Shown here piece by piece: positions 1 to 64,000 of a stretch of DNA of 64,000 nt. The stretch's first letter is position 1. Each line of letters starts with the position of its first letter. The notes beneath the pieces were generated by a model. That model was given only the letters and a program-made list of their open reading frames with translations. It was not told where the DNA came from and made no database searches. A program made the translations under genes and the position numbers. The stretch spans positions 62,001 through 126,000 of the forward strand of contig NZ_PVTD01000003.1 in the NCBI RefSeq assembly GCF_003003255.1. Reading direction: 5' to 3'. This DNA is from Aliiruegeria haliotis (GTDB lineage Bacteria; Pseudomonadota; Alphaproteobacteria; Rhodobacterales; Rhodobacteraceae).

Positions 1-2
1 GT

Positions 3-623
3 GGCATTGGCCCGCACGAGGTGATCCGATTGCCGGACGGGATTTTCGCGATTGCGAACGGGGGCATACAGACGCATCCGGATTTCGCCCGCAAGAAGCT
101 GAACATCCCGGCGATGCAACCGAACCTGACCTATGTCGATGCCGAAGGGGCCATCTTGGAGCAGGTGACGCCGCCAGAGGATCTGCGCCGGAACTCCATC
201 CGGCACCTCGCGGCCGACCGCTCGGGGCAGGTGGCGATTGCCCTGCAATGGCAGGGCGCACCGTTTTCGCAGGTCCCGCTGATCGCCCGCCACCAGCGCG
301 GAGAACCGCTGCGGTTCGTCACCCACCCTCAGATGGCGGAGCTAAAACACTATGCGGGCTCGATCGCGGTGTCGTCTGACGGCTCCGAGATCGCCTTGAC
401 CGGCCCGAAGGGAAATCGGGTGCTGTTCTTCGACGCCACCACAGGAGCCCCCGGCCCCGTTCGGTCATGGGATGTCGCCAGCGGCGCCGCCACGACAGCG
501 GAAGGCGTGGCCATCACCGTCAAAGGCGGGGTGCGCATCGGCACCTCGGTGCAGAGCAGGTTCATCCCTGTGACCGGAGACTGGGCCTGGGACAATCACC
601 TCGTGGCCCTGCCCGCGACCTGA
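3..623 (+). CDS. DUF1513 domain protein, 3' part (5' end outside window)
   Basis: The reading frame is open to the left edge of the window. The residues before the first possible internal start (GIGPHE, then VIRLPDG) continue the DUF1513 family pattern, so this is the C-terminal part of a longer gene and not a 200-residue protein. DUF1513 proteins are periplasmic and predicted beta-propeller-like. In proteobacteria they usually sit at the end of an imelysin / di-haem oxidase / imelysin / DUF1513 iron-uptake operon. That operon would lie to the left and is not visible here. Convergent with the phosphomannomutase gene. Confidence 0.8.
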   Translation, partial: GIGPHEVIRLPDGIFAIANGGIQTHPDFARKKLNIPAMQPNLTYVDAEGAILEQVTPPEDLRRNSIRHLAADRSGQVAIALQWQGAPFSQVPLIARHQRGEPLRFVTHPQMAELKHYAGSIAVSSDGSEIALTGPKGNRVLFFDATTGAPGPVRSWDVASGAATTAEGVAITVKGGVRIGTSVQSRFIPVTGDWAWDNHLVALPAT

Positions 624-714
624 ATACGACCCTCGGCACCCTTCCGCGCCCGGCTCGCGAAGGGAACTGGCTCCGGTTCTGCCCTCAGGCCACATGGGCA
701 CCGTTCCGATGGCG

Positions 715-2085
715 TCAGGCTTCGAAAGGCTTGATCATCTCGACGACCTGCGCCGTCGTTTCGTTCAGCAGGGCGCGGTCGCCTCGTGTTTCCACGTTCA
801 ACCGCAATACCGGCTCGGTCGAGGATCGCCGCAGGTTCAGCCGCCTGTTCGCAAAGCTCAGGCTGACGCCGTCCATGCGGTCGATCTCGCAAGTGTCGTC
901 GACAAGCGCGGCCTCGATCGCCTCCATCGCCGCGGCGGCGTCGGAAACCTTGAAGTTGATCTCCCCGGAAGAGGGATAGGCGTCGCGCATGTCGCCGATC
1001 AGGGCAGAAAGCGGTTTCCCTGTCTTGGCCATGTGCTCCAGCACCAGCAACCAAGGGATCATCCCGCTGTCGCAATACATGAAATCCCGGAAATAGTGAT
1101 GCGCCGACATCTCGCCGCCGTAGACGGCATCCGCCTCTCGCATGGTTCCCTTCACGTGGGCATGGCCGGTCTTCGAAACGACGGCCTCGCCACCTGCCCG
1201 CGCCACCAGGTCCAGTGTGTTCCACTGGACACGCGGATCGTGCACGACCCTTGCGCCCGGCGTCCTGGCAAGAAAGGCTTCCGCCAGAAGCCCCACCAGG
1301 TATTCGCCGTCGATGAAGGCACCGCCCTCGTCAAAAAGGAAACACCGGTCGAAGTCACCGTCCCATGCGATGCCGATATCGGCACCCTCTGCAATCACCG
1401 CCTCTGCGGTCTGGGGGCGGTTCTCTGGCAGGAGCGGGTTGGGGATCCCGTTGGGAAAGGTGCCGTCAGGTGTATGGTGATGGGTCACGAAATCGAGCTG
1501 CGCCCCACGTCTGGCCAGCGCGTCGGCCAGCGCATCGAAGGTCGGCCCGGCCGAGCCGTTGCCGGCATTCACCAGGACCTTGAACGCCCCCAGCGCAGCG
1601 GGATCGACGAAGGACAGCACCTTGTCGACATAGGCCGCTCGATGGTCGACCCGCGTTCGCGTCCCCGGCGGGACATTGGCGGCCGCGATACCGTCCGCCA
1701 CGAGGTCGTGCATCTGTTGGAACCCGCCCTCGGGCGAGATCGGCCGCGACCCCGGCCCGACCAGCTTCATGCCATTGTAGTCGATCGGATTGTGGGAGGC
1801 GGTCACCATGATTCCGCCACCGGCACCGTAGTGATCGGTCGCGAAATAGACTTCCTCGGTGCCACACAGCCCGATGTCGAGCACATCGGCACCGCTCTCC
1901 AGCAGCCCTTCGATCACGGCGGTGTGGAACGCCTCGGAACTGGCGCGGCAATCGTGCCCCACGACGACCTTGCCCGGCGTCATGACCGCCACGAAGGCGC
2001 GCCCGATCCTGCGGCAGAGATCCTCGTCGAGATCCTCGCCAATCCGCCCCCGGACATCGTAGCTCTTGAAACAGCCCAGTCGCAA
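715..2085 (-). CDS. Phosphomannomutase/phosphoglucomutase (AlgC/ManB type)
   Basis: Alpha-D-phosphohexomutase of 456 residues, interconverting mannose-6-P and mannose-1-P and probably the glucose pair. It opens with CFKSYDVRGR, the usual N-terminus of this subgroup. The phosphoserine loop TASHNP has S97. The metal loop DGDFDRC, the sugar loop GGEMSAHHYF and the phosphate loop RRSSTEPVLRLN follow in order. I chose the TTG start at 2085 because it sits just before the conserved N-terminus and has AGGGGG six bases upstream. The longer open frame to 2169 adds non-homologous sequence. With the mannose-1-P guanylyltransferase at 30498-31919 it would make GDP-mannose for the exopolysaccharide locus. 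Confidence 0.93.
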   Translation of the reverse strand: MRLGCFKSYDVRGRIGEDLDEDLCRRIGRAFVAVMTPGKVVVGHDCRASSEAFHTAVIEGLLESGADVLDIGLCGTEEVYFATDHYGAGGGIMVTASHNPIDYNGMKLVGPGSRPISPEGGFQQMHDLVADGIAAANVPPGTRTRVDHRAAYVDKVLSFVDPAALGAFKVLVNAGNGSAGPTFDALADALARRGAQLDFVTHHHTPDGTFPNGIPNPLLPENRPQTAEAVIAEGADIGIAWDGDFDRCFLFDEGGAFIDGEYLVGLLAEAFLARTPGARVVHDPRVQWNTLDLVARAGGEAVVSKTGHAHVKGTMREADAVYGGEMSAHHYFRDFMYCDSGMIPWLLVLEHMAKTGKPLSALIGDMRDAYPSSGEINFKVSDAAAAMEAIEAALVDDTCEIDRMDGVSLSFANRRLNLRRSSTEPVLRLNVETRGDRALLNETTAQVVEMIKPFEA

Positions 2086-2254
2086 TGCGGACCCCCTGCA
2101 TGAAATGTGACTGGCGCGTTTATGCACGTCGGGCGGCGGATGGCCAAGCACCCCCGGGCCACACCGCACAGGGGGCGTTGCGTCGCGGGGGCGATCCCTT
2201 GTCCGGAGACATGGAATTCCCTAACCCGGGGACGGTCGCGAACGGGAGATTGAC

Positions 2255-2920
2255 ATGGTTGAGTCACAGGGTTGGGGAGAGTTCATCGCGGTTTTTGCGG
2301 CGTTCCTGCTGAGCCATTCGATCCCGACCCGCCCATCCGTCAAGAAACGCTTGCAGGGCTATTTGGGCCCGGCCGGTTTCACGATCGCATACTCGCTGCT
2401 CTCTCTCGGCATGCTCTACTGGCTCATCCGCGCCGCCGGTCGTGCGCCTTATGTCGAGCTTTGGTCACCGGCCCCCTGGCAGGCACATGTCGCCTTTACG
2501 CTGATGGCGCTAGCGATTGCCATCGCAGCCCTCGCCATCGGCCGGCCCAATCCACTTTCCTTAGGCGGCGCCCATGATGAGCGGTTCGATCCACGTCATC
2601 CCGGCATTGTCGGCTGGCATCGACACCCCTTGTTGCTGGCGCTACTGCTCTGGTCTCTTGCGCACCTGCCAGCCAATGGCGCGCTCGCACATGTGCTGCT
2701 CTTTGGCACGTTCGCCGGCTTCAGCCTTCTGGGGATGCGCCTTATCGACCGGCGAAAACGCCACGATCTCGGGGCGGTCAGGTGGCAGGAACTCTCCAGC
2801 ACGCGCCGCATGTTCCACCCGACCGGATCCGGCCTGCTGCGCCTTGGGATCGGCGCACTCGCCTATGCGGGTCTGCTGGCGCTTCACGGACCGGTCATCG
2901 GAATCCAGCCGGCATTCTGA
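2255..2920 (+). CDS. NnrU family membrane protein
   Basis: Integral membrane protein of 221 residues that fits the NnrU family. Members are found beside nitrite/nitric oxide reductase genes in alphaproteobacteria but also as single genes, as here. About five or six hydrophobic segments are visible, starting at residues 8-22 and 40-60. The family-typical features LSHSIPTRP, HPGIVGWHRHPLLLALLLW (about residues 113-131) and a C-terminal hydrophobic helix are present. No denitrification genes are nearby. Its biochemical role is not established; the haem-like histidine-rich segment is only suggestive. Confidence 0.85.
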   Translation: MVESQGWGEFIAVFAAFLLSHSIPTRPSVKKRLQGYLGPAGFTIAYSLLSLGMLYWLIRAAGRAPYVELWSPAPWQAHVAFTLMALAIAIAALAIGRPNPLSLGGAHDERFDPRHPGIVGWHRHPLLLALLLWSLAHLPANGALAHVLLFGTFAGFSLLGMRLIDRRKRHDLGAVRWQELSSTRRMFHPTGSGLLRLGIGALAYAGLLALHGPVIGIQPAF

Positions 2921-3013
2921 CGTGGCCGAAACCGCAGGAAACCGGAAGAGGTTCACGCCGGGAGCTTTCCGCTTTACGACATTCGGTAGCATTCCTTCAT
3001 TCCAGAGGCCCCA

Positions 3014-4471
3014 ATGACCGAACTCAAGGAAACCTGGCAGAACTACATCGACGGCGAATGGGTCGACGGCGGGGCCGGCTGGATCGACGTCACCGACCCG
3101 GCCAGCGGCAAGGTGCTGGCCCGCCAGGCACTGGCCGATGCCCGTGACGTGGACCATGCCGTGCAGGCGGCCCGGCAGGTGCACCTCGCTGGCGAGTTCT
3201 CCGGCCTGCGACCTGTCGACCGTGGCCGAATGGTGCAGGCAATGGGGCGATACCTGCTCGAACATGTCGACGAGATCTCCGAGTTGCTGACACTTGAACA
3301 GGGCAAGCCGCTCTGGGAAGCACGGGTCGAAGTGCACGGCGCCGCGCGCTACTTCGAGTACTACGGCAATCAGGCAGAGACCGTCGAAGGCCGCTCGATC
3401 CCGCTTGGGGCGGGTTATTTCGATTTCACCGTTCACGAACCATTTGGCGTCTCCGCCCAGATCATCCCGTGGAACTACCCCCTGGAAGTGACCGCCCGCT
3501 CGCTCTCCGCGGCGCTGGCCACCGGCAACGCCGTAGTGGTCAAGTCGCCGGAACTCGCCCCGCTTTCCACCGCGTGGTTCGCCCGAGCCGCGGAAGCCGC
3601 CGGTCTGCCCACGGGAGCGGTAAGCGTGATCTGCGGATACGGGCGCGAGGCAGGCGCGGCTCTGGCGGCCCATCCGGGTGTCAACCAGATCGTCTTTACC
3701 GGCTCGGTCGCCACCGGCACGTCCATCGCCAAGGCCGCCGCAAACACCGTGGTTCCGACCATCCTGGAACTCGGTGGAAAATCGGCGGCCATCGTGCATT
3801 CCGATGCCGACCTCGATGCCTTCGTGAACGATGTACGCTGGGGGATCTTCTACAATGCCGGGCAGGTCTGTTCGGCCATGAGCCGGGTAATCGTGCACGA
3901 GAGCCGGCATGACGAACTGGTGGAGCGCATCGCGGAGATGGCGGGCGCGCTTTCCGTCGGTCCCGGCATCGATCGACGCGACTACGGCCCGAACATGGGG
4001 GCGATGATCTCCCTTCAGCAGCGGGACCGGGCCGAGTCCATGGTCACGGAGGCCATCAGCGCCGGAGCCAACCTGGCCACCGGCGGGCAGCGCCCGAAGG
4101 ACCACTCCGGCGCTTTCCTGAGGCCAACCGTGCTCTTTGACGTCGCGCCGGACATGAAGATCGCACAGGAGGAAATCTTCGGACCCGTGCTGTCTGTCCT
4201 CCGGTTCAGCGACGATGACACCGCCATCGATATCGCGAACGGGACGCCCTACGGGCTCGTTGGCGGGGTCTACACGCGGGATCTCGATCGCGCGATGCGG
4301 GCAGCCGCGAAACTCCGGGCGGGGCAGGTTTTTGTCAACGAGTGGTACGCCGGTGGCGTGGAGACGCCTTTCGGGGGCTACGGCAAGTCGGGCTACGGGC
4401 GCGAGAAAGGGCGGGAGGCGCTCATGAACTACGTCCAGACCAAGAACATCGCCGTGCGACTTCGTTCGTGA
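3014..4471 (+). CDS. NAD(P)-dependent aldehyde dehydrogenase
   Basis: Full-length ALDH superfamily protein of 485 residues that would oxidise an aldehyde to the carboxylate. The fold landmarks are in order: the cofactor-binding IIPWNYPL around residue 150, the Rossmann FTGSVATG around 228-235, the general base E252 in LELGGK, the nucleophile C286 in NAGQVCSAMSR, and EEIFGPVL in the C-terminal half. Substrate specificity cannot be read from the sequence. Its TGA overlaps the GTG start of the next gene by four bases (GTGA), so the two are translationally coupled. This suggests an aldehyde/glutathione-linked detoxification pair. Confidence 0.92.
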   Translation: MTELKETWQNYIDGEWVDGGAGWIDVTDPASGKVLARQALADARDVDHAVQAARQVHLAGEFSGLRPVDRGRMVQAMGRYLLEHVDEISELLTLEQGKPLWEARVEVHGAARYFEYYGNQAETVEGRSIPLGAGYFDFTVHEPFGVSAQIIPWNYPLEVTARSLSAALATGNAVVVKSPELAPLSTAWFARAAEAAGLPTGAVSVICGYGREAGAALAAHPGVNQIVFTGSVATGTSIAKAAANTVVPTILELGGKSAAIVHSDADLDAFVNDVRWGIFYNAGQVCSAMSRVIVHESRHDELVERIAEMAGALSVGPGIDRRDYGPNMGAMISLQQRDRAESMVTEAISAGANLATGGQRPKDHSGAFLRPTVLFDVAPDMKIAQEEIFGPVLSVLRFSDDDTAIDIANGTPYGLVGGVYTRDLDRAMRAAAKLRAGQVFVNEWYAGGVETPFGGYGKSGYGREKGREALMNYVQTKNIAVRLRS

Positions 4472-5172
4472 CCTACACTCTCTACTACTGGAACATTCCC
4501 TTCCGAGGGCATTTTCCACGGTTCGTTCTGGCGCATGTCGGGGCGCAATGGGAGGAGCCCGGCATGGACGCGCTGGTGCGCCTGAAAGACCTTCCGCCCG
4601 CCGAACAGCCACTGCCCTTTGTCGGACCACCGCTCCTGCACGATCGGAGCGCCGATCTCTGGCTCAGCCAGATGGCGGCGATACTGCTCTATCTCGGGGA
4701 GAAACACGGGCTTGTACCCGAGAGTTCGGCAGGCCGGGCAATGACCGTGAAGGTCCTGGGCGACTGCACCGATGTGCTGCAGGAGCTTACCTGCTCCTGT
4801 GGCGCCATGATGTGGACGCGGCCGGCGTGGGACACCTTCGTTTCGGCCCGCCTCCCCCGCTGGATGCAGATGTTCGAGGCGTTGGGCCGCGCCAACGGGC
4901 TCACCGATCGCGCCGGCCATATGCTCGGCACCGAGGTACCGGGGATCGCCGATCTTGCCACGTCCGCGCTCTGGCACACGATGACGGACAAGCTCCCGCC
5001 GCTTGCGCCGCTGCTCCGGGAACATGCCCCCGCAGTCGCCGCGCTATCGCACCGGATCGCCGAAACGCCCGCAATCTCTGCAATGCGGGCCGAACATGAT
5101 GCCAACGCGATGGCGCTCTATTGCGCGGGACAGATCGAGGAATCGCTTCTGGGCATGCTTGGCACCGGCTGA
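4468..5172 (+). CDS. Glutathione S-transferase family protein
   Basis: 234-residue thioredoxin-fold GST-like protein. The N-terminal domain (about 1-80) begins [14 protein letters not shown] and includes the stretch FVGPPLLHD followed by [15 protein letters not shown], matching the beta3-beta4-alpha3 portion of GSTs. An all-helical C-terminal domain follows. The GTG start at 4468 is chosen because it overlaps the aldehyde dehydrogenase stop and gives the correct GST N-terminus. An open frame continuing upstream to 4342 is only read-through of the neighbour. The substrate is unknown. Confidence 0.85.
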
Positions 5173-5186
5173 GGCCTGACAGCCGC

Positions 5187-6797
5187 TCAGTTGCCACTGG
5201 CCCCTTCGAGCGCCGCTTCCTCCAGATCCGCGTCATCCCAGAACCCGATGTAGATTTTCTGCGCCCACTCGTTGCCGGTGGTCTCCGCGATCCGGCTGTC
5301 GGACATGGTTGTGCGGTTGTGGTGTTCCAGCGCCCATTCGACCAAGGCCGCGTGCAGGCGGTCGCGCTCCGCCTGAAAAGCGGGATCCGCGCCGAGGTCG
5401 TGCAGTTCCTCCGGGTCCGTCTCTTGGTCGAAGAGCATCGGGCGGAAGCCCTGCGCGTGGACATATTTCCAACGCCCGTCATGCACCATGACCATGCGGC
5501 AATCCGGGATCGGCTGGCCAAGCTCCCGCCGGGCCCTGCGGGAAGAATAATCGTATTCGCTGATCACCACCTCTCGCAGGCGTTCGACCTCCCCCCGGAT
5601 CAGCGGCAGCAACGAATGGCCTTCAAGGATGTGCGGCCGCGCGTCGCCGCCCGCAGCCTCGACAAAGGTCGGGGCAAGATCGATCGCCTCCACCAGCGCC
5701 GGACTGACGGTGCCACGGGTGGCCTCAGCCTCGGGCGAGGGGTCCACCACGATCAACGGCACCCGGACCGAGGCGTCGTGGAACAGCTCCTTCTCGCCCA
5801 GCCAGTGATCCCCCAGGTAGTCGCCATGATCCGAGGTGAAGACAATGAGCGTGTCCTCCGTCAGTCCACGCTCATCGAGAAAGCGCATCAGCCGGCCGAT
5901 CTGGTCATCGATCTGGGTGATCAGGCCCACGTAGGCCGGGATCACTCGTTCCCGCACGCCATCGCGCGCGAAAACCCGGCTGAACCGGTTTGCCATGTAG
6001 GCACCATGGATCGGGTGCGGATCCCGCCGTTCCAAGTCGCTGCGCACAACCGGCTGCACGTCCTGCGGCCCGTACATGTCGTGGTAGGGCGGCGGCACGA
6101 TATAGGGCCAGTGCGGTTTGATATAGCTCAGGTGCAGGCACCAGGGCTCGGCGCCCGCCTCCGCGATGAACTCCATCGCCCGCGTGGTGGAATAGGGCGT
6201 CTCGCTGTCCGGTTCGGCGACGCGCGCCGGCTTGTCCGCATTCTCCATCAACCAGCCGGAAAGGACTTCTCCCCCCGCGCCTTCCGCCGAATTGGCCCAA
6301 TCATGCCAGGGGTTCGGCCCATCGTAGCCGCGCGCCCGCAAGTAGTCCTGATAGTGCGACGGTTGCTTGCCACCGGTCGGGTGCAACCCGTCGAGCCGGT
6401 CCCAGACCTCGAACCCGCCCTCGGCGATCCACCGCCCACGCTCGGAATCCGGATCGATGCCGAGCCGTTTCATTCCGTCGACGTCGGCGGCCATGTGGGT
6501 CTTGCCACACAGAACGTTTCGCATCCCGCATTCGGCCAGGTGATCGCCCAGCGTCCACTCGCCAACCCGCAATGGAAAGCCATTCCACGCCGCACCATGA
6601 GAGCGCACATAGCGACCGGTGTAGAAGCTCATCCGGCTCGGCCCGCAGACCGGCGATTGCACATAGGCGCGGTCGAACCGCACCCCGCGCGCCGCAAGCG
6701 CATCGATGTTCGGTGTTCGGATATGCGGGTGACCCGTGCAGCCCAGGTAGTCGTACCGAAGCTGGTCACACATGATGAAGAGAATGTTCCTGGGCAT
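5187..6797 (-). CDS. Sulfatase family hydrolase (type I, formylglycine-dependent)
   Basis: 536-residue alkaline phosphatase-superfamily sulfatase. The N-terminus [14 protein letters not shown] provides a metal-binding aspartate (D11). The signature [13 protein letters not shown] carries C51 in the C-x-P-S-R context that is converted to formylglycine by a maturase encoded elsewhere. [12 protein letters not shown] supplies further metal ligands. There is no signal peptide, so the enzyme looks cytoplasmic. The start at 6797 has GGAGG five bases upstream; the open frame beyond it runs antisense through rpsO and is discounted. The gene stands alone with no sulfatase maturase or sulfated-glycan gene nearby. 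Substrate unknown; a phosphodiester-cleaving relative cannot be excluded. Confidence 0.88.
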
Positions 6798-7001
6798 GCT
6801 GACCTCCGCCCCTTCGTGTTCATGGCATGCCGCCACACGGGCCGGGGGTGGTTGGGGCGGCCGAGAAACCCCCTTCCCATCGGGAGGGTTTTCCCCTACA
6901 TGCACCCATCTGCCGCCGACTCGCGCGGTGGAGCTTCTCCAAGGGCCCTGCTGGACGACATCCCGGCTTGCGCCATGAACCTCAAACCGAAGGAGACCCC
7001 G

Positions 7002-7271
7002 ATGTCGATCACCGTTGAAGAAAAAGACCGCGTCATCAAGGAATATGCGACCAAGGACGGCGACACCGGTTCGCCCGAAGTCCAGGTTGCCATCCTGACC
7101 TCGCGGATCAACACCCTGACCGAGCACTTCAAGACCCACAAGAAGGACAACCACTCCCGTCGTGGTCTTCTGAAGCTCGTCGCTCAGCGTCGTAAACTGC
7201 TTGACTACCTCAAGCGCAAGGAAGAGGCCCGCTACCAGGACCTCATCAAGCGCCTCGGCATCCGCCGCTAA
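7002..7271 (+). CDS. rpsO: 30S ribosomal protein S15
   Basis: 89-residue uS15, full length. It has the family pattern [35 protein letters not shown] and the basic C-terminus LIKRLGIRR. It binds the central domain of 16S rRNA early in 30S assembly. The start at 7002 has AGGAGA at 6991-6996. An open frame extends far upstream in the same phase, but that part is antisense to the sulfatase gene. A strong terminator follows, and pnp lies downstream as in many proteobacteria, here with one small gene between them. Confidence 0.98.
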
Positions 7272-7299
7272 GATTTCGGGTCCGTTCAGGACTTAAAAA

Positions 7300-7330
7300 G
7301 CGCCCGTTCCGAAAAGGAGCGGGCGTTTTT
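7300..7330 (+). terminator. Rho-independent terminator of rpsO
   Basis: GCGCCCGTTCC, a short GAAAA-type loop and GGAGCGGGCG form a GC-rich stem with one G-T wobble. Five T residues follow, and A residues precede it. It lies 28 bases after the rpsO stop. Confidence 0.9.
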
Positions 7331-7448
7331 CGTTTCGGAGCCGGGCGTCAATCGGGTGCAGGGACTGGCACCTCGCGGCTATCGCAGTGCCATTCTCCAA
7401 CTTGATGTGCCGTGATAGTATGGTGCCACCTTGATGTGGAGGCATTCC

Positions 7449-7796
7449 ATGCAACGTTTTTTCTGTATTCTTGCTGTCACCCTGTGTCCGGCGATGGGCA
7501 TGGCGCAGTCGCATTGCAAAGGGCAGACCCAGATCGATGCCAATTTCTGCGCAAAGGAAAAATGGGAGATTGCAGACAAGGAACTCAACCGGATCTGGAA
7601 ACAGGTAAAACCCCGGGCGGACGCGCGCGGCACCGGCAAGGCTCTCCTGGACAAGCAGCGCGCGTGGTTGAAGAAGCGCGATGCCACATGTGAACCGGAA
7701 CGGAACTCGGACGGGAGCGCGGCGGCCATGTTCTACTGGGACTGTATGGAACGCCTGACCTTGCAGCGGAATCAGGAGCTACGCGCATATCGCTAG
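7449..7796 (+). CDS. Secreted LprI/DUF1311 family protein
   Basis: 115-residue exported protein with a signal peptide (MQRFFCILAVTLCPAMGMAQ, cleaved near residue 20). The cysteine-rich mature part is typical of the PF07007 (LprI-like, formerly DUF1311) family: ANFCAKEKWEIADKELNRIW, LLDKQRAWLKKRDATC and YWDCMERLTLQRNQEL. Some members are lysozyme inhibitors, but no activity can be assigned from sequence. I chose the ATG at 7449 because GGAGG lies about eight bases upstream and the signal peptide starts there. A possible start at 7431 adds only six residues. Confidence 0.82.
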   Translation: MQRFFCILAVTLCPAMGMAQSHCKGQTQIDANFCAKEKWEIADKELNRIWKQVKPRADARGTGKALLDKQRAWLKKRDATCEPERNSDGSAAAMFYWDCMERLTLQRNQELRAYR

Positions 7797-8148
7797 GATG
7801 CGAGACCGCCGACCGGGCGGCCCTTCCGGAAGGCTCAGCGTAGGAAGTTGTCCATGGCAGGCGGCGCTTCCGCGTCCTGTTGCAGTGCGGTGCGAAACGA
7901 TATTGCCGAACGTCGGTTCGGAGATCGCAACGCCAGATGGGCTCGGCTGGTACATCAATGCCTCCAGCGGATTCCGCTGCACACCCTTCCCTTCGTGGCC
8001 CAAGTCCTGTATGCGCCCCGCATCTGAGACGTGACGCCTATGGCCCTGGGCGCGTGCAAGAGGATGAAAGGGTCGGCGGCAATGGGGCCGCCATTCAAAC
8101 GGGAGACCCGGGATACGCCCGGGAGGGCTCCCTAACAGGATACGCTAG
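7797..8148 (+). other. Intergenic region before pnp
   Basis: 352 bases without a convincing gene. It contains a 12-base palindrome CCTTCCGGAAGG near 7822-7833 without a T-run, so it is not a clear terminator. Its right end is the pnp leader with a two-tier hairpin described separately. Short open frames here lack ribosome binding sites and family features. Confidence 0.5.
8101..8132 (+). promoter_or_regulatory. Hairpin in the pnp leader
   Basis: GGGAG at 8101-8105 can pair with CTCCC at 8128-8132. Inside it CCCGGG (8107-8112) pairs with CCCGGG (8118-8123) around a five-base loop. The structure ends 16 bases before the pnp ATG, and the likely ribosome binding site (AGGA, 8137-8140) lies just 3' of it. 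In E. coli, pnp is autoregulated through RNase III cleavage of a leader stem. Whether this hairpin plays that role is inference. Confidence 0.5.
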
Positions 8149-10281
8149 ATGTTCAATGAAGTGAAAAAGTCGATGCAGTGGGGCGAAGAAACCCTCACGC
8201 TCGAAACCGGCAAGGTTGCCCGCCAGGCAGACGGTTCCGTGATCGCCACACTGGGCGAGACCTCCGTCATGGCCAACGTGACCTTTGCCAAGCAACCGAA
8301 GCCGGGTCAGGATTTCTTCCCGCTGACGGTGCACTACCAGGAAAAATACTACGCTGCCGGCAAGGTGCCGGGTGGTTTCTTCAAACGTGAGGCCCGGCCC
8401 ACCGAGAAGGAAACGCTCACCGCGCGCCTGATCGACCGCCCGATCCGCCCGCTCTTCGTCCCCGGCTTCAAGCATGAAGTGCTCGTCATGTGCACCGTGC
8501 TCAGCCACGACCTCGTCAATGACCCCGATATGGTCGCCATGATCGCCGCCTCGGCTGCGCTGACCATCTCCGGCGTGCCGTTCCGTGGCCCGATCGGTGC
8601 CTGCCGCGTCGGCTTCGTCGATGGCGAGTACGTGCTGAATCCAGAAGTTCAGGACATGGATCAGCTCCGCCTGAACCCCGAGCAGCGTCTCGACCTTGTC
8701 GTCGCCGGCACCAAGGACGCCGTGATGATGGTCGAATCCGAAGCCTACGAGCTTTCGGAAGAAGAGATGCTCGGTGCCGTGACCTTCGCGCATGAGCAGA
8801 TCCAGCCGGTGATCGACCTGATCATCGACCTGGCCGAAGATACCGCGAAAGAGCCGTTCGATTTCCAGCCCCCGGATTATTCGGAGCTCTACGAAGCGGT
8901 GAAAGCTGCCGGCGAAACCGACATGCGCGCCGCATTCGCGATCACCGACAAGCAGGAGCGCACCTCGGCCATCGCCGCTGCGCGCACCAAGATCACCGAG
9001 GCGCTGACCGAGGAACAGCTTGAGGACGCCAACCTCGGCTCCGCCCTGAAGAAGCTGGAAAGCTCGATCCTGCGCGGCGACGTGGTCAAGACCGGCAAGC
9101 GGATCGATGGCCGTGACACCACGACCGTCCGTCCGATCAACGTTCAGGCCGGTCTTCTGCCCCGGACCCATGGCTCCGCGCTCTTCACCCGTGGCGAGAC
9201 CCAGGGCCTCGTGGTCACCACGTTGGGCACCGGCGAAGACGAGCAGATCATCGACGCCCTTCACGGCAACTTCCGCAGCAACTTCCTGCTGCATTACAAC
9301 TTCCCGCCGTACTCGGTCGGTGAAGTTGGCCGCGTGATGGGCCCGGGCCGTCGTGAGATCGGTCACGGCAAGCTCGCATGGCGCGCGCTTCAGGCCGTTC
9401 TGCCGGCACCGACGGACTTCCCCTACACGATCCGGGTCGTGTCGGAGATCACGGAGTCCAACGGCTCCTCCTCCATGGCGTCCGTCTGCGGCGGCTCGCT
9501 GTCGATGATGGATGCAGGCGTGCCGCTCAAGGCTGCCGTGGCGGGTGTGGCCATGGGCCTGATCCTCGAAGAGGACGGCTCCTACGCCGTGCTGACCGAC
9601 ATCCTCGGCGACGAGGATCACCTCGGCGACATGGACTTCAAGGTTGCGGGTACCGAGAACGGCATCACCTCGCTGCAAATGGACATCAAGGTCGCGGGTA
9701 TCACGCCCGAGATCATGAAGCAGGCGCTTGCGCAGGCGAAAGATGGCCGGATGCACATCCTCGGCGAGATGGGCAAAGCCCTGTCCGCTGGCCGTCAGGA
9801 GTTCTCCGCCCACGCACCGCGGATCGAGACCATGCAGGTCCCGACCGACAAGATCCGCGAAGTGATCGGTTCGGGCGGCAAGGTCATCCGCGAAATCGTG
9901 GAAGTGTCCGGCGCCAAGGTCGACATCAACGACGACGGTGTGATCAAGATCGCCTCGCCGAACAACGAGTCGATCCAGAAGGCCTATGACATGATCCATT
10001 CGATCGTGGCCGAGCCGGAAGAGGGCAAGGTCTACAAGGGCAAGGTCGTGAAGATCGTCGATTTCGGCGCCTTCGTGAACTTCTTCGGCAAGCGTGACGG
10101 CCTCGTGCACGTCTCCCAGATCGAGAACCGCCGTCTGAACCACCCCTCCGACGTTCTCAAGGAAGGTCAGGAAGTCTGGGTCAAGCTGCTGGGCTTCGAC
10201 GATCGCGGCAAGGTCCGCCTCTCCATGAAGGTCGTGGATCAGGAGACCGGCGAGGAAGCCAAGAAGGAAGAGGGCGCGTAA
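8149..10281 (+). CDS. pnp: Polyribonucleotide nucleotidyltransferase (PNPase)
   Basis: 710-residue PNPase, the phosphorolytic 3'-5' exoribonuclease of the degradosome. Two RNase PH domains are evident: the first contains [12 protein letters not shown], the second has the catalytic region [18 protein letters not shown] and [17 protein letters not shown] domain ([15 protein letters not shown], near residue 565) and an S1 domain ([20 protein letters not shown], near residue 625) follow. The acidic tail is usual. Its own terminator follows immediately, so it is probably monocistronic or co-transcribed only with upstream read-through. Confidence 0.98.
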
Positions 10282-10308
10282 GCCGCCTCTCCGGATCGAG
10301 ACATCAAA

Positions 10309-10336
10309 GGCGGCAGGCTCTCCTGCCGCCTTTTTT
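10309..10336 (+). terminator. Rho-independent terminator of pnp
   Basis: A perfect nine-base stem GGCGGCAGG / CCTGCCGCC with a CTCT loop is followed by six T residues. It begins 28 bases after the pnp stop. Confidence 0.95.
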
Positions 10337-10466
10337 CATGCGCATTCCCTGGCGGACGCATCTGGCACCTGACCTTGAGGACACAAAGGGGGCTTGCCGC
10401 GCTTTCACGGGCTTACCCGCATCGACGCGCAGGTGGATGAGCGACTCCGTCCCGTCCGCCCAGAAA

Positions 10467-11249
10467 TCACCCCCGGCCTGTCAATCCGGCCATCAACGCG
10501 GTGTGCACACCGGGGGCGGCGCATACGACACCAACGGACATCCGCGTGAGTGAGTTGAAAGCGAGCGGTCGTCCGATCCGATCGGTCACCAAGGCGCCTG
10601 CCTCTGCCGCGATCAGGCCGCCGGCTGCGATATCCCACTCCCAGCTCTCTCGCAGGGTGAGCATTCCGTCGAACCGCCCCTCTCCAACCAGAGCGAGCCG
10701 GTAGGCCAGCGAACTGCGGAAGCGCCGTTTCAGATCCGGCACGCCGCCCGGCCAATGGTGCGGCTCCATCGCGGCCCTGGCCATCAACACTTCGGCGCCG
10801 CGCACATCCGTGCGGTCGCTGGCCCGGATCGGCTCGCCGTTCAGCCATGCGCCGACGTCGCGCTCTGCCGTGTAGAGCTTGTCGAGCAGTGGAAGGTAGA
10901 CCACTGCCGTCACCGCGACGCCGTCCTCCACGACCGCAAGCGAATGCGCCCAGGTCTTCTGCCCTTCTGTAAAGGCCCTCGTTCCGTCGATTGGATCGAC
11001 AACAAAGACCCGTTCGCATTTCAGCCGGGCCGTGTTGTCCGCGCTCTCTTCCGACATCCAGCCATAGGAAGGCCGCGCTTTCAGCAACCGGTCCTCCAGC
11101 ATGCAGTCGACCTCGAGGTCGGCCTCGGTCACCGGGCCCTGGCCGGCTCCCTTGTCCCAGACCGCATGGTCCTCCTGCCAGTGTCGGCAGGCGATCTCGC
11201 CCGCGGAACGCGCCACATCGACAAGAAGGGCGAGATCACTCCCCGGCAA
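10467..11249 (-). CDS. Inositol monophosphatase-family phosphatase (CysQ-like)
   Basis: 260-residue Li+-sensitive, Mg-dependent phosphatase of the IMPase/CysQ superfamily. The signature VVDPIDGTRAFTEG gives the metal-binding aspartates, and WEWDIAAGGLIAAEAG gives the C-terminal motif. The metal-site glutamates of SEES are also present. The closest functional group appears to be 3'(2'),5'-bisphosphate nucleotidase (PAP recycling), but inositol monophosphatase activity cannot be ruled out. The TTG start at 11249 lies inside the last codons of the upstream tldE/pmbA gene (14-base overlap), with GGAGGGG seven bases upstream. That indicates translational coupling. Confidence 0.88.
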   Translation of the reverse strand: MPGSDLALLVDVARSAGEIACRHWQEDHAVWDKGAGQGPVTEADLEVDCMLEDRLLKARPSYGWMSEESADNTARLKCERVFVVDPIDGTRAFTEGQKTWAHSLAVVEDGVAVTAVVYLPLLDKLYTAERDVGAWLNGEPIRASDRTDVRGAEVLMARAAMEPHHWPGGVPDLKRRFRSSLAYRLALVGEGRFDGMLTLRESWEWDIAAGGLIAAEAGALVTDRIGRPLAFNSLTRMSVGVVCAAPGVHTALMAGLTGRG

Positions 11250-12582
11250 TCGTCATCCCCTCCACCAACAGGGAAGGCACCACCCGCGACAGGTAAGTGC
11301 GCGCGTCGTTCGCAGGCCGCAGGCTCTTCAGCATGTAGCGAAGATTGCCGGCGATGGTGCACTCGTTGACCGGGTAGGCGATCTCTCCATTCTCCACCCA
11401 GAAGCCGGAGGCGCCACGGGAGTAGTCCCCGGTCGTGGGATTGATCGTCGAGCCGATCATGGAGGTCACGAGCAGCCCGGTCCCCATCTCCGCCATCAGA
11501 TCCTCGCGGCTCTGCGTGCCTTGCGTAAGCGCCACGTTTGAGACCGACGGCGACGGCGGGGCAGAGGTCCCGCGCACCGCGTTTGCCGTGCTTTGCAACC
11601 CCAGCTTGCGCGCCGTCGACAGGTCGAGCACCCAGCCCTGAAGCACGCCATCAGCCACGATCTCGCACCGGGCCGTCGCCAGCCCTTCGCCGTCAAAACT
11701 CCGCGAGGCACCGACGCGTGGACGTAGCGGATCCTCGACGAGGGACATCCCTCGGGGCAGCACGTCCTCGCCCATCGCATCGCGAAGCCAAGACGCACCG
11801 CGCACGATTGCCGAGCCGTTGATCGCGCCCAGCAGGTGCCCGATCAGGCTGCTCGCCACGCGCTCGTCGTAGAGAACCGGAAAGGCTCCGGTCTCGGGTC
11901 GGCGTGCCCCGGCGCGGGCGAGTGTCCGTTCCGCTGCAAGGTTGCCGACGGTCTCAGGGCTGGGAAGGTCGGAATAGTAGACCCGGCTTTCGCCATAGTA
12001 GTCTCGCTCCATCTCCGTGCCTTCGCCGGTGATCGCCACGACCCAGAGCCCGGAATCGCTGCGGGCATAGCCGCCGGAAAACCCGCCTGAGGTGGCAAGG
12101 TGGACCTGCCGCCGCCCGTAGCCCGCGCTTGCGGTGTCCACCCGCGCGATGCCGTCATGCGACAGCGCGGCCGCTTCTGCCGCCCGCGCTGCGGATTCGA
12201 GGTCCGACGGGCTCGGCTCTGGCGAGGGATCGACCAGGTCGAGCGCGTCTGCATCCCGTACACTGGACAGCCGGTCGGGATCGGCCTGCCCGACGCCGGA
12301 ATCCTCCGGCGCTTCCCGGGCCATGGCGACGACCCGTTCAGCCATGGCCGCGAAGGTCTCCGGCGAGGTTTCGGAGGCCGAAACGCAGGCCTGTCGGCGC
12401 CCGATCATGACCCGCAACCCGACCTCGACCCCTTCGGAGCGCTCCGCCTGCTCAAGCGCACCACCGCGCACGTCGATACTCAGCGACGTGCCCGCAATTG
12501 CCATAGCATCCGCGCTTTCGGCGCCGGCCTTCGCGGCGGCGGCCAGAAGCGCATCGGTGAGTGTGTCCAGAGACTGCTCCAT
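11236..12582 (-). CDS. pmbA: TldE/PmbA family protease subunit
   Basis: 448-residue TldD/PmbA family member. The sequence has SIDVRGGALEQAERSEGVEV near residue 34 and C-terminal GDYSRGASGFWVENGEIAYPV, both typical of TldE/PmbA. The HExxxH zinc motif of the TldD partner is absent, as expected for the TldE subunit. In E. coli, TldD/TldE is a metalloprotease that degrades unfolded peptides and matures microcins. Its 3' end overlaps the CysQ-like phosphatase gene, and it is divergent from the DegP-type protease gene. Confidence 0.9.
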   Translation of the reverse strand: MEQSLDTLTDALLAAAAKAGAESADAMAIAGTSLSIDVRGGALEQAERSEGVEVGLRVMIGRRQACVSASETSPETFAAMAERVVAMAREAPEDSGVGQADPDRLSSVRDADALDLVDPSPEPSPSDLESAARAAEAAALSHDGIARVDTASAGYGRRQVHLATSGGFSGGYARSDSGLWVVAITGEGTEMERDYYGESRVYYSDLPSPETVGNLAAERTLARAGARRPETGAFPVLYDERVASSLIGHLLGAINGSAIVRGASWLRDAMGEDVLPRGMSLVEDPLRPRVGASRSFDGEGLATARCEIVADGVLQGWVLDLSTARKLGLQSTANAVRGTSAPPSPSVSNVALTQGTQSREDLMAEMGTGLLVTSMIGSTINPTTGDYSRGASGFWVENGEIAYPVNECTIAGNLRYMLKSLRPANDARTYLSRVVPSLLVEGMTIAGE

Positions 12583-12834
12583 CGGGAATCCTCACATTGG
12601 TCCTGCCCCAAAGGAGCTAGGTCGGAACCGCCCCGGGCGCAAGCGGCTTGACGGTCGCCGGGGAGGTTGAACCTGGCGGTGCTGGCACCCTATCTAACGG
12701 GCGATGCGATGCCTGCCTGAACAGTTGTCCGAGCCGCCGCGCCCTCACGCGCTCCGCCCATGGCCGAGGGCGGCGTGGCGGCGCCACTGTTCGCGCCCGC
12801 CAAATAAACCGACCTTCCAGAAGGACACCCGCCC

Positions 12835-14220
12835 ATGCGACGTCTCGTTCCGATTGCCCTCGCGCTCCTCCTGATCAGCCCGCTCGCAGCCACGGCAGAG
12901 TCCCGCGTCCCTGCCACCGAGGCGGAGGTGAAGCTGTCGTTTGCACCGGTTGTTCGCGCCGCTGCCCCGGCCGTCGTGAATATCTACGCCACCTGGATCG
13001 TCGAACGCCGTGCCAGCCCCTTCGCCAACGATCCGTTCTTTTCCCAGTTCTTCGAGGGTTTCGGGCAAGGGGTCCCTCGAATGCAGAACTCGCTGGGCTC
13101 CGGCGTGATCGTCGACGAGAGCGGGATCGTCGTGTCCAACTACCACGTCGTGCAGGAAGCCACCGACATCCGCGTCGTGCTCGCCGACCGCCGCGAGTAT
13201 GATGGCGAGGTGCTGCTGAGCGACCGCGACACAGACATCGCGGTGATCCGCCTGAAGGGCGCCAGCGATCTCCCGGCGCTGGACATCGCGGATTCGGAGG
13301 CTGCGGAGGTGGGCGATCTTGTCCTCGCTATCGGCAATCCCTTCGGCGTCGGCCAGACGGTGTCGAGTGGCATCATCTCCGCCACGGCCCGTGTTGCGGC
13401 CGTGGACCGCGGACAGGCCGGGTACTTCCTGCAAACCGATGCACCGATCAACCCGGGTAACTCGGGCGGCGCGCTTGTGGACATGAACGGCGACCTCGTG
13501 GGATTGAACACCTCGATCCTGACCCGCTCCGGAGGGTCGAACGGCATCGGCTTCGCCATCCCCTCGAACCTCGTGGCCCGATATGTCGAACAGGCGCTGG
13601 ACGGCCGCGACAGCTTCTCCCGCCCCTGGGCTGGCGCTTCCGTTCAACCCGTCGACAGCGGCCTGGCCGAGGCGCTCGAACTGGATCGCCCGCGTGGCGT
13701 GCTGGTCACGGAGTTGCACCCGCAGAGCCCGCTCGCTGCCGCAGGCATCCGCGCGGGTGACGTGATCCTGTCCGCCGGAGGATTGCCGGTCAACGGGAAC
13801 GAGGAATTCGAGTACCGCCTGCTGACACTCGGCTTCGGCAGCGATGTCGTGGTAAGTGTGCTGCGAGACGGCAGCCTTGAGGAAATCACCGTCGCCGTTC
13901 CCGAGGCACCGGACGACAGCGCCGGCCCGGTGCAGATCGGCGGCCGCTCCCCGCTTGCGGGCCTGACCGTTGCCGAGGTCACCCCCAGGCTGATCGAGGC
14001 GTTGGACCTGCCGCTATCAGCCACTGGCGTGATCGTGGTGCGCACCGGTGGATATGCCTCCCGGCTTGGGCTGCGGCCCGGCGATGTTCTCCGCGGCCTG
14101 AATGGTCAGGGCATCGACACCCTTGAGACATTGGAGCGGATCATCAACGACGGTGGGCGGATCTGGGACCTTGAGATCGGGCGCGGCAACCGGACCCTAC
14201 GGCTCAGGGTTCGCGACTGA
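12835..14220 (+). CDS. DegP/HtrA-type periplasmic serine protease
   Basis: 461-residue periplasmic trypsin-like protease. The signal peptide is residues 1-21 (cleavage after ATA). The catalytic triad is H104 (SNYHVV), D134 (DTDIAVI) and S210 (NPGNSGGAL). Two PDZ domains follow: about 260-355 (SPLAAAGIRAGDVILSAGG) and about 365-461 (ASRLGLRPGDVLRGLNG). This is the DegQ/DegP architecture for envelope protein quality control. AAGGA lies upstream of the ATG. The 252-base gap to pmbA on the other strand should hold both promoters; I could not define them confidently. Confidence 0.92.
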   Translation: MRRLVPIALALLLISPLAATAESRVPATEAEVKLSFAPVVRAAAPAVVNIYATWIVERRASPFANDPFFSQFFEGFGQGVPRMQNSLGSGVIVDESGIVVSNYHVVQEATDIRVVLADRREYDGEVLLSDRDTDIAVIRLKGASDLPALDIADSEAAEVGDLVLAIGNPFGVGQTVSSGIISATARVAAVDRGQAGYFLQTDAPINPGNSGGALVDMNGDLVGLNTSILTRSGGSNGIGFAIPSNLVARYVEQALDGRDSFSRPWAGASVQPVDSGLAEALELDRPRGVLVTELHPQSPLAAAGIRAGDVILSAGGLPVNGNEEFEYRLLTLGFGSDVVVSVLRDGSLEEITVAVPEAPDDSAGPVQIGGRSPLAGLTVAEVTPRLIEALDLPLSATGVIVVRTGGYASRLGLRPGDVLRGLNGQGIDTLETLERIINDGGRIWDLEIGRGNRTLRLRVRD

Positions 14221-14895
14221 CACAGTTTGCCGTGGCTCAGTTGCCCTAGTTGGAGCTTGGTAGTTTCGGGTTCCAAACGGTTTCCCCGGGGTGTCGGCAG
14301 ATGGAACTGCTTTTTCCTGGAGTGAAGGTGCCATGTGCTCCAATGCGTGTCGCCCTGACACATCGGCTGGGCATTCGTGACATCCGCAAAAGCGGCGGTG
14401 GTGACCTATGACGAGGGGCTCAGCGACGATGCACTCCCGGTCGCCAAGGCCGGGATCTTCGGCATCGCAGAGCCGGTCTCCTCGAGAGTTTCCCGCGATC
14501 CTTTGGTGCCGGGCACAGCCAACCTTGTCACCGGGTCGATAGGGGGCGGCAGACTCGACGAGCTGAATCTGTTTTCCTTTCCCTCGACGATGCCATGGGG
14601 ACTGAACACCAACTGCTGTGCGCCCGTCCTGTGCAACGCGATCACCCGGTCCGCCAGCATGATGCAACAGGGCGCTTTCTGTGGGCAACCCTGATCGCCC
14701 TGTGGTTTCAGGTCCGGCCACGCTTCCGATGGCACTGGCTGAACGTGGTGACCGTGTAGCGTTGGTCCGCCGACACGGCAGACAAGCTGCGACCGGCGAT
14801 GCGATGGACGCGCGCCACAACAGGGGGTAGCAAGGGCCGGACGTCCGGCCATCCTGCTGTCGCCGGACCCCCCGCGTTTGCTGGAGGCTTCCCCT
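14221..14895. other. Unassigned intergenic region before the ubiB-type gene
   Basis: 675 bases with no recognised gene. Open frames of 105 residues on the plus strand (14377-14694) and 181 on the minus strand (14406-14951) have neither a convincing ribosome binding site nor a protein family pattern that I recognise. The space may contain the ubiB promoter and a decayed gene. I found no inverted repeats typical of an insertion sequence. Confidence 0.4.
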
Positions 14896-16572
14896 GTGTC
14901 CACCCCTGCTGGCTCGCCGAGCGAACTGAAACGCCTGACCGAGCTCTCCACGATCCTGATCCGCTATGGCTTTGGCGATCTGCTGCGGTATGCCGGCGTT
15001 GACCACCTGGTCGAGAAGGCCGGCGAGATCCTCCGCTGGAAGGATCACGGGGCCGCCACTGACGCCCCTGCCCCAATCCGGATGCGCCGGGCACTGGAGG
15101 AGATGGGGCCGACCTTCATCAAGCTTGGGCAGATCCTGTCGACCCGTGTCGACCTCTTCGCGCCGGAATACATCCGGGAGTTGGAGAAGCTGCGCGACCA
15201 TGTCCCCACGCTGCCCTACGAGGAGCTGGTGGTCGAAGTCGAAACGCAGCTGGGGCGACCACTGATGCAGGTCTTTGACCGGCTGGACACCGAGCCGCTT
15301 GGCGCAGGCTCCATCGCCCAGACCCACCGTGCGCAACTCCGTACCGGAGAAGAAGTGGTGGTGAAGATCCGTCGGCCCGGCATTGGGCGCACCATCGAAG
15401 CCGACCTTCGTCTGCTCGGACGCATTGCGCGGTTCGCCTCCCGTCAGTTCGAGGATGTCGCACGGTTTCATCCGGAATCGATCATTCAGGAGTTCGCCAA
15501 CTCCATCCACAACGAGCTCGATTTCGCGATCGAGGGCCGCAATGCCGAAACCATCGCGCGGAGCTTCGCCGAGGACGCGTTCATCGCTACGCCAAGGGTT
15601 TTCTGGGATTTCACCAGCGAACGGATGAACGTGCAGGAGTTCATCGACGGGGTGCCGGGCAGCGACATGGAGGCCGTGGAGGCTGGTGGGTTCGACCGCA
15701 AGTTGATCGCGCTCAGGGGCGCCAACGCGGTGCTCAAAATGATGTTCGAGGATCGCTTTTTTCATGCCGATCCACATCCGGGAAATGTCTTCTACCTGCC
15801 CGGAAACAAGATCACGTTCATCGATTTCGGCATGGTCGGGCAGCTTTCGCGCCAGCGTCGGGACGAGATGGTGGATCTGCTCTATGGAATGGTCGAGCGG
15901 CGCGCCGACAAGGTCACCGAAATCCTGTTGAAATGGGCTGATACGGACGACCGCCAGAACCTGAACCTCGAAAGCCGGATCGATGCGTTCATCGACCGCG
16001 TGCACGGCGTCTCGCTCGACAAACTCGACATCTCCGCGCTGACGCGGGACCTCTTCTCCGCCATGCGGGACCACAATCTTGCACTGCCCTCCGACCTGAC
16101 GCTGATGGCGAAGGCCTTTGCCTCGCTTGACGGCATGGGACGGCAGCTTGACCCCGATTTCGACATGGTCGAGGTGGCCCGCCCCTTTCTGCAACGGCAG
16201 ATCCTGCGTCGGTACGCGCCCGATCGCATCGCGCGGAAGGCCCGCGAGGGGGCTGCGGAAGGGGTCGACCTTGTCACCGGTCTCCCCAGAGATTTGAAGA
16301 AACTGCTGCAGATGGCCCAGCGCGGGCAACTCAGCCTCGGCGTCGATGTCGTGCGGATGGAGCACTACATGGACCGGATCGACCGGTCCGTCACGCGGAT
16401 CACCATGGCGATCGTGATCGCAGCCCTGATCATGGGATCGTCGATCGTCATGAGCTTTTCCGGAAACCAGATGCCGGTCGGCCTTTCGGTGTTCGCGATG
16501 CTTGGCTTTGCGGGGTCCGTGCTTGGCGGGTTCTGGCTCATCTACTCGATCTGGAGAGGTGGGCGGCACTGA
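14896..16572 (+). CDS. ABC1/AarF/UbiB family atypical kinase
   Basis: 558-residue UbiB/ABC1 (AarF) protein. The N-terminal KxGQ-type motif FIKLGQILSTR, the A-rich loop PLGAGSIAQTHRAQL, the lysine of VVVKIRRPGI, the catalytic HADPHPGN and the metal-binding IDFGMVG are all visible. Two transmembrane helices close the protein (about 492-515 and 525-550). UbiB proteins support ubiquinone biosynthesis as ATPases or lipid-mobilising kinases at the inner membrane. I chose GTG at 14896 because GGAGG at 14883-14887 is well spaced. A TTG at 14878 is the alternative. Confidence 0.92.
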   Translation: MSTPAGSPSELKRLTELSTILIRYGFGDLLRYAGVDHLVEKAGEILRWKDHGAATDAPAPIRMRRALEEMGPTFIKLGQILSTRVDLFAPEYIRELEKLRDHVPTLPYEELVVEVETQLGRPLMQVFDRLDTEPLGAGSIAQTHRAQLRTGEEVVVKIRRPGIGRTIEADLRLLGRIARFASRQFEDVARFHPESIIQEFANSIHNELDFAIEGRNAETIARSFAEDAFIATPRVFWDFTSERMNVQEFIDGVPGSDMEAVEAGGFDRKLIALRGANAVLKMMFEDRFFHADPHPGNVFYLPGNKITFIDFGMVGQLSRQRRDEMVDLLYGMVERRADKVTEILLKWADTDDRQNLNLESRIDAFIDRVHGVSLDKLDISALTRDLFSAMRDHNLALPSDLTLMAKAFASLDGMGRQLDPDFDMVEVARPFLQRQILRRYAPDRIARKAREGAAEGVDLVTGLPRDLKKLLQMAQRGQLSLGVDVVRMEHYMDRIDRSVTRITMAIVIAALIMGSSIVMSFSGNQMPVGLSVFAMLGFAGSVLGGFWLIYSIWRGGRH

Positions 16573-16703
16573 GCCCGCGCCGCGGCCGCTGAAACTGACA
16601 CCAAGCACACCGGATCGGCGGCAATGGTGCCGTTCCATCGCCGCCGTCGTTCGACAGATCTTTCGGCATACCCAGATGCAACGGACCTTCTGGCGTTCCA
16701 AAT

Positions 16704-16729
16704 GGAAAACGGCCGGGGAATCCCGGCCG
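16704..16729 (-). terminator. Terminator of the DUF2125 gene
   Basis: Read on the minus strand, CGGCCGGG, a four-base loop and CCCGGCCG are followed by TTTT. It lies 24 bases past the stop codon of the DUF2125 gene, and its A-rich flank could also serve the convergent ubiB-type gene. Confidence 0.75.
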
Positions 16730-16752
16730 CTTCGCGTCTCATGTGGGTCTGA

Positions 16753-18252
16753 TCAGAACGGCAGCGGCGCGCCATTGGCGCTGATCTGGCCATCCGCACC
16801 AATACCGATCTCAGAGATCAGCTGGTCGCCGTCGCCCGGCTTGGCCAACATACCTGTCATCATCCGAGCCATCATCGCCTGATCCTCCGGCACCAGTCCC
16901 ATCTTGGTCAGGTTGTCCAGCAGGCCATTGCCTCCGTTCAGAACAAGCCGCACGTTACCTTCGGGGCGCGGCATGCCGTCAAAAGTCTCAAGATCGGAAT
17001 TGTCGAAGGTGAACCCACCAGTTCCGGTCAGTTCTGCCCCGCCGATTGACAGTTTCAGCTCGTTGAGATCGACGCTTTCCACCTGGCCGGGCATGGCAGA
17101 GGCCATCATTGCCTCTTCGTCGAAGATATCGACCATCCAACGTGCCTTTCCGGCGACATCCAAGATCAGCGTTGCCGGGTCACGCGGCAGAACGGCGCCA
17201 GGGTCGATCATCGCCCAGATCTGCTCGCCCACTTCAAGGTCGCCGAGAACCAACTTCATCGCGAAGGGGCTCGCCGTGTCGGATTCGGCCACCGGGATAT
17301 CGAACAGCGTGGTCAGCTGCCCGGCCTGTGCGGTCACCTCCGGGAACGGGATCTGGTTTCCGGTGACGGTCACGTCGAGCCCTTCGTAGGTCACGCCATA
17401 GCGCAACTTGTCGGCGTTCATCTCGACTTCCGCACTGCCGCCGGACAGCTTGCCCTCGGCCTGAACGGTCGTGCCATCCTCCTCGAAGTCCATCTTGAAA
17501 TCGACGGCCCCGTACTCGGCGCCACCCTCGGTGGAAAACCCGTCCGCGAGCATTTTCGACATGTCTTCCATGTTGGCCATGTCCATGCCCTGGCCCTTGG
17601 TCCAGGACGAAAGATCGGACAGGTTCAACGTCATCGCCATCTTGCCGCTGCCCTCCGGGTCCATGGCATCGAAGGACATGTCCATGCCGCTGGTCGTAAA
17701 TTTGGAGTCGATGCCTGCCGGGCTGCGGTTGTCGATCGAATAGGTGCCATCGAAGCCCTTCATCACGGCGTTGACGGACATCGGCATGTCCTCGCCGTTC
17801 ACCTTCAACTCGGCGATGGTGACGGTCGTCTGATCCGCCGTGTAGGTGAAGGTCGTGCCCTCGTCGCTATCCGCCGCGGTCATCTTCAGACCGGCCTGGA
17901 TCACATCAAGGCGGCCATCCACCTTTTCGCCCGGCTCGCCTTCCCCCGAGATCGTGATCGGCATGGATTCCGACATCGTGATCGCGACCGATCCATCGCC
18001 CTGCTCGGCAAATTCGATCTGCTCGATCGATCCGGAGATGAAGACGTCCTCGACGTCATAGGTGAAAGTGACATCGCTCACGGTGAGCTTGCCGTCCATC
18101 GTCTGCTCGCCGCCGGACTTCAATTCCATCCCGTAGCTTTCGGTGCCAGCCTTCCACTTGTCCCAGGCCTCCTGGGCGGTAAGGCTCCAGCCTGCTGCCG
18201 AGCTCGTCAAAATCGCTGTGACGGACACGCCGCCGAGAATCCATTGTTTCAT
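16753..18252 (-). CDS. Exported DUF2125 domain protein
   Basis: 499-residue secreted protein with an N-terminal signal sequence (MKQWILGGVSVTAILTSSAA). The body is rich in repeated beta-strand-like segments (for example GKLTVSDVTFTYDVEDVFISG and IGGAELTGTGGFTFDN), consistent with the DUF2125 family of alphaproteobacteria. Methionine- and aspartate-rich stretches (GMDMANMEDMSKMLADG, about 225-241) are notable. Function is unknown. The repeated amphipathic strands resemble proteins acting at the envelope, but that is only an impression. AAGGA lies upstream of the ATG. Confidence 0.82.
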   Translation of the reverse strand: MKQWILGGVSVTAILTSSAAGWSLTAQEAWDKWKAGTESYGMELKSGGEQTMDGKLTVSDVTFTYDVEDVFISGSIEQIEFAEQGDGSVAITMSESMPITISGEGEPGEKVDGRLDVIQAGLKMTAADSDEGTTFTYTADQTTVTIAELKVNGEDMPMSVNAVMKGFDGTYSIDNRSPAGIDSKFTTSGMDMSFDAMDPEGSGKMAMTLNLSDLSSWTKGQGMDMANMEDMSKMLADGFSTEGGAEYGAVDFKMDFEEDGTTVQAEGKLSGGSAEVEMNADKLRYGVTYEGLDVTVTGNQIPFPEVTAQAGQLTTLFDIPVAESDTASPFAMKLVLGDLEVGEQIWAMIDPGAVLPRDPATLILDVAGKARWMVDIFDEEAMMASAMPGQVESVDLNELKLSIGGAELTGTGGFTFDNSDLETFDGMPRPEGNVRLVLNGGNGLLDNLTKMGLVPEDQAMMARMMTGMLAKPGDGDQLISEIGIGADGQISANGAPLPF

Positions 18253-18399
18253 GGTGAAACGTCCTTCCTGTTGGAAATCTCCTCGCGCCGATCCTCTGCC
18301 ACGGTCACAGGTGGGGTCAAGGCAATAGCGTGATCCCCCCTTCCGTTGGCCCCAAAAAAACGGCATGCGGTAAGGTGGAGATGACAGAAGGATGAGCCG

Positions 18400-19155
18400 A
18401 TGTCGGACATGACGGGAAAGGTGGTGCTGATCACGGGCGCAAGCCGCGGGATCGGGGCCGAGGCCGCGCGCGAGTTCGCAGCGGCAGGTGCCAGGGTGGC
18501 GCTCGTGGCGCGCAGCAACGATGCCATCGCAACCCTTGCGGGTGAGATCGGAGAGGCGGCGCTGGCGATCCCCTGCGAGGTCAGCCGGTACTGGGAGGTG
18601 GAAGCCGCGGTAAATGCAACGGTTCAGACTTTCGGGCGGCTGGACGTGCTGGTCAACAATGCGGGCGTGGTCGATCCGATCACGCATATGGCGACGGCGG
18701 ATCCCGAAGCCTGGGGGCAAACCATCGACATCAACGTCAAGGGTGTCTTCCATGGCATGCGGGCGGCACTTCCGGTGATGTTGTCCCAGGGGAGCGGCAC
18801 GGTACTTACCGTGAGTTCGGGTGCAGCGCACGGACCGGTGGAAGCATGGAGCGCCTATTGCACGTCCAAGGCCGGTGCCGCGATGCTGACGCGCACGCTG
18901 GACAAGGAGTACCGGGACGCCGGCATTCGGGCCATGGGGCTCTCGCCCGGCACCGTCGCCACCGAGATGCAGAAAGTGATCAAGGCCAGCGGCATCAACC
19001 CGGTGAGCCAGTTGGAATGGTCCGATCATATCCCCGCCGACTGGCCCGCGAAAACCCTGGTCTGGATGTGTTCTGCCGCGGCGGAGGACTACGTCGGGCT
19101 CGAGATCTCGCTCCGCGAGGAGGACATCCGCCGCAAGGTGGGGCTGATTGCATGA
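18400..19155 (+). CDS. SDR family oxidoreductase
   Basis: 251-residue classical short-chain dehydrogenase. The cofactor loop TGASRGIG (12-19), NNAG (86-89), S140, Y153 and K157 of the catalytic tetrad are present (SAYCTSK). The C-terminus is atypical: EDYVGLEISLREEDIRRKVGLIA in place of the usual G-x-x-x-x-V-D-G-G ending. It overlaps the crotonase-family gene by four bases (ATGA), so both are probably translated together. The pair suggests a short acyl-CoA or hydroxyacid conversion; the substrate cannot be inferred. Confidence 0.88.
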   Translation: MSDMTGKVVLITGASRGIGAEAAREFAAAGARVALVARSNDAIATLAGEIGEAALAIPCEVSRYWEVEAAVNATVQTFGRLDVLVNNAGVVDPITHMATADPEAWGQTIDINVKGVFHGMRAALPVMLSQGSGTVLTVSSGAAHGPVEAWSAYCTSKAGAAMLTRTLDKEYRDAGIRAMGLSPGTVATEMQKVIKASGINPVSQLEWSDHIPADWPAKTLVWMCSAAAEDYVGLEISLREEDIRRKVGLIA

Positions 19156-19769
19156 TCGACGTCGCGAGGGATGGTGCGGTCTGGACCATACGGATCAACC
19201 GCCCGGACAAGGCCAATTCTCTTACCCGGGACATGCTGTGTGCTATCGAGGCCGCCACGTCGGAAGCGGAGCAGGCAGAGATTGCCGCGCTGGTTCTGAC
19301 CGGCGAGGGCAAGGTCTTCAGCGCGGGCGCCGACCTTGATGAGGCGCGCGCCGGTCTCGCGACGGACGGGATCTGGGAACGGGTGTCGTCGCGCATCGCG
19401 GCAATGCCTTGCCTGACGCTGGCCGCGCTCAATGGAACGCTGGCCGGGGGGGCCTTCGGGATGGCCCTCGCCTGCGATCTCCGGATCTCGGTGCCGAGGG
19501 CGAGCTTCTTCTACCCGGTCATGAAGCTCGGCTTCCTGCCGCAGCCTTCCGACCCAGCACGCCTTGCCGCGCTTGTCGGGCCGTCCCGGGCGCGGATGAT
19601 CCTCATGGCCAGCCAGAAGATCGATGCATCGACGGCGCTCGATTGGGGGCTGGTGGACCGCATCGTGGAGCCCGCCGACATGGGCGACGAGATCGCGGCC
19701 CTGACAGAGGCCGTCTGCGCCGCGCCGCAGGAGATCCGCGCGGGCATCAAGCGGATGATCCCGGGCTGA
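19152..19769 (+). CDS. Enoyl-CoA hydratase/isomerase family protein, short form
   Basis: 205-residue crotonase-fold protein. IRINRPDKANSLT, the oxyanion-hole strand VFSAGADLDEA and the second oxyanion segment GTLAGGAFGMALACDLRI are present. Typical crotonases are about 255-260 residues, so this one lacks much of the C-terminal helical region. It ends at MIPG* with no frame continuation, three bases before the convergent HNH gene stop. It may be a shorter natural subfamily or a truncated gene. The upstream SDR gene overlaps it. Confidence 0.85.
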   Translation: MIDVARDGAVWTIRINRPDKANSLTRDMLCAIEAATSEAEQAEIAALVLTGEGKVFSAGADLDEARAGLATDGIWERVSSRIAAMPCLTLAALNGTLAGGAFGMALACDLRISVPRASFFYPVMKLGFLPQPSDPARLAALVGPSRARMILMASQKIDASTALDWGLVDRIVEPADMGDEIAALTEAVCAAPQEIRAGIKRMIPG

Positions 19770-19772
19770 CCC

Positions 19773-20114
19773 CTACCGCCGACGCCGTGGCCCCGGCGAG
19801 CGCGCATGAAACCCAGGCGGCCGGCGCGCCACCCAGGCGATGAATTTCGCCAGCCGCGGGTGCGCCCGAAGGGCGTCGATGGTCGCATAGCTCCGTGCCA
19901 GCTCCGTTTCCGTGAGCGTCGCATGGATCTCGTTGTGGCAGATCTGGTGAAGCCGCACCGTCGGCCCGCCCTTGCCACCCCGGAGTTTCGGCACAAGATG
20001 GTGCAGGCTCTGCCGCGCCCCGGCCGGGATTGGGCGCCCACACAGCGGGCAGATCGGATCGTCTTGCGGCAGGTTCACGGGTGGAAGTCCGGACAAAGGC
20101 AACAGGTGCAGCAT
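19773..20114 (-). CDS. HNH endonuclease-like zinc protein
   Basis: 113-residue small protein with a CPLC zinc knuckle, then HHLVPKLRGGKGG and a C-terminal ICHNEIHATL histidine set. This matches the small HNH proteins common in Rhodobacterales. The C-terminal half (AHPRLAKFIAWVARRPPGFH) is family-typical, and the tail is arginine-rich. The likely start is the ATG at 20114; a TTG at 20141 is possible. It is divergent from the flavoprotein gene only tens of bases away. Actual nuclease activity is not shown. Confidence 0.78.
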   Translation of the reverse strand: MLHLLPLSGLPPVNLPQDDPICPLCGRPIPAGARQSLHHLVPKLRGGKGGPTVRLHQICHNEIHATLTETELARSYATIDALRAHPRLAKFIAWVARRPPGFHARSPGPRRRR

Positions 20115-20149
20115 GATGCGCCCGACAGGAAGCAGGAACAAGGACCGAC

Positions 20150-21328
20150 ATGGGTACAGAGCCTCTTGAAGCCCTGGTGATCGGGGCCGGTCCCGCGGGT
20201 CTGATGGCCGCCGAGCAGATGGCGGAGGCCGGGCTGCGTGTCCTCGTGGCGGAGGCCAAGCCCTCCATCGGGCGCAAGTTCCTGATGGCGGGGAAGTCGG
20301 GCTTGAACCTTACCAAGGATGAACCGCCGGAGGTGTTCCTCGACGCCTTTGCAGAGGCCGCGCCGCATCTCGCGCCAATGCTGGATGTCTTCGGTCCAGT
20401 GGAGGTGAAACGCTGGGCGGAAGGGCTCGGCCAACCCGTCTTCACGGGATCCTCCGGGCGGGTATTCCCGGACACCATGAAAGCCTCTCCGCTCCTGCGC
20501 GCCTGGGCAGGAAGACTGTCCGCCGCCGGTGTCGATTTCCGCACCCGCTGGCGGTGGACCGGTTGGAGCGGGGCGCAGACCACCTTCGAGACTCCGGATG
20601 GCCCACAGACCTTTCGCGCCGCTCGGACGGTCCTCGCGCTTGGCGGGGCAAGCTGGGCCCGGCTGGGCTCGGACGGCACCTGGGCCGACATCCTCGCGGC
20701 CGAAGGGGTCGACCTGGCGCCGTTTCGCCCCGCCAACATGGGGTTTCAGGTCGCGTGGAGCGATCACATGTCCCGGCATTTCGGCACCCCCCTCAAGAAC
20801 ATTGCCCTCATCGCCGGGGCGCGCCACGTCCGGGGCGAGTGCGTAATCTCGGAACGCGGTCTGGAAGGCGGCGGGATCTACGCGGTGAGCCGGGCCCTGC
20901 GCGACGGGGCGCCACTGGCTCTCGATCTTGCCCCCGACCTCTCCCTGGAACAGGTTGCGCACCGGCTTGGCAGGTCGGGTGGAAAGCAAAGCCAGTCCAA
21001 CATGTTGCGCAAGGCGCTGCGCCTCGATCCCGCCCGCATCGCCCTGCTGAACGAATTTGCGCGACCATTGCCGACCGTTCCGGCCCGACTGGCCAGTGTG
21101 ATCAAGACGCTGGAGATCCCGCACATCGGCCCGCGCCCTATGGACGAGGCAATTTCCACGGCAGGTGGGGTCCGGTGGGGTGCGGTCGACTCCAACCTGT
21201 CGCTTCACGCCCGCCCGAATGTGCGGGTCGCGGGCGAGATGCTCGACTGGGAAGCGCCGACCGGCGGGTACCTGATCACAGGCTGCCTCGCGACAGGGTA
21301 CTGGGCAGGCCGCATGCCCTGGCCCTGA
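20150..21328 (+). CDS. NAD(P)/FAD-dependent oxidoreductase (TIGR03862/HI0933-like)
   Basis: 392-residue flavoprotein. The dinucleotide-binding loop VIGAGPAGLMAAEQ (10-23), the motif GRKFLMAGKSGLNLT (41-55) characteristic of the HI0933/BaiN-like group, and a C-terminal GEMLDWEAPTGGYLITGCLATG FAD-contact segment are present. It ends shortly after the last of these, giving the compact length of the TIGR03862 subgroup. The physiological substrate is unknown. AAGGA lies upstream of the ATG. Confidence 0.87.
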   Translation: MGTEPLEALVIGAGPAGLMAAEQMAEAGLRVLVAEAKPSIGRKFLMAGKSGLNLTKDEPPEVFLDAFAEAAPHLAPMLDVFGPVEVKRWAEGLGQPVFTGSSGRVFPDTMKASPLLRAWAGRLSAAGVDFRTRWRWTGWSGAQTTFETPDGPQTFRAARTVLALGGASWARLGSDGTWADILAAEGVDLAPFRPANMGFQVAWSDHMSRHFGTPLKNIALIAGARHVRGECVISERGLEGGGIYAVSRALRDGAPLALDLAPDLSLEQVAHRLGRSGGKQSQSNMLRKALRLDPARIALLNEFARPLPTVPARLASVIKTLEIPHIGPRPMDEAISTAGGVRWGAVDSNLSLHARPNVRVAGEMLDWEAPTGGYLITGCLATGYWAGRMPWP

Positions 21329-21445
21329 GCGGCCACGCGAACCCATCGGCTCGCCCGCGCCCGAAGGGCGCCCGGCCCAACGGGAGGAGATGCATCCCCG
21401 ATGCATCGACGACGGGCGGGAGCGCCCGGGGCCTGGCCCGGTGTC

Positions 21446-22030
21446 CTAGGCGGAGAGCTTCCTCAGCGCGGGTCGTGCCCGCATCCGTTCCAGATACTCC
21501 ATCAGGCGTTGCTCGATGATCGGGAAGCCCGCCACATCCGCCCAGTTCCCGCAATGGGTGAGGATGATGTCCGGAACGGTCATCTGCTCCCCCATCAGGA
21601 AGGGACCATCGGCCATTCGCGCCGCAAGCGTGCGCTGACTGCGTTCGAACTCCCATTTCAGGCTGTCCTTCACCGCCGATTGCCGCAGTTCCTTGGGCAG
21701 GATGAAACTGTGGCGCGCCGCCATCCAGAGCGCCGCATCGAACTCGTCGAGCAGGAATTGCGTCAGGCTGTCCTGCCGCGCCCGATCCAACGTTCCCGCC
21801 GCGTAGGTCAACCCGCCATGCCGATCTGCGAGGAAGGCGAGGATCGCAGTCGAATCCGTGATCGGCGTGCCATCCACCAGCAGCACAGGGACCTTGCCCG
21901 CGGGGTTGAACGCGATCACGTCGTCGGATCGCGGCGGGGCCGCCACGTGTTCGTAGGGCTGATCAAGCTCTTCCAGCGTCCAGAGCACCCGCATGGCGCG
22001 GCTCCTGACGCTTCCGATCACCGTGTACAT
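21446..22030 (-). CDS. Glutathione S-transferase family protein
   Basis: 194-residue GST. The N-terminal thioredoxin-like domain starts MYTVIGSVRSRAMRVLWTLEEL with catalytic-region serines. FNPAGKVPVLLVDG and ITDSTAILAFLADRHG form the glutathione-binding half. A helical C-terminal domain follows. I chose the ATG at 22030 because GGGAG lies six bases upstream; earlier in-frame ATGs at 22036 and 22054 are possible. It is a stand-alone gene of unknown substrate, downstream of and separate from holA. Confidence 0.87.
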   Translation of the reverse strand: MYTVIGSVRSRAMRVLWTLEELDQPYEHVAAPPRSDDVIAFNPAGKVPVLLVDGTPITDSTAILAFLADRHGGLTYAAGTLDRARQDSLTQFLLDEFDAALWMAARHSFILPKELRQSAVKDSLKWEFERSQRTLAARMADGPFLMGEQMTVPDIILTHCGNWADVAGFPIIEQRLMEYLERMRARPALRKLSA

Positions 22031-22125
22031 TCGCATCTCCCGGCAGCATTTCATGGGAAGCTGTCATGGCAACAGCGGAGCGTAAAGGCCGGATCGGCTG
22101 ACTTCGAGGATCGTGATCGCCGGGA

Positions 22126-23157
22126 TCAGCCCTGCCGCGGGCGACGCATCGCAAGGCGGATGAACAGCCGTTCGACAAGCGCCATTTGCGGAGCGGTTTG
22201 CGCCGCGGAGCGCAACGCGAGGTCCGTATCCACCAGATCGGAAAGCGCGCCCTCAAGCCGCCCGAGATCCCAGGTCCCCGCCTGCCGGACCATCCGGTCG
22301 CGGCGCGGACCGAAGATCGGCGGGCGCATGCGGCCAAGTGCCTGTGCCGGTCCCTGAGGATCGGCGACAGCTGCATGCAGGGCGCGAAAGTGCCGGGTCG
22401 CGGCAATCACCAGTCCGACAGGTGATTCCCCCTGCCCCTCAAGGCGCTGCATGAGTGGCCCGAGGCGCTCCACCTTGCCTTCCGCGACAGCGTTGATCAG
22501 GTCATCTGTCGCCGCTTCCAGTGTCGCGGGCGCCAGCAACGCGATCTCCTCGCCGGTCAGGGGCGCCACCTCTCCAATCTTGTAGAGCGCGATCTTCTCC
22601 AAAGTCTGGCGGAAATCGCCGGGATCGAGCGCCCGGGCGAGTGTGTCCAGGTCGTCCAGCGCGTCGGGTGCGACGCTGGCCAGCCCGGCTCGCTTCAACT
22701 CCGCCTCGATCTCTGCCCGGCTGGGCGGATCGTCGTAGATGGCCGCGCTCAGCGCGTTGCGATGTCCCTCGAACAGCTTGCGCAGTTTCGAGCGGGCGGG
22801 AAGCGCATTTCCGGTCGCCACGATCATCGCATCGCCGTCGCGCCATTCCGACAAGGCCGCATCGAGTGCGGCGAGGCATCCGTCCGTCACGTCCTCGACC
22901 AGCACCGCCCGCTGCCCGGGGAAGAAACCCACCGCCTTGACCGCATCCAGCACGATCGCCGGATCGCGTCGAAGCTCGGCCCCCGCGAAACGGGACAGGC
23001 GCATCTCCTCTTCGCCCTGCGGTCCGATCAGCGCCGCAAGCAGGTCTTGCCGCTTTATCGCAACCCGCATCGCGTCTGCGCCGTGAATCAGGATGCCAGC
23101 CCGGGTCGGGTCGGGCGCACGGAAGAAGGCGTTGGCATCCCGGGACGATAGCTTCAC
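22126..23157 (-). CDS. holA: DNA polymerase III subunit delta
   Basis: 343-residue HolA, the clamp-loader delta subunit that opens the beta sliding clamp. It carries FFPGQRAVLVEDVTDG, the helical LARALDPGDFRQTLEKIALY and ALAPATLEAATDDLINAVAEG segments, and the C-terminal collar region. The GTG start overlaps the lptE stop by four bases (GTGA). The leuS-lptE-holA order with overlaps is common in alphaproteobacteria and supports all three assignments. Confidence 0.93.
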   Translation of the reverse strand: MKLSSRDANAFFRAPDPTRAGILIHGADAMRVAIKRQDLLAALIGPQGEEEMRLSRFAGAELRRDPAIVLDAVKAVGFFPGQRAVLVEDVTDGCLAALDAALSEWRDGDAMIVATGNALPARSKLRKLFEGHRNALSAAIYDDPPSRAEIEAELKRAGLASVAPDALDDLDTLARALDPGDFRQTLEKIALYKIGEVAPLTGEEIALLAPATLEAATDDLINAVAEGKVERLGPLMQRLEGQGESPVGLVIAATRHFRALHAAVADPQGPAQALGRMRPPIFGPRRDRMVRQAGTWDLGRLEGALSDLVDTDLALRSAAQTAPQMALVERLFIRLAMRRPRQG

Positions 23158-23651
23158 GGCAGCCAGGTCCCGGACGACGCCAGCAATTGCGTGACTGTCT
23201 GGTCCGCCAGAATGACCATCAGCCGCCGCGCCGCGTCTGTCTGGGAGGCGCGTGTAGCGACGGTCGTGCCAATCGCGGAGTAGGCGGTGAAGTTCTTCAC
23301 CTGCCCCTGTGTCACGACCTGGCCCGTGGTCCGATCCTGAAGCTCGTATTTCACCGTGCCGGTCAGGTGATAGCGCAGCGTCTCCTGATCGGAGGTGATC
23401 GCCAAGCCGTCGGTGTCAGTGTCGATGCTGTAATTCAGCTGGTAGCGCGACGCCGCACTGCCTCCGATCCGGCGTTCGATCTGATCCGCAAAGCGGAAAT
23501 CGTCCTCGTCGGACGGGGTGCGCGGCTGTATCTGATCCCGCAACCGATCACCGTTGCCACCCGGCGCATAGGCCGGGGAGAAGCCACATCCCGCAAGGGC
23601 GCCAGTGGCCAACATCCCTGCGAGGAGGCTTCGGCGGTCAGACAACGACAT
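23154..23651 (-). CDS. lptE: LPS-assembly lipoprotein LptE
   Basis: 165-residue lipoprotein. The signal sequence carries the lipobox LAGC (Cys near residue 22) followed by [10 protein letters not shown], which is typical of alphaproteobacterial LptE. The mature domain ([48 protein letters not shown]) matches the family and should plug the LptD translocon in the outer membrane. The ATG lies within the last codons of leuS (14-base overlap), and the stop overlaps holA. This is a tight three-gene operon. Confidence 0.9.
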
Positions 23652-26229
23652 TCACAATCCGCCCCGGGACCACGATCAGTTTTTTCGGCTGGCCGCCGGC
23701 GAGCGCTTTCACGACCGCATCGTGCTCCAGCACCATCGCCTCTACGGTGGCCTTGTCCGCGTCCTTGGCAACCTCAAGCTCTCCGCGGCGCTTTCCGTTG
23801 ACCTGGATCGGCAGCGTCACGGTATCCTCGACCAGCATCGCCGGATCTGCCTTGGGCCAGGGCGCAATGGCCACGAGCCCTTCGCCGCCCAGCATCGACC
23901 AGACTTCCTCGGCGAGGTGCGGCGTCATCGGCGACATCAGCTGCGCCATCGTGCGCATCGCCTCTGCCCTCGCACCGGCGCTCGCCTTCGATTTCGCAAT
24001 GGTATTGGTGAAGGCATAGAGCTTGGCGATAGAGGTGTTGAAGGCAAAACCCTCGATCCCGTCGGTCACATCGGCGATTGCACGGTGGGTGGCCTTCGCC
24101 AGTGCAACATCCTCGGTCCCGCCCTCCGGCGCGCCGGCCTGTTTCAACTCGCAGGCGATCCGGTAGACGCGCCCCAGATGCTTGAAGGACGCCTCGGCCC
24201 CGGCGGCGGTCCATTCCACGTCCCGCTCCGGAGGGCTGTCGGACATGACGAACCACCGGGCAGTGTCCGCCCCATAGGAGGCAACGATCTCCACCGGATC
24301 GACCACGTTCTTTTTGGATTTGGACATCTTGGCGGAGGGAACCACCTCCACCGCCTCGCCGGTCGCCTTGACCTTCACGCCGGTGTCTGTGCGCTCGACA
24401 TCTTCGGGCAGGTGATAGACCGGGCGATCCGCCTCGTCGCGAGTCAGGTAGATCTCGTGCGTGACCATGCCCTGCGTGAAGAGCGCGTTGAAGGGCTCCT
24501 TGCTCTTCTCCGGAAGGTGGCCGGTGATGTGCATCGCACGCGCGAAGAAGCGCGAGTAGAGCAGGTGCAGGATCGCATGTTCGATGCCGCCAATATACTG
24601 GTCGACGTTCATCCAGTAGGCCGCTTCGTCCGCCAGCGTCGGCGTTTCAGCGTGGGGCGCGGTGAAACGCGCGAAATACCACGACGAATCGACAAATGTG
24701 TCCATCGTGTCCGTTTCACGCTTCGCCGGTTTTCCGCAGCTCGGGCAAGGGGTGTCCCGCCATGTCGGATGCCGGTCAAGCGGGTTGCCGGGCACGGCAA
24801 AATCAATCGGCGTGCCGTCCTCGTCATAGGGCAACTCGACCGGCAGGTTGTCGCGGTTCTCAGGCACCACGCCGCAATCGGCGCAATGGACCACAGGGAT
24901 CGGACACCCCCAGTAGCGCTGGCGGGAGAGACCCCAGTCGCGCAGCCGGAACTTGGTCACACCCTGCCCCCAACCGGCGGCCTCGGCGAAATCGATGGCC
25001 GAGGCAATGCCCTCGTCCCCGGTCTGCACCTCGGCGCCAGCGAACCCTTTGACGTAGCGCACCTTCTCCGGCTTCAACGGCACATAAGCCTCGCCGCCGA
25101 ACTCGGGGGCTTCATAGTCCGCGGCACGGTCCTCCGGCTCGTATGTAGAGACCACCGGCAGGTCATATTTGCGTGCAAACTCAAGGTCGCGCGCATCATG
25201 GGCGGGGCAGCCGAAGATGGCGCCGGTGCCGTAGTCCATTAGGATGAAGTTGGCGATATAGACCGGCAGTTGCCAGTCCGGATCGAGCGGATGGCGGACC
25301 TTCAGCCCCGTGTCGAAGCCGCGCTTCTCGGCCTTTTCCAGCTCTTCTTCCGAGGTGCCCATGCGGCGGCACTCGGCACAGAAGTCCGCGATCTCCCCGT
25401 TGCCCGATTCCAGCGCCTTGGCGAGCGGATGGTCGGGAGAGATTCCCACGAAGCTCGCCCCCATGAGCGTGTCCGGCCGCGTGGTGTAGACCTCGACCTT
25501 CTCGAATCCTTCCGGCGCATCGACCGTGTCGAAGGCGAACTGCAGCCCCCGGCTTTTGCCGATCCAGTTGGCCTGCATCAGCCGCACTTTCTCGGGCCAG
25601 TCCTCCAGACCGTCCAGCGCCTCCAGCAATTCTTCCGAAAAGTCCGAGATCTTGAAGAACCACTGCGTCAGTTCCTTGCGCTCCACCAGGGCGCCCGACC
25701 GCCAGCCGCGGCCATTCTCCACCTGCTCGTTGGCCAGAACCGTCATGTCGACCGGATCCCAGTTCACCACAGCGTTCTTGCGGTAGATCAGGCCCGCATC
25801 CAGCATGTCGATGAACATGCGCTGTTGCTGGGCGTAATACTCCGCATCGCAGGTCGCAAACTCGCGCGACCAGTCGATTGAGAGCCCGAGTGGCTTCATC
25901 TGGTCTCGCATGTCGGCGATGTTGGCGTAGGTCCAGTCCTTTGGGTGGCCACCCGACGCCATCGCCGCATTCTCGGCCGGCATCCCGAACGCGTCCCAGC
26001 CCATCGGGTGCAACACGCTGAAGCCGCAGGACGATTTATAGCGGGCGATAACGTCGCCCATGGTGTAGTTGCGCACGTGCCCGATATGGATCCGCCCGGA
26101 CGGGTAGGGAAACATCTCCAGCACGTAGTATTTTGGCTTTGCGGGATCGCGGACCGCTTCGAAGCACGCGGCTTCATCCCAGGCCACTTGCCACTTCGGT
26201 TCGATCTCGGAAGGGATCAGGCGGGACAT
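23638..26229 (-). CDS. leuS: Leucine--tRNA ligase
   Basis: 863-residue class I synthetase. HIGH is present as HIGHVRN (near residue 48) and KMSKS as [13 protein letters not shown]. The CP1 editing domain ([23 protein letters not shown]) is intact. [14 protein letters not shown] fits bacterial LeuRS. I chose the ATG at 26229 because GAGGT lies seven bases upstream. A GTG at 26247 would add six residues. It is the first gene of the leuS-lptE-holA operon. Confidence 0.97.
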
Positions 26230-26313
26230 CGCGCTACCTCGGCTCACGTATTTCCATCGTTCCGCGGCTTGATAAGCGCGGGCCGGGCCAGCGTCCAGTG
26301 CGGGATTCGGCCC

Positions 26314-26811
26314 CTAGAGCGCCGAATGCGAAATCCGCAGCTGCCGCGCGCGCGTGAGAATCGCGTCCTCGATCGCCCGGACGGTATCGGGATCGGCGGT
26401 GCCGGATTTCGTGGCCAGCGCCAGCTTGAGCGAGCGCGCATCGAGCGCGGGGTCCGTGATATGAACCGTCGCGCGGTAGGAGGTGCGCCCCCCGGGCGGC
26501 ACGCCATAGCCAAAAACGATCACGCCGGAGAACGGATCAACCCGTTGAACCGGCATGAAATTCAGGATGTCAAAGGAGGCGTTCCACAGGTAGCGGTTCA
26601 CTTCGAGCGTGGTGTTAGGATCGTCGATATTCGTGAACAGATCCCAGACCGTCTCCCGCTCCTGACCGTATTCATCCAGAGAGGGGTTGAACTCGTCTGG
26701 CAGATTCGATGGCTTGCCCGCAGTTGTGACACCTCCGCCGCAGGCCGCGAGGATCGCCGCAAAGCAGAAAGCGGCACCGGTCCGCATCACAGTTCGGAAG
26801 GTCATGCCCAT
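26314..26811 (-). CDS. DUF3576 lipoprotein
   Basis: 165-residue putative lipoprotein. The lipobox LAAC (Cys near 24) follows a hydrophobic signal. The mature part contains the strongly conserved LWNASFDILNFMPVQRVD and GVIVFGYGVPPGG of DUF3576. Function is unknown. The gene lies just upstream of leuS with an 84-base gap and may be in the same transcription unit. Two starts are possible: ATG at 26811, or ATG at 26805, which is better spaced from GAGGG. Confidence 0.85.
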   Translation of the reverse strand: MGMTFRTVMRTGAAFCFAAILAACGGGVTTAGKPSNLPDEFNPSLDEYGQERETVWDLFTNIDDPNTTLEVNRYLWNASFDILNFMPVQRVDPFSGVIVFGYGVPPGGRTSYRATVHITDPALDARSLKLALATKSGTADPDTVRAIEDAILTRARQLRISHSAL

Positions 26812-27041
26812 TTGCCCTCAACCACGTTTTCGCCGTATCTATCGGAGCGGCCTCTACCTCACAAGTCTTTAAGGAATAGGCGAGCTTTCGCCACTGTGGC
26901 AAAGCTGCACCAATTTCCAGACCGGCGCTCGCCATTCCCATACCCGCCTTGCAATCAGCACCCCGGAGAGCGAGACAGTTGCCCATACCCAATTCGGATT
27001 CCCGGGTTGTGGTGAACTCTTGAGATACACGAGGGAAAACG

Positions 27042-28205
27042 ATGAAAAAGGTTCTCTTCACTTCGACGGCTCTCGTCGCCTTTGCCGGCGCCGCGTCCGC
27101 AGAAGTTTCGCTCGGCGGTTGGGCCGAAATGGGTGTAATCGGTGGCGATGGCCTCGAAACCCAGTTCTTCCAGGACGTCGATGTTGACTTCACCCTGTCC
27201 GGCGAAACGGACTCCGGTCTGACCTTCGGTGCCAATGTCGATCTCGACGAAGCTGGCAACCTGGGCTGCACGACCTGTAACCAGGGTGTGGACATCTTCG
27301 TGTCCGGTGAATTCGGCACCGTGACCCTGGGTGACACCGACGGCGCCCTCGACTGGGCCGTTGCTGGTGTTGACGCTTGGGGCAACCCGGGTTCGATCGC
27401 TGACGACGAAACCGCACACTGGGGTCGTCAGGACAGCTGGCTGGACGGCGCCTACGACGGTCAGATCCTCCGCTACGACTACAAGACCGGTGACTTCGGC
27501 GTTGCCGTGTCCCTCGAGCAGGATGATCGTTCCGATCTGGCCCGTACGGATGCCAACGGCGATGTCGAAGACTCCGACAAGTACAACTGGGCCGTTGGTG
27601 CAACCTACGCACCGCAACTCGGCGCCGGCACCCTCAAGCTGGGCCTCGGCTACCAGCAGTCGGACCGTGGCATCGTTTCGCTGGGTATCACCGACGCACA
27701 GGGCGCAGACCTGACCGAGCGTCTTGAGACGGCTTTCGCGAACGGCGACCTGGACCAGGACGACCTGGAGTTCCTCGAAACCAACTTCGGCTACATCCCG
27801 CAGAACAACGAAGCTGACAAGATCGCCGTCGCCCTCGGTGACGACGCCAGCATCTGGGCTCTGTCCGCGGGCTACGTGACCGACTCCGGCATCTCCATCG
27901 GCGCCGTCTACTCCGACTGGGCCGGCGATGAGCTCGACGAGGGTTCCTACTGGGGTATCGGTGGTGGCTACGCCTACGAAGCCTTCTCGATCCACCTGAA
28001 CTACGGTGAGCACAAGTTCGAAGGCAAAGCCGGCGGCGAGCTGAAGGCCAAAGGCTACGGCCTGGCCATGGGCTACGACCTCGGTGGCGGTCTCTCGGTT
28101 CTGGCCGGCTACGGTAAGTCCGAAGGCACCCTCTCCACTGGTGGCCGTGACTTCGACTTTGATGCATCCGACACCTACTCGCTGGGTCTGTCCATGTCCT
28201 TCTGA
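27042..28205 (+). CDS. Outer-membrane porin
   Basis: 387-residue porin of the Rhodobacter type. The signal peptide MKKVLFTSTALVAFAGAASA is cleaved before EVSLGG. The acidic, glycine- and aromatic-rich beta-barrel strands alternate. It ends in SLGLSMSF with a terminal phenylalanine, the BAM-recognition signal. The region near residues 75-85 contains two cysteines (GCTTC) that could bridge a loop. It is a general diffusion channel of the outer membrane. The promoter should lie in 26812-27041; AT-rich sequence near 26870 is the best candidate. A strong terminator follows. Confidence 0.92.
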   Translation: MKKVLFTSTALVAFAGAASAEVSLGGWAEMGVIGGDGLETQFFQDVDVDFTLSGETDSGLTFGANVDLDEAGNLGCTTCNQGVDIFVSGEFGTVTLGDTDGALDWAVAGVDAWGNPGSIADDETAHWGRQDSWLDGAYDGQILRYDYKTGDFGVAVSLEQDDRSDLARTDANGDVEDSDKYNWAVGATYAPQLGAGTLKLGLGYQQSDRGIVSLGITDAQGADLTERLETAFANGDLDQDDLEFLETNFGYIPQNNEADKIAVALGDDASIWALSAGYVTDSGISIGAVYSDWAGDELDEGSYWGIGGGYAYEAFSIHLNYGEHKFEGKAGGELKAKGYGLAMGYDLGGGLSVLAGYGKSEGTLSTGGRDFDFDASDTYSLGLSMSF

Positions 28206-28230
28206 TCTCCGATCAGATCTATCTCGGAAA

Positions 28231-28261
28231 GAGCGGGCCACGGCCCGCTCTTTTCTTTTTT
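28231..28261 (+). terminator. Rho-independent terminator of the porin gene
   Basis: GAGCGGGCC and GGCCCGCTC form a nine-base stem around a tight loop. T-rich sequence TTTTCTTTTTT follows. It begins 25 bases after the porin stop. Confidence 0.93.
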
Positions 28262-28306
28262 GGGCTTACGGGCGATAGCTGTCGAAGAAGCCAAACGGAT
28301 CGATAG

Positions 28307-29776
28307 ATGCTCCCCATCAACCCTTCCCAGGTCCCTGCCGAGTTCAAAAGAGCCGTTGCTCTGCAGCGCAGCGGGCAACTGGAGCAAGCCCGAACCCTCT
28401 TTGAAGCCATCGGGCGCGTCGCGCCGAGGCTTCCGGAGATTCCGTTCCATATTGGCCGCATCGCCTTTGACACCGGCGATCTGGACGAGGCCGCCCGGCA
28501 ACTCGCCAAGGCGCTGCGCCTGAAGCCGGCCGAGCCGAAGATCCTCACCGCGCTTTCAGAGGTCCTGTCTGCCGCAGGTCGTGAAGACGACGCTATCGAA
28601 TTCTACGACAAGGCCATCGCGAAAAACCCAACACTCTCGAACCTACGTATCGACAAGGCCTTCCTGCTTCAGCGCATGGGCGCGTTCGAGCGCGCGGAAA
28701 CCGAGCTTCGGCGTGTGCTGAAAGCGTCCCCCCTACGGGGCGACGTCTACCGCATGCTGATGGTCACCAAGAAGGTGAAGGCCGACGATCCCCTGATCGG
28801 CATGATGGAGAAAGCCCACGCCGATCCACGGGTGAAGGGCGAGAACCGGGTTCAACTCGAATTTGCGCTGGCGAAAGCCATGGAAGACACCGGCCAGACC
28901 GCGCGGGTCTTTGCCTACCTCACCCCGGCCAACCGCGCGACGAAGGCGGCCTATCGTTACGACATCTCGGAGCGGCGCGACGAGGTCGACGGCCTGATTG
29001 CGGCATTCTCGGGTCATGACTTCACGCCATCCCTTCCGGCAAGCGACGAGTTCTCGCCGATCTTTGTCACCGGGTTGCCGCGATCGGGCACGACCCTTGT
29101 GGAACAGATCCTCGCAAGCCACTCGGAGGTTACTGGCGGCGGGGAGCAGCCCTTTGCGCTCCGCCTGAGCTACGACGTGATCGGCAGGCCCGGCAGTTTC
29201 CGTTCCATGAACGAGGTGACCGAGGATGCGCTGGCCGGGCTGGGCCGGTCCTACCAGGATGCCATTCGCAAGGCCGTTTCCTTCGGCCGGGTTGTCACTG
29301 ACAAGGGCATCCAGTCCCATCTGGTCATGGGCCTGTTGAAACAGGCCATCCCTTTGGCGCGGTTTGTCGTCGTGCGCCGCGATCCGCGCGACCTGCTGTA
29401 CTCGATCTACAAGAACCACTTTGCGCCGGGCACGCATCGCTATGCCTATGATCTCGCCGATCTCGCTGCCTACTACGCCAGTTTCGTGAAGATCATCGAC
29501 TTCTGGCGCGATGCCCTTCCGGGCGGATTTTACGAGATCGCATACGAGGATCTGGTCGAGGATCCGGAGACACGGTCCCGGGCGCTTGTCGATGCCGTGG
29601 GACTCGATTGGGAAGATCAGTGTCTGAGCTTCCATGCCGCCAAGCGTGAGGTTAAGACGCTTTCGGTTCAACAGGTCCGACAGCCAATCTATCGCTCGTC
29701 CGCCGCGGCCTGGAAAAAGTACGAAGCAGAGCTCGCGCCGCTGATCGAGGCGCTGGAGCGAGAAGGGGTTGCCTGA
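28307..29776 (+). CDS. TPR-repeat sulfotransferase
   Basis: 489-residue fusion. TPR-like helices occupy about residues 10-225 (for example RSGQLEQARTLFEAIGRVAP, TGDLDEAARQLAKALRLKP). A sulfotransferase domain follows. The PAPS 5'-phosphosulfate loop TGLPRSGTTLVEQIL lies around 253-267, and the 3'-phosphate motif RRDPRDLLYS near 358-367. No signal peptide is present. It would transfer sulfate from PAPS to a glycan or protein; the CysQ-like phosphatase at 10467-11249 could recycle the PAP product. It lies one base before the yggS-like gene and near the exopolysaccharide genes. Confidence 0.9.
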   Translation: MLPINPSQVPAEFKRAVALQRSGQLEQARTLFEAIGRVAPRLPEIPFHIGRIAFDTGDLDEAARQLAKALRLKPAEPKILTALSEVLSAAGREDDAIEFYDKAIAKNPTLSNLRIDKAFLLQRMGAFERAETELRRVLKASPLRGDVYRMLMVTKKVKADDPLIGMMEKAHADPRVKGENRVQLEFALAKAMEDTGQTARVFAYLTPANRATKAAYRYDISERRDEVDGLIAAFSGHDFTPSLPASDEFSPIFVTGLPRSGTTLVEQILASHSEVTGGGEQPFALRLSYDVIGRPGSFRSMNEVTEDALAGLGRSYQDAIRKAVSFGRVVTDKGIQSHLVMGLLKQAIPLARFVVVRRDPRDLLYSIYKNHFAPGTHRYAYDLADLAAYYASFVKIIDFWRDALPGGFYEIAYEDLVEDPETRSRALVDAVGLDWEDQCLSFHAAKREVKTLSVQQVRQPIYRSSAAAWKKYEAELAPLIEALEREGVA

Positions 29777-29777
29777 A

Positions 29778-30431
29778 ATGAGCCTGACAGAAATCCGTGA
29801 CCGCATCGCCAGGGCCGAGCGGGCCGCCGATCGCCCCGAGGGGGATACGACACTCATTGCGGTGTCCAAGGTCCAACCCCTGGAGCGGGTAGAAGCGGTG
29901 CTGGAAGCCGGGCACCGTGTCTTCGGCGAAAACCGTGTTCAGGAAGCGCAGGGAAAGTGGCCGGCACTCAGGGAGCGGTTCGAAGGTGTCAAGCTTCACC
30001 TTATCGGCCCGCTGCAAACCAACAAGGCCCGTGTGGCGCTTGAGCTATTCGACGTGATTCATTCGCTTGATCGCCCCAAGCTGGCAACCACTCTGGCGCG
30101 CCTGGCCCAAGAAACCGGGGCCTGCCCGCCGCTGTTCATACAGGTGAACACGGGCGAAGAAGAGCAGAAGGCCGGCGTTCTTCCGGTGGAGGCTGACACA
30201 TTCATCCGCGATGCGCGGGCGATGGATCTGCCGGTCGTTGGCCTGATGTGCATCCCCCCGGTGGAGGAAGAACCGGCCCTGCATTTCGCCCTGCTTGCAA
30301 AGATCGCCGAACGCAACGGTATCGACGGCCTCTCCATGGGAATGAGTGGCGATTTCGAGCGGGCGATTGCCCTCGGCGCCACCCACGTCCGCGTCGGAAG
30401 TGCCATTTTTGGTGCGCGCGACTACGGCTAG
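29778..30431 (+). CDS. YggS family PLP homeostasis protein
   Basis: 217-residue alanine-racemase-fold protein that binds PLP through the lysine of AVSKVQP. FGENRVQEAQGKW, HLIGPLQTNKA, QVNTGEEEQKAGV, GLMCIPP and LSMGMSGDFERAI are all family signatures. The role is PLP and amino/keto acid homeostasis. The ATG at 29778 follows the sulfotransferase stop by one base. A TTG at 29769 inside the previous gene is less likely. Convergent with manC. Confidence 0.93.
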   Translation: MSLTEIRDRIARAERAADRPEGDTTLIAVSKVQPLERVEAVLEAGHRVFGENRVQEAQGKWPALRERFEGVKLHLIGPLQTNKARVALELFDVIHSLDRPKLATTLARLAQETGACPPLFIQVNTGEEEQKAGVLPVEADTFIRDARAMDLPVVGLMCIPPVEEEPALHFALLAKIAERNGIDGLSMGMSGDFERAIALGATHVRVGSAIFGARDYG

Positions 30432-30497
30432 CCCCCCGGGCGGTCCGGCATGGGAGTCATGTCGCTCACCCGCCCCCCGCATCAGCGCGGTGCAGGG

Positions 30498-31919
30498 TCA
30501 GCCGCGCCCGTATGCGTCTTCGTAGCGTACGATATCATCCTCCCCGAGGTAGGACCCGGTCTGAACCTCGATCAGGTACATCGGCAGCTTGCCCGGGTTC
30601 GCCATCCGATGCACCGCCCCGACGGGGATGTAGACGGACTGGTTCTCCGTCACCAGCTTCACCTCTTCGCCCACGGTCACTTCTGCCGTTCCGGAGACCA
30701 CGATCCAGTGTTCTGAACGGTGGTGATGGCTCTGCAGGGAGAGAATGCCACCGGGATGCACCATGATCCGTTTCACCTGGAAGCGGGAATCGATGCAGAG
30801 CGTCTCGTACCAGCCCCAGGGCCTGTGAAAACGGGGATAGTCATCTGCCTGGGGTGCCTCGACCTCGCGCAGGGTATTCACCAGCGCCTTGACGTCCTGC
30901 GCGCGATCCTTGTCGGCAACCAGAACCGCATCCCGCATGGCCACCACGACCGTATCGTTCAGACCCAGCCCCACGACGTGGATATTGTCGTCGTCAGAGC
31001 GCAGGTAGCTGTCCGAACAATCCACCGCCGTCGCCTGCCCACGGGTGGCAACGCCTTCGGCGTCCGGTTGCTCCTCTGCCCAGAGAGCGTCCCAGGACCC
31101 GAGGTCCGACCAAGGACAAGTGAGCGGGACCGCCGCGACCTTGTCGGCCTTCTCCATGACGGCATAGTCAAAGGAGATCGACTCGGCGGCACCGAAGCCC
31201 TCGATCCCGAGCCTAAAAAGGCTCAGATCGTCCTCCCCCTGGTCCAGAGCTGCGCGGACCGGGGCAATCAGTTGCGGCGCGTTCGCTTCGAAAGACGCGA
31301 TCACGTCACCGGCGCGGAAAAGGAAGATCCCGCCGTTCCAGAGGTAGTTGCCTGCCTCAAGAAACTCCGCCGCGGTGGCTGCATCCGGCTTCTCCCGGAA
31401 GCTCGTGAGCGAAATGGCCTCACCGGAGCCATTGGGCTGGGCCGAAAGCTCCAGGTAGCCATATCCCGTCTCGGGTCGCGTCGGCACGATGCCGAAGGTG
31501 ACCAACGCGCCCGTCTCCGCGACCTTCACGCCGGCTTCGACGGAGGCCAGAAAGGAAGGGATATCGGAAATGACATGGTCGGACGGCGCAACCAGCATCA
31601 AGGCATCCTTGCCCTCATCCTGCGCAACGATCATCGCAGCCGCGAGGATGGCAGGGCCGGTGTCCCGGAGGATCGGCTCCACCACAACCCGCGCGTCAGT
31701 CAGGCCGATCTGCCCGGCCTGTTGCGAGGCCAGGAAGCGGAAAAGCTCGTTGGTCATCACGATCGGGCGGGAAAACATCGGGCCCGACAATCGGCGCAGC
31801 GTTGTCTGGTAAAGGCTCTCATCGCTCAAGAGTTTGGCAAACTGTTTGGGGTAGGCCTTTCGCGACGTCGGCCACAGCCGGGTGCCGGAGCCACCGCAGA
31901 GGATTACCGGGTGAATCAT
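30498..31919 (-). CDS. manC: Mannose-1-P guanylyltransferase / mannose-6-P isomerase (type II, bifunctional)
   Basis: 473-residue bifunctional ManC/AlgA. The N-terminal nucleotidyltransferase carries GGSGTRLWPTSRKAYPKQF, APSDHVI, and RPETGYGYLE with FREKPD. The C-terminal cupin (about 350-473) has HHHRSEHWIVVSG and PVGAVHRMANPG for the isomerase. It makes GDP-mannose from mannose-1-P, working with the phosphomannomutase at 715-2085. Its position beside the exopolysaccharide genes suggests GDP-mannose or derived sugars in the polymer. It is divergent from the large secreted protein gene. Confidence 0.95.
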   Translation of the reverse strand: MIHPVILCGGSGTRLWPTSRKAYPKQFAKLLSDESLYQTTLRRLSGPMFSRPIVMTNELFRFLASQQAGQIGLTDARVVVEPILRDTGPAILAAAMIVAQDEGKDALMLVAPSDHVISDIPSFLASVEAGVKVAETGALVTFGIVPTRPETGYGYLELSAQPNGSGEAISLTSFREKPDAATAAEFLEAGNYLWNGGIFLFRAGDVIASFEANAPQLIAPVRAALDQGEDDLSLFRLGIEGFGAAESISFDYAVMEKADKVAAVPLTCPWSDLGSWDALWAEEQPDAEGVATRGQATAVDCSDSYLRSDDDNIHVVGLGLNDTVVVAMRDAVLVADKDRAQDVKALVNTLREVEAPQADDYPRFHRPWGWYETLCIDSRFQVKRIMVHPGGILSLQSHHHRSEHWIVVSGTAEVTVGEEVKLVTENQSVYIPVGAVHRMANPGKLPMYLIEVQTGSYLGEDDIVRYEDAYGRG

Positions 31920-32129
31920 GAGAAACCTCCTTCGGCAGGGCCCGGAATGGCGTGGGCCCTCATGTCCCTTCCTTACTGTCTGCTAACTGAAGGCCTGTCA
32001 CCCGCAAATCATATCGCTTTGCGAAACCATTACATTTCCGCAATACCTCGCGTGTCATGCCGGCTCCGACGACATCTGGTTGGGGCCTCTGGGAACCGAT
32101 CTGGCAATCGCCTGGTGAGAAAAACACGG

Positions 32130-35006
32130 ATGCATGTTCCGACACAGCCAGTCCGCCGGTTTGCCCGGGCCATTGCGCTCGGAGCCGCGCTTGCCATGCC
32201 CCTCCTGCCCGCCGCCAAGGGCGACACCGCGCACTTCGTTGTCACGGACAAGGTCCTAGTTCCGGACATCTCCCCGTTTGCCGCCACCATCACCTCCATC
32301 GGCAACGGTCGCGGGCTGTCCGGTGCCGGGGGTTTCGAGCCGATTGTCCTGCGCACGATGTTCCCCGCTCGCGACGGAACCCGGGACAGGATCGAGGCCG
32401 CGGCCGCCCATCTGACCGGGAACCACCTGTGGGGGAATGGTGCCTTCGATGGCGCGGATGTGGAGGTTCTGCGGATCGAGGATGGCGCGTTCCGAAGCGT
32501 CCGGCGGGACCGGGTCGCACCGGGTGGGTTCCATGCCCTCGGCTGGCGGTCGGTTCTTGACCCCGTGAAGATGCTGGCCCCGGAAGCAACGCGTCTGACG
32601 GTTCCCTGGGCGAAGGAGTTGAAGCGGGGGATGGAGTGGCATTTCAGAATACGGGCAATCGACCGACACGGGCGCCTGTCGGCCCCCTCCCCCAGTGTTG
32701 CCCTGAAGAGCCCGCCCGCGCCAATGCCGGATTTGCCAAACTCAAATCCAGCGTTGATCAAACGGCCGGACATGTGGGAGGAAACCCGAAATCTGCCCGG
32801 ACCCGAGACCCTCCGCGCCGTGAAGACCGATGCCGGAAAACGCGTTCTGGAATGGTCGTCGGTTCCCGGAGCTGCGGGGTACATGGTGTTTCGCGCGCCG
32901 CTGCCGCCCGACCGGATGCAGCCTCGCTCCATCCGACTGCGGAACAAGGGGGAGCGTATCCGGCCAGGCGACCTCGTCATCCTGCGCCAGCGACTGTTCC
33001 GGGCGGACCGGCGGGACCTGGTCGCGCCCGGAAACTGGGCCGCGCAGGAAGCCGCACGCCAGTTCCTTCCCGGCGGGGTTCAGGTGTGGTCGGATGCCGT
33101 CGGAGGCGGTGACTGGCACCTGCTACCTCACTTGCCTGACACACCGGTCCCTGAGTCCGGGGAAACCTACCTCCGTGTGACATTGAAGGAAGGCGAAGCG
33201 TTCACGATTGGACGCGCCGTTCACTCCGGCACGGCACAATCCTGGTATGGCGTCCTCGATCCTGCCGCAGACTATCGTTTCGAGGTCTGGATGCGCGGGC
33301 GTACAACCCGACCGGCGGAGTTTCGGGTGACGGGTCCACTCGGCGCGGAGCAACCCGAGGGTCTCAAACCAATCCGATTTTCGGTGACGCCCGAATGGAA
33401 GCGCTACTCCTTCACGTTCCGCCCGCCGCGACTGGTCACGGAGGACGCCGTGGGGCGGATGAACCTGATACTGTCGGGCCCGGGAGAGTTCGACGTCGAC
33501 AACTTCCGTATCTATCGGGACGACACCGCCTACATGGCGGTCCTGCCGGAAAATGCGGACGCGCTGAAGGCATCCGCGATGGCGGCACTGCGGACGCATG
33601 GGCTGATCAAGACCGGTCACAGGACTTATGACATCGGCTCTCTCGTGGCGCCGGCCGGCGCAACCAGCGCGCTGAACGGCACCACGCTGCCACAGCTCCT
33701 CGCCGCTATCGAGCACGTCGGGGCGCAGCCGTGGCTTCAGATCGAACCACACCTGTCGCGCGAGGAGTGGCTGGGGTTGGCCGAGTACCTCGCGGCGCGC
33801 TATGATGCGCAATCCGATGACCCCGCCGACATGCCCTGGGCGGCCGCGCGGTCGGCAAGAGGCGAAAGCCGCCCGGTAGACCGTTTCCGGAAGATCCTCT
33901 TCGAACTGGGTAACGAAACCTGGAACCGCATTTTCGCCCCATGGGTGTTTCCGGCCATGAACGACGCGTCCACAGGGCGCCAATACCGACCGGGGGAAGT
34001 CTATGGGCTCTACCAGCACCATGTCCTGTCCATTCTGCGCGACAGCCCGCACTGGACCGACCTATCCGCCCGGATGGTTCCCGTTCTTGGTGGCTGGAGC
34101 CTGAACGACTTCGGCACCCTGGCCGCGGAACACTCGCCCGGATCCCGATACATGACGATCACCAGCTACATTGGTGGTTGGGACGAGGGAGAGGGGCCGG
34201 TGGCCCCCACGCCGCTCGGCTTCTCGGCGATCATGGCCAACGTGCTGCGGACAACGATCCCTCGCGCGGAGGCCCTGGTGAAGGACTTGGCAGATCTCTC
34301 CCGCATGCGGGACACGCCAATCCATGCCGGGACCTACGAGGCGGGTCCTGGCTATGTGCTCTCCAGGGCGAATTGGGGCCGCCTTGGTCGGCTGGAATCG
34401 GACGCGCAGGATCGTGCGATGAAAAGCGCAGCAGCAGGTGCGGCGACCCTCGATACCTTCCTGGCCAATGCACGGGCAGGTTTTCGGCTTCAGAGCTTTT
34501 TCACGTTTGGGCGCGGCCGCACTTGGGCTTCCCACGCGCGGTGGTACCAAGGTGGGCAAAGCTACCCGGCATGGGACTGGCTCGCACAGTTCAACCGTAG
34601 CGGCACCGGCGACATGCTGGAGGTCAAGACGGTCGATGTGCCGCGCACCGACATACCGAGGCGCAAGTATTCCGAAGCGATCCGGAATGGTCCCCTGCTG
34701 GCAGTCTATGCCACGCGAAATGATGATCGCCTGACGCTTGTGGTGATCTCCCGCAAGGTGCCGGACGCGTCGGCACCCGGAGACAAAGGCACGACCGACG
34801 TGACAATCGAACTGCCCTTTGAAAAGGTCGGAAGGGCTGCTTTCTACCGGATGAGCGGCCAATTCGACAGTCAGAACGCAGCCGGTCAGCAGGCAAGGAT
34901 CGAGAAGATCGACCTGACGGTTCCCGACACGCTGCCATACCTGATCGTTCCGAACATGCCGGGAGCCACCGCCCATATGTACGTATTCGAGGGCCTATCC
35001 CCCTAG
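32130..35006 (+). CDS. Secreted glycoside-hydrolase-like protein, family unassigned
   Basis: 958-residue exported protein. The signal peptide spans about residues 1-32 (basic start, then ARAIALGAALAMPLLPAAKG). There is a fibronectin/propeller-like N-terminal part, then a carbohydrate-binding-module-like jelly-roll about 380-470 (YRFEVWMRGRT, FDVDNFRIYRDD). A C-terminal half resembles a clan GH-A TIM barrel: N595-E596 in FELGNETWNR is the usual acid/base pair, and E737 in GTYEAGPGY could be the nucleophile. I do not recognise the family. The open frame continues upstream to 30720, but that stretch is antisense to manC. Its place between manC and the flippase suggests trimming or release of the exopolysaccharide. 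Confidence 0.6.
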   Translation: MHVPTQPVRRFARAIALGAALAMPLLPAAKGDTAHFVVTDKVLVPDISPFAATITSIGNGRGLSGAGGFEPIVLRTMFPARDGTRDRIEAAAAHLTGNHLWGNGAFDGADVEVLRIEDGAFRSVRRDRVAPGGFHALGWRSVLDPVKMLAPEATRLTVPWAKELKRGMEWHFRIRAIDRHGRLSAPSPSVALKSPPAPMPDLPNSNPALIKRPDMWEETRNLPGPETLRAVKTDAGKRVLEWSSVPGAAGYMVFRAPLPPDRMQPRSIRLRNKGERIRPGDLVILRQRLFRADRRDLVAPGNWAAQEAARQFLPGGVQVWSDAVGGGDWHLLPHLPDTPVPESGETYLRVTLKEGEAFTIGRAVHSGTAQSWYGVLDPAADYRFEVWMRGRTTRPAEFRVTGPLGAEQPEGLKPIRFSVTPEWKRYSFTFRPPRLVTEDAVGRMNLILSGPGEFDVDNFRIYRDDTAYMAVLPENADALKASAMAALRTHGLIKTGHRTYDIGSLVAPAGATSALNGTTLPQLLAAIEHVGAQPWLQIEPHLSREEWLGLAEYLAARYDAQSDDPADMPWAAARSARGESRPVDRFRKILFELGNETWNRIFAPWVFPAMNDASTGRQYRPGEVYGLYQHHVLSILRDSPHWTDLSARMVPVLGGWSLNDFGTLAAEHSPGSRYMTITSYIGGWDEGEGPVAPTPLGFSAIMANVLRTTIPRAEALVKDLADLSRMRDTPIHAGTYEAGPGYVLSRANWGRLGRLESDAQDRAMKSAAAGAATLDTFLANARAGFRLQSFFTFGRGRTWASHARWYQGGQSYPAWDWLAQFNRSGTGDMLEVKTVDVPRTDIPRRKYSEAIRNGPLLAVYATRNDDRLTLVVISRKVPDASAPGDKGTTDVTIELPFEKVGRAAFYRMSGQFDSQNAAGQQARIEKIDLTVPDTLPYLIVPNMPGATAHMYVFEGLSP

Positions 35007-35600
35007 GTATCGGCCCTTAAGAGCCGGAAAACAGGAGCGCGCACGACGGCGACCACGCAGGTGCAGTCTCGGCTTCACTGGTTCCCGCGTCGCCCCGCCG
35101 TTGCGGGATCGTCGCCTCCCCCTTCATTCCCCCAATGACCAGCCGAGGCCCCGACAGTCCCTCACCGGACCCATGGTCCGACGTGGCTGCGCCAGGCCAA
35201 CACGGCAGAGAAAACAGTGTGGTTGGAGAACCGTGTCATTTGCCGACGCCTTCGGCCTAATTGGCGCCTTGGGAAAACCGCGCGGTCCTCAAACCTCCGT
35301 TCGGCAAGCGGTATCCAGAGTTCACGCTGTCCGGCGGACTGGCCGGGGGACACCGGTTCGCCCGCTGCACACCCATCGAGACCTGCGCGCCCAGGCCCCG
35401 CGGCCTCCGAAACGGCGACCGATTCCGATCACATCGCCGTCCTGGCCAACGCAACTCGCCATACGCTGTTGCGGCTGGGCAAGCCTCTTTGATCTATCGA
35501 TTCAAAAGTGTCACCGACGGGCAGAGTATCGCGCTAACGTGCGGACGGAAAACCAGATGCGGTCGGGCCAGCCCGATCCACAACGGGGCAGGAGACGCCG
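35007..35600. other. Intergenic region before the flippase gene
   Basis: 594 bases without a convincing gene on either strand. Small open frames lack family features. It probably contains the promoter of the flippase gene. A weak CGGC/GCCG hairpin near 35014-35030 could end transcription of the preceding gene, but it has no clear T-run. Confidence 0.4.
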
Positions 35601-36956
35601 GTGAGAGCGCTGGCCAGACGGTTCAGGGGTGACGGGCGCGGCGCGCGCGCGCTGCGCGGCTCGGCCTTCGCAACGTTCCAGTTCGGGACGGCGCAACTCC
35701 TCAGGCTTGCATCCAACCTCATCCTCACACGGCTGTTGTTCCCCGAAGCTTTCGGCACAATGGCCATCGTGAACGCGCTCATCACTGGATTGGCTCTCTT
35801 CACCGACACCGGCCTGCGCGCATCCATCATCCAGAACGCGCGCGGCGACGACCCCGATTTCCTGAACACGGCGTGGACGATCCAGATCATCCGAGGCGGC
35901 TTGCTGTGGCTGGTCATCCTTGCATGCGCGGCACCGGTTTCGCAGATCTACGGCGCTCCGGAACTGGCGACGATCCTGCCGGTGATCGGCTTGGGGGTCT
36001 TCGTCGCGGGTTTTACGCCGACAGCGGTCCACCGGGCCGAGCGGCACCTGCGGATCGGTCGGTTGACCGCAATCAGCCTTTCGGTTCAACTGATCTCCAT
36101 CATCGTGACGATCATCGCCGCCTATGTGTTGCGCTCGGTCTGGGCGCTGGTGATCGGAAACCTTGTGAACGAAATCCTGCTGCTGGTGGCCCGCCGCCTG
36201 TTCCTGCCCGACAACCGCAACAGGCTTCGGCTCGAACCAGAGGCGCTCCGCAGCATCGTCACCTTTGGCAAATTCATTCTGCTGAGCACTGCAGCGGCCT
36301 TCGTGATCAGCCAGGGCGATCGCGTGATCCTCGGGCTCTACATCTCCCGTGCCGAGCTTGGGGTCTACAGTGTCGGCTTCGTGTTGGCGACGGTTGCAGT
36401 CCAGTTGAACAATATGCTGGGCGGCCGCATCCTGTTTCCCCTCTATTCTATGGCGCCTCCGAACGCTTCCGCCAGCAACCGATCCGCCATTTTCAGGGCG
36501 CAACGGCTGGTCGGGCTTTGCGCGCTCACGATCACCTCCGCGCTGGCTTTTGCCGGGCCGGCACTCGTCGATGTCCTCTACGATCCTCGCTATGCGCTGG
36601 CCGGCCCGATTGTGACGCTGCAGTGCCTTTCGGTGATTCCGCTGCTCACACTTCGATCGGCACAGGCATTGCTTCCGGCGATGGGTGATTCCAAGCGTCT
36701 CCTCATCCTGCAAGTCTCCACCGCAGTTCTGCAAACCGCGATCCTGTTCGCCGGAATTCATGTGGCGGGCGTGGCCGGCGCGATCCTTGCACCCGGCCTC
36801 GCGGCGCTCGGGACATGGCCTCTGGCAATCTCCTATTGCCGGAAATACGTCGCCTTCGACCCGGTGGCACAATTCGGGCTCACGTGCCTTGGCATTGTGC
36901 TTTGCGGAGCTGCCGTCCTGCTCCATGCGGAGCGAATAGTGGCGCTTTTCCCTTAG
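35601..36956 (+). CDS. Polysaccharide flippase (Wzx, MOP superfamily)
   Basis: 451-residue integral membrane protein with about 12 hydrophobic segments. The N-terminal pattern (ALRGSAFATFQFGTAQLLRLASNLILTRLLFPEAFG, read in short blocks from residue 17) and the later GDRVILGLYISRAELGVYSVGF match the lipopolysaccharide/exopolysaccharide flippase group. It would flip the lipid-linked repeat unit to the periplasm. The GTG start has AGGAG seven bases upstream. It is convergent with the GT2 gene, with a seven-base gap between stops. Confidence 0.88.
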   Translation: MRALARRFRGDGRGARALRGSAFATFQFGTAQLLRLASNLILTRLLFPEAFGTMAIVNALITGLALFTDTGLRASIIQNARGDDPDFLNTAWTIQIIRGGLLWLVILACAAPVSQIYGAPELATILPVIGLGVFVAGFTPTAVHRAERHLRIGRLTAISLSVQLISIIVTIIAAYVLRSVWALVIGNLVNEILLLVARRLFLPDNRNRLRLEPEALRSIVTFGKFILLSTAAAFVISQGDRVILGLYISRAELGVYSVGFVLATVAVQLNNMLGGRILFPLYSMAPPNASASNRSAIFRAQRLVGLCALTITSALAFAGPALVDVLYDPRYALAGPIVTLQCLSVIPLLTLRSAQALLPAMGDSKRLLILQVSTAVLQTAILFAGIHVAGVAGAILAPGLAALGTWPLAISYCRKYVAFDPVAQFGLTCLGIVLCGAAVLLHAERIVALFP

Positions 36957-36963
36957 CCGAGAG

Positions 36964-37926
36964 CTACTTGTACTCGATCAAGGACTGCCGCGTGCCGCGA
37001 CGGCGGTTCCAAAGGAAACCGGCGATACCCTGCGCCTCGGCGAATCTCCCCAGTGTCATGAATACTGCCGGTATCGCCCCCACCCGACGCGAAATCCGCA
37101 GGCCCTGAGCCGGGTAGATAAGCCCACCCAAAAGCCACCAGGGGCTCAAAAGCAGAGCGAGCGCTATCAGCGCGAACGGCAACAGCCCCCCCCATGCAAG
37201 AGCCCGCAGGGTTTCGCGCACATTGAAGTGCTCCCCCGACCTTCCATGCATCGCTGCCCCTTCGGCGAAGGCGTGCCCGGCGCGTCGCGACCGTTGCCAC
37301 CATTGGGAGAACCGCGTCATGGAGGCATCGTGAAGGGTCATCTCCGCATCGATACGCATGATCGCCCACCCCGATTGGCGAAGGCGAAAACAGAGTTCGG
37401 GCTCTTCTCCGGCGATCAGGTTTGGATCAAAGCCGCCAACCTGACGAACGGCGGAACAGCGAAACAGCGCATTTCCCCCGCAGGCCGGCACGGGACCAAC
37501 AGGTCCATCCCACTCGGCATCAAGCAAGCGATTGTAGAGACTCGCCTGCGGATCCCGTTCCCGCAGGCGGCCACTTACCGCGCAAAGTCCACCGTCCGCG
37601 CGCAGGGCCTCGCATCCCTTCGCGATCCACCCGGGCAGGATCTCGCAATCGCCGTCGACAAACTGAACGAACTCCGGCAGGCCCAGTTCCACAAGGCGAT
37701 CAACACCAGCGTTGCGGGCCCTCGCTGCGGTAAAGGGCGTTCCAGCGTCGAGCTCCACGACATCGGCGCCAAGCCGCCGTGCAATCGCGACCGAGTCGTC
37801 GCTCGACCCGGAATCCACGTAGACGACGCTTTCGACTGCGTTACCGAGTGACGCAAGACAGCGCTCAAGTCGTTCACCTTCATTGCGCCCGATCACCACG
37901 CCCCCGACGCATTGCACCTCAGCCAT
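36964..37926 (-). CDS. Glycosyltransferase family 2, membrane-anchored
   Basis: 320-residue GT-A glycosyltransferase. VIGRNEGERLERCL at the N-terminus, VYVDSGSSDDSV, FVDGDCE as the DxD-equivalent metal site, and CGGNALFRCSAVRQVGGFDP in the acceptor region are visible. The EEPELCFR motif follows. Two C-terminal hydrophobic segments (about 245-285) probably anchor it to the membrane. The ATG at 37926 overlaps the end of the upstream glycosyltransferase gene by eight bases. It is the last gene of the minus-strand exopolysaccharide operon. Confidence 0.87.
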   Translation of the reverse strand: MAEVQCVGGVVIGRNEGERLERCLASLGNAVESVVYVDSGSSDDSVAIARRLGADVVELDAGTPFTAARARNAGVDRLVELGLPEFVQFVDGDCEILPGWIAKGCEALRADGGLCAVSGRLRERDPQASLYNRLLDAEWDGPVGPVPACGGNALFRCSAVRQVGGFDPNLIAGEEPELCFRLRQSGWAIMRIDAEMTLHDASMTRFSQWWQRSRRAGHAFAEGAAMHGRSGEHFNVRETLRALAWGGLLPFALIALALLLSPWWLLGGLIYPAQGLRISRRVGAIPAVFMTLGRFAEAQGIAGFLWNRRRGTRQSLIEYK

Positions 37927-38950
37927 GGCCCCCCGCCCCGCCAATCCGGCCCGGTGGTTCTGATCGTTCCCCGAGGAGCAACGGCTTCAGCACAACGCGG
38001 CAATGATCCCTGATGAAGTCGGCGGGCAGGTGGACGGTCCGCCCCCGAACCGCGCTGTGAAGGTGGTTCATCCAAGCCGCCGGGAGCATCGCCGCGGCCG
38101 TGAGCGCCGCACGCGAGCGGCCGAGGGTCGTGCGCAGGAAGATCCGGTGAGAGTTGTACCAGTAGTCCGGTCGGGCCGTCCGGCTCTCGTCGCTGCGGAT
38201 CCGGGTCGCGGCCCCTTCTTCGTGGATGACATGTGCCTCGGCGACGAGCGCACTGCCCCAACCCGCCCGCGCAAGTCGCCACTGAAGATCGACCTCCTCG
38301 AAATAGAGGAAGTAATCGGGATCGAAGAACCCTGCCTCCCTGATGGGTGCAAAGCGGAACATCACCGCCGCGCCGGAGACCCAGTCCACCGGGCCTGTCG
38401 GCTGCTCCGGACGCAGGGGCACGACATATCTTTCGAATAACCGGCTGATCGGACCGAAGTTTGCCGTCTCGGCCAGAACCGAGATCATGCCGGGAAAGCG
38501 GAATGCCGATGTCACTGCTCGTCCACCAGGCATGGAGATCCGCGCCCCAACCGTTGCGGTTTGCGGGTGTTCATCAAGGTAGTCCGCAAGGCGCTCCATC
38601 GCCTCGTTGCCCAACCGAGCATCCGGGTTGAGCAGGAAAACCTTGTCCGGAGGAGTGTCCCGTTGCTCCAAGGCCCGAAACACGAGGTTGTTGCCACGCG
38701 CAAATCCGTGGTTCTCCTCCTCGAAGTACAGGTGGACCCGGTCGCCCCATCCGCGCTGCCCCGCCGCAGCGCGAATGGCCTGCGCATCGTCGTCGGGAGA
38801 GGCATTGTCGACAAGGTGCACTTCGATTCCGCGCCCGCCATGGTCGGCAGCCAGAACGCTCTCGACGGCCTCCAGTGCCAGTGCGGCAGTGCCGTAGTTG
38901 ACGGTTATCACCGCGATTTCAGCCGGGACGGGATCTGGGCGGCGGGTCAT
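37919..38950 (-). CDS. Glycosyltransferase family 2 (rhamnosyltransferase-like)
   Basis: 343-residue GT2. VITVNYGT, HLVDNASPDDD, NHGFARGNN, FLLNPDARL and DWVSGAAVMFR followed by GFFDPDYFLYFEEVDLQWR fit the WcaA/rhamnosyltransferase-like group. No transmembrane helix is evident. The ATG at 38950 overlaps the polymerase stop by four bases (ATGA). The sugar donor cannot be determined from sequence. Confidence 0.88.
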   Translation of the reverse strand: MTRRPDPVPAEIAVITVNYGTAALALEAVESVLAADHGGRGIEVHLVDNASPDDDAQAIRAAAGQRGWGDRVHLYFEEENHGFARGNNLVFRALEQRDTPPDKVFLLNPDARLGNEAMERLADYLDEHPQTATVGARISMPGGRAVTSAFRFPGMISVLAETANFGPISRLFERYVVPLRPEQPTGPVDWVSGAAVMFRFAPIREAGFFDPDYFLYFEEVDLQWRLARAGWGSALVAEAHVIHEEGAATRIRSDESRTARPDYWYNSHRIFLRTTLGRSRAALTAAAMLPAAWMNHLHSAVRGRTVHLPADFIRDHCRVVLKPLLLGERSEPPGRIGGAGGHG

Positions 38951-40461
38951 CGAAACGGACTTCTCGCTGTCGATGGAGTCGCCCCTGCCCCTCTGTCCCG
39001 CGGGACTGGCATATAGGGTGACGCGGCCCGGGTGACGCTGGCCGGCCTCCAGGCAGGTCTCGGAGCGGCGGGATCGACATCCGGAGTCACCGTTGCCGAA
39101 GCGCGGTATTCGAGCCGACCGGCCAGCGACCCGGCAACAAGCCAGGTCAATGACGTCAGGCTGGAGTTCGGAACCAGATCCACCAGATTGGCGGCAAGGA
39201 TCACACACAGCGACACGGCCGTCGCGTCGATGGCCAACGCTCTTTGCCGAAGGGTCGTAAGAACGACAGGAAGGACCATCAAACCGACCCGCGACAGGTA
39301 GCCGACCCAACCGAACGAGCCCAGCAACAGCATCCAGACACCATCTGTGACAGACGCATCCCTGCCATCCGCGTCATAGACCCTGTTGCGACCCCAGCCG
39401 CCCCAACCAAGAACCGGTCGCTCCCTGACCCGCTCCAGAAGCTGTTCCTCCTGATGAACGCGGTACATGAGCGAGCTTGCGCGACCGGGGTCCAGAGAGG
39501 AAACGACATTCGCGAAGGATTGAAACGGGATGAGGTTGGTGCTTCTGATCACCGGGTAGCAAAGAAGAGCAAGCGCCACGCAAGATGCGGCGATCAGCTG
39601 GAGACGTCGTGAACACAGAAGCATGACCGGCGCAAAAACCAGTGAAATCAATGTCGCTCCAAGATTCCGGGACAGGACGATCGTCGTCAGGAAGACGATC
39701 GACAACACCAGGAAGCCGACAGACCGTGCACCGCTCGACAGACGGATCAGGGCGACGCTCGCCAGTCCGCCCAACATCAGGACATAGCCGACAACGAGGC
39801 CATGCGACATGAACACGATCGGCCTGAACCCGCCCCCGCGAATGTGCTGTTCAAAGGAATGCGGAAAAAAACCGTAGATTGCCCGGCTGAGTTGCGGTGA
39901 CATTCGAACTTCGTAGAGGACCGGCATGATGTAGAAGGCAGCGCCGATCGCAAGTACGTAGAGCAAACCACGCTGGCTTTGCGGGTCAGCCATGTATTTC
40001 CATGCGAGCCAGAACGGAAGCAGTACCAAGATCTGGGACTGGATCGCGGCAAAGCCGTCATATGACGTCATGCCCCTGAGAACCCGACGCCCGACGACAA
40101 ACGTGTCACCATTGGCCGCAACCGTGCCAATAACTCCGCAGAACACTGCCAGAAGACACACGCGCACCCAGACACTTCGCGGAAACCAGCCCGGTGTGCG
40201 ATAGCTGGCGGCCCGCGCCCCGTTCGGAAACTGCCGGCGCAACCGCGCGTCGGACCAGATCAGGAGCACGCCTCCAAGCAGCCCGGCGAATGACTTGTTG
40301 TAGACGGGCAGCAATGGAAGATCGACGTGTCCCCCGGCGGGCAACACCAGAAAAGCCCCGAGGATGGCCGCCGCAATCCCCGGCCCGAGCGGCAAGCGCC
40401 GGAATACCAGCAGCGCAACGGCTGGCCAAAGGAGCAGCACACCGTAGGCGAAAGCGTTCAC
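38947..40461 (-). CDS. O-antigen polymerase/ligase-like membrane protein (Wzy)
   Basis: 504-residue protein with roughly ten to twelve hydrophobic segments. A large periplasmic-type loop carries RERPVLGWGGWGRNRVYD, which resembles the Wzy/WaaL loop with its RxxxxGxG-like pattern, followed by SFGWVGYLSRVG. The hydrophilic C-terminal tail (about 460-504) is proline-rich. It would polymerise the repeat unit after flipping. The GTG start at 40461 follows the WecG-type gene by 64 bases. Wzy versus ligase cannot be separated by sequence alone. Confidence 0.78.
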   Translation of the reverse strand: MNAFAYGVLLLWPAVALLVFRRLPLGPGIAAAILGAFLVLPAGGHVDLPLLPVYNKSFAGLLGGVLLIWSDARLRRQFPNGARAASYRTPGWFPRSVWVRVCLLAVFCGVIGTVAANGDTFVVGRRVLRGMTSYDGFAAIQSQILVLLPFWLAWKYMADPQSQRGLLYVLAIGAAFYIMPVLYEVRMSPQLSRAIYGFFPHSFEQHIRGGGFRPIVFMSHGLVVGYVLMLGGLASVALIRLSSGARSVGFLVLSIVFLTTIVLSRNLGATLISLVFAPVMLLCSRRLQLIAASCVALALLCYPVIRSTNLIPFQSFANVVSSLDPGRASSLMYRVHQEEQLLERVRERPVLGWGGWGRNRVYDADGRDASVTDGVWMLLLGSFGWVGYLSRVGLMVLPVVLTTLRQRALAIDATAVSLCVILAANLVDLVPNSSLTSLTWLVAGSLAGRLEYRASATVTPDVDPAAPRPAWRPASVTRAASPYMPVPRDRGAGATPSTARSPFR

Positions 40462-40525
40462 CGTCGCACCTGCCGCGACGCTTCATTGCCTCTCCGCTCG
40501 CGCGCCGAGTGCACTGCCGCGTGTC

Positions 40526-41467
40526 TCATCTTCCTTGCAACTCCGATCGCTGAAGGAGCGCCGCCTCAGCCAGTTTCGGAAGGATCGCAATGCATTTTCC
40601 GTAGCGCGGCGCGAGCCGGGCCGGATCGCCGGCCATCCGCCAAGCCCATTCCAGCGCCAGTGAACGCACCACACCGGGCGCACGCCGCTGGCATCCGGCA
40701 ATGAAATCGAGCCCGGCTCCCACGGACAGGAACCCCCGGTCCGGCATCCGCGCAAATGCCCGGGACGCAAGGATTTCCTGCTTCGGAGCGCCCAGCGCGA
40801 GCAACCAGATCGCGGCATCGGACTCCTGCATCGTCGAAATAAACACTTCGGCGTCCGTACCGTCGGGGTCGAACCCAACAGGGGGCGCAAGGCAGTTCGC
40901 CACACGAGCATCTGGCGCGTGGGTTTCGATGGCGGTCCTGGCCTGTGCTAGGCTCTCCGGCGTTCCGCCGAACAGGCCAAGCGACACCCCGGTCCTTGCG
41001 GCCATCTCCGCAACTGGGAGGACAAGCTCCGATCCGGGGGTCAGTTTGACGTCCTGACCGGCCATTCTTGCCAGCCAGACAATGGGATTCCCATCCGCGA
41101 CAATGTGGCTGTGCGCGTCATAGGCCTCGCGGAAACGCGCAGAATGGCGCAACTTTACCACGTGATCGAGGTTCAGCGTAGCGACGGCAAACCCGCGCCC
41201 ACGACCGATACGGGCTTCGAGGTCGGTCAGAAGATCCCGGCGGGACTGATGTGTCAGCCCGATCTCGTAGTGCCCGGCGAGCCCCTTACCGGCCGGGGGG
41301 ACATAGATCCTGGCAAAGTACGGAGGGTGTGCCGTGACAAACACTGGACGATCTTCGGGGTCAAGCCACCCGGGAACAGCGCTTCGGGACGCGTGCGCCG
41401 GGCTCTGGCGATTGCCATTGGGCAACCGCGCGCGGGCGTACCCGCGCGGATAGTCTAGATGCGTCAT
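40526..41467 (-). CDS. WecG/TagA/CpsF family glycosyltransferase (GT26)
   Basis: 313-residue GT26-type enzyme. The core begins near residue 80 (GFAVATLNLDHVVKLRHS, ADGNPIVWLARMAG) and continues with LFGGTPESLAQARTAI and LLALGAPKQEILASR, all family hallmarks. A divergent N-terminal extension of about 70 residues precedes it. This family adds the second sugar to an undecaprenyl-linked primer, so it probably acts after the ExoY-like transferase at 45193. The ATG at 41467 is preferred over an in-frame TTG at 41476. Confidence 0.87.
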   Translation of the reverse strand: MTHLDYPRGYARARLPNGNRQSPAHASRSAVPGWLDPEDRPVFVTAHPPYFARIYVPPAGKGLAGHYEIGLTHQSRRDLLTDLEARIGRGRGFAVATLNLDHVVKLRHSARFREAYDAHSHIVADGNPIVWLARMAGQDVKLTPGSELVLPVAEMAARTGVSLGLFGGTPESLAQARTAIETHAPDARVANCLAPPVGFDPDGTDAEVFISTMQESDAAIWLLALGAPKQEILASRAFARMPDRGFLSVGAGLDFIAGCQRRAPGVVRSLALEWAWRMAGDPARLAPRYGKCIAILPKLAEAALLQRSELQGR

Positions 41468-41552
41468 TCTCACCAAAGCTCTGAAACTGTTGCCAGGCTA
41501 GCTGGCGTCCTCTGGACTCTTTCGCGTCCCAGGCGTGTCATCCGTCACACGT

Positions 41553-42410
41553 CTAGGCGTAGTGGTACTGGTCGTCGTATCCATAGGCACCCGCCACGTG
41601 GCGACATTTGCTGAGTATGATGCCCATCACCGTGGTGAGGTCTCCCAAATGGCGAAGTGTCGCCTCTATCTGCGCAGTTTGGGTTTCTTCGGCGGCCACC
41701 ATGAGCAGCACGCAATCGACATTGCTCAGGAACCCGAAATTGTCGTCCGTCGCCATCATCGGCGGCAGGTCGCACAGCACGATATCGGGGTCCAGCTGCG
41801 CCTCCACCTCCGCCAGGCGTGCCTGGGCCTGACGGCTCTGAAGGATCTCCGAGGAAGTCTCCGTCGCACTATCGTTCAATCCAAGCGCGACATTGTCGCC
41901 AAGCCGCAGTGCCAGATCCCGGAAGTCCTTTCTGCCCTCGATGACATCACCGATGTTGCCCCTCGCGTCTTGTCCAAGGACAACGTTCAGGCACGGGCGA
42001 CGAAGGTCGAGATCGAGGATGATCGACCGCACGTCCCGCTGCCGCCGGAAGGCAAATGCAAGGTTGGCGGCGGTGGTGGTCTTTCCGCACCCGGCAGTCG
42101 GCGAAACAAGCCCCACCCGACGCCAGCCATTCTGTCGCGCCTGCTGGAGAATACGAGTGCGAAGCATGTCATATGGCAATGCGCTCGAGCCTCCCTTGAC
42201 GGCTATCATCCGGTTATTTCCAAGTTGTGGAGCATTTTCGTTAATTGGCGGTAAACGACTCCAATTGGCATCCACGGCCCCTGATGCAGGCTGAGGATCG
42301 CCGGGTTCCAGGAGGCCCGTGGGCTGCTGAAGCGGTTGGCCCAAAGGCTGTCCCAGCACCTCTGCACGTTGTTCTCGCGCCTTTTCGATGGCGGCCTGCA
42401 GCCTGTCCAT
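41553..42410 (-). CDS. BY-kinase-type exopolysaccharide ATPase (CpsD/Wzc kinase domain)
   Basis: 285-residue P-loop protein of the bacterial tyrosine kinase group. Walker A SPTAGCGKT (103-111), Walker A' IILDLDLRRP, and a Walker B-like VLCDLPPMMATDD are visible. The last ten residues contain four tyrosines (YGYDDQYHY), the likely autophosphorylation cluster. In Gram-negatives this domain is usually fused to Wzz; here it is a separate protein just after the Wzz-type gene, as in Gram-positive CpsC/CpsD or XrtA-type loci. It probably controls chain length and export. Confidence 0.88.
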   Translation of the reverse strand: MDRLQAAIEKAREQRAEVLGQPLGQPLQQPTGLLEPGDPQPASGAVDANWSRLPPINENAPQLGNNRMIAVKGGSSALPYDMLRTRILQQARQNGWRRVGLVSPTAGCGKTTTAANLAFAFRRQRDVRSIILDLDLRRPCLNVVLGQDARGNIGDVIEGRKDFRDLALRLGDNVALGLNDSATETSSEILQSRQAQARLAEVEAQLDPDIVLCDLPPMMATDDNFGFLSNVDCVLLMVAAEETQTAQIEATLRHLGDLTTVMGIILSKCRHVAGAYGYDDQYHYA

Positions 42411-42445
42411 TCAACGGTTCTCCGGTTTGCTTCCAAACACTTTGC

Positions 42446-44014
42446 TCACCAATGCATTCCGAACCGGTCGAGGAACGTCTGGGCAGCAACCTCCAATGGG
42501 ATGTAGCGGTCGTGCACGAGGTACAGGACTGCCGGCACGCCCACGAGGATTGCCAGTATTGTCAGGAGTTTCGCGCCGCGGTCGGCAACTGCCTGCTGCC
42601 GCGAGCGGATGTAGGGGATCGTTGCGATCGGCATGACGTCGAACTGGGCGACAATGTCATCCGGTCGGCGGGGCGACCGGTTAATGGACTCGATCAGGAA
42701 CACCAGACCGAGACCGGCCGCGATCCCGGCAGCGAGTCCCGCCAGCACCAGCCGAAATCGGTTGGGCTTGACGGGTTTCGTCGGCTCGACAGGCGGTTCG
42801 ACAACGGTGATCCTCTGCCCATGGGACAGCAGTTCGATCCGTTCGCCGGTACTCGCGCGGCTGACCCTGTCCACGGCCGTGTTGTATTGGTCCTGAATGT
42901 TCCTGAGGTCTCGCAGCAGGCCGTCGAGGACGATCCGATTTGCCGGCGTCCTCGCGATAGACGCCTGCAAGGCGGTGACTTCCGCCTCAAGCTCCGCATT
43001 TCGTGTCGACAGGATCGAGATCTCGTCATCGAACTCGCGGACCTGCATGGCCACCAGCGGGTCGGATGCTGCGGTCTCCGCGCCGGTCGCCGACGCGATT
43101 TCCCGGGCGCGTACAGCGGCCTCGGCGTCCAACGTGCCCTCGATCTGCGCAATATGGGATCGAAGCCTCTGCACCTGCGGGCTCTGTTCGGAATAGACCG
43201 TCAAGGCGGCATCCAGCTCCGCATGCACCTTTTCGAGTCGCGCCTCCCGTGGTGAGATCTGCCTTCGGCCCATCGCGGCACTGCTTTCAAGCCTGTCTGC
43301 AAGTTCGGCCATCCGAATGACCTGATCCCTTTGGGTCTGCCGATCAGCAATCTCCGCCTCACCGCGGCTCACGCGCTCCTCAAGGCGCGCCAGCCGGGAC
43401 ATCCGGAAATCCAGCGTCTCCGGGAGATTGTCGGAATTGGACGTCTTGAACGCGAGGATCTGCGCGCTTTTCTTTTCCAGCTCCTCGCCAAGTCGCGCGA
43501 CCTGTTGCTCGAAGAATTCCAGGGTGGAGACTGCCCGTTCGGTCCTACGTTCCGCGTCGCGTTGCAGAATAAACGTCAGGTAGGCGTTCAGAACCGCCGA
43601 CGCTGCCTCGGGCGTGGGGGCGTCGTAGGTTATCTTCATGACTGCTGCCAGGTCGCGACCCGAGGAGCGCCTCAGCGTCGTGTTGGCCCGCATCGCCGAC
43701 ACGATCTCTCCCGGGGTCAGGTCCTCCTGATCTCGCACAGCGGTCAGGGTCGCCGCGATATCCAGTAGGTTGCCGCGCGTGAGAAGCCGTTGTTCGATCA
43801 GTTGAAGCTGTTCCGGGGCGGGCGTGTAGGCAGTCGACTCCGCCAGCCGGTCCGGGATCTGCTTGGATTCGACAACAACACGGAATTCGCCACGGTAAAC
43901 CGGTGGCAAGGTCATCGCCAACCCGACTGCAAATGTCGTGACCGACATTGCCACGATGAGAAACCAGGGGAACCGCCGGGCAAATCGGGAGGCGTAGTAG
44001 CTGAGGTCAGTCAT
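42446..44014 (-). CDS. Wzz/PCP-type chain-length determinant protein
   Basis: 522-residue polysaccharide co-polymerase. A transmembrane helix at about 18-38 is followed by the proline-containing LPPVYRGEFRVVVE. A long helical periplasmic region (about 150-340, coiled-coil-like, for example FFEQQVARLGEELEKKSAQILAF) follows. Near the C-terminus are PTKPVKPNRFRLVLAG and another membrane segment, then a third hydrophobic helix (LLTILAILVGVPAVLYLV). It begins directly after the ATPase stop (TGAATG) and precedes the kinase gene. It works with the BY-kinase and the polymerase. Confidence 0.87.
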   Translation of the reverse strand: MTDLSYYASRFARRFPWFLIVAMSVTTFAVGLAMTLPPVYRGEFRVVVESKQIPDRLAESTAYTPAPEQLQLIEQRLLTRGNLLDIAATLTAVRDQEDLTPGEIVSAMRANTTLRRSSGRDLAAVMKITYDAPTPEAASAVLNAYLTFILQRDAERRTERAVSTLEFFEQQVARLGEELEKKSAQILAFKTSNSDNLPETLDFRMSRLARLEERVSRGEAEIADRQTQRDQVIRMAELADRLESSAAMGRRQISPREARLEKVHAELDAALTVYSEQSPQVQRLRSHIAQIEGTLDAEAAVRAREIASATGAETAASDPLVAMQVREFDDEISILSTRNAELEAEVTALQASIARTPANRIVLDGLLRDLRNIQDQYNTAVDRVSRASTGERIELLSHGQRITVVEPPVEPTKPVKPNRFRLVLAGLAAGIAAGLGLVFLIESINRSPRRPDDIVAQFDVMPIATIPYIRSRQQAVADRGAKLLTILAILVGVPAVLYLVHDRYIPLEVAAQTFLDRFGMHW

Positions 44015-44863
44015 TCACCCGGCCTCGCATTCCATCAGCCCACCGCCGAAAAAGACGCCATCGTCCAGAACCCGCTCCATCACGGATGTGCCGACAACCG
44101 CCTCGGTATCGCTCCATGCGTACAGCATCGCCAGATCGCACAGCTGGTTTATCAACCGTGGAACACCGCCGGTAATGTCATGCGCCATCTCCGCCGCCGT
44201 CAGGTCGATCTCCGCGCCGCACCCACCGGCGAGCTTCAGACGGTGCACGATAAAGGCGACCGTGGATTGGCGGTCCAGCGCGTCGAGATGGAAGTTCGCA
44301 GCAACACGCTGCGCAAGTTGGTGCATGTCGGTGTCGGTCACCATCCGGCGCAAGTCGGGTTGCCCGACGAGGATCAACTGTACCAGTTCATCCTGGTTCG
44401 AGTTGATGTTGGTCAACATCCGCAGCTCTTCCAGCCCGGCCTTGGACAGGTTTTGGGCCTCGTCGAAAATCAGGACGACCCGACGCCCGGCCGCATAGTC
44501 GGCAACCAACAGGTCCTGCAAGCGGCGGAACATCTGCACGTAGCTTTCGCCCTCGTGCAGGTCCATTCCCAGCGCGTTCATCGCCCATTGCAACAACTCG
44601 CCGCGATCGCCTTGCGCATTGGCCACGAGTCCAACGCGCAGGTCGCTCGTCATCCGTCCGAGCAGTGCGTGCAACAAGGTCGTTTTGCCGGCCCCGACTT
44701 CGCCCGTGATCAGAGTGATCGGCGCCCGCGACATCACCCCGTATTCGAGTACCGCGAAGGCGCGCTTGTGCTGCGGGGACCAGAACAGAAGGTCGGGATC
44801 CGGCACCAGAGTAAAGGGTCGCCGGGACAATCCGAAGTAGCCCGCATACATGTCTTGCGACAT
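44015..44863 (-). CDS. ExeA/GspA-like AAA ATPase of the exopolysaccharide locus
   Basis: 282-residue AAA ATPase. The N-terminus YAGYFGLSRRPFTLVPDPDLLFWS and Walker A GEVGAGKTT (54-62), Walker B VVLIFDEAQNL, and arginine-rich LAQRVAANFHLDALD match the ExeA-type ATPases found in XrtA/PEP-CTERM exopolysaccharide loci. The ATG at 44863 has GGAGG six bases upstream (a TTG just before it is rejected). It is the first gene of the minus-strand operon running to 36964. Its role in export is inferred from location; no exosortase gene is present in the window. Confidence 0.85.
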   Translation of the reverse strand: MSQDMYAGYFGLSRRPFTLVPDPDLLFWSPQHKRAFAVLEYGVMSRAPITLITGEVGAGKTTLLHALLGRMTSDLRVGLVANAQGDRGELLQWAMNALGMDLHEGESYVQMFRRLQDLLVADYAAGRRVVLIFDEAQNLSKAGLEELRMLTNINSNQDELVQLILVGQPDLRRMVTDTDMHQLAQRVAANFHLDALDRQSTVAFIVHRLKLAGGCGAEIDLTAAEMAHDITGGVPRLINQLCDLAMLYAWSDTEAVVGTSVMERVLDDGVFFGGGLMECEAG

Positions 44864-45192
44864 CAAGAGCCTCCATCAGGGGCGACGGCGCAAGGCAGCT
44901 ACCATGCGTGTTCTCGATCGCACCGAGGCAACACCGAACCTCCCTCTGAGTGCTGGAGACCGGCCCTGCCGTCACAATTGCCCAAAGCCCCGCCGATTGC
45001 GGCGCCAGGAAGGTCCCACCGTTCGCCGGCGGTCGCCTTCGGACACTCGGCAATGAACGCCAATTCGGTTAACCAAGTGTTACTGATTTCACTAAAATTG
45101 ACTGGTCTGTCCTGTCCCCCACAGCAAAAGCTGCTACTGTGGATCGTGTTGCGGAAACCAGGTGGTGACCGACGGCGGCGTAGTCAGGTGCA
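44864..45192. promoter_or_regulatory. Divergent control region of the exopolysaccharide genes
   Basis: 329 bases between the divergent ATPase and sugar-transferase genes, which should contain both promoters. An AT-richer stretch around 45060-45110 includes the perfect palindrome GGTTAACC (45067-45074). No regulator can be assigned to it. No open frame here looks real. Confidence 0.45.
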
Positions 45193-45888
45193 ATGGCGTT
45201 TTTATCCAACGATCCGACAGAACATAATCGACACAGGGTCCCGATTTCGGAGTCCGATCCCGTTGAAAGCAGGCACTCCCGGTCGATCTACCGCCGCTTT
45301 GGGAAGCGCGCGTTCGACATCCTTGCGGTGCTCCTGTTCTCTCCCGTGGTCATCCCCATCGTGGCCGCCGCCGCCATTGCAGTACGTCTTGAGAACGGGC
45401 CTGCATTTTATCGTCAGAAACGTATCGGCAAGGACGGAAAGACCTTCCAGATGGTCAAGATCCGCACGATGGTGCCGGACGCGGAAGAACACTTGGAGGC
45501 CTACCTTGCCCAAACGCCTTCAGCGAAGGCCGAATGGGATCACTGCCAGAAACTTCGGGACGATCCCAGAATCACCCGCGTCGGGCGGGTCTTGCGACGC
45601 ACATCCCTCGACGAGTTGCCGCAGGTCTGGAACGTTCTGATCGGGGACATGTCGCTGGTCGGTCCCCGCCCGATGATGGTGGACCAGACGGAGCTTTACC
45701 CCGGCACGGCCTATCGCCGGTTGCGGCCGGGCATCACCGGACCCTGGCAGGTATCGGATCGGCACGAAACGAGCTTCTCTGCCCGCGCGGCCTACGATGC
45801 CGCCTATGAACGCGACCTGTCATTTTCGCATGACGTTCGATTGCTGGCAAAAACCGCCGGTGTGGTTCTGCGTTGCACGGGGATCTGA
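45193..45888 (+). CDS. Undecaprenyl-phosphate sugar phosphotransferase (ExoY/WbaP type)
   Basis: 231-residue initiating sugar transferase. A transmembrane helix (about 43-63) is followed by the family signature KRIGKDGKTFQMVKIRTM, RVGRVLRRTSLDELPQVWNVL, MSLVGPRPM and LRPGITGPWQVS. The length and single helix fit the ExoY-like monotopic group. It would load the first sugar-1-phosphate onto undecaprenyl phosphate and start repeat-unit assembly. It is transcribed away from the ATPase-Wzz operon. The sugar identity (galactose or glucose are common) is not determined. Confidence 0.92.
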   Translation: MAFLSNDPTEHNRHRVPISESDPVESRHSRSIYRRFGKRAFDILAVLLFSPVVIPIVAAAAIAVRLENGPAFYRQKRIGKDGKTFQMVKIRTMVPDAEEHLEAYLAQTPSAKAEWDHCQKLRDDPRITRVGRVLRRTSLDELPQVWNVLIGDMSLVGPRPMMVDQTELYPGTAYRRLRPGITGPWQVSDRHETSFSARAAYDAAYERDLSFSHDVRLLAKTAGVVLRCTGI

Positions 45889-46179
45889 GGCGCCACTTTT
45901 AAAGCGGTTTCAGGGTCCTTCAGTGGCCTGCAAGCGATGCGACGCGTGGCCGGCATCCCGGATCTCTCCTTCTGAGGGTGAAGCCCCCAATGGCGTGGCG
46001 CGCACGTGCCTGCGTCAACGCTGGCCGAGAGCCAGCAACCCAGATCCGAAGCGCAGGACCGGCGAACTCGAATAGAGAGCGACCGCAGGTGGAAGCGTCT
46101 TGACCGCGCGTTCGGGTGTTGCGGGTCGCCGTCCCAGACCTCCGAAGATCGGCAAGGCTGACGACACGTTGCCCCCCAC

Positions 46180-46210
46180 AAAAAAAGCCGCACCCGTTTC
46201 CGGATGCGGC
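46180..46210 (-). terminator. Rho-independent terminator of the TRAP operon
   Basis: On the minus strand, GCCGCATCCG, a GAAA loop and CGGGTGCGGC are followed by seven T residues. It lies about 43 bases past the dctM-type stop. The rest of 45889-46252 shows no gene. Confidence 0.93.
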
Positions 46211-46252
46211 GCAGGTGTTTCTCCGGCCCGGTGGCGGGCCGGGTAGACCGTG

Positions 46253-47536
46253 TTACCCACCAAGCACGCTCGGCAGGGTCATGGAGATTGCCGGCACGTA
46301 GGTCACGAGGATCAGCGCCACGAGAATGGCCAGGTAGAAGGGAAGGATGGACTTCAACGTGTCCTCGATCCGGATCTTGCCCACGGCGCATCCCGTGAAG
46401 AGACAGGTCCCAACCGGCGGGGTGCAAAGCCCGAGGCCGAGGTTCACCAGCATCATGATCCCGAATTGGATCGGGTCCATTCCAAGGTCCTTGGCGATGG
46501 GCAGGAAGATCGGCGTGCAGATCAGGATCAGCGCCGCCATGTCCATGATCATACCCAGAACCAGCAGCATCATGTTGATCATGAGCAGGATCATGATCTT
46601 GTTGCTGGAGATGCTGACCAACAGGTTGGAGAGCTTGTCGGGGACCTGATAGATGACCAGAAGGTAGGCAAATGCACCGGCGAAGCCGATCAGGATCATC
46701 ACCATGGCCGTTGTACGCACCGCGGAGGTGAGCGCCGTGGTGAACTCCTTCCAGCCGAGCGTCCGGTAGAAGAAGGCAGTGAGGACCACCGCGTAGATCG
46801 CTCCGAAAGCGCCCGATTCCGTCACCGTGAAGATACCCGAAAGCACACCGCCCACGATGATCACTGCAGTGATCAGCCCGGGAACAGCGGTTGCACCCGT
46901 GCGCGCAACCTCTCCCCACCCGGGGAACGGTTCAGCAGGGTACTTGCGCTTGATGGCGATGAAATAGGCCGCCACGGCCAAACACAGACACATCATCACG
47001 CCCGGCACGACACCGGCCAGAAAGAGCTTGGATACCGAGATGCCGCCGCCTGCCGCCACGGCATAGATGATCATGTTGTGGCTGGGTGGGATTACGATAC
47101 CGGCAATGGACGATGTGACTGTCACGTTGACGGCGTAGTCGGCATGGTAGCCGCGCTGCTTCATCACCGGGATCAGGATCGAACCGAGCGCCGAGATGTC
47201 GGCGATGGCCGAGCCGGAGATGCCGCCAAAGAGCATCGAGGACAGGATGTTCACCGTCGCCAGTCCGCCCCGGATGTGACCCACAAGGGTCGAGGCGAAC
47301 TTGACAAGCCGGATCGCGATGCCGCCGTGCAACATGATCTCGCCGGCAAAGACAAAGAACGGAATTGCCAGCAGCGCGAAGACGTTGATCCCAGCCATGG
47401 TGCGCTGGAAGGTCAGCAGAAGCGGGAACCCTTCGAACCACATTGCTGAGGCTGCCGCAATACCCATGGCGAAGGCCACTGGGACACCGATAACTACACT
47501 TCCGAAGAAGATTCCAAGGAGAATGCCAAGTCCCAT
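46253..47536 (-). CDS. dctM: TRAP transporter large permease (DctM type)
   Basis: 427-residue polytopic membrane protein with about 12 hydrophobic segments. The family motifs FGGISGSAIADISALGSILIP, PPSHNMIIYA, FTVTESGAFGAIYA and LNLGLGLCTPPVGTCLF-like VNLGLGLCTPPVG are present. It is the ion-coupled translocation subunit of the tripartite transporter. It follows the small permease by three bases. Substrate specificity resides in the binding protein. Confidence 0.95.
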   Translation of the reverse strand: MGLGILLGIFFGSVVIGVPVAFAMGIAAASAMWFEGFPLLLTFQRTMAGINVFALLAIPFFVFAGEIMLHGGIAIRLVKFASTLVGHIRGGLATVNILSSMLFGGISGSAIADISALGSILIPVMKQRGYHADYAVNVTVTSSIAGIVIPPSHNMIIYAVAAGGGISVSKLFLAGVVPGVMMCLCLAVAAYFIAIKRKYPAEPFPGWGEVARTGATAVPGLITAVIIVGGVLSGIFTVTESGAFGAIYAVVLTAFFYRTLGWKEFTTALTSAVRTTAMVMILIGFAGAFAYLLVIYQVPDKLSNLLVSISSNKIMILLMINMMLLVLGMIMDMAALILICTPIFLPIAKDLGMDPIQFGIMMLVNLGLGLCTPPVGTCLFTGCAVGKIRIEDTLKSILPFYLAILVALILVTYVPAISMTLPSVLGG

Positions 47537-47539
47537 AGT

Positions 47540-48079
47540 TCAGCTCTCCTCGTGGTGGACGGGATCGGGATAGCGTTCACCGTTCCGCCAGTAAATGACT
47601 CGAAAGACTGCCCGGCAGCCGGCGAAGAGCATGATCAGGCCGCCACTGCAAACCATTGCAAGGGTCCGGAAGCTCTCGGGAATATTCAGCATCGGCAACA
47701 GGGTGTCCCAGCCGAAGTTGAACAGCACGATCCCGCCGTAGAGCATGACGGCTCCGAAACTGGCGAGGATAATGTCGATGATGAAACGGAGAAAGCCGGA
47801 GACTTTCGGTCCGAGCGCGTCGCGGAACAGCGTTACGCCAAGGTGGAATTGCTCATGGATGCCGACGGCAGCTCCAAGGAAGGCGATGTAGGCAACCAGA
47901 AGGAGGCCCAATTGCTCGACCCACGTCGGAGTCACGTTCATCACGTAGCGTCCCCAGACGAGCCAACCGAAGGAGGCAACGAGGACGGTGAGTGCGATGG
48001 CGCAGATAATGAGGCAGAGCTTTGAAAGGAGGCCTAGCCACCCCTCGATCCTCTGCACGAAGGCTAGGCTGTTTGACAT
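47540..48079 (-). CDS. dctQ: TRAP transporter small permease (DctQ type)
   Basis: 179-residue membrane protein with four hydrophobic helices. The motif YVMNVTPTWVEQLGLLLVAYIAFLG (read from about residue 45) with the W-E-E-like segment, followed by GAAVGIHEQFHLGVTLF, is typical of DctQ. It partners DctM. It lies between the large permease and the binding protein gene in the usual order P-Q-M on the minus strand. Confidence 0.93.
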   Translation of the reverse strand: MSNSLAFVQRIEGWLGLLSKLCLIICAIALTVLVASFGWLVWGRYVMNVTPTWVEQLGLLLVAYIAFLGAAVGIHEQFHLGVTLFRDALGPKVSGFLRFIIDIILASFGAVMLYGGIVLFNFGWDTLLPMLNIPESFRTLAMVCSGGLIMLFAGCRAVFRVIYWRNGERYPDPVHHEES

Positions 48080-48145
48080 GCCCCTGACTTTCTTTAGTGG
48101 CTGGCGCCCCGGAACGACCCGGGGCGCCGCAGGTTCAGGTATTGA

Positions 48146-49138
48146 TCACTCGAAGTTCTGGAACAGCTCGACGATCTCTTTCATGTCCGGGTTCTCGGCC
48201 AGGTACTTTTCATAGACCGGCGCCATGGCTTCCTGGAACGGTGTCTTGTCCTCGATCATATTGACCTCGACGCCACCGGCCTTGACGACTTCCATCGACT
48301 TGGCTTCGCGCTCGGCCCAGAGCTCGCGCTGAAGCATGGTCGAGTTCTTGCCAGCTTCCTTGACGATCTCTTGCTGTTCCGGGGTCAACGTGTCCCAGGT
48401 CTTCTTGGCGATGACCAGGACTTCCGGAATGATCAGGTGTTCAGAGATCGAGTAGTAAGGAGCGACCTCGTAGTGAGCGGTCGACTCGTAGGACGGCGGG
48501 TTGTTCTCGGCGCCGTCGACCACGTTGGTCTTGATCGACTGGTACACTTCAGCGAAGGCCATCGGCGTTGCGTTGCCACCGAGGGCGGCGATCATGTCAA
48601 CGAACAGGTCGTTGTTCATGACGCGAACCTTCATCCCGGTCATGTCTTCCGGCGTGTTGATCGGGCCCTTCGAGTTGTAGAAGGAACGCGCGCCGGCGTC
48701 ATAGTAACCAAGTGCGATCACGCCTTTTTTCTCAAGACCGGCGGCGAGTGCCTCACCCGGCGCGCCGTCCATGGCACGGTGCATCTGATCGATGCTCTTG
48801 AAGATAAACGGCAGAGACACAACGTTGGCTTCGGGAGCCACAGGGCCCCACGGACCAAGGCTGAACTCAGCGAAGTCGATGATGCCGAGGCGTACCTGCT
48901 CGATGGCGTCGGGCTGCGAGCCGAGAACGCCGTTGTGGAACACCTTGCCCTTGATCTCTCCACCGGTCTTCTCGGTGACTTCGGCCATGAAGGCCTCCAT
49001 ACCGTGCGAAACCGGATAGTCTTCGACGTGGATGTTCCAACCACGCCAGTCCTTGGCCTCCGCCATCGGCGCTGCAACAACGGCAGCAAGAGCGATTGCG
49101 CTCGCGAAGGCGGTTGCCCCGAAACCTCTAAATGCCAT
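48146..49138 (-). CDS. dctP: TRAP transporter substrate-binding protein (DctP type), probably for a uronate or other carboxylate
   Basis: 330-residue periplasmic binding protein. The signal peptide (about 1-28, ending AEA) precedes the mature domain. R172 in MKVRVMNNDL is the carboxylate-clamping arginine of DctP proteins, and R151 in GARSFY is a second candidate ligand arginine. VDGAENNPPSY is also typical. GGGAGG lies upstream of the ATG. The ligand is inferred from context: the divergent regulators and alginate genes suggest an unsaturated or simple uronate. Other organic acids remain possible. Confidence 0.9.
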   Translation of the reverse strand: MAFRGFGATAFASAIALAAVVAAPMAEAKDWRGWNIHVEDYPVSHGMEAFMAEVTEKTGGEIKGKVFHNGVLGSQPDAIEQVRLGIIDFAEFSLGPWGPVAPEANVVSLPFIFKSIDQMHRAMDGAPGEALAAGLEKKGVIALGYYDAGARSFYNSKGPINTPEDMTGMKVRVMNNDLFVDMIAALGGNATPMAFAEVYQSIKTNVVDGAENNPPSYESTAHYEVAPYYSISEHLIIPEVLVIAKKTWDTLTPEQQEIVKEAGKNSTMLQRELWAEREAKSMEVVKAGGVEVNMIEDKTPFQEAMAPVYEKYLAENPDMKEIVELFQNFE

Positions 49139-49187
49139 GAAATCCTCCCTTCAGTCATTAGGATTTGGTGGCGCGACCCTAGCTTCA

Positions 49188-49203
49188 TTACAAATATTTA
49201 CAA
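49188..49203. promoter_or_regulatory. Candidate operator upstream of the TRAP operon
   Basis: TTACAA at 49188-49193 is repeated at 49198-49203, about one helical turn apart, in an AT-rich stretch about 50 bases upstream of dctP. The same hexamer occurs in the control regions of both GntR-family genes. Binding by either regulator is inference. Confidence 0.45.
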
Positions 49204-49214
49204 TATCAAGTTGT

Positions 49215-49900
49215 GCGACACTTTTGGCATATCAGATTCAACCCTCACTGGAAGGTGTTGCGTAGCAGGTAAGACGCTGAAACCGCATCATTTTCTCGAA
49301 ACCACCGAAGCAATCCCTTTGCGCATCGACACGGCTGTGCGCAGCCCATGCCACGTTTTTGGCGCCGAATCCGAGCCTGAAACTCCGTGGGATCGAGTCG
49401 ATTGACCACGATCCAGCGCAGCGCGCCGCGACCTCGCCACCGCGACCTTTCCGACGTCGCCGACAGGATCGCACGTCCAAGCGTTGCATATCGTGAGGAT
49501 CGTGCTCCGGACTTCCGGAACCGAAGTACTTCGGCAGCATAAACCACCGACGGTCATCGAGGTATTCACCCAACCTGTCCATCTAGACGCGCCGGTTTGC
49601 AAACCGCAGCGGACAGCTACCCGCAACCTGTCCAAATACCGGCCATCCGGCGGAACCACCGGAACCGTCACAACTCTGGCGTCAGGAACGCCGCCCGCCC
49701 TCGTTGCGATTGCCCTCGGCGGCGGGCCGATCTCGCCGCACTCCATATCCATCAGTTCGGCTCGCCAACCTACAGAGCGAGGCGTTTCCTCCGATCTGGG
49801 CGGCCTCGATCTCCGAGACGATTTTGCCAGCCAAGGACGACCCCCGCGCGCCGACAGCCCGACGCAGCGCTCGTCCCCACCACGCACCCCTTGAAAAAAG
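49215..49900. other. Long gap between the TRAP operon and the regulator gene
   Basis: About 690 bases with no gene that I can support. A minus-strand open frame of 114 residues (49238-49582) begins MDRLGEYLDDRRWFMLPKYF, which looks protein-like. It lacks a recognised family and degenerates into low-complexity arginine-rich sequence. A decayed gene is possible. No insertion-sequence ends were noticed. Confidence 0.4.
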
Positions 49901-49917
49901 TTGTGCCGATAGCGTGA

Positions 49918-49935
49918 ACAAATTTTACAAATTTC
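49918..49935. promoter_or_regulatory. Candidate operator upstream of the first GntR-family gene
   Basis: Two adjacent nine-base units, ACAAATTTT and ACAAATTTC, form a tandem repeat containing TTACAA. It lies about 130 bases before the first regulator gene, in a locally AT-rich stretch. It resembles the sites near 49188 and 50972. Confidence 0.45.
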
Positions 49936-50064
49936 ATGAGTGGTGCTACCAACTCGATTGCGTCGTGTAACGACGGACGGTTTCCGTCGCGTCACCACCT
50001 TGGTTTCTTGGGAGTTTTCCATCGGAAGGAGGCGGCGCACGCAGGAGGAGCAGGGAGGTATGTC

Positions 50065-50784
50065 ATGAGCGAAGCCCCGAAGCAGGCGGCACCGAGACCG
50101 GTGCGTCCGGGAACGCTGTCCGATCAGATATACGAAAGGATCCTGTCGGCCATTTCTGACGATACCTATCCGGTTGGCAGCAAACTCCCTACCGAACACG
50201 CGCTTTGCGAAGAATTCGGTGTCTCCCGTCCCGTTCTCCGCCAGGCCCTTCGGCAATTGCGTGAAGACGACGTGATTCAATCCCGGCAAGGCTCGGGATC
50301 CTTCGTGAAGCGGCGCCCGGAAGGCGCGGCGCTCGATTTTGCCCCGGTTGGGTCGATCGCGGATATTCAGCGAACTTTCGAGTTCCGCGCCGCGATCGAG
50401 GGGGAGGCCGCCTTCCTGGCCGCTGAGCGTCGAACGGAAGACGACCTGAAAGCCATTCGCGCGGCGATCGACGAGCTTGATCGGTGTATCCGGGAGAACC
50501 TTCTTGGAGTGGATGCAGACGAGATGCTGCACGCCGCGATCTGCCGGGCATCCGACAACCAGTATTTCGTGGCGGCCCGCGCGTCCATGCGGGAGAACAT
50601 CCTCACCGGGATGAGTCTCACGCGGAACCTGTCGCTGACAAAGACACGCCAACGGCTCGATCTAGTGCAGAACGAGCACTACCAAATCGTCGATGCCATC
50701 GAGCGCCAGGACCGCGAAATGGCGCGCAGGGTCATGCGCGAACATGTCGAAAACGCCCGCAAGCGGGTGTTCGAAGGCGAGTGA
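50065..50784 (+). CDS. GntR-family regulator, FCD (FadR-like) subgroup
   Basis: 239-residue transcription factor. The winged helix-turn-helix is at about 18-85 (LSDQIYERILSAI, GSKLPTEHALCEEFGVSRPV, LRQALRQLREDDVI, GSGSFV). The C-terminal FCD domain (about 105-235) has the metal/ligand histidines in DEMLHAAICRAS, NEHYQIVDAI and MREHVENARKR. FCD-GntR proteins respond to organic and sugar acids. It is divergent from the TRAP operon and probably controls it. GGGAGG upstream fixes the ATG at 50065. Confidence 0.92.
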   Translation: MSEAPKQAAPRPVRPGTLSDQIYERILSAISDDTYPVGSKLPTEHALCEEFGVSRPVLRQALRQLREDDVIQSRQGSGSFVKRRPEGAALDFAPVGSIADIQRTFEFRAAIEGEAAFLAAERRTEDDLKAIRAAIDELDRCIRENLLGVDADEMLHAAICRASDNQYFVAARASMRENILTGMSLTRNLSLTKTRQRLDLVQNEHYQIVDAIERQDREMARRVMREHVENARKRVFEGE

Positions 50785-50971
50785 GTCGCCCCCGCAATGG
50801 CGCCGGGCAAGATGCAAGACCTCACGAAAACGTTTGCAAATTCCGGCGCCATCAAGGCGGGCTAATATGCCAGTGTAAAATCTGGGACCCCTCAAGTCGG
50901 TTGAAATCCAATTCAAATCGCTGAAAATAAGGACACTTCCAGACCCTCACGAACCGAACTACCGTATCAAT

Positions 50972-50988
50972 TTTCACAATTTGTAAAG
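50972..50988. promoter_or_regulatory. Candidate operator upstream of the alginate operon
   Basis: TTTCACAA and TTGTAAAG form an imperfect inverted repeat around a single T. The right arm is the complement of the TTACAA motif seen near 49188 and 49918. It lies about 75 bases before the second regulator gene, in an AT-rich promoter-like segment. Confidence 0.5.
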
Positions 50989-51060
50989 ATTTATATAGAC
51001 AAATAACGCTACTGAGATATTAGATTGCCCGCAAAGCAGACCCTTGGGAGGGGGATCTTC

Positions 51061-51840
51061 GTGGAGGCAACTCAAACTCAGATGCGTGCGGAGCGGCGCA
51101 AGTCCGTCTCTGAACTGCTGGCGGGGATCACGCTCTCGCCGCATGAGAGCAAGGTCGCACAGATATTCGAAGCCCTCAGGAACCTGATCGTCGAAATCCG
51201 CCTTCTGCCCGGACAGCAGATCTCCGAGATGGAAGTGGCGGACGCGCTCACGACAAGCAAGACGCCGGTGCGCGAGGCACTGATACGTCTGGACGATGCC
51301 GGCCTGGTGAACATCGTCCCGAAGAGCGGCACATATGTTACTCCAATTCGCGTCGACAGATTTCTCGAAGCCTGCTTCATCCGCATCAATCTCGAAATCG
51401 GCGCCGTCCGGAAGGCGGCACAGAAGGCCCACCTGACGCCCGATGCTTATTGCAAACGCCTCCATTCGAGCATCGAGGAGCAGGAAGCCGCGATCGCCAA
51501 TGACGACTACGACGCCTTCTTCGAGCTTGACGAAGCCTTTCACCGGAGCTTCTACGAACTCGCCGGTGTTCCCGGTGTCTGGTGGACGGTGAAAGGTGTG
51601 CAATCGGATGTCGATCGCATCCGCCACCTGAAGAGGATCAACAAGATCCGCCGTGGGCCGGCAATCATCGAGGAGCATCGGGAAATCGCCACCAGCATCT
51701 GCGGTGGCAACCCGGCAGCGGCAGAGACTGCCCTGCTGAACCACATCGGCGGCCTCGGAAGCGAGATCGAGACTCTCTCTCGCCAGCCCGGGCTTCTTGA
51801 TCATATCGAAACACTCAACGCCGCTGTCCGGCGGTCGTAA
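51061..51840 (+). CDS. GntR-family regulator heading the alginate operon
   Basis: 259-residue GntR/FCD regulator. The wHTH is at about 30-100 ([50 protein letters not shown]). The FCD-type C-terminal domain has [17 protein letters not shown] and [11 protein letters not shown] chose GTG at 51061 because GGGAGGGGG lies six bases upstream. TTG at 51025 and ATG at 51082 are alternatives. It precedes the ABC-ATPase gene by 44 bases in the same direction, so it is probably the first gene of the operon and responds to an uronate-derived ligand. Confidence 0.88.
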
Positions 51841-51884
51841 CCCTTGCGCGCTCGACGCGCATCAACTCCGGGACGGGAGGAAAG

Positions 51885-52979
51885 ATGTCTGGCGTATTTC
51901 TCGAAGGTATCGTGAAGCGATACGGTGCCGTGGAGGTCGTTCATGGAATCGACCTCGAAATCAAACCGCAGGAGTTCGTCGTGCTCGTTGGCCCGTCGGG
52001 CTGCGGAAAATCCACGACGCTGCGAATGATTGCCGGACTCGAAGAAATCTCTGACGGCACGCTTCGTATCGGAGACAGGGCGATGAACCGTGTCGCCCCG
52101 AAAGACCGCGACGTGGCGATGGTGTTCCAGAACTATGCGCTCTACCCGCACCTCAACGTGGCCGACAACATGGCTTTCGGATTGCGCATCCGGAAGGTGC
52201 CCAAGGACGAGATTGCCAAGTCCATCGATGAGGTGGCCAAGATCCTTGGCCTCACCGAGTACCTCGAACGTCGCCCGGCAGACCTCTCCGGTGGTCAGCG
52301 CCAGCGTGTCGCCATGGGCCGCGCCATCGTGCGCCACCCTGATGTGTTCCTTTTCGACGAGCCGCTCTCGAACCTCGACGCCAAGCTCAGAACGCAGATG
52401 CGCGCCGAGATCAAGCGGTTGCACAAGCGCCTCGGCGTCACCTCTGTCTACGTGACACACGACCAGGTCGAGGCGATGACACTGGCGGATCGCATCGTCG
52501 TCATGGCCGATGGAAACATCGAGCAGATAGGTACGCCGATGGAATTGTTCAACAATCCGGCCAACACTTTCGTCGCGGGCTTCATTGGCTCGCCGCCGAT
52601 GAACCAGTTCGAAGCGGTGCTGGAGGATACCGATCAAGGCCCGATTGCCCGCGCCAATGGCACCCTCATCCAGCTCCAAGGGCAAGAGGCCCTGCGTGGC
52701 GCCGCAGGGCGCAACGTGATTGTCGGCATTCGCCCGGAGCACGTCATGCTGAACGCCGAGCCCGGCACCGCCGAGATTCCGATCAGCCTGGACCTGATCG
52801 AGACACTTGGCTCCGAGGCGCTCCTGCACACACACGTCGGCAATGAGACCTTTGTCGCCAAGGTGGAGACACATGGCGAAATCGGCCACCTGAACGGCGT
52901 CAATGCGCTCCATGTGAAGCCCGAGCGCGTCAAGCTTTTCGACAAGGATACCGGCCGCGCAATCGGCCAGGCGGCCTGA
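51885..52979 (+). CDS. algS: ABC transporter ATP-binding protein, AlgS-like
   Basis: 364-residue MalK/UgpC-type ATPase. Walker [10 protein letters not shown] (36-44), Q-loop region [10 protein letters not shown], signature [14 protein letters not shown], Walker [16 protein letters not shown] and the H-loop VYVTHD are intact. The C-terminal MalK-type regulatory domain ([12 protein letters not shown]) is present. With the following two permeases and binding protein it forms a complete importer. The gene name follows the Sphingomonas alginate importer, assigned by the binding protein's resemblance. GGGAGG upstream. Confidence 0.9.
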
Positions 52980-52989
52980 GGACAGCACA

Positions 52990-53967
52990 ATGGCAATGGT
53001 CGACAAAGAATCGTCAGCCGGGACAGAGACGATCGTCCCCAAGCTGACCATCGCGCAGCGGCTTGACCGCATCCAGATGCACCTGAAGCAGGAATGGCAG
53101 ATCTATGCCATGCTTGCGCCGCTGGTCATCTGGTTCCTCTTGTTCAACTACAGGCCGATGTATGGCCTGCAGATCGCCTTCAAGGACTACTCGGTATTCC
53201 TCGGGATCGAGGGCAGCCCCTGGATCGGGTTCGAGCATTTCGAGACCCTTTTCCAGAGCGACCAGTTCGTACGGGCCTTCAAGAACACGATCATCATTTC
53301 GCTGCTCAGCCTGTTCATCGGCTTTCCCATGCCGATCATCCTGGCGCTTATGTTCAACGAGATCCTGAGCGAGACCTACAAGCGGACCGCGCAGACCATC
53401 GTCTACCTGCCGCACTTCATCTCCTCGGTGATCATCGCCGGTATCATCATCACGGCCTTCTCGCCGTCCGCCGGTATCGTGAACACCTTCCTGGGGTGGT
53501 TCGGAGTGGAACCGATCTACTTCCTGACGAAACCGGAATGGTTCCGGCCGATCTTCATCGGCGCGGGCATCTGGCAGGAAGCGGGCTTCCAATCCATCGT
53601 GTTCCTGGCAGCGATCGCGGGTGTGAACCCATCGCTCTATGAATCGGCCGTGGTGGACGGGGCGAACCGCTGGCAAATGATGTGGAAGATCACCATTCCC
53701 TGCATTCTGCCCACAATCATCATCATGCTGATCATCCGTATCGGCAACCTGCTGGAAGTCAGCTTCGAGATGATCATCCTGCTGTATCAGCCCGCGACCT
53801 ATCAGACGGCGGACGTCATCAACACGTTCATCTACCGTCAGGGTCTTGTCGGTGGTCAGTACGATGTCGCAGCCGCAGCCGGTCTCTTCAACGCTGTCAT
53901 GGCCTTCGTGCTCGTCATGAGCGCCAACGCGATCGCCAAGCGCGTTTCCAGAACGTCGCTGTGGTAA
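52990..53967 (+). CDS. algM1: ABC transporter permease, AlgM1/LplB-like
   Basis: 325-residue permease with six hydrophobic helices. The N-terminal WQIYAMLAPLVIWFLLFNYRPMYGLQIAFKDY pattern (in short blocks from about residue 36) is typical of the LplB/AlgM1 group. The EAA loop ESAVVDGANRWQMMWKITIP contacts the ATPase. It lies ten bases after algS. It pairs with the next permease to form the transmembrane channel. Confidence 0.9.
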   Translation: MAMVDKESSAGTETIVPKLTIAQRLDRIQMHLKQEWQIYAMLAPLVIWFLLFNYRPMYGLQIAFKDYSVFLGIEGSPWIGFEHFETLFQSDQFVRAFKNTIIISLLSLFIGFPMPIILALMFNEILSETYKRTAQTIVYLPHFISSVIIAGIIITAFSPSAGIVNTFLGWFGVEPIYFLTKPEWFRPIFIGAGIWQEAGFQSIVFLAAIAGVNPSLYESAVVDGANRWQMMWKITIPCILPTIIIMLIIRIGNLLEVSFEMIILLYQPATYQTADVINTFIYRQGLVGGQYDVAAAAGLFNAVMAFVLVMSANAIAKRVSRTSLW

Positions 53968-53979
53968 GGGGATAAGTCT

Positions 53980-54861
53980 ATGAAAAACATGAACCTCTAC
54001 TCCCGCGGCGACAAGTTCTTCGTCTACACGACGATGGTGTTGATCGGGATCTTCACGCTCTCCACGCTCTACCCGTTCATCTATATCGCAGCGATGTCCT
54101 TCTCTTCGGGCTTCGCGGCGCGGGCGGGCACCGTGGTCTTGACGCCGATCGACCTGACTCTGGCCGCCTATGAGCGGGTGATGTCGGAACCTGCCTTCTG
54201 GAACTCCTACAAGAACACCTTCATCTACACCTTCGGCGGAACCCTCACCTCGCTCTTGCTGGTGATCCCCGGGGCCTACGCGCTCTCGCGGCCCAATCTC
54301 TGGGGGCGGCGCTTCTGGAACCTGATGGTGGCGTTCACGATGTGGTTCAACGCCGGCATGATCCCGATCTGGCTCAACTTTCGTGATCTCGGCCTGCTGG
54401 ACAGCTACTTCGGCATCATCATCGGCTTCGCCCTCAACGCATTCAACGTCATCCTGCTCAGGAACTTCTTCGAGAGTATCCCGGAAAGCTTCCAGGAGGC
54501 GGCGCGAATGGACGGGGCCAATGAGTTCCAGATCCTCTGGAAGGTCTTTGTCCCGCTGTCGAAACCGGCCATCGCAACGATCACGCTCTTTTGCATCGTA
54601 TCCCGGTGGAACGGCTTCTTCTGGGCCATGGTGTTGCTGACCGACGAAGGAAAGATACCGTTGCAGGTGTATCTGCGGCACACGATATCGGCGCTTTCGG
54701 ACGACGAGGAATTCTCGTCAACACTCCTGACCGCTCCGTACTCAGTGGAGACCGTGACCGCAGCGATCATCGTCTGCTCCATCATCCCGGTCCTCATGAT
54801 TTACCCGTTCGTCCAGAAATACTTCAACAAGGGCATCATGCTCGGAGGTGTGAAGGAATGA
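53980..54861 (+). CDS. algM2: ABC transporter permease, AlgM2/LplC-like
   Basis: 293-residue permease with six hydrophobic helices. The EAA motif QEAARMDGANEFQILWKVFVPLSKP is clear. The C-terminus FNKGIMLGGVKE is the family ending (FxKGxMxGxxKG). It lies 12 bases after algM1. The stop overlaps an in-frame ATG of the binding-protein gene (ATGA), which could couple translation. Confidence 0.9.
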   Translation: MKNMNLYSRGDKFFVYTTMVLIGIFTLSTLYPFIYIAAMSFSSGFAARAGTVVLTPIDLTLAAYERVMSEPAFWNSYKNTFIYTFGGTLTSLLLVIPGAYALSRPNLWGRRFWNLMVAFTMWFNAGMIPIWLNFRDLGLLDSYFGIIIGFALNAFNVILLRNFFESIPESFQEAARMDGANEFQILWKVFVPLSKPAIATITLFCIVSRWNGFFWAMVLLTDEGKIPLQVYLRHTISALSDDEEFSSTLLTAPYSVETVTAAIIVCSIIPVLMIYPFVQKYFNKGIMLGGVKE

Positions 54862-54899
54862 TCACTCAACTCGCAAGCAAACCCAGGGAGGGAAATTCC

Positions 54900-56456
54900 A
54901 TGCGAATTGCGAAACTGACGGCTGTTGCTCTGGCGACATCGGCACTGACTTCGGTCGCGCCGGCATGGGCCGATGACCATCACAAGATCACGGAGGAGCC
55001 GCTGGAGCTCACGGTGCACATGCACCACAAGCGCTACACCAAGTACGACGAGGAGTGGCCGGTTGAACAGGCCGCCAGGGAGATGACGAACATTCATCTC
55101 AAGAACGTGACGGTGGGCTCGAACTCGACCAGCTCGGAAGAAGCGTTCAACCTGCTTCTGGCCTCGGGCAAGATCCCGGACATCGTCGGCACGTCGCGGA
55201 TCAAGGACTTCGTGTTCCAATACGGTCCGCAGGGCGCTTTCCTGCCGCTCAACGACCTGATCGACGAGCATGCGCCGAATCTGAAGGCCTATTTCGATGA
55301 GCGTCCGGAAGTGAAGGCCGCGCTCAGTGCCGCCGACGGCAACCTCTACTACATCCCGTACCTGCCGGACGGGAAGTACGGTCGTGCGTTCTTCATCCGC
55401 TACGACTGGCTGGACAAGCTCGGCCTTGAAGTGCCGAATACAGTGGAAGAGTACGAAGCCGTGCTTCGTGCCTTCAAGGAACAGGATCCGAACGGAAACG
55501 GCGTGGCAGATGAAGTTCCCTACTTCGCACGTCAGTGGGAAGAACTGATCCGCCTCGTCACGCTCTGGGGTGGCCGCTCCTCGGGGTCGGATACCTATCA
55601 CGACTTCTATGTCGAAGACGCCACGATCAAGTATCCGTACATGGGCGAAGGTTACAAAGAAGGCATCAAGAACCTGGCTCGCTGGTACGAAGAAGGCCTG
55701 GTCGACGCCGAAATCTTCACCCGCGGATCGTCCTCGCGTGAGTTCCTGCTCTCTGAAAACCTTGGCGGTGCGACCCACGACTGGTTCGCTTCTACCGCAG
55801 GTTACAATTCGAGCCTGCAGGACAGCATCGAAGGGTTTACCTTCAAGGCGATGGTTCCCCCCGAGAACGTCAATGGCGACCGGATCGAAGAGCACCGTCG
55901 AATCCCGATCAAGCCTGACGGCTGGGCCATCGGCGGCACCAACAAGCACCCGGTCGAAACCATCAAATATTTTGACTTCTGGTTCACCGAAGAAGGCCGG
56001 AACCTCGTGAACTTTGGTGTCGAAGGTGAATTCTGGGACATGGTCGACGGCAAGCCGACGTTCAAGGAAGAGGTCCTGAACAACGGCCGCCCGATGAACT
56101 CGCAGCTCTACGAGGTCGGCGCGCAGCTCCACGCTCGCGGCTACTTCCAGAACTACGAGTACGAGAAACAGTGGTCGAACGAATACGCTCTCGAAGGCAT
56201 TGCGCTCTACGATGAGGGCGACTACCTGATCGATCAGTTCCTGGGTGTCGCGCTCAACGCCGACGAGCAAAAGGTCTATGACCGGTACTTCTCTCAAGCC
56301 CGGACCTACATGCTCGAGAAGCAGCAGGCCTGGATCCTCGGTTCCTCCGATGTGGAAGCCGAATGGGATGCGTACCTGGCCGAGCTGGATGACATGGGCA
56401 TGAACAAGGTGCTTGAAGTCATGCAATCGGCCTACGAACGCCAGTACGGCGGCTAA
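54900..56456 (+). CDS. algQ: Periplasmic alginate-oligosaccharide-binding protein, AlgQ-like
   Basis: 518-residue solute-binding protein with a signal peptide (MRIAKLTAVALATSALTSVA, ending AWA). The mature sequence follows the remembered Sphingomonas sp. A1 AlgQ2 closely: LTVHMHHK, DEEWPVEQAAREMTNI, LLLASGKIPDIVG, RWARSSGSD-like GGRSSGSDTYHDFY, GGATHDWFAST. The calcium-binding loop DPNGNGVADE (196-205) is conserved. ATG at 54900 gives the signal peptide and has GGGAGG upstream; ATG at 54858 is the coupled alternative. It should capture alginate oligomers in the periplasm for the AlgS/M1/M2 importer. Confidence 0.9.
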   Translation: MRIAKLTAVALATSALTSVAPAWADDHHKITEEPLELTVHMHHKRYTKYDEEWPVEQAAREMTNIHLKNVTVGSNSTSSEEAFNLLLASGKIPDIVGTSRIKDFVFQYGPQGAFLPLNDLIDEHAPNLKAYFDERPEVKAALSAADGNLYYIPYLPDGKYGRAFFIRYDWLDKLGLEVPNTVEEYEAVLRAFKEQDPNGNGVADEVPYFARQWEELIRLVTLWGGRSSGSDTYHDFYVEDATIKYPYMGEGYKEGIKNLARWYEEGLVDAEIFTRGSSSREFLLSENLGGATHDWFASTAGYNSSLQDSIEGFTFKAMVPPENVNGDRIEEHRRIPIKPDGWAIGGTNKHPVETIKYFDFWFTEEGRNLVNFGVEGEFWDMVDGKPTFKEEVLNNGRPMNSQLYEVGAQLHARGYFQNYEYEKQWSNEYALEGIALYDEGDYLIDQFLGVALNADEQKVYDRYFSQARTYMLEKQQAWILGSSDVEAEWDAYLAELDDMGMNKVLEVMQSAYERQYGG

Positions 56457-56473
56457 ACAGGACTCCTCCCGGT

Positions 56474-56496
56474 GTCGCCCGCTTCCGGCGGGCGGC
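56474..56496 (+). promoter_or_regulatory. Intercistronic hairpin between the binding protein and lyase genes
   Basis: GTCGCCCGC (56474-56482) pairs with GCGGGCGGC (56488-56496) around a TTCCG loop. It is followed by TCCTCTTTT, so it could attenuate read-through or protect the 3' end of upstream mRNA. Binding-protein genes often have such stems to raise their expression over downstream genes. Confidence 0.6.
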
Positions 56497-56532
56497 ATCC
56501 TCTTTTGAACCGCTATCCAAGGACACCCGTAG

Positions 56533-58866
56533 ATGTCTTCGTCTGCAATGAAAGACGCCACCGCCTATCTCGACGAACCGAGAGCCGGGCGGCTGAACAT
56601 TCAGTATTCCCCTGCCGGCGGCGAAGCAGTGGTCGAAAACCCGCCCCGCTTCACCTGGCTGCCTGTTGTCGAGGAGGATGCGCGCTATGTCCTGCGGGTT
56701 TCCCGTGACCCATCCTTCCCCCGGAAAGGCACTCGGGTTTTCTCCAATATTCCTTTGAATTTCCATACGCCTGACATCGTTTTCGAGCCCGGTGAATACC
56801 ACTGGAGCTACGCCGAGTGGGACGAGGGTTCAAAGAAACCTGCCACCGCGTGGAGTCAGACCCGAGCATTCGTCATCCCCGACAGCGTGCCCGAAGTGCC
56901 GCTGGCAAGCCGTGATACCCGGTATGCCAACACCAACATGGCGCATCCGCGCCTTTGGCTCGGGCCAAAGGAACTCGACGCCTTCAAGGAGGCCGTCGCC
57001 GCCGATCCAGAACACTGCACCTGGTCGACCTTCTACGAAAAGTCGGTCAAGCCGTGGATCGACCGACCGATCATTGAAGAAATCAGGCCATACGAGAACA
57101 ACCAGCGTACGCCACCGGTGTGGCGCCAGGGCTATATCGACTGCCAGGAAGTCCTCTACGCAATCCGTCACCTCGCCATCGCCGGACGCGTGCTGGACGA
57201 TCAGGCTCTGCTTGACCGCTCCAAGGAATGGCTACTGTCGGTGTCCGATTGGGATGTGCATGGCACGACCTCACGGTCCTACACCGATGAATGGGCTTAT
57301 CGTATCGCCAATGCGCTCACCTGGGGATACGACTGGCTCTATGACCAGTTGACCGAGGATGAACGCACGAAGGTGCGCAAGGCGCTGCTCGAACGCACCC
57401 GCGACGTGGCAGATCACGCCATCAAGAACGCCAATATCCACCTGTTCCCCTATGACAGCCATGCGGTGCGCTCTGTCTATGCCGTGATTATCCCGGCCTG
57501 CATCGCCATGCTGGGCGAGGAGGAAGACGCCCGGGAGTGGCTCGATTTCTCCGTCGACTACCTCTACACCGTCTATTCTCCATGGGGGGACCCCGATGGG
57601 GGCTGGGCCGAGGGACCGCACTACTGGATGACGGCAATGGCCTACCTCATCGACGGGGCAAACTACCTGAAGAATTTCGCCGGCCTCAATCTCTACGAGC
57701 GTCCGTTCTTCAAGAACACGGGCTACTTCCCGCTGTATACCAAGGGTCCGCTGACACGCCGCTTCACGCTCGGCGACGACAGCACCATGGGCGACAGCGT
57801 CTGCCTGAAGGTGGCCTACAACCTGCGCCAATACGCGGGCGTCACCGGAAACGGCGCGTTCCAGTGGTACTATGACGAAGTGAAGCGGAACGATCCGGGC
57901 ACGGAGATGATGTTCTACAACTACGGTTGGTGGGACCTGAACTTCGACGAGATGTGCTACCGGCACGACTGGCCGAGTGTCGATCCGGAGCCCCCGGCGG
58001 ATGCGGATCGTCTCAAGTGGTTCAAGGGGACCGGATGGGCCGCGATCCAGCACCGCATGGGCAACATCGACGAGCAGATCGGCTTCGTGTTCAAGTCGAG
58101 CCCCTATGGCTCGATCAGCCACAGCCACGGCGATCAGAACAGCTTCTGCCTGTCGGCGTTTGGAGAAGACCTCGCGGTCAACTCCGGCTACTATATTGGC
58201 TTCAACACGTCCATGCACCGCAACTGGCGACGCCAGACGAAGTCGAAGAATGCGATCCTGATCAACGGCAAGGGTCAGTATGCCGATGGCAACAAGGCTC
58301 TGGCCATGCAGGCCACCGGCACGATCCTCAACGCGGAGGAATGCGGCGATCACATCTACATCAAGGGCGATGCCACCGAGGCCTACAAGGTGCAGTCCCC
58401 TGAAGTGACCAATGTGACCCGCGAAGTCTACTTCGTGAACGACAGCTATTTCGTGATCGTCGACAGCGTAGATGCTTCGGAACCGGTGTCGCTCGACTTC
58501 CTGATGCACGCCAACGGACCATTTCAGGTCGGGTCCAACAGCTTCCGCTATACTGGTGAACGCGCCGGGTTTTATGCCAAGGTTGTCTTCTCCGAAGCCG
58601 GTGCACCAGAGATCACTCAGGCCGAAGGCTACGAGGGAACCGATCCGAAAGAGTACGAAGGCCTGCCTGTGGGCAGCCTGGTTCGGGCATCCTATCCCAA
58701 GGCGCAGCGCCACCGGATCGCGACGCTTGTCGTACCCTACCCCAAGGACGCACCTCGCCGTGTGTTCAACTTCATCGATGATCAGGGCTACGACGCGAAC
58801 CTCTACTTCACGGATGCCGACGAGAACACCTTCCAGGTCGTCGTTCAGAAACTGATGAAAGCCTGA
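56533..58866 (+). CDS. PL15 exo-type oligoalginate lyase (Atu3025-like)
   Basis: 777-residue polysaccharide lyase resembling the Agrobacterium exolytic alginate lyase Atu3025 along its length. An N-terminal beta domain (about 1-125, ENPPRFTWLPVV) precedes an alpha-barrel (YIDCQEVLYAIRHLAIAGRV) and a heparinase II/III-type beta-sandwich (SSPYGSISHSHGDQNSF). H310 (FPYDSHAVRS) and Y364 (GGWAEGPHYW) sit one residue off the catalytic His311 and Tyr365 that I recall for Atu3025. There is no signal peptide, so it should release 4-deoxy-5-ketouronic acid from imported oligomers in the cytoplasm. AAGGA precedes the ATG. Confidence 0.93.
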   Translation: MSSSAMKDATAYLDEPRAGRLNIQYSPAGGEAVVENPPRFTWLPVVEEDARYVLRVSRDPSFPRKGTRVFSNIPLNFHTPDIVFEPGEYHWSYAEWDEGSKKPATAWSQTRAFVIPDSVPEVPLASRDTRYANTNMAHPRLWLGPKELDAFKEAVAADPEHCTWSTFYEKSVKPWIDRPIIEEIRPYENNQRTPPVWRQGYIDCQEVLYAIRHLAIAGRVLDDQALLDRSKEWLLSVSDWDVHGTTSRSYTDEWAYRIANALTWGYDWLYDQLTEDERTKVRKALLERTRDVADHAIKNANIHLFPYDSHAVRSVYAVIIPACIAMLGEEEDAREWLDFSVDYLYTVYSPWGDPDGGWAEGPHYWMTAMAYLIDGANYLKNFAGLNLYERPFFKNTGYFPLYTKGPLTRRFTLGDDSTMGDSVCLKVAYNLRQYAGVTGNGAFQWYYDEVKRNDPGTEMMFYNYGWWDLNFDEMCYRHDWPSVDPEPPADADRLKWFKGTGWAAIQHRMGNIDEQIGFVFKSSPYGSISHSHGDQNSFCLSAFGEDLAVNSGYYIGFNTSMHRNWRRQTKSKNAILINGKGQYADGNKALAMQATGTILNAEECGDHIYIKGDATEAYKVQSPEVTNVTREVYFVNDSYFVIVDSVDASEPVSLDFLMHANGPFQVGSNSFRYTGERAGFYAKVVFSEAGAPEITQAEGYEGTDPKEYEGLPVGSLVRASYPKAQRHRIATLVVPYPKDAPRRVFNFIDDQGYDANLYFTDADENTFQVVVQKLMKA

Positions 58867-58879
58867 TCCCAACCCTTCA

Positions 58880-58903
58880 GCCGGCCCCGACGCGCGGGCC
58901 GGC
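58880..58903 (+). promoter_or_regulatory. Intercistronic hairpin between the lyase and kdgF
   Basis: GCCGGCCC (58880-58887) pairs with GGGCCGGC (58896-58903) around an eight-base loop. There is no strong T-run, so partial termination or mRNA processing is more likely than full termination. Confidence 0.5.
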
Positions 58904-58934
58904 GTCCTCCTGCCACACCCCACGGAGAAAACCG

Positions 58935-59270
58935 ATGGACGTAACCAACTTCTGCTTTTCCAAGGATAACGAACTCGAAGATCTCGGCGGTGGCGTCAGC
59001 CGTCGCATGGCCGTCTATGCGGACAATGCCATGGTCGTCGAAGTGCACTTTGAAGAGGGCGCTGTCGGCGCGGTGCACAGCCACCCGCACGAACAGATCT
59101 CCTACGTCGTTTCCGGCGCGTTCGAGTTTCAGATTGGTGACGAGACAAAGATCGTGCGCGCTGGCGACACGACCTACAAGCAACCCAACATCCCGCATGG
59201 TGCCAAGTGCCTCGAAAAGGGCATGTTGCTCGATTTCTTCACGCCCCACCGCGAGGACTTCGTGAAGTAG
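58935..59270 (+). CDS. kdgF: KdgF-type cupin, unsaturated uronate linearisation
   Basis: 111-residue single cupin. Metal-binding HSHPHEQ (H48, H50 with nearby H52/Q54) and H88 in NIPHGA are visible, with the small barrel core YVVSGAFEFQIG. KdgF enzymes open the 4,5-unsaturated uronates released by pectin and alginate lyases to the linear keto form. That fits exactly downstream of a PL15 lyase. It is the last gene of the apparent operon; no strong terminator is obvious before the tRNA. Confidence 0.88.
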   Translation: MDVTNFCFSKDNELEDLGGGVSRRMAVYADNAMVVEVHFEEGAVGAVHSHPHEQISYVVSGAFEFQIGDETKIVRAGDTTYKQPNIPHGAKCLEKGMLLDFFTPHREDFVK

Positions 59271-59566
59271 GCTCGCCGACGACCGCGGCCCGGTGTGACG
59301 CTCCCGCGTGCACCGGTTCCGGGAGTTGAAGGCGCCAGACCCCGGTCGCCCCCCAAAAGATGGCGCCGGGCACCGCCCACAATCCCGTCAAGATCATGTA
59401 CCGCAAACCGCATGTCCAACAGCGCGTACGGGCCCGAAAGCCGGTTTGGGCGGCGCACGGAAACACCGTATTTGACTGCAGCAGACCGTGAAACCGACGC
59501 CCCTGGTGACGACATCGGATATTCGCTTGACGCACCCGCATCAAATTCATAAGAAACGCGGGCCTT

Positions 59567-59642
59567 AGGGGTATAGCTCAGTTGGTAGAGCGACGGTCTC
59601 CAAAACCGTAGGTCGCGGGTTCGAACCCTGCTGCCCCTGCCA
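59567..59642 (+). tRNA. trpT: tRNA-Trp (anticodon CCA)
   Basis: 76-base cloverleaf with encoded CCA. The acceptor AGGGGTA pairs with TGCCCCT. The D-loop has AGCTCAGTTGGTAGAGC, the anticodon arm ACGGT-CTCCAAA-ACCGT gives CCA, and the T-arm has GGTTCGAACCC. It is the only RNA gene I can support. secE and nusG, which often follow tRNA-Trp, are not downstream. Confidence 0.97.
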
Positions 59643-59797
59643 GAATATTCAAATAAATCCGTGAATTACCTGTCGATGCCGCCAATGCTCTGCGTCGGAT
59701 CATCCCGGCTCGGACCCGTTTCAATCCCGGCACAGCGTGCATTCGGCGATGAACCCATCCTCGATCAGTGCCCGGCGGCGAGGTCCCAGTCGTTCCT

Positions 59798-60544
59798 TCA
59801 GGAAAAGATGGTCCCACCATTGACGTCCAAGCAGGCCCCGGTGATGAAAGATGCCTCGTCCGAGGCCAGGAACAACGCCAGATCCGCGACTTCCTCCGCC
59901 GATCCCTCGCGCTGCAGTGCACTTGCATTGGCGATTCTCGCTCGGACCTCCTGCTTGGTGAAGATATTGTGGAAATCGGTATCAATCAGGCCGGGACACA
60001 TGGCATTCACGCGGATGGCCGGGCCGAGTTCCTTTGCCATCCCACGCGTCATTGCCATGATTGCCCCCTTGGCCATGCCATAAGCAACCGCTCCGTGGCC
60101 ACCACCGTCACGTCCCGCCTGAGAGGCGAGCATCGTCACCGAACCGCCGTCGTTCATGAAGGGATGTGCCGCCTGTACGAGAAGCATGGCTGATGTCACG
60201 TTCACATCAAAAACCGCGCGCCAGTGGTCGAGCGTCATTTCCGGAAGTGTCTTTCGCCCGATCAGCCCACCGGCGTTGGGAATAAGGATATCGATACTGT
60301 CCCACTCCGAGACGGTGCGTTCAACGAGCGCCCGAACGGCCTTCGGCCGTGTCATGTCGCCCTGCACGGAGAACGCCCGCCCGCCTGCAGCAAGGATTTC
60401 CTCGACCGTGCGTTCTGCGCCGTCCGCACTTCGCAGGTAGTTGACCGCCACCGCGCATCCCTCGCTGGCCAGCCGCAGGGCACATGCCCGCCCGATATCC
60501 CGTCCACCCCCGGTGACGATTGCGACCTTGCCGTCCAGTTTCAT
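59798..60544 (-). CDS. SDR oxidoreductase, probable DEH reductase (A1-R-like)
   Basis: 248-residue short-chain dehydrogenase. TGGGRDIG (11-18), S141, Y155 and K159 form the active site. Diagnostic stretches NAGGLIGRKTLPEM and GLIDTDFHNIFTKQEVRARI closely parallel the remembered Sphingomonas DEH reductase A1-R (NAGGLVGRKPLPEI and a TDxFHADKTQDVRDRI-like region). It would reduce 4-deoxy-L-erythro-5-hexoseulose uronate to 2-keto-3-deoxygluconate. GGAGG lies upstream of the ATG at 60544. It is on the opposite strand, beyond the tRNA, so it needs its own promoter. Confidence 0.83.
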   Translation of the reverse strand: MKLDGKVAIVTGGGRDIGRACALRLASEGCAVAVNYLRSADGAERTVEEILAAGGRAFSVQGDMTRPKAVRALVERTVSEWDSIDILIPNAGGLIGRKTLPEMTLDHWRAVFDVNVTSAMLLVQAAHPFMNDGGSVTMLASQAGRDGGGHGAVAYGMAKGAIMAMTRGMAKELGPAIRVNAMCPGLIDTDFHNIFTKQEVRARIANASALQREGSAEEVADLALFLASDEASFITGACLDVNGGTIFS

Positions 60545-60926
60545 ACCGACCTCCAGTTTATCGGGAGGTGTCAGGTGTTCCCGCAAGTTGCTCCCGAAGT
60601 GGCCTAGGGTATTCCCGGAAACCGCCGAAGAAAACACCGCAACCACGGGACGATCGCCTCGGCTTTTCTCCGACGCACGGATGTTCGCAAACAACAACTG
60701 GCAGGGCAGCACTCGTCCGTCGTCCCGGTGCCCAAGTGGTCCGTTACGGGCACCCCGCTCTGGTCGCGAAGCGCGCAGCAAGAGGAACGTCCGTATCTCC
60801 CGGTGGAGCCACTGGACCGGTGCGGCACTGCCGCGTGTGCTTCCGACGCGCCCATAGCCCGCGAAATACCGTTCAGGCCGGAAATATGGTAGAATAGGTC
60901 TATTTCAAAAGAGAGGGCATTCGAAA
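60545..60926. other. Divergent intergenic region
   Basis: 382 bases between the SDR gene and the subtilase gene, expected to carry both promoters. No open frame here is convincing. None of the TTACAA-type motifs from the regulator region was seen. AGAGAGGG just before 60927 is the subtilase ribosome binding site. Confidence 0.45.
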
Positions 60927-62762
60927 ATGGATACGCGAAAATCTGTATTTGACGGCGGACTCTACGAGTTGACACACACCGCGAGCGAAAAGAACGTGCT
61001 CTTTGCCGACACGTTCCAGGACGACCCGGAAATGGCGCTTCAACTGACGGAGGCTCCCTTGCCCACGGGCCGGCCAGCCAACGTGGCTCGTACCGCCGCC
61101 CTTCCCCAGGACACTTTGACGGTGAAGCTCGTCGTAGACAGCGGCGCGCAAAAGCAGGTCATTGGTGGCGTTGCCGAGATCGGTGGGAAGGTTGTCTCCC
61201 GCGGGCCAAACGTTCTTTTGGCGAATATCCCGAGGTCCAACATTGCCGCGCTTGACGACATCGCGGGCCTTCGTCGTGCCGAGTTGAGCCGCAAATTGCA
61301 GTTGCGCCTCGACGAGGCGCGCGGTCCTGCGACCCGGGCGGATATTGCCGCTGCCAGCCACCCCGCCCTGAACGGCGAAGGTGTCGTCGTTGGTATCGTG
61401 GACAGCGGCGTGGACTGGACGCACCCCGATTTTCAGACCGGCTCCAACGACAGCCGCCTGGAGTTGTTCATCCATGCCCATCGTCATGCGGCGACCGACC
61501 AGGACATATTCGACACCTTCGACAAGGCGCAGATCGACACTGCCCTGGCAGGCGGAGGCAACGTTCCACAAGGCGACCCCAACGGCCACGGAACACACTG
61601 CCTGTCGATCGCTGCAGGCAACGGTCGCGCGTCGCAGGACGCGCAGTATCGCGGTGTGGCCCCGGGCGCGACGTTGATGGCGGTTCGCTCTGACTCGCTG
61701 TTCGACACGCATACGATCGAGGGCATACGGAGGGTCTTCGCCGCCGCCGGTGACCGGCCAGCGGTCGTGAACCTCTCTCTGGGCGGCCACATCGGACCGC
61801 ACGACGGCACAAGCGCGCTGGAGAACGTGATCTCCAAGGAAAGCGGACCGGGACGGATCGTGGTTGTGGCCGCGGGAAACGAGGCACAGGACAGGATCCA
61901 TTTTCGAGGGGAACTGATCGAGGGTTCCGCCCTCAATATCGAGTTCACCATTCGCGACTCGCCCCAATGGATCGATGTGTGGATCCCTAGGGGGGACGAT
62001 GTCGACGCCTCGGTCATTGATCCCGACGGGACGGAAGTTGCCCTGGATGGACAGTTGCAGCAGACCGCGGCGGGTCAGTTCATCGGCGATCTGCGCAGGG
62101 ACCAGTTCAATGGAGACACCAACCTCTTCTTCGCCGTGGGCGCGCTCCAGAGCAATCGCCGCTGGACCCTGCGGTTGAACGCGACAAGGGTCCTTCAGGG
62201 CGAGGTGCATGCCTGGGCACACACGGCCAGCTTCGACAACGCGCGCAACATCTTCATGTCCCAGACCTCGCCCCTTCATTCGATCGGCATGCCTGCGACC
62301 GAGGAACGCGCAATCTCCGTAGGCTCCTTTGTCAGCCGTGCGGGCATCCTCCCGGGCGACCCGCCGCTGCCGGGACTCGCTGGGGGACAGATCTCGCCCT
62401 TTTCCAGCAACGGACCCACCCGGACCGGCGTGCAGCGACCGGTGATCGCCGGGCCTGGTCAACATGTGGTCGCCGCCCTTGCCAGCAACAGCACTCTGGC
62501 CAACGATCCGAGGTTCGCGCCGCGCCGCCTGCCGGGCAACCAGTACATTTCGATTCAGGGTACCAGCATGGCAACGCCGTTTCTGACCGGCGTCATCGCC
62601 CTCATGTTGCAACAGGAACCGCACCTGACGCCTGAGGACATCCAGCTTCGGCTGCGGGCAACCGGACAAAGGGACGACGACACTGGCGCGGTCTGGAACC
62701 CGGCATTCGGCTACGGCAAAGTGGATGTCGAGGCACTTCTGGACTATCTTGTCGTGACCTGA
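60927..62762 (+). CDS. S8 family (subtilisin-like) serine peptidase
   Basis: 611-residue subtilase. The triad is D159 (GIVDSGVDWTHPDF), H221 (NGHGTHC) and S547 (GTSMATP). A propeptide-like domain occupies about 60-128 (TLTVKLVVDSG, VVSRGPNVLLANIPRSN). An inserted beta-rich domain of roughly 100 residues lies between the histidine and serine portions (about 330-440). There is no signal peptide, so the enzyme appears cytoplasmic or unconventionally secreted. The following gene starts 14 bases downstream and encodes a protein like the propeptide domain. Confidence 0.9.
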   Translation: MDTRKSVFDGGLYELTHTASEKNVLFADTFQDDPEMALQLTEAPLPTGRPANVARTAALPQDTLTVKLVVDSGAQKQVIGGVAEIGGKVVSRGPNVLLANIPRSNIAALDDIAGLRRAELSRKLQLRLDEARGPATRADIAAASHPALNGEGVVVGIVDSGVDWTHPDFQTGSNDSRLELFIHAHRHAATDQDIFDTFDKAQIDTALAGGGNVPQGDPNGHGTHCLSIAAGNGRASQDAQYRGVAPGATLMAVRSDSLFDTHTIEGIRRVFAAAGDRPAVVNLSLGGHIGPHDGTSALENVISKESGPGRIVVVAAGNEAQDRIHFRGELIEGSALNIEFTIRDSPQWIDVWIPRGDDVDASVIDPDGTEVALDGQLQQTAAGQFIGDLRRDQFNGDTNLFFAVGALQSNRRWTLRLNATRVLQGEVHAWAHTASFDNARNIFMSQTSPLHSIGMPATEERAISVGSFVSRAGILPGDPPLPGLAGGQISPFSSNGPTRTGVQRPVIAGPGQHVVAALASNSTLANDPRFAPRRLPGNQYISIQGTSMATPFLTGVIALMLQQEPHLTPEDIQLRLRATGQRDDDTGAVWNPAFGYGKVDVEALLDYLVVT

Positions 62763-62776
62763 TCGCGGGGATCTGC

Positions 62777-63130
62777 ATGAGTGACACCGGCAAGACGTCG
62801 CCAAACCCGAAGAAGATCGCGTCCAGCCTGGCCGGCTGGGCGGCGGGAGGCGACCCGGACCAGACCCGCACGGTGATCTTTCGCATTGCGCCGGACGCCG
62901 ATCCCGAAGTCATGGCCCGAACGCTCACTGACTTGAACGTCACGGTAACGAGTTCCGGTGTCGGCGTCATCGTGGGCAACCTGCCCAGACGCAGCCTTTC
63001 GCGGGCCGTCGAGGTGCCAGGTATGGTGAGGATCGAGGACCCGATGAAACTGGCACCGAGGGGTGAGGAAGGTTCGGCCGAATTTCTGTCCTACATGGGC
63101 GGGAAGGCACCGCGCCTGCCGGACGATTGA
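62777..63130 (+). CDS. Small protein resembling the subtilase propeptide domain
   Basis: 117-residue protein with no known name. Residues about 29-92 (RTVIFRIAPDAD, VTSSGVGVIVGNLPRRSL, PGMVRIEDPMKL) line up by eye with residues about 62-125 of the neighbouring subtilase (LTVKLVVDSG, VVSRGPNVLLANIPRSN, AGLRRAELSRKL). Spacing and hydrophobic pattern agree. I9-type subtilisin propeptides are folding chaperones and tight inhibitors, and stand-alone forms exist. This is probably a cognate inhibitor or chaperone, co-transcribed with the protease. No signal peptide. Confidence 0.7.
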   Translation: MSDTGKTSPNPKKIASSLAGWAAGGDPDQTRTVIFRIAPDADPEVMARTLTDLNVTVTSSGVGVIVGNLPRRSLSRAVEVPGMVRIEDPMKLAPRGEEGSAEFLSYMGGKAPRLPDD

Positions 63131-63511
63131 CACCGGCACCAAGCGTTCAAGACATTCGCGCACAATCGACCGTCCGGAGTTTCGCACTCTCCGATTGGCG
63201 GAGTGGGTTGTCGGCACCCCGGTTCTCTCGGTGCCATGTCTGGCGACGGGAGGGGACAACACCAGTTCAGCCAGCCGATGCTTGGCAACCCGCTCCAACA
63301 GCCAGCAGACCAAGATAGCTGCACGTGATCTGAAGCCGGGGCACCCAGCAGGAAGCGCCCCGTGCCAATAAAGTTGCAAGCCGATATGCCTGAAGCGACG
63401 GCGCATCCACCATGGCCTTTTCCGCAAGTCGTTGATCGCAATTGCGTTGTCGAGTCCGATTTGGCATCGTGACGGTTCTTGTCCAGACGGGATCTCAAGG
63501 AGCACGGATTG
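63131..63511. other. Intergenic region before the retropepsin-like gene
   Basis: 381 bases without a supported gene. Short open frames lack ribosome binding sites and family features. It may include the promoter of the truncated gene at the window end. Confidence 0.45.
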
Positions 63512-64000
63512 ATGAAACTCCTGTTGCGCTGTTCTGTTGCCCTCACTCTTGCGGCAAGCCTTTGCCCGACATGGCTCACCGCAGAGGAGGCGCCGCGGGT
63601 CATCCGGCTGGAGGAGAACCTTGCCTTCGGTGACCTGCTCGTTCTGGGAGAGGCGGAAAACGTTCACTTGCCCGAGTTCAACGTCACATGGCCGGCCCGG
63701 ATCGACACCGGGGCGACGACGACCTCTATCCACGCCGTCGATATCGAGATCTTCGAGAGGGACGGCAAGGAATGGGTCCGCTTTACCCTGCGCAACGATG
63801 AAGACGACACCTCTATCGAGACCTCCCGGCCCGTTGAACGGATGGTGCGGATCAAGAAACGCGAGAGCGAGGAAAGCCACCAGCGCGCGGTCGTCCAACT
63901 GGACGTGACAATCGGCGAGGTGTCACGCAGAATCGAGGTCAACCTGACGGATCGAGGGGATTTCGAGTTCCCTTTGCTGATTGGTCGGAATTTCCTGCAG
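63512..64000 (+). CDS. Retropepsin-like (PF05618, ATP-dependent zinc protease) exported protein, 5' part
   Basis: The frame starts at ATG 63512 and stays open to the last base, giving 163 residues of an incomplete protein. A signal peptide (MKLLLRCSVALTLAASLCPT) is followed by ARIDTGATTTSIHA, which carries the aspartic-protease-like DTGA, and later EVNLTDRGDFEFPLLIGRNFL. This is the pattern of the PF05618 family, historically called ATP-dependent zinc proteases but related to retropepsins. The C-terminus lies outside the window. Possibly part of an envelope peptidase gene group with the subtilase. Confidence 0.85.
   Translation, partial: MKLLLRCSVALTLAASLCPTWLTAEEAPRVIRLEENLAFGDLLVLGEAENVHLPEFNVTWPARIDTGATTTSIHAVDIEIFERDGKEWVRFTLRNDEDDTSIETSRPVERMVRIKKRESEESHQRAVVQLDVTIGEVSRRIEVNLTDRGDFEFPLLIGRNFLQ

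Follow-up and report, generated by a model that had tools for sequence, protein, structure and literature searches.

An alginate-fragment utilisation locus of Aliiruegeria haliotis with probably two import routes

Alginate is a polymer of brown seaweeds. Does the alginate locus of the marine bacterium Aliiruegeria haliotis stand alone, or does it share an import function and a regulator with the genes beside it? The DNA analysed here (the window) is a stretch of 64,000 nucleotides, from which gene identities, residues, synteny, and the positions and genome-wide rarity of a motif were read. Together they make it likely that this is an alginate-fragment utilisation locus with, probably, two import routes, proposed operators of a second GntR regulator (GntR_up) at both, and a co-induced reductase of the beta-HAD type.

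The alginate operon

Among the open reading frames of the window, the genes for GntR, AlgS, AlgM1, AlgM2, AlgQ, PL15 and KdgF form a single co-directional run on the plus strand, from 51061 or 51082 to 59270, in which neighbouring genes lie 10 to 76 nt apart. The first gene (51061..51840) encodes a regulator assigned to GntR/FCD by profile; it starts at GTG 51061 or at ATG 51082, the latter being better placed relative to GGAGG. It is followed by an AlgS-like ABC ATPase of the UgpC/MalK class (51885..52979; NF008653, 499.9 bits, cut-off 432), AlgM1-like and AlgM2-like permeases (52990..53967 and 53980..54861; each PF00528, each in synteny in 43 of 44 loci), an AlgQ-like alginate-oligomer binding protein (54900..56456, signal peptide by eye), a PL15 exo-oligoalginate lyase of the Atu3025 type (56533..58866) and a KdgF-type cupin (58935..59270). 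The genes named in an earlier note on this DNA are all present at these coordinates, including the GntR gene at the operon head. The note had also placed them in one apparent operon, which holds from GntR through KdgF; it does not hold for a short-chain dehydrogenase/reductase (SDR, 59798..60544), a candidate DEH reductase, which lies on the minus strand, convergent with the operon. The 527 nt between KdgF and the SDR contain a tRNA-Trp gene (59567..59642, plus strand), and the opposite strand together with this tRNA rules out the SDR as an operon member. A scan of 59200-60000 gave no promoter-like site and three terminator-like sites against 0.9 expected, and was not used in this reading.

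The best solved-structure matches of the binding protein were AlgQ1 (589 bits) and AlgQ2 (569 bits), and in the alignment it retains their DPNGNG.ADE loop, of which the DPNGNG part presumably binds Ca. With the linked ATPase and two permeases, this bears out the AlgS/M1/M2/Q-like importer that had been proposed. The lyase aligned with Atu3025 (3a0o, "Oligo alginate lyase") at 1056 bits over residues 11-772 to 12-773, N-terminal domain included, and H310, Y364 and H530 occupy catalytic positions in the alignment, together with R198, E253, R313 and Y554, as the reading of a PL15 exolyase with conserved catalytic positions had it. Of the reference positions in Atu3025, His311, Tyr365 and His531 are named as catalytic in the accessible text of the sources (PMC11921355, PMC8286568), and Glu254, Arg314, Arg199 and Tyr555 are VBAly15A numbers plus 85; an eighth position derived in this way (195) falls on Pro and is not claimed. 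The similarity supports a putative exolyase freeing unsaturated uronate from alginate oligomers. The cupin matched the KdgF crystal structures 5fpx ("pectin degradation protein", 84 bits) and 5fq0 ("KDGF", 68 bits), and scored higher to 7zyb (104 bits) and 2pfw (100 bits), cupins without stated function. Its H48, H50, Q54, H88, D100 and R106 align with both 5fpx and 5fq0, and we assume that these His/His/Gln/His and Asp/Arg positions have the roles they have in KdgF. The KdgF-type identity suggested before is therefore supported by structure matches and kept residue positions, and the protein is a predicted ring-opener of unsaturated uronates.

The DUF4962/Hepar_II_III families include glycosaminoglycan lyases, PF16332 and PF07940 are common to PL15 and heparinase-like proteins, and the lyase has 6lja ("Heparinase II/III-like protein") among its distant matches, all of which would suit a locus for another uronate polymer, heparin-like or ulvan. 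We regard such a substrate as very improbable: the lyase scored 87 bits to 6lja against 1056 to Atu3025, the binding protein is nearer AlgQ1/AlgQ2 than the 5gub/5xs8 branch (589 against 387 bits), and a PL7 protein is encoded in the same genome. On the lyase and binding-protein scores, a heparinase-like substrate was rejected. A second Hepar_II_III_C protein is encoded elsewhere in the genome, at C3:192122.

Pathway steps encoded elsewhere and distribution among relatives

The check proposed earlier for PL lyases, kdgK and eda in the rest of the genome gave candidates for PL7, Eda and KdgK, the last scoring 278 bits where the cut-off is 400. The PL7 endolyase candidate is a 763-residue F5/8C-PL7 protein, and with it the idea of a genome without endolyase was rejected. 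The expected dependence on external endolyases loses its ground in this way; enzymes encoded elsewhere had been allowed for at the same time. PF05426 and PF14592 gave no match in an alginate-lyase search that left out PL14, PL31, PL34, PL36 and PL39.

Across the family, 45 of the 394 genomes searched have PL15. In the 44 loci tallied for synteny (L038-L081, several ended by contig ends or with a broken PL15), the conserved cassette near PL15 included AlgQ in 44, AlgM1 and AlgM2 in 43 and AlgS in 42, and KdgF of the same type lay directly downstream in 14. A similar operon is published for Falsirhodobacter sp. alg1, of the same broad bacterial group, where alyFRB stands with a UgpC-type ATPase, ABC permeases, a binding protein, PL15 and a DehR-like gene, and where one endolyase, the KDG kinase and the aldolase are encoded elsewhere, according to the accessible text (PMC4866713); unlike here, its main text, as far as accessible, mentions no GntR, cupin or KdgF. 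The Agrobacterium Atu3025 cluster, likewise with a PL15_1 lyase, is described there as highly conserved in gene order with alyFRB (PMC4866713). The DehR-like gene of Falsirhodobacter sp. alg1 is inside the operon, whereas the SDR is outside it here. We take the endolyase AlyFRA of that strain to be PL7. Sphingomonas sp. A1, with AlgSM1M2Q1Q2 and A1-IV, resembles our case in its AlgQ proteins and in ABC import followed by cytoplasmic lyases, but differs in taking up the polymer through a pit and using several lyases, in the portions of the sources available (PMC8286568, PMC8778563). The frequency of PL15, the 14 adjoining KdgF genes and the published Falsirhodobacter operon do not support the earlier view that the combination is noteworthy in a Roseobacter-type bacterium; the GntR-to-KdgF locus is a known pathway and not rare.

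A TRAP transporter and a second GntR regulator beside the operon

The coordinates first given for the locus stand for the alginate genes and omit an adjoining uronate-type TRAP transporter and the second GntR regulator. On the minus strand lie the large membrane subunit (DctM-like, 46253..47536), named from gene order and homology to TRAP loci, the small membrane subunit (DctQ-like, 47540..48079) and a hexuronate-type solute-binding protein, DctP (48146..49138). GntR_up (50065..50784, plus strand; PF00392, PF07729) is a GntR/FCD protein divergent from them. In loci L002 and L003 a gene 92% identical to the DctM-like one occupies the corresponding position next to the alginate operon, and the DctQ-like protein is 86-87% identical there. 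The TRAP genes and GntR_up adjoin the operon in the same order in these two loci and in another order in L004 and L007.

The best PDB match of DctP was 4pf8 (528 bits), which with its nearest kin we take to be a glucuronate/galacturonate binder. It also matched 4mhf (262 bits), which binds glucuronate/galacturonate, and it may share with the STM3169-type hexuronate binding proteins the two Arg and one Asn that are the uronate-site signature of TRAP binding proteins, as given in the accessible part of PMC7660916, which states no link of these proteins to polysaccharide degradation. R151, R172 and N212 of DctP stand at the matching motif positions, STM3169 itself being outside the alignment, and are invariant in five orthologues. 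The AlphaFold model (pLDDT 56.7) is too poor for ligand-binding inference.

DctP was present in 32 of the 45 genomes with PL15 and in 31 of the 349 others. The transporter is not alginate-specific, since the TRAP genes were within the fetched stretch in 15 of 44 PL15 loci, are absent beside GntR_up in L001, and DctP occurs in those 31 PL15-less genomes. In the accessible open-licence literature no TRAP transporter for alginate is reported, the uptake systems named for alginate products being MFS, SSS and TTT. The locus of Vibrio sp. C42, which like ours brings together kdgF, kdgK, eda and GntR regulators, differs in using a porin, SSS and TTT, and its ABC genes were not induced; the word TRAP occurs twice in its main text, both times in the reference list as far as accessible (PMC13390454).

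An operator-like motif at both promoters

A motif, TTGTAAANATTTRT, derived from the TRAP and alginate promoters, had five matches in the 5.04 Mb genome and none in the control. In the window, matches lie 5' of dctP (TTGTAAATATTTGT, 49190..49203, minus strand) and 5' of the alginate operon (TTGTAAAGATTTAT, 50981..50994, plus strand). A site with one mismatch to TTGTAAANATT stands 5' of GntR_up (49920..49930, minus strand), and the alginate operon is preceded by a weaker second one (50969..50979, minus strand), which likewise departs from TTGTAAANATT at one position. The genome-wide scan gave a further match 46 nt before the beta-HAD reductase gene and two at a second TRAP/D-mannonate dehydratase locus (C1), one of which overlaps coding sequence and may be due to chance. 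A longer form allowing up to three mismatches matched nine times in the window, seven of them in this locus and two elsewhere; the motif was read off the promoters of the window and of L001-L003, so the window count is not an independent test.

Among relatives, the tally covered 250 nt with two mismatches (background 1.2%), leaving out L040/L042 (= L004/L007). The motif preceded dctP in all seven loci with GntR_up and in 2 of 19 without it. Before the alginate operon (GntR or AlgS) it was found in three of seven loci with GntR_up (the window, L001 and L004) and in 2 of 42 without; it was absent there from L002, L003, L007 and L038, though a looser form catches L002. Taken by gene, it stood before AlgS in one of seven against 2 of 42 and before GntR in two of four. 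The short motif was found within 500 nt upstream of AlgS in 6 of 42 relatives, against a background of 2.8% of random 500-mers. Thresholds for motif and synteny were chosen once the data had been inspected, and loci that are related do not count as independent.

We propose GntR_up as the owner of these sites: this FadR-family GntR protein (50065-50784) would recognise TTGTAAANATTTRT-like sites in front of the two operons and of the beta-HAD gene. By the first route, the cell's own PL7 endolyase, or other microbes, would produce alginate oligomers, which the AlgQ-like protein and AlgS-M1-M2 would move into the cytoplasm; there the PL15 exolyase would remove unsaturated uronates, KdgF would open them to DEH, a DEH reductase would give KDG, and KdgK and Eda would complete the pathway. 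By the second, the TRAP transporter would bring free monouronates (DEH, unsaturated or saturated) into the same downstream steps. Substrates, the pairing of regulator and operator, expression and the acting reductase are what we infer here from sequence. That no more than three of seven GntR_up loci carry the motif ahead of the alginate operon lowers our confidence in this explanation.

The TRAP genes and GntR_up may instead be an independent hexuronate unit (glucuronate/galacturonate/mannuronate) and a mere neighbour, the shared operator belonging to a general uronate regulon that senses a common intermediate. We hold this to be a serious possibility, if somewhat improbable. It would fit 4mhf, a glucuronate/galacturonate binder in the accessible text (PMC7660916), the motif at the TRAP and D-mannonate dehydratase locus, its lack before the alginate operon in four of seven GntR_up loci, and the SDR-TRAP units standing alone in nine PL15-less stretches (L094-L098, L100, L101, L103, L104), from a survey whose 16 stretches were chosen for holding the SDR, mostly with DctP. 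Against it, TRAP tracks PL15 (32/45 versus 31/349) and in several genera is part of the alginate cluster itself, and the motif in the present genome stands before the alginate operon and before a beta-HAD gene homologous to one in relatives' alginate operons. The more general form of the two-route model, a regulon of Roseobacter-type bacteria with an ABC gate for oligomers and a TRAP gate for DEH or other unsaturated monouronates, under one FadR-family regulator acting through TTGTAAANATTTRT and with beta-HAD and a mannonate branch elsewhere, is put forward tentatively and with some doubt. Were it true, no earlier member of this transporter class would have been shown to import alginate monomers. 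The import of monomers freed by other microbes is poorly known, and a TRAP and an oligomer importer on one switch would account for the ability of Rhodobacteraceae to scavenge fragments of either size in kelp decay. Otherwise the locus is a sound, ordinary member of a known pathway.

Candidate DEH reductases

The SDR had been called A1-R-like. Among the best 60 of 689 structure matches, it scored highest to 4yqy (333 bits) and 3edm (261 bits), which have no stated function, and scored 131 bits to 3afm, listed as a carbonyl reductase and presumably A1-R itself, 121 bits to 4tkl, an NADH-dependent DEH reductase, and 137-140 bits to FabG-type reductases, level with 3afm and 4tkl. Being no closer to A1-R/A1-R' than to FabG-type reductases, it cannot be called A1-R-type by sequence. 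Its Ser-Tyr-Lys triad is present (S142, Y156, K160, numbered one above the count from ATG) with the spacing of the A1-R triad (Ser150/Tyr164/Lys168 in the accessible literature), a triad common to most SDRs. The coenzyme motif reads TGGGRDIG rather than TGxxxGxG, with Asp for the middle Gly, and is invariant in five aligned orthologues; this Asp is a departure of the whole clade and no sign of a broken enzyme. The AlphaFold model has pLDDT 75, and fold comparisons fail to separate SDR families.

A beta-HAD reductase gene lies elsewhere in the genome and has homologues inside relatives' alginate operons. From its motif and homologues, it is probably the co-induced DEH reductase, with the SDR near the operon as another candidate, a divergent one. 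Conversely, the SDR could be the main DEH reductase, a locus member by descent that has moved from the usual place after PL15, which we consider rather doubtful. In the tree it groups with 40 PL15-adjacent SDRs in a 42-row clade (support 92/93, under the starred level; the tree took hits without stops that span more than 200 residues, or more than 180 for rows from the own genome, and had no rows from L002, L003, L004 and L007); this clade comes after PL15 in 38 of 44 loci, and an orthologue occurs in 42 of 45 PL15 genomes versus 26 of 349 others. On the other hand, the gene sits on the opposite strand beyond the tRNA, has a long branch and lacks an operator-like site upstream in the window where beta-HAD has one, and the same-genus genome G007, without PL15, holds a 79% identical orthologue in unrelated surroundings, although a one-mismatch operator-like site lies 236 nt upstream of it. 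In the tally, the motif preceded the SDR in one of six loci with GntR_up against 1 of 51 without, and beta-HAD in one of two (Aliiruegeria L001) against 0 of 15 (1 of 17 overall).

The A1-R gene of Sphingomonas sp. A1 lies far from the AlgSM1M2Q1Q2 cluster in the accessible literature. Vibrio sp. C42 has two reductases, an A1-R'-like SDR and a GarR-like protein, both active on DEH according to the accessible text (PMC13390454).

Gene content and spread of the alginate locus

The earlier note had described a locus for import and degradation of alginate oligomers. This core claim is right and every gene that it named is present where it was placed, but some details were partly wrong and the kind of locus is already known. 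One plus-strand run (51061/51082-59270) encodes a GntR regulator, an ATPase, two permeases, a binding protein, a PL15 lyase and a cupin. In a search of solved structures, residues 11-772 of the 777-aa lyase matched Atu3025 (3a0o) at 1056 bits, and the next match, a mutant of Atu3025 aside, was the heparinase II/III-like 6lja at 87 bits. Seven active-site positions are kept (R198, E253, H310, R313, Y364, H530, and Y554); H310, Y364, and H530 are the counterparts of residues named for Atu3025 in excerpts of two papers (PMC11921355, PMC8286568), while the remaining four were mapped via a numbering offset, and an eighth position mapped likewise is a proline. Among solved proteins, the binding protein is closest to AlgQ1 (589 bits) and AlgQ2 (569 bits), with the next branch at 387, and the ATPase scores above the cut-off of the UgpC model. 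Both KdgF proteins of solved structure align with the cupin, and two cupins without stated function match it with higher scores.

The check proposed for PL7, kdgK, and eda elsewhere in the genome turned up one PL7 protein (763 aa, an F5/8 type C domain followed by PL7, with a signal peptide judged by eye), an Eda above its model cut-off, and KdgK only as a candidate below its cut-off (278 bits against 400). No match to PF05426 or PF14592 was found in the genome. Since it encodes its own PL7 candidate, the cell need not depend on foreign endolyases.

In a set of 394 family genomes, drawn nearly one per genus, 45 have PL15 relatives (E ≤1e-50); at this threshold G007, a genome from the same genus, lacks them. 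The other 44 PL15 neighbourhoods contain AlgQ (44/44), AlgM1 (43/44), AlgM2 (43/44), and AlgS (42/44), with a window-type KdgF (at least 50%) in 14 cases and a beta-HAD reductase in 15. In 20 of these 44 loci (L038-L081) there is a second type of cupin, 36-49% identical to the window KdgF. The order GntR-S-M1-M2-Q-PL15-KdgF is the same in Aliiruegeria sabulilitoris, Tropicimonas sediminicola, and an uncultured Tropicimonas. Falsirhodobacter sp. alg1 is described, in excerpts of its report, as having an ABC-PL15-DehR operon and a single endolyase and exolyase, with the kinase and aldolase elsewhere (PMC4866713). According to extracts of two surveys, KdgF is usual among alginate users, missing in 5 of 32 genomes (PMC7874173), and is encoded within the gene cluster in 21 of 26 strains (PMC8778563). 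The family spread, the published alg1 operon and the commonness of KdgF therefore make the locus as first described one of a known kind.

The SDR gene

The SDR gene (59798-60544), formerly counted in the apparent operon, is on the minus strand past tRNA-Trp (59567-59642); it therefore runs towards the operon and does not belong to it. Among the best 60 of 689 solved matches, the top ones were 4yqy (Sulfitobacter, 333 bits) and 3edm (Agrobacterium, 261 bits); 3afm, which we take to be A1-R, scored 131 bits and 4tkl, a DEH reductase by name, 121. An A1-R-type assignment by sequence, as first proposed, was rejected because these two scores are no better than those of FabG-type enzymes. The coenzyme motif is TGGGRDIG and not TGxxxGxG, with Asp replacing the usual Gly, and is invariant in five aligned SDRs (window, L004, L006, L007, and L008).

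A tree of 64 SDRs placed the window protein, on a long branch (0.72), and 40 PL15-adjacent SDRs within a 42-row clade (support 92/93, not starred, from a bootstrap that had not settled); the seven paralogues included from its own genome fell outside. In 38 of the 44 neighbourhoods PL15 is followed, on its own strand and within 2.5 kb, by an SDR with at least 48% identity, and SDR relatives at E ≤1e-70 occur in 42/45 PL15 genomes versus 26/349 others. Against a role tied to the locus, we count that the closest orthologue (79%) sits in G007, which lacks PL15 and where nothing else around it matches the window. The SDR is a plausible candidate DEH reductase. It is adjoined by a subtilase-family (S8) peptidase gene (60927-62762), for which no match was found among those listed for L001-L008.

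The neighbouring TRAP transporter

Directly left of the operon are three TRAP genes (46253-49138, minus strand) and a divergent GntR gene (50065-50784), here called GntR_up. Both flank the operon in the same order in the relatives' stretches L002 and L003, at 80-92% identity, and L004 and L007 have them beside it in a different order; L001 has GntR_up beside the operon and lacks the TRAP genes there. L007 holds ABC, PL15, KdgF, beta-HAD, SDR, TRAP, a PfkB kinase, and GntR_up in a single cluster. TRAP genes are within the fetched stretch in 15 of the 44 PL15 loci, and genome-wide a relative of the solute-binding protein DctP (48146-49138) at E ≤1e-110 was found in 32/45 PL15 genomes versus 31/349 others.

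The best solved match of DctP is 4pf8 (Sulfitobacter, 528 bits), and it scores 262 bits with 4mhf, a glucuronate and galacturonate binder. By motif position, its R151, R172, and N212 stand at what appear to be uronate-site positions; a site with two Arg and an Asn is described for STM3169 (excerpts of PMC7660916 for both proteins). The TRAP genes fit a monouronate uptake module that feeds into alginate breakdown at DEH or KDG. Among 16 stretches chosen because they held the SDR, nine from PL15-less genomes carry an SDR-TRAP unit (L094-L098, L100, L101, L103, and L104), so the module is not specific to alginate. A further one of the 16, from genome G364 (L099:10490-13727), has AlgS, AlgM1, and PL15 remnants between a GntR gene and the SDR-TRAP pair, apparently a decayed alginate operon with its TRAP arm retained.

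A shared operator-like motif

When the promoters of the window and of L001-L003 were aligned, a block TTGTAAA-ATT was seen before the alginate operon and, mirrored, before dctP. With at most one mismatch, TTGTAAANATT has four matches in the window, all within promoters of this locus (shuffle mean 0.54; 0/100 shuffles reached 4), a count that is not an independent test because the pattern was derived from these promoters. At the same tolerance TTGTAAANATTTRT has five matches in the 5,044,743-base genome and its reversed control none: at dctP, at the alginate operon, 46 nt upstream of a beta-HAD ORF (C2:300947-301828; L082:8948-9829, minus strand), and at C1:705956 and C1:706178. The beta-HAD gene is far from the alginate locus, yet has an operator-like site. 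Its product is 88% identical to the beta-HAD within the L007 alginate operon, and in L001 a one-mismatch site precedes beta-HAD. In Vibrio sp. C42 the GarR-like reductase acts on DEH, according to an extract of PMC13390454.

In the 250 nt upstream of dctP, the motif is found in 7/7 loci with GntR_up versus 2/19 without (one-sided Fisher 5.5e-5, for related loci that are not independent). Before the alginate operon it occurs in 3/7 alginate loci with GntR_up (window, L001, and L004) versus 2/42 without, and the 3/7 counts against a link of GntR_up to this operon. We infer from these patterns that GntR_up reads the motif and that the alginate operon, the TRAP operon, and beta-HAD would form one regulon in this genome, in which the link of GntR_up to TRAP is firmer than the other parts. 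A limited literature search found no report of this small regulon or of the TRAP route for alginate.

Both C1 sites belong to a second TRAP locus, which includes a D-mannonate dehydratase (647 bits against a cut-off of 550); one of the two overlaps a coding region and may be a chance match. Besides the second TRAP and ManD, this region (C1:703-710 kb, L113) has operator-like sites, an ORF that by eye may encode an AGE-family epimerase, and a GFO/IDH-type dehydrogenase with weak model matches, and it may process the saturated residue at the end of alginate.

Other genes in the window

Left of the TRAP genes are a WecG/TagA-type glycosyltransferase (40526-41476) and an AAA ATPase (44015-44866), both within 40526-44866, as in polysaccharide biosynthesis clusters. 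At 28307-29776 a sulfotransferase domain is fused to a TPR protein.
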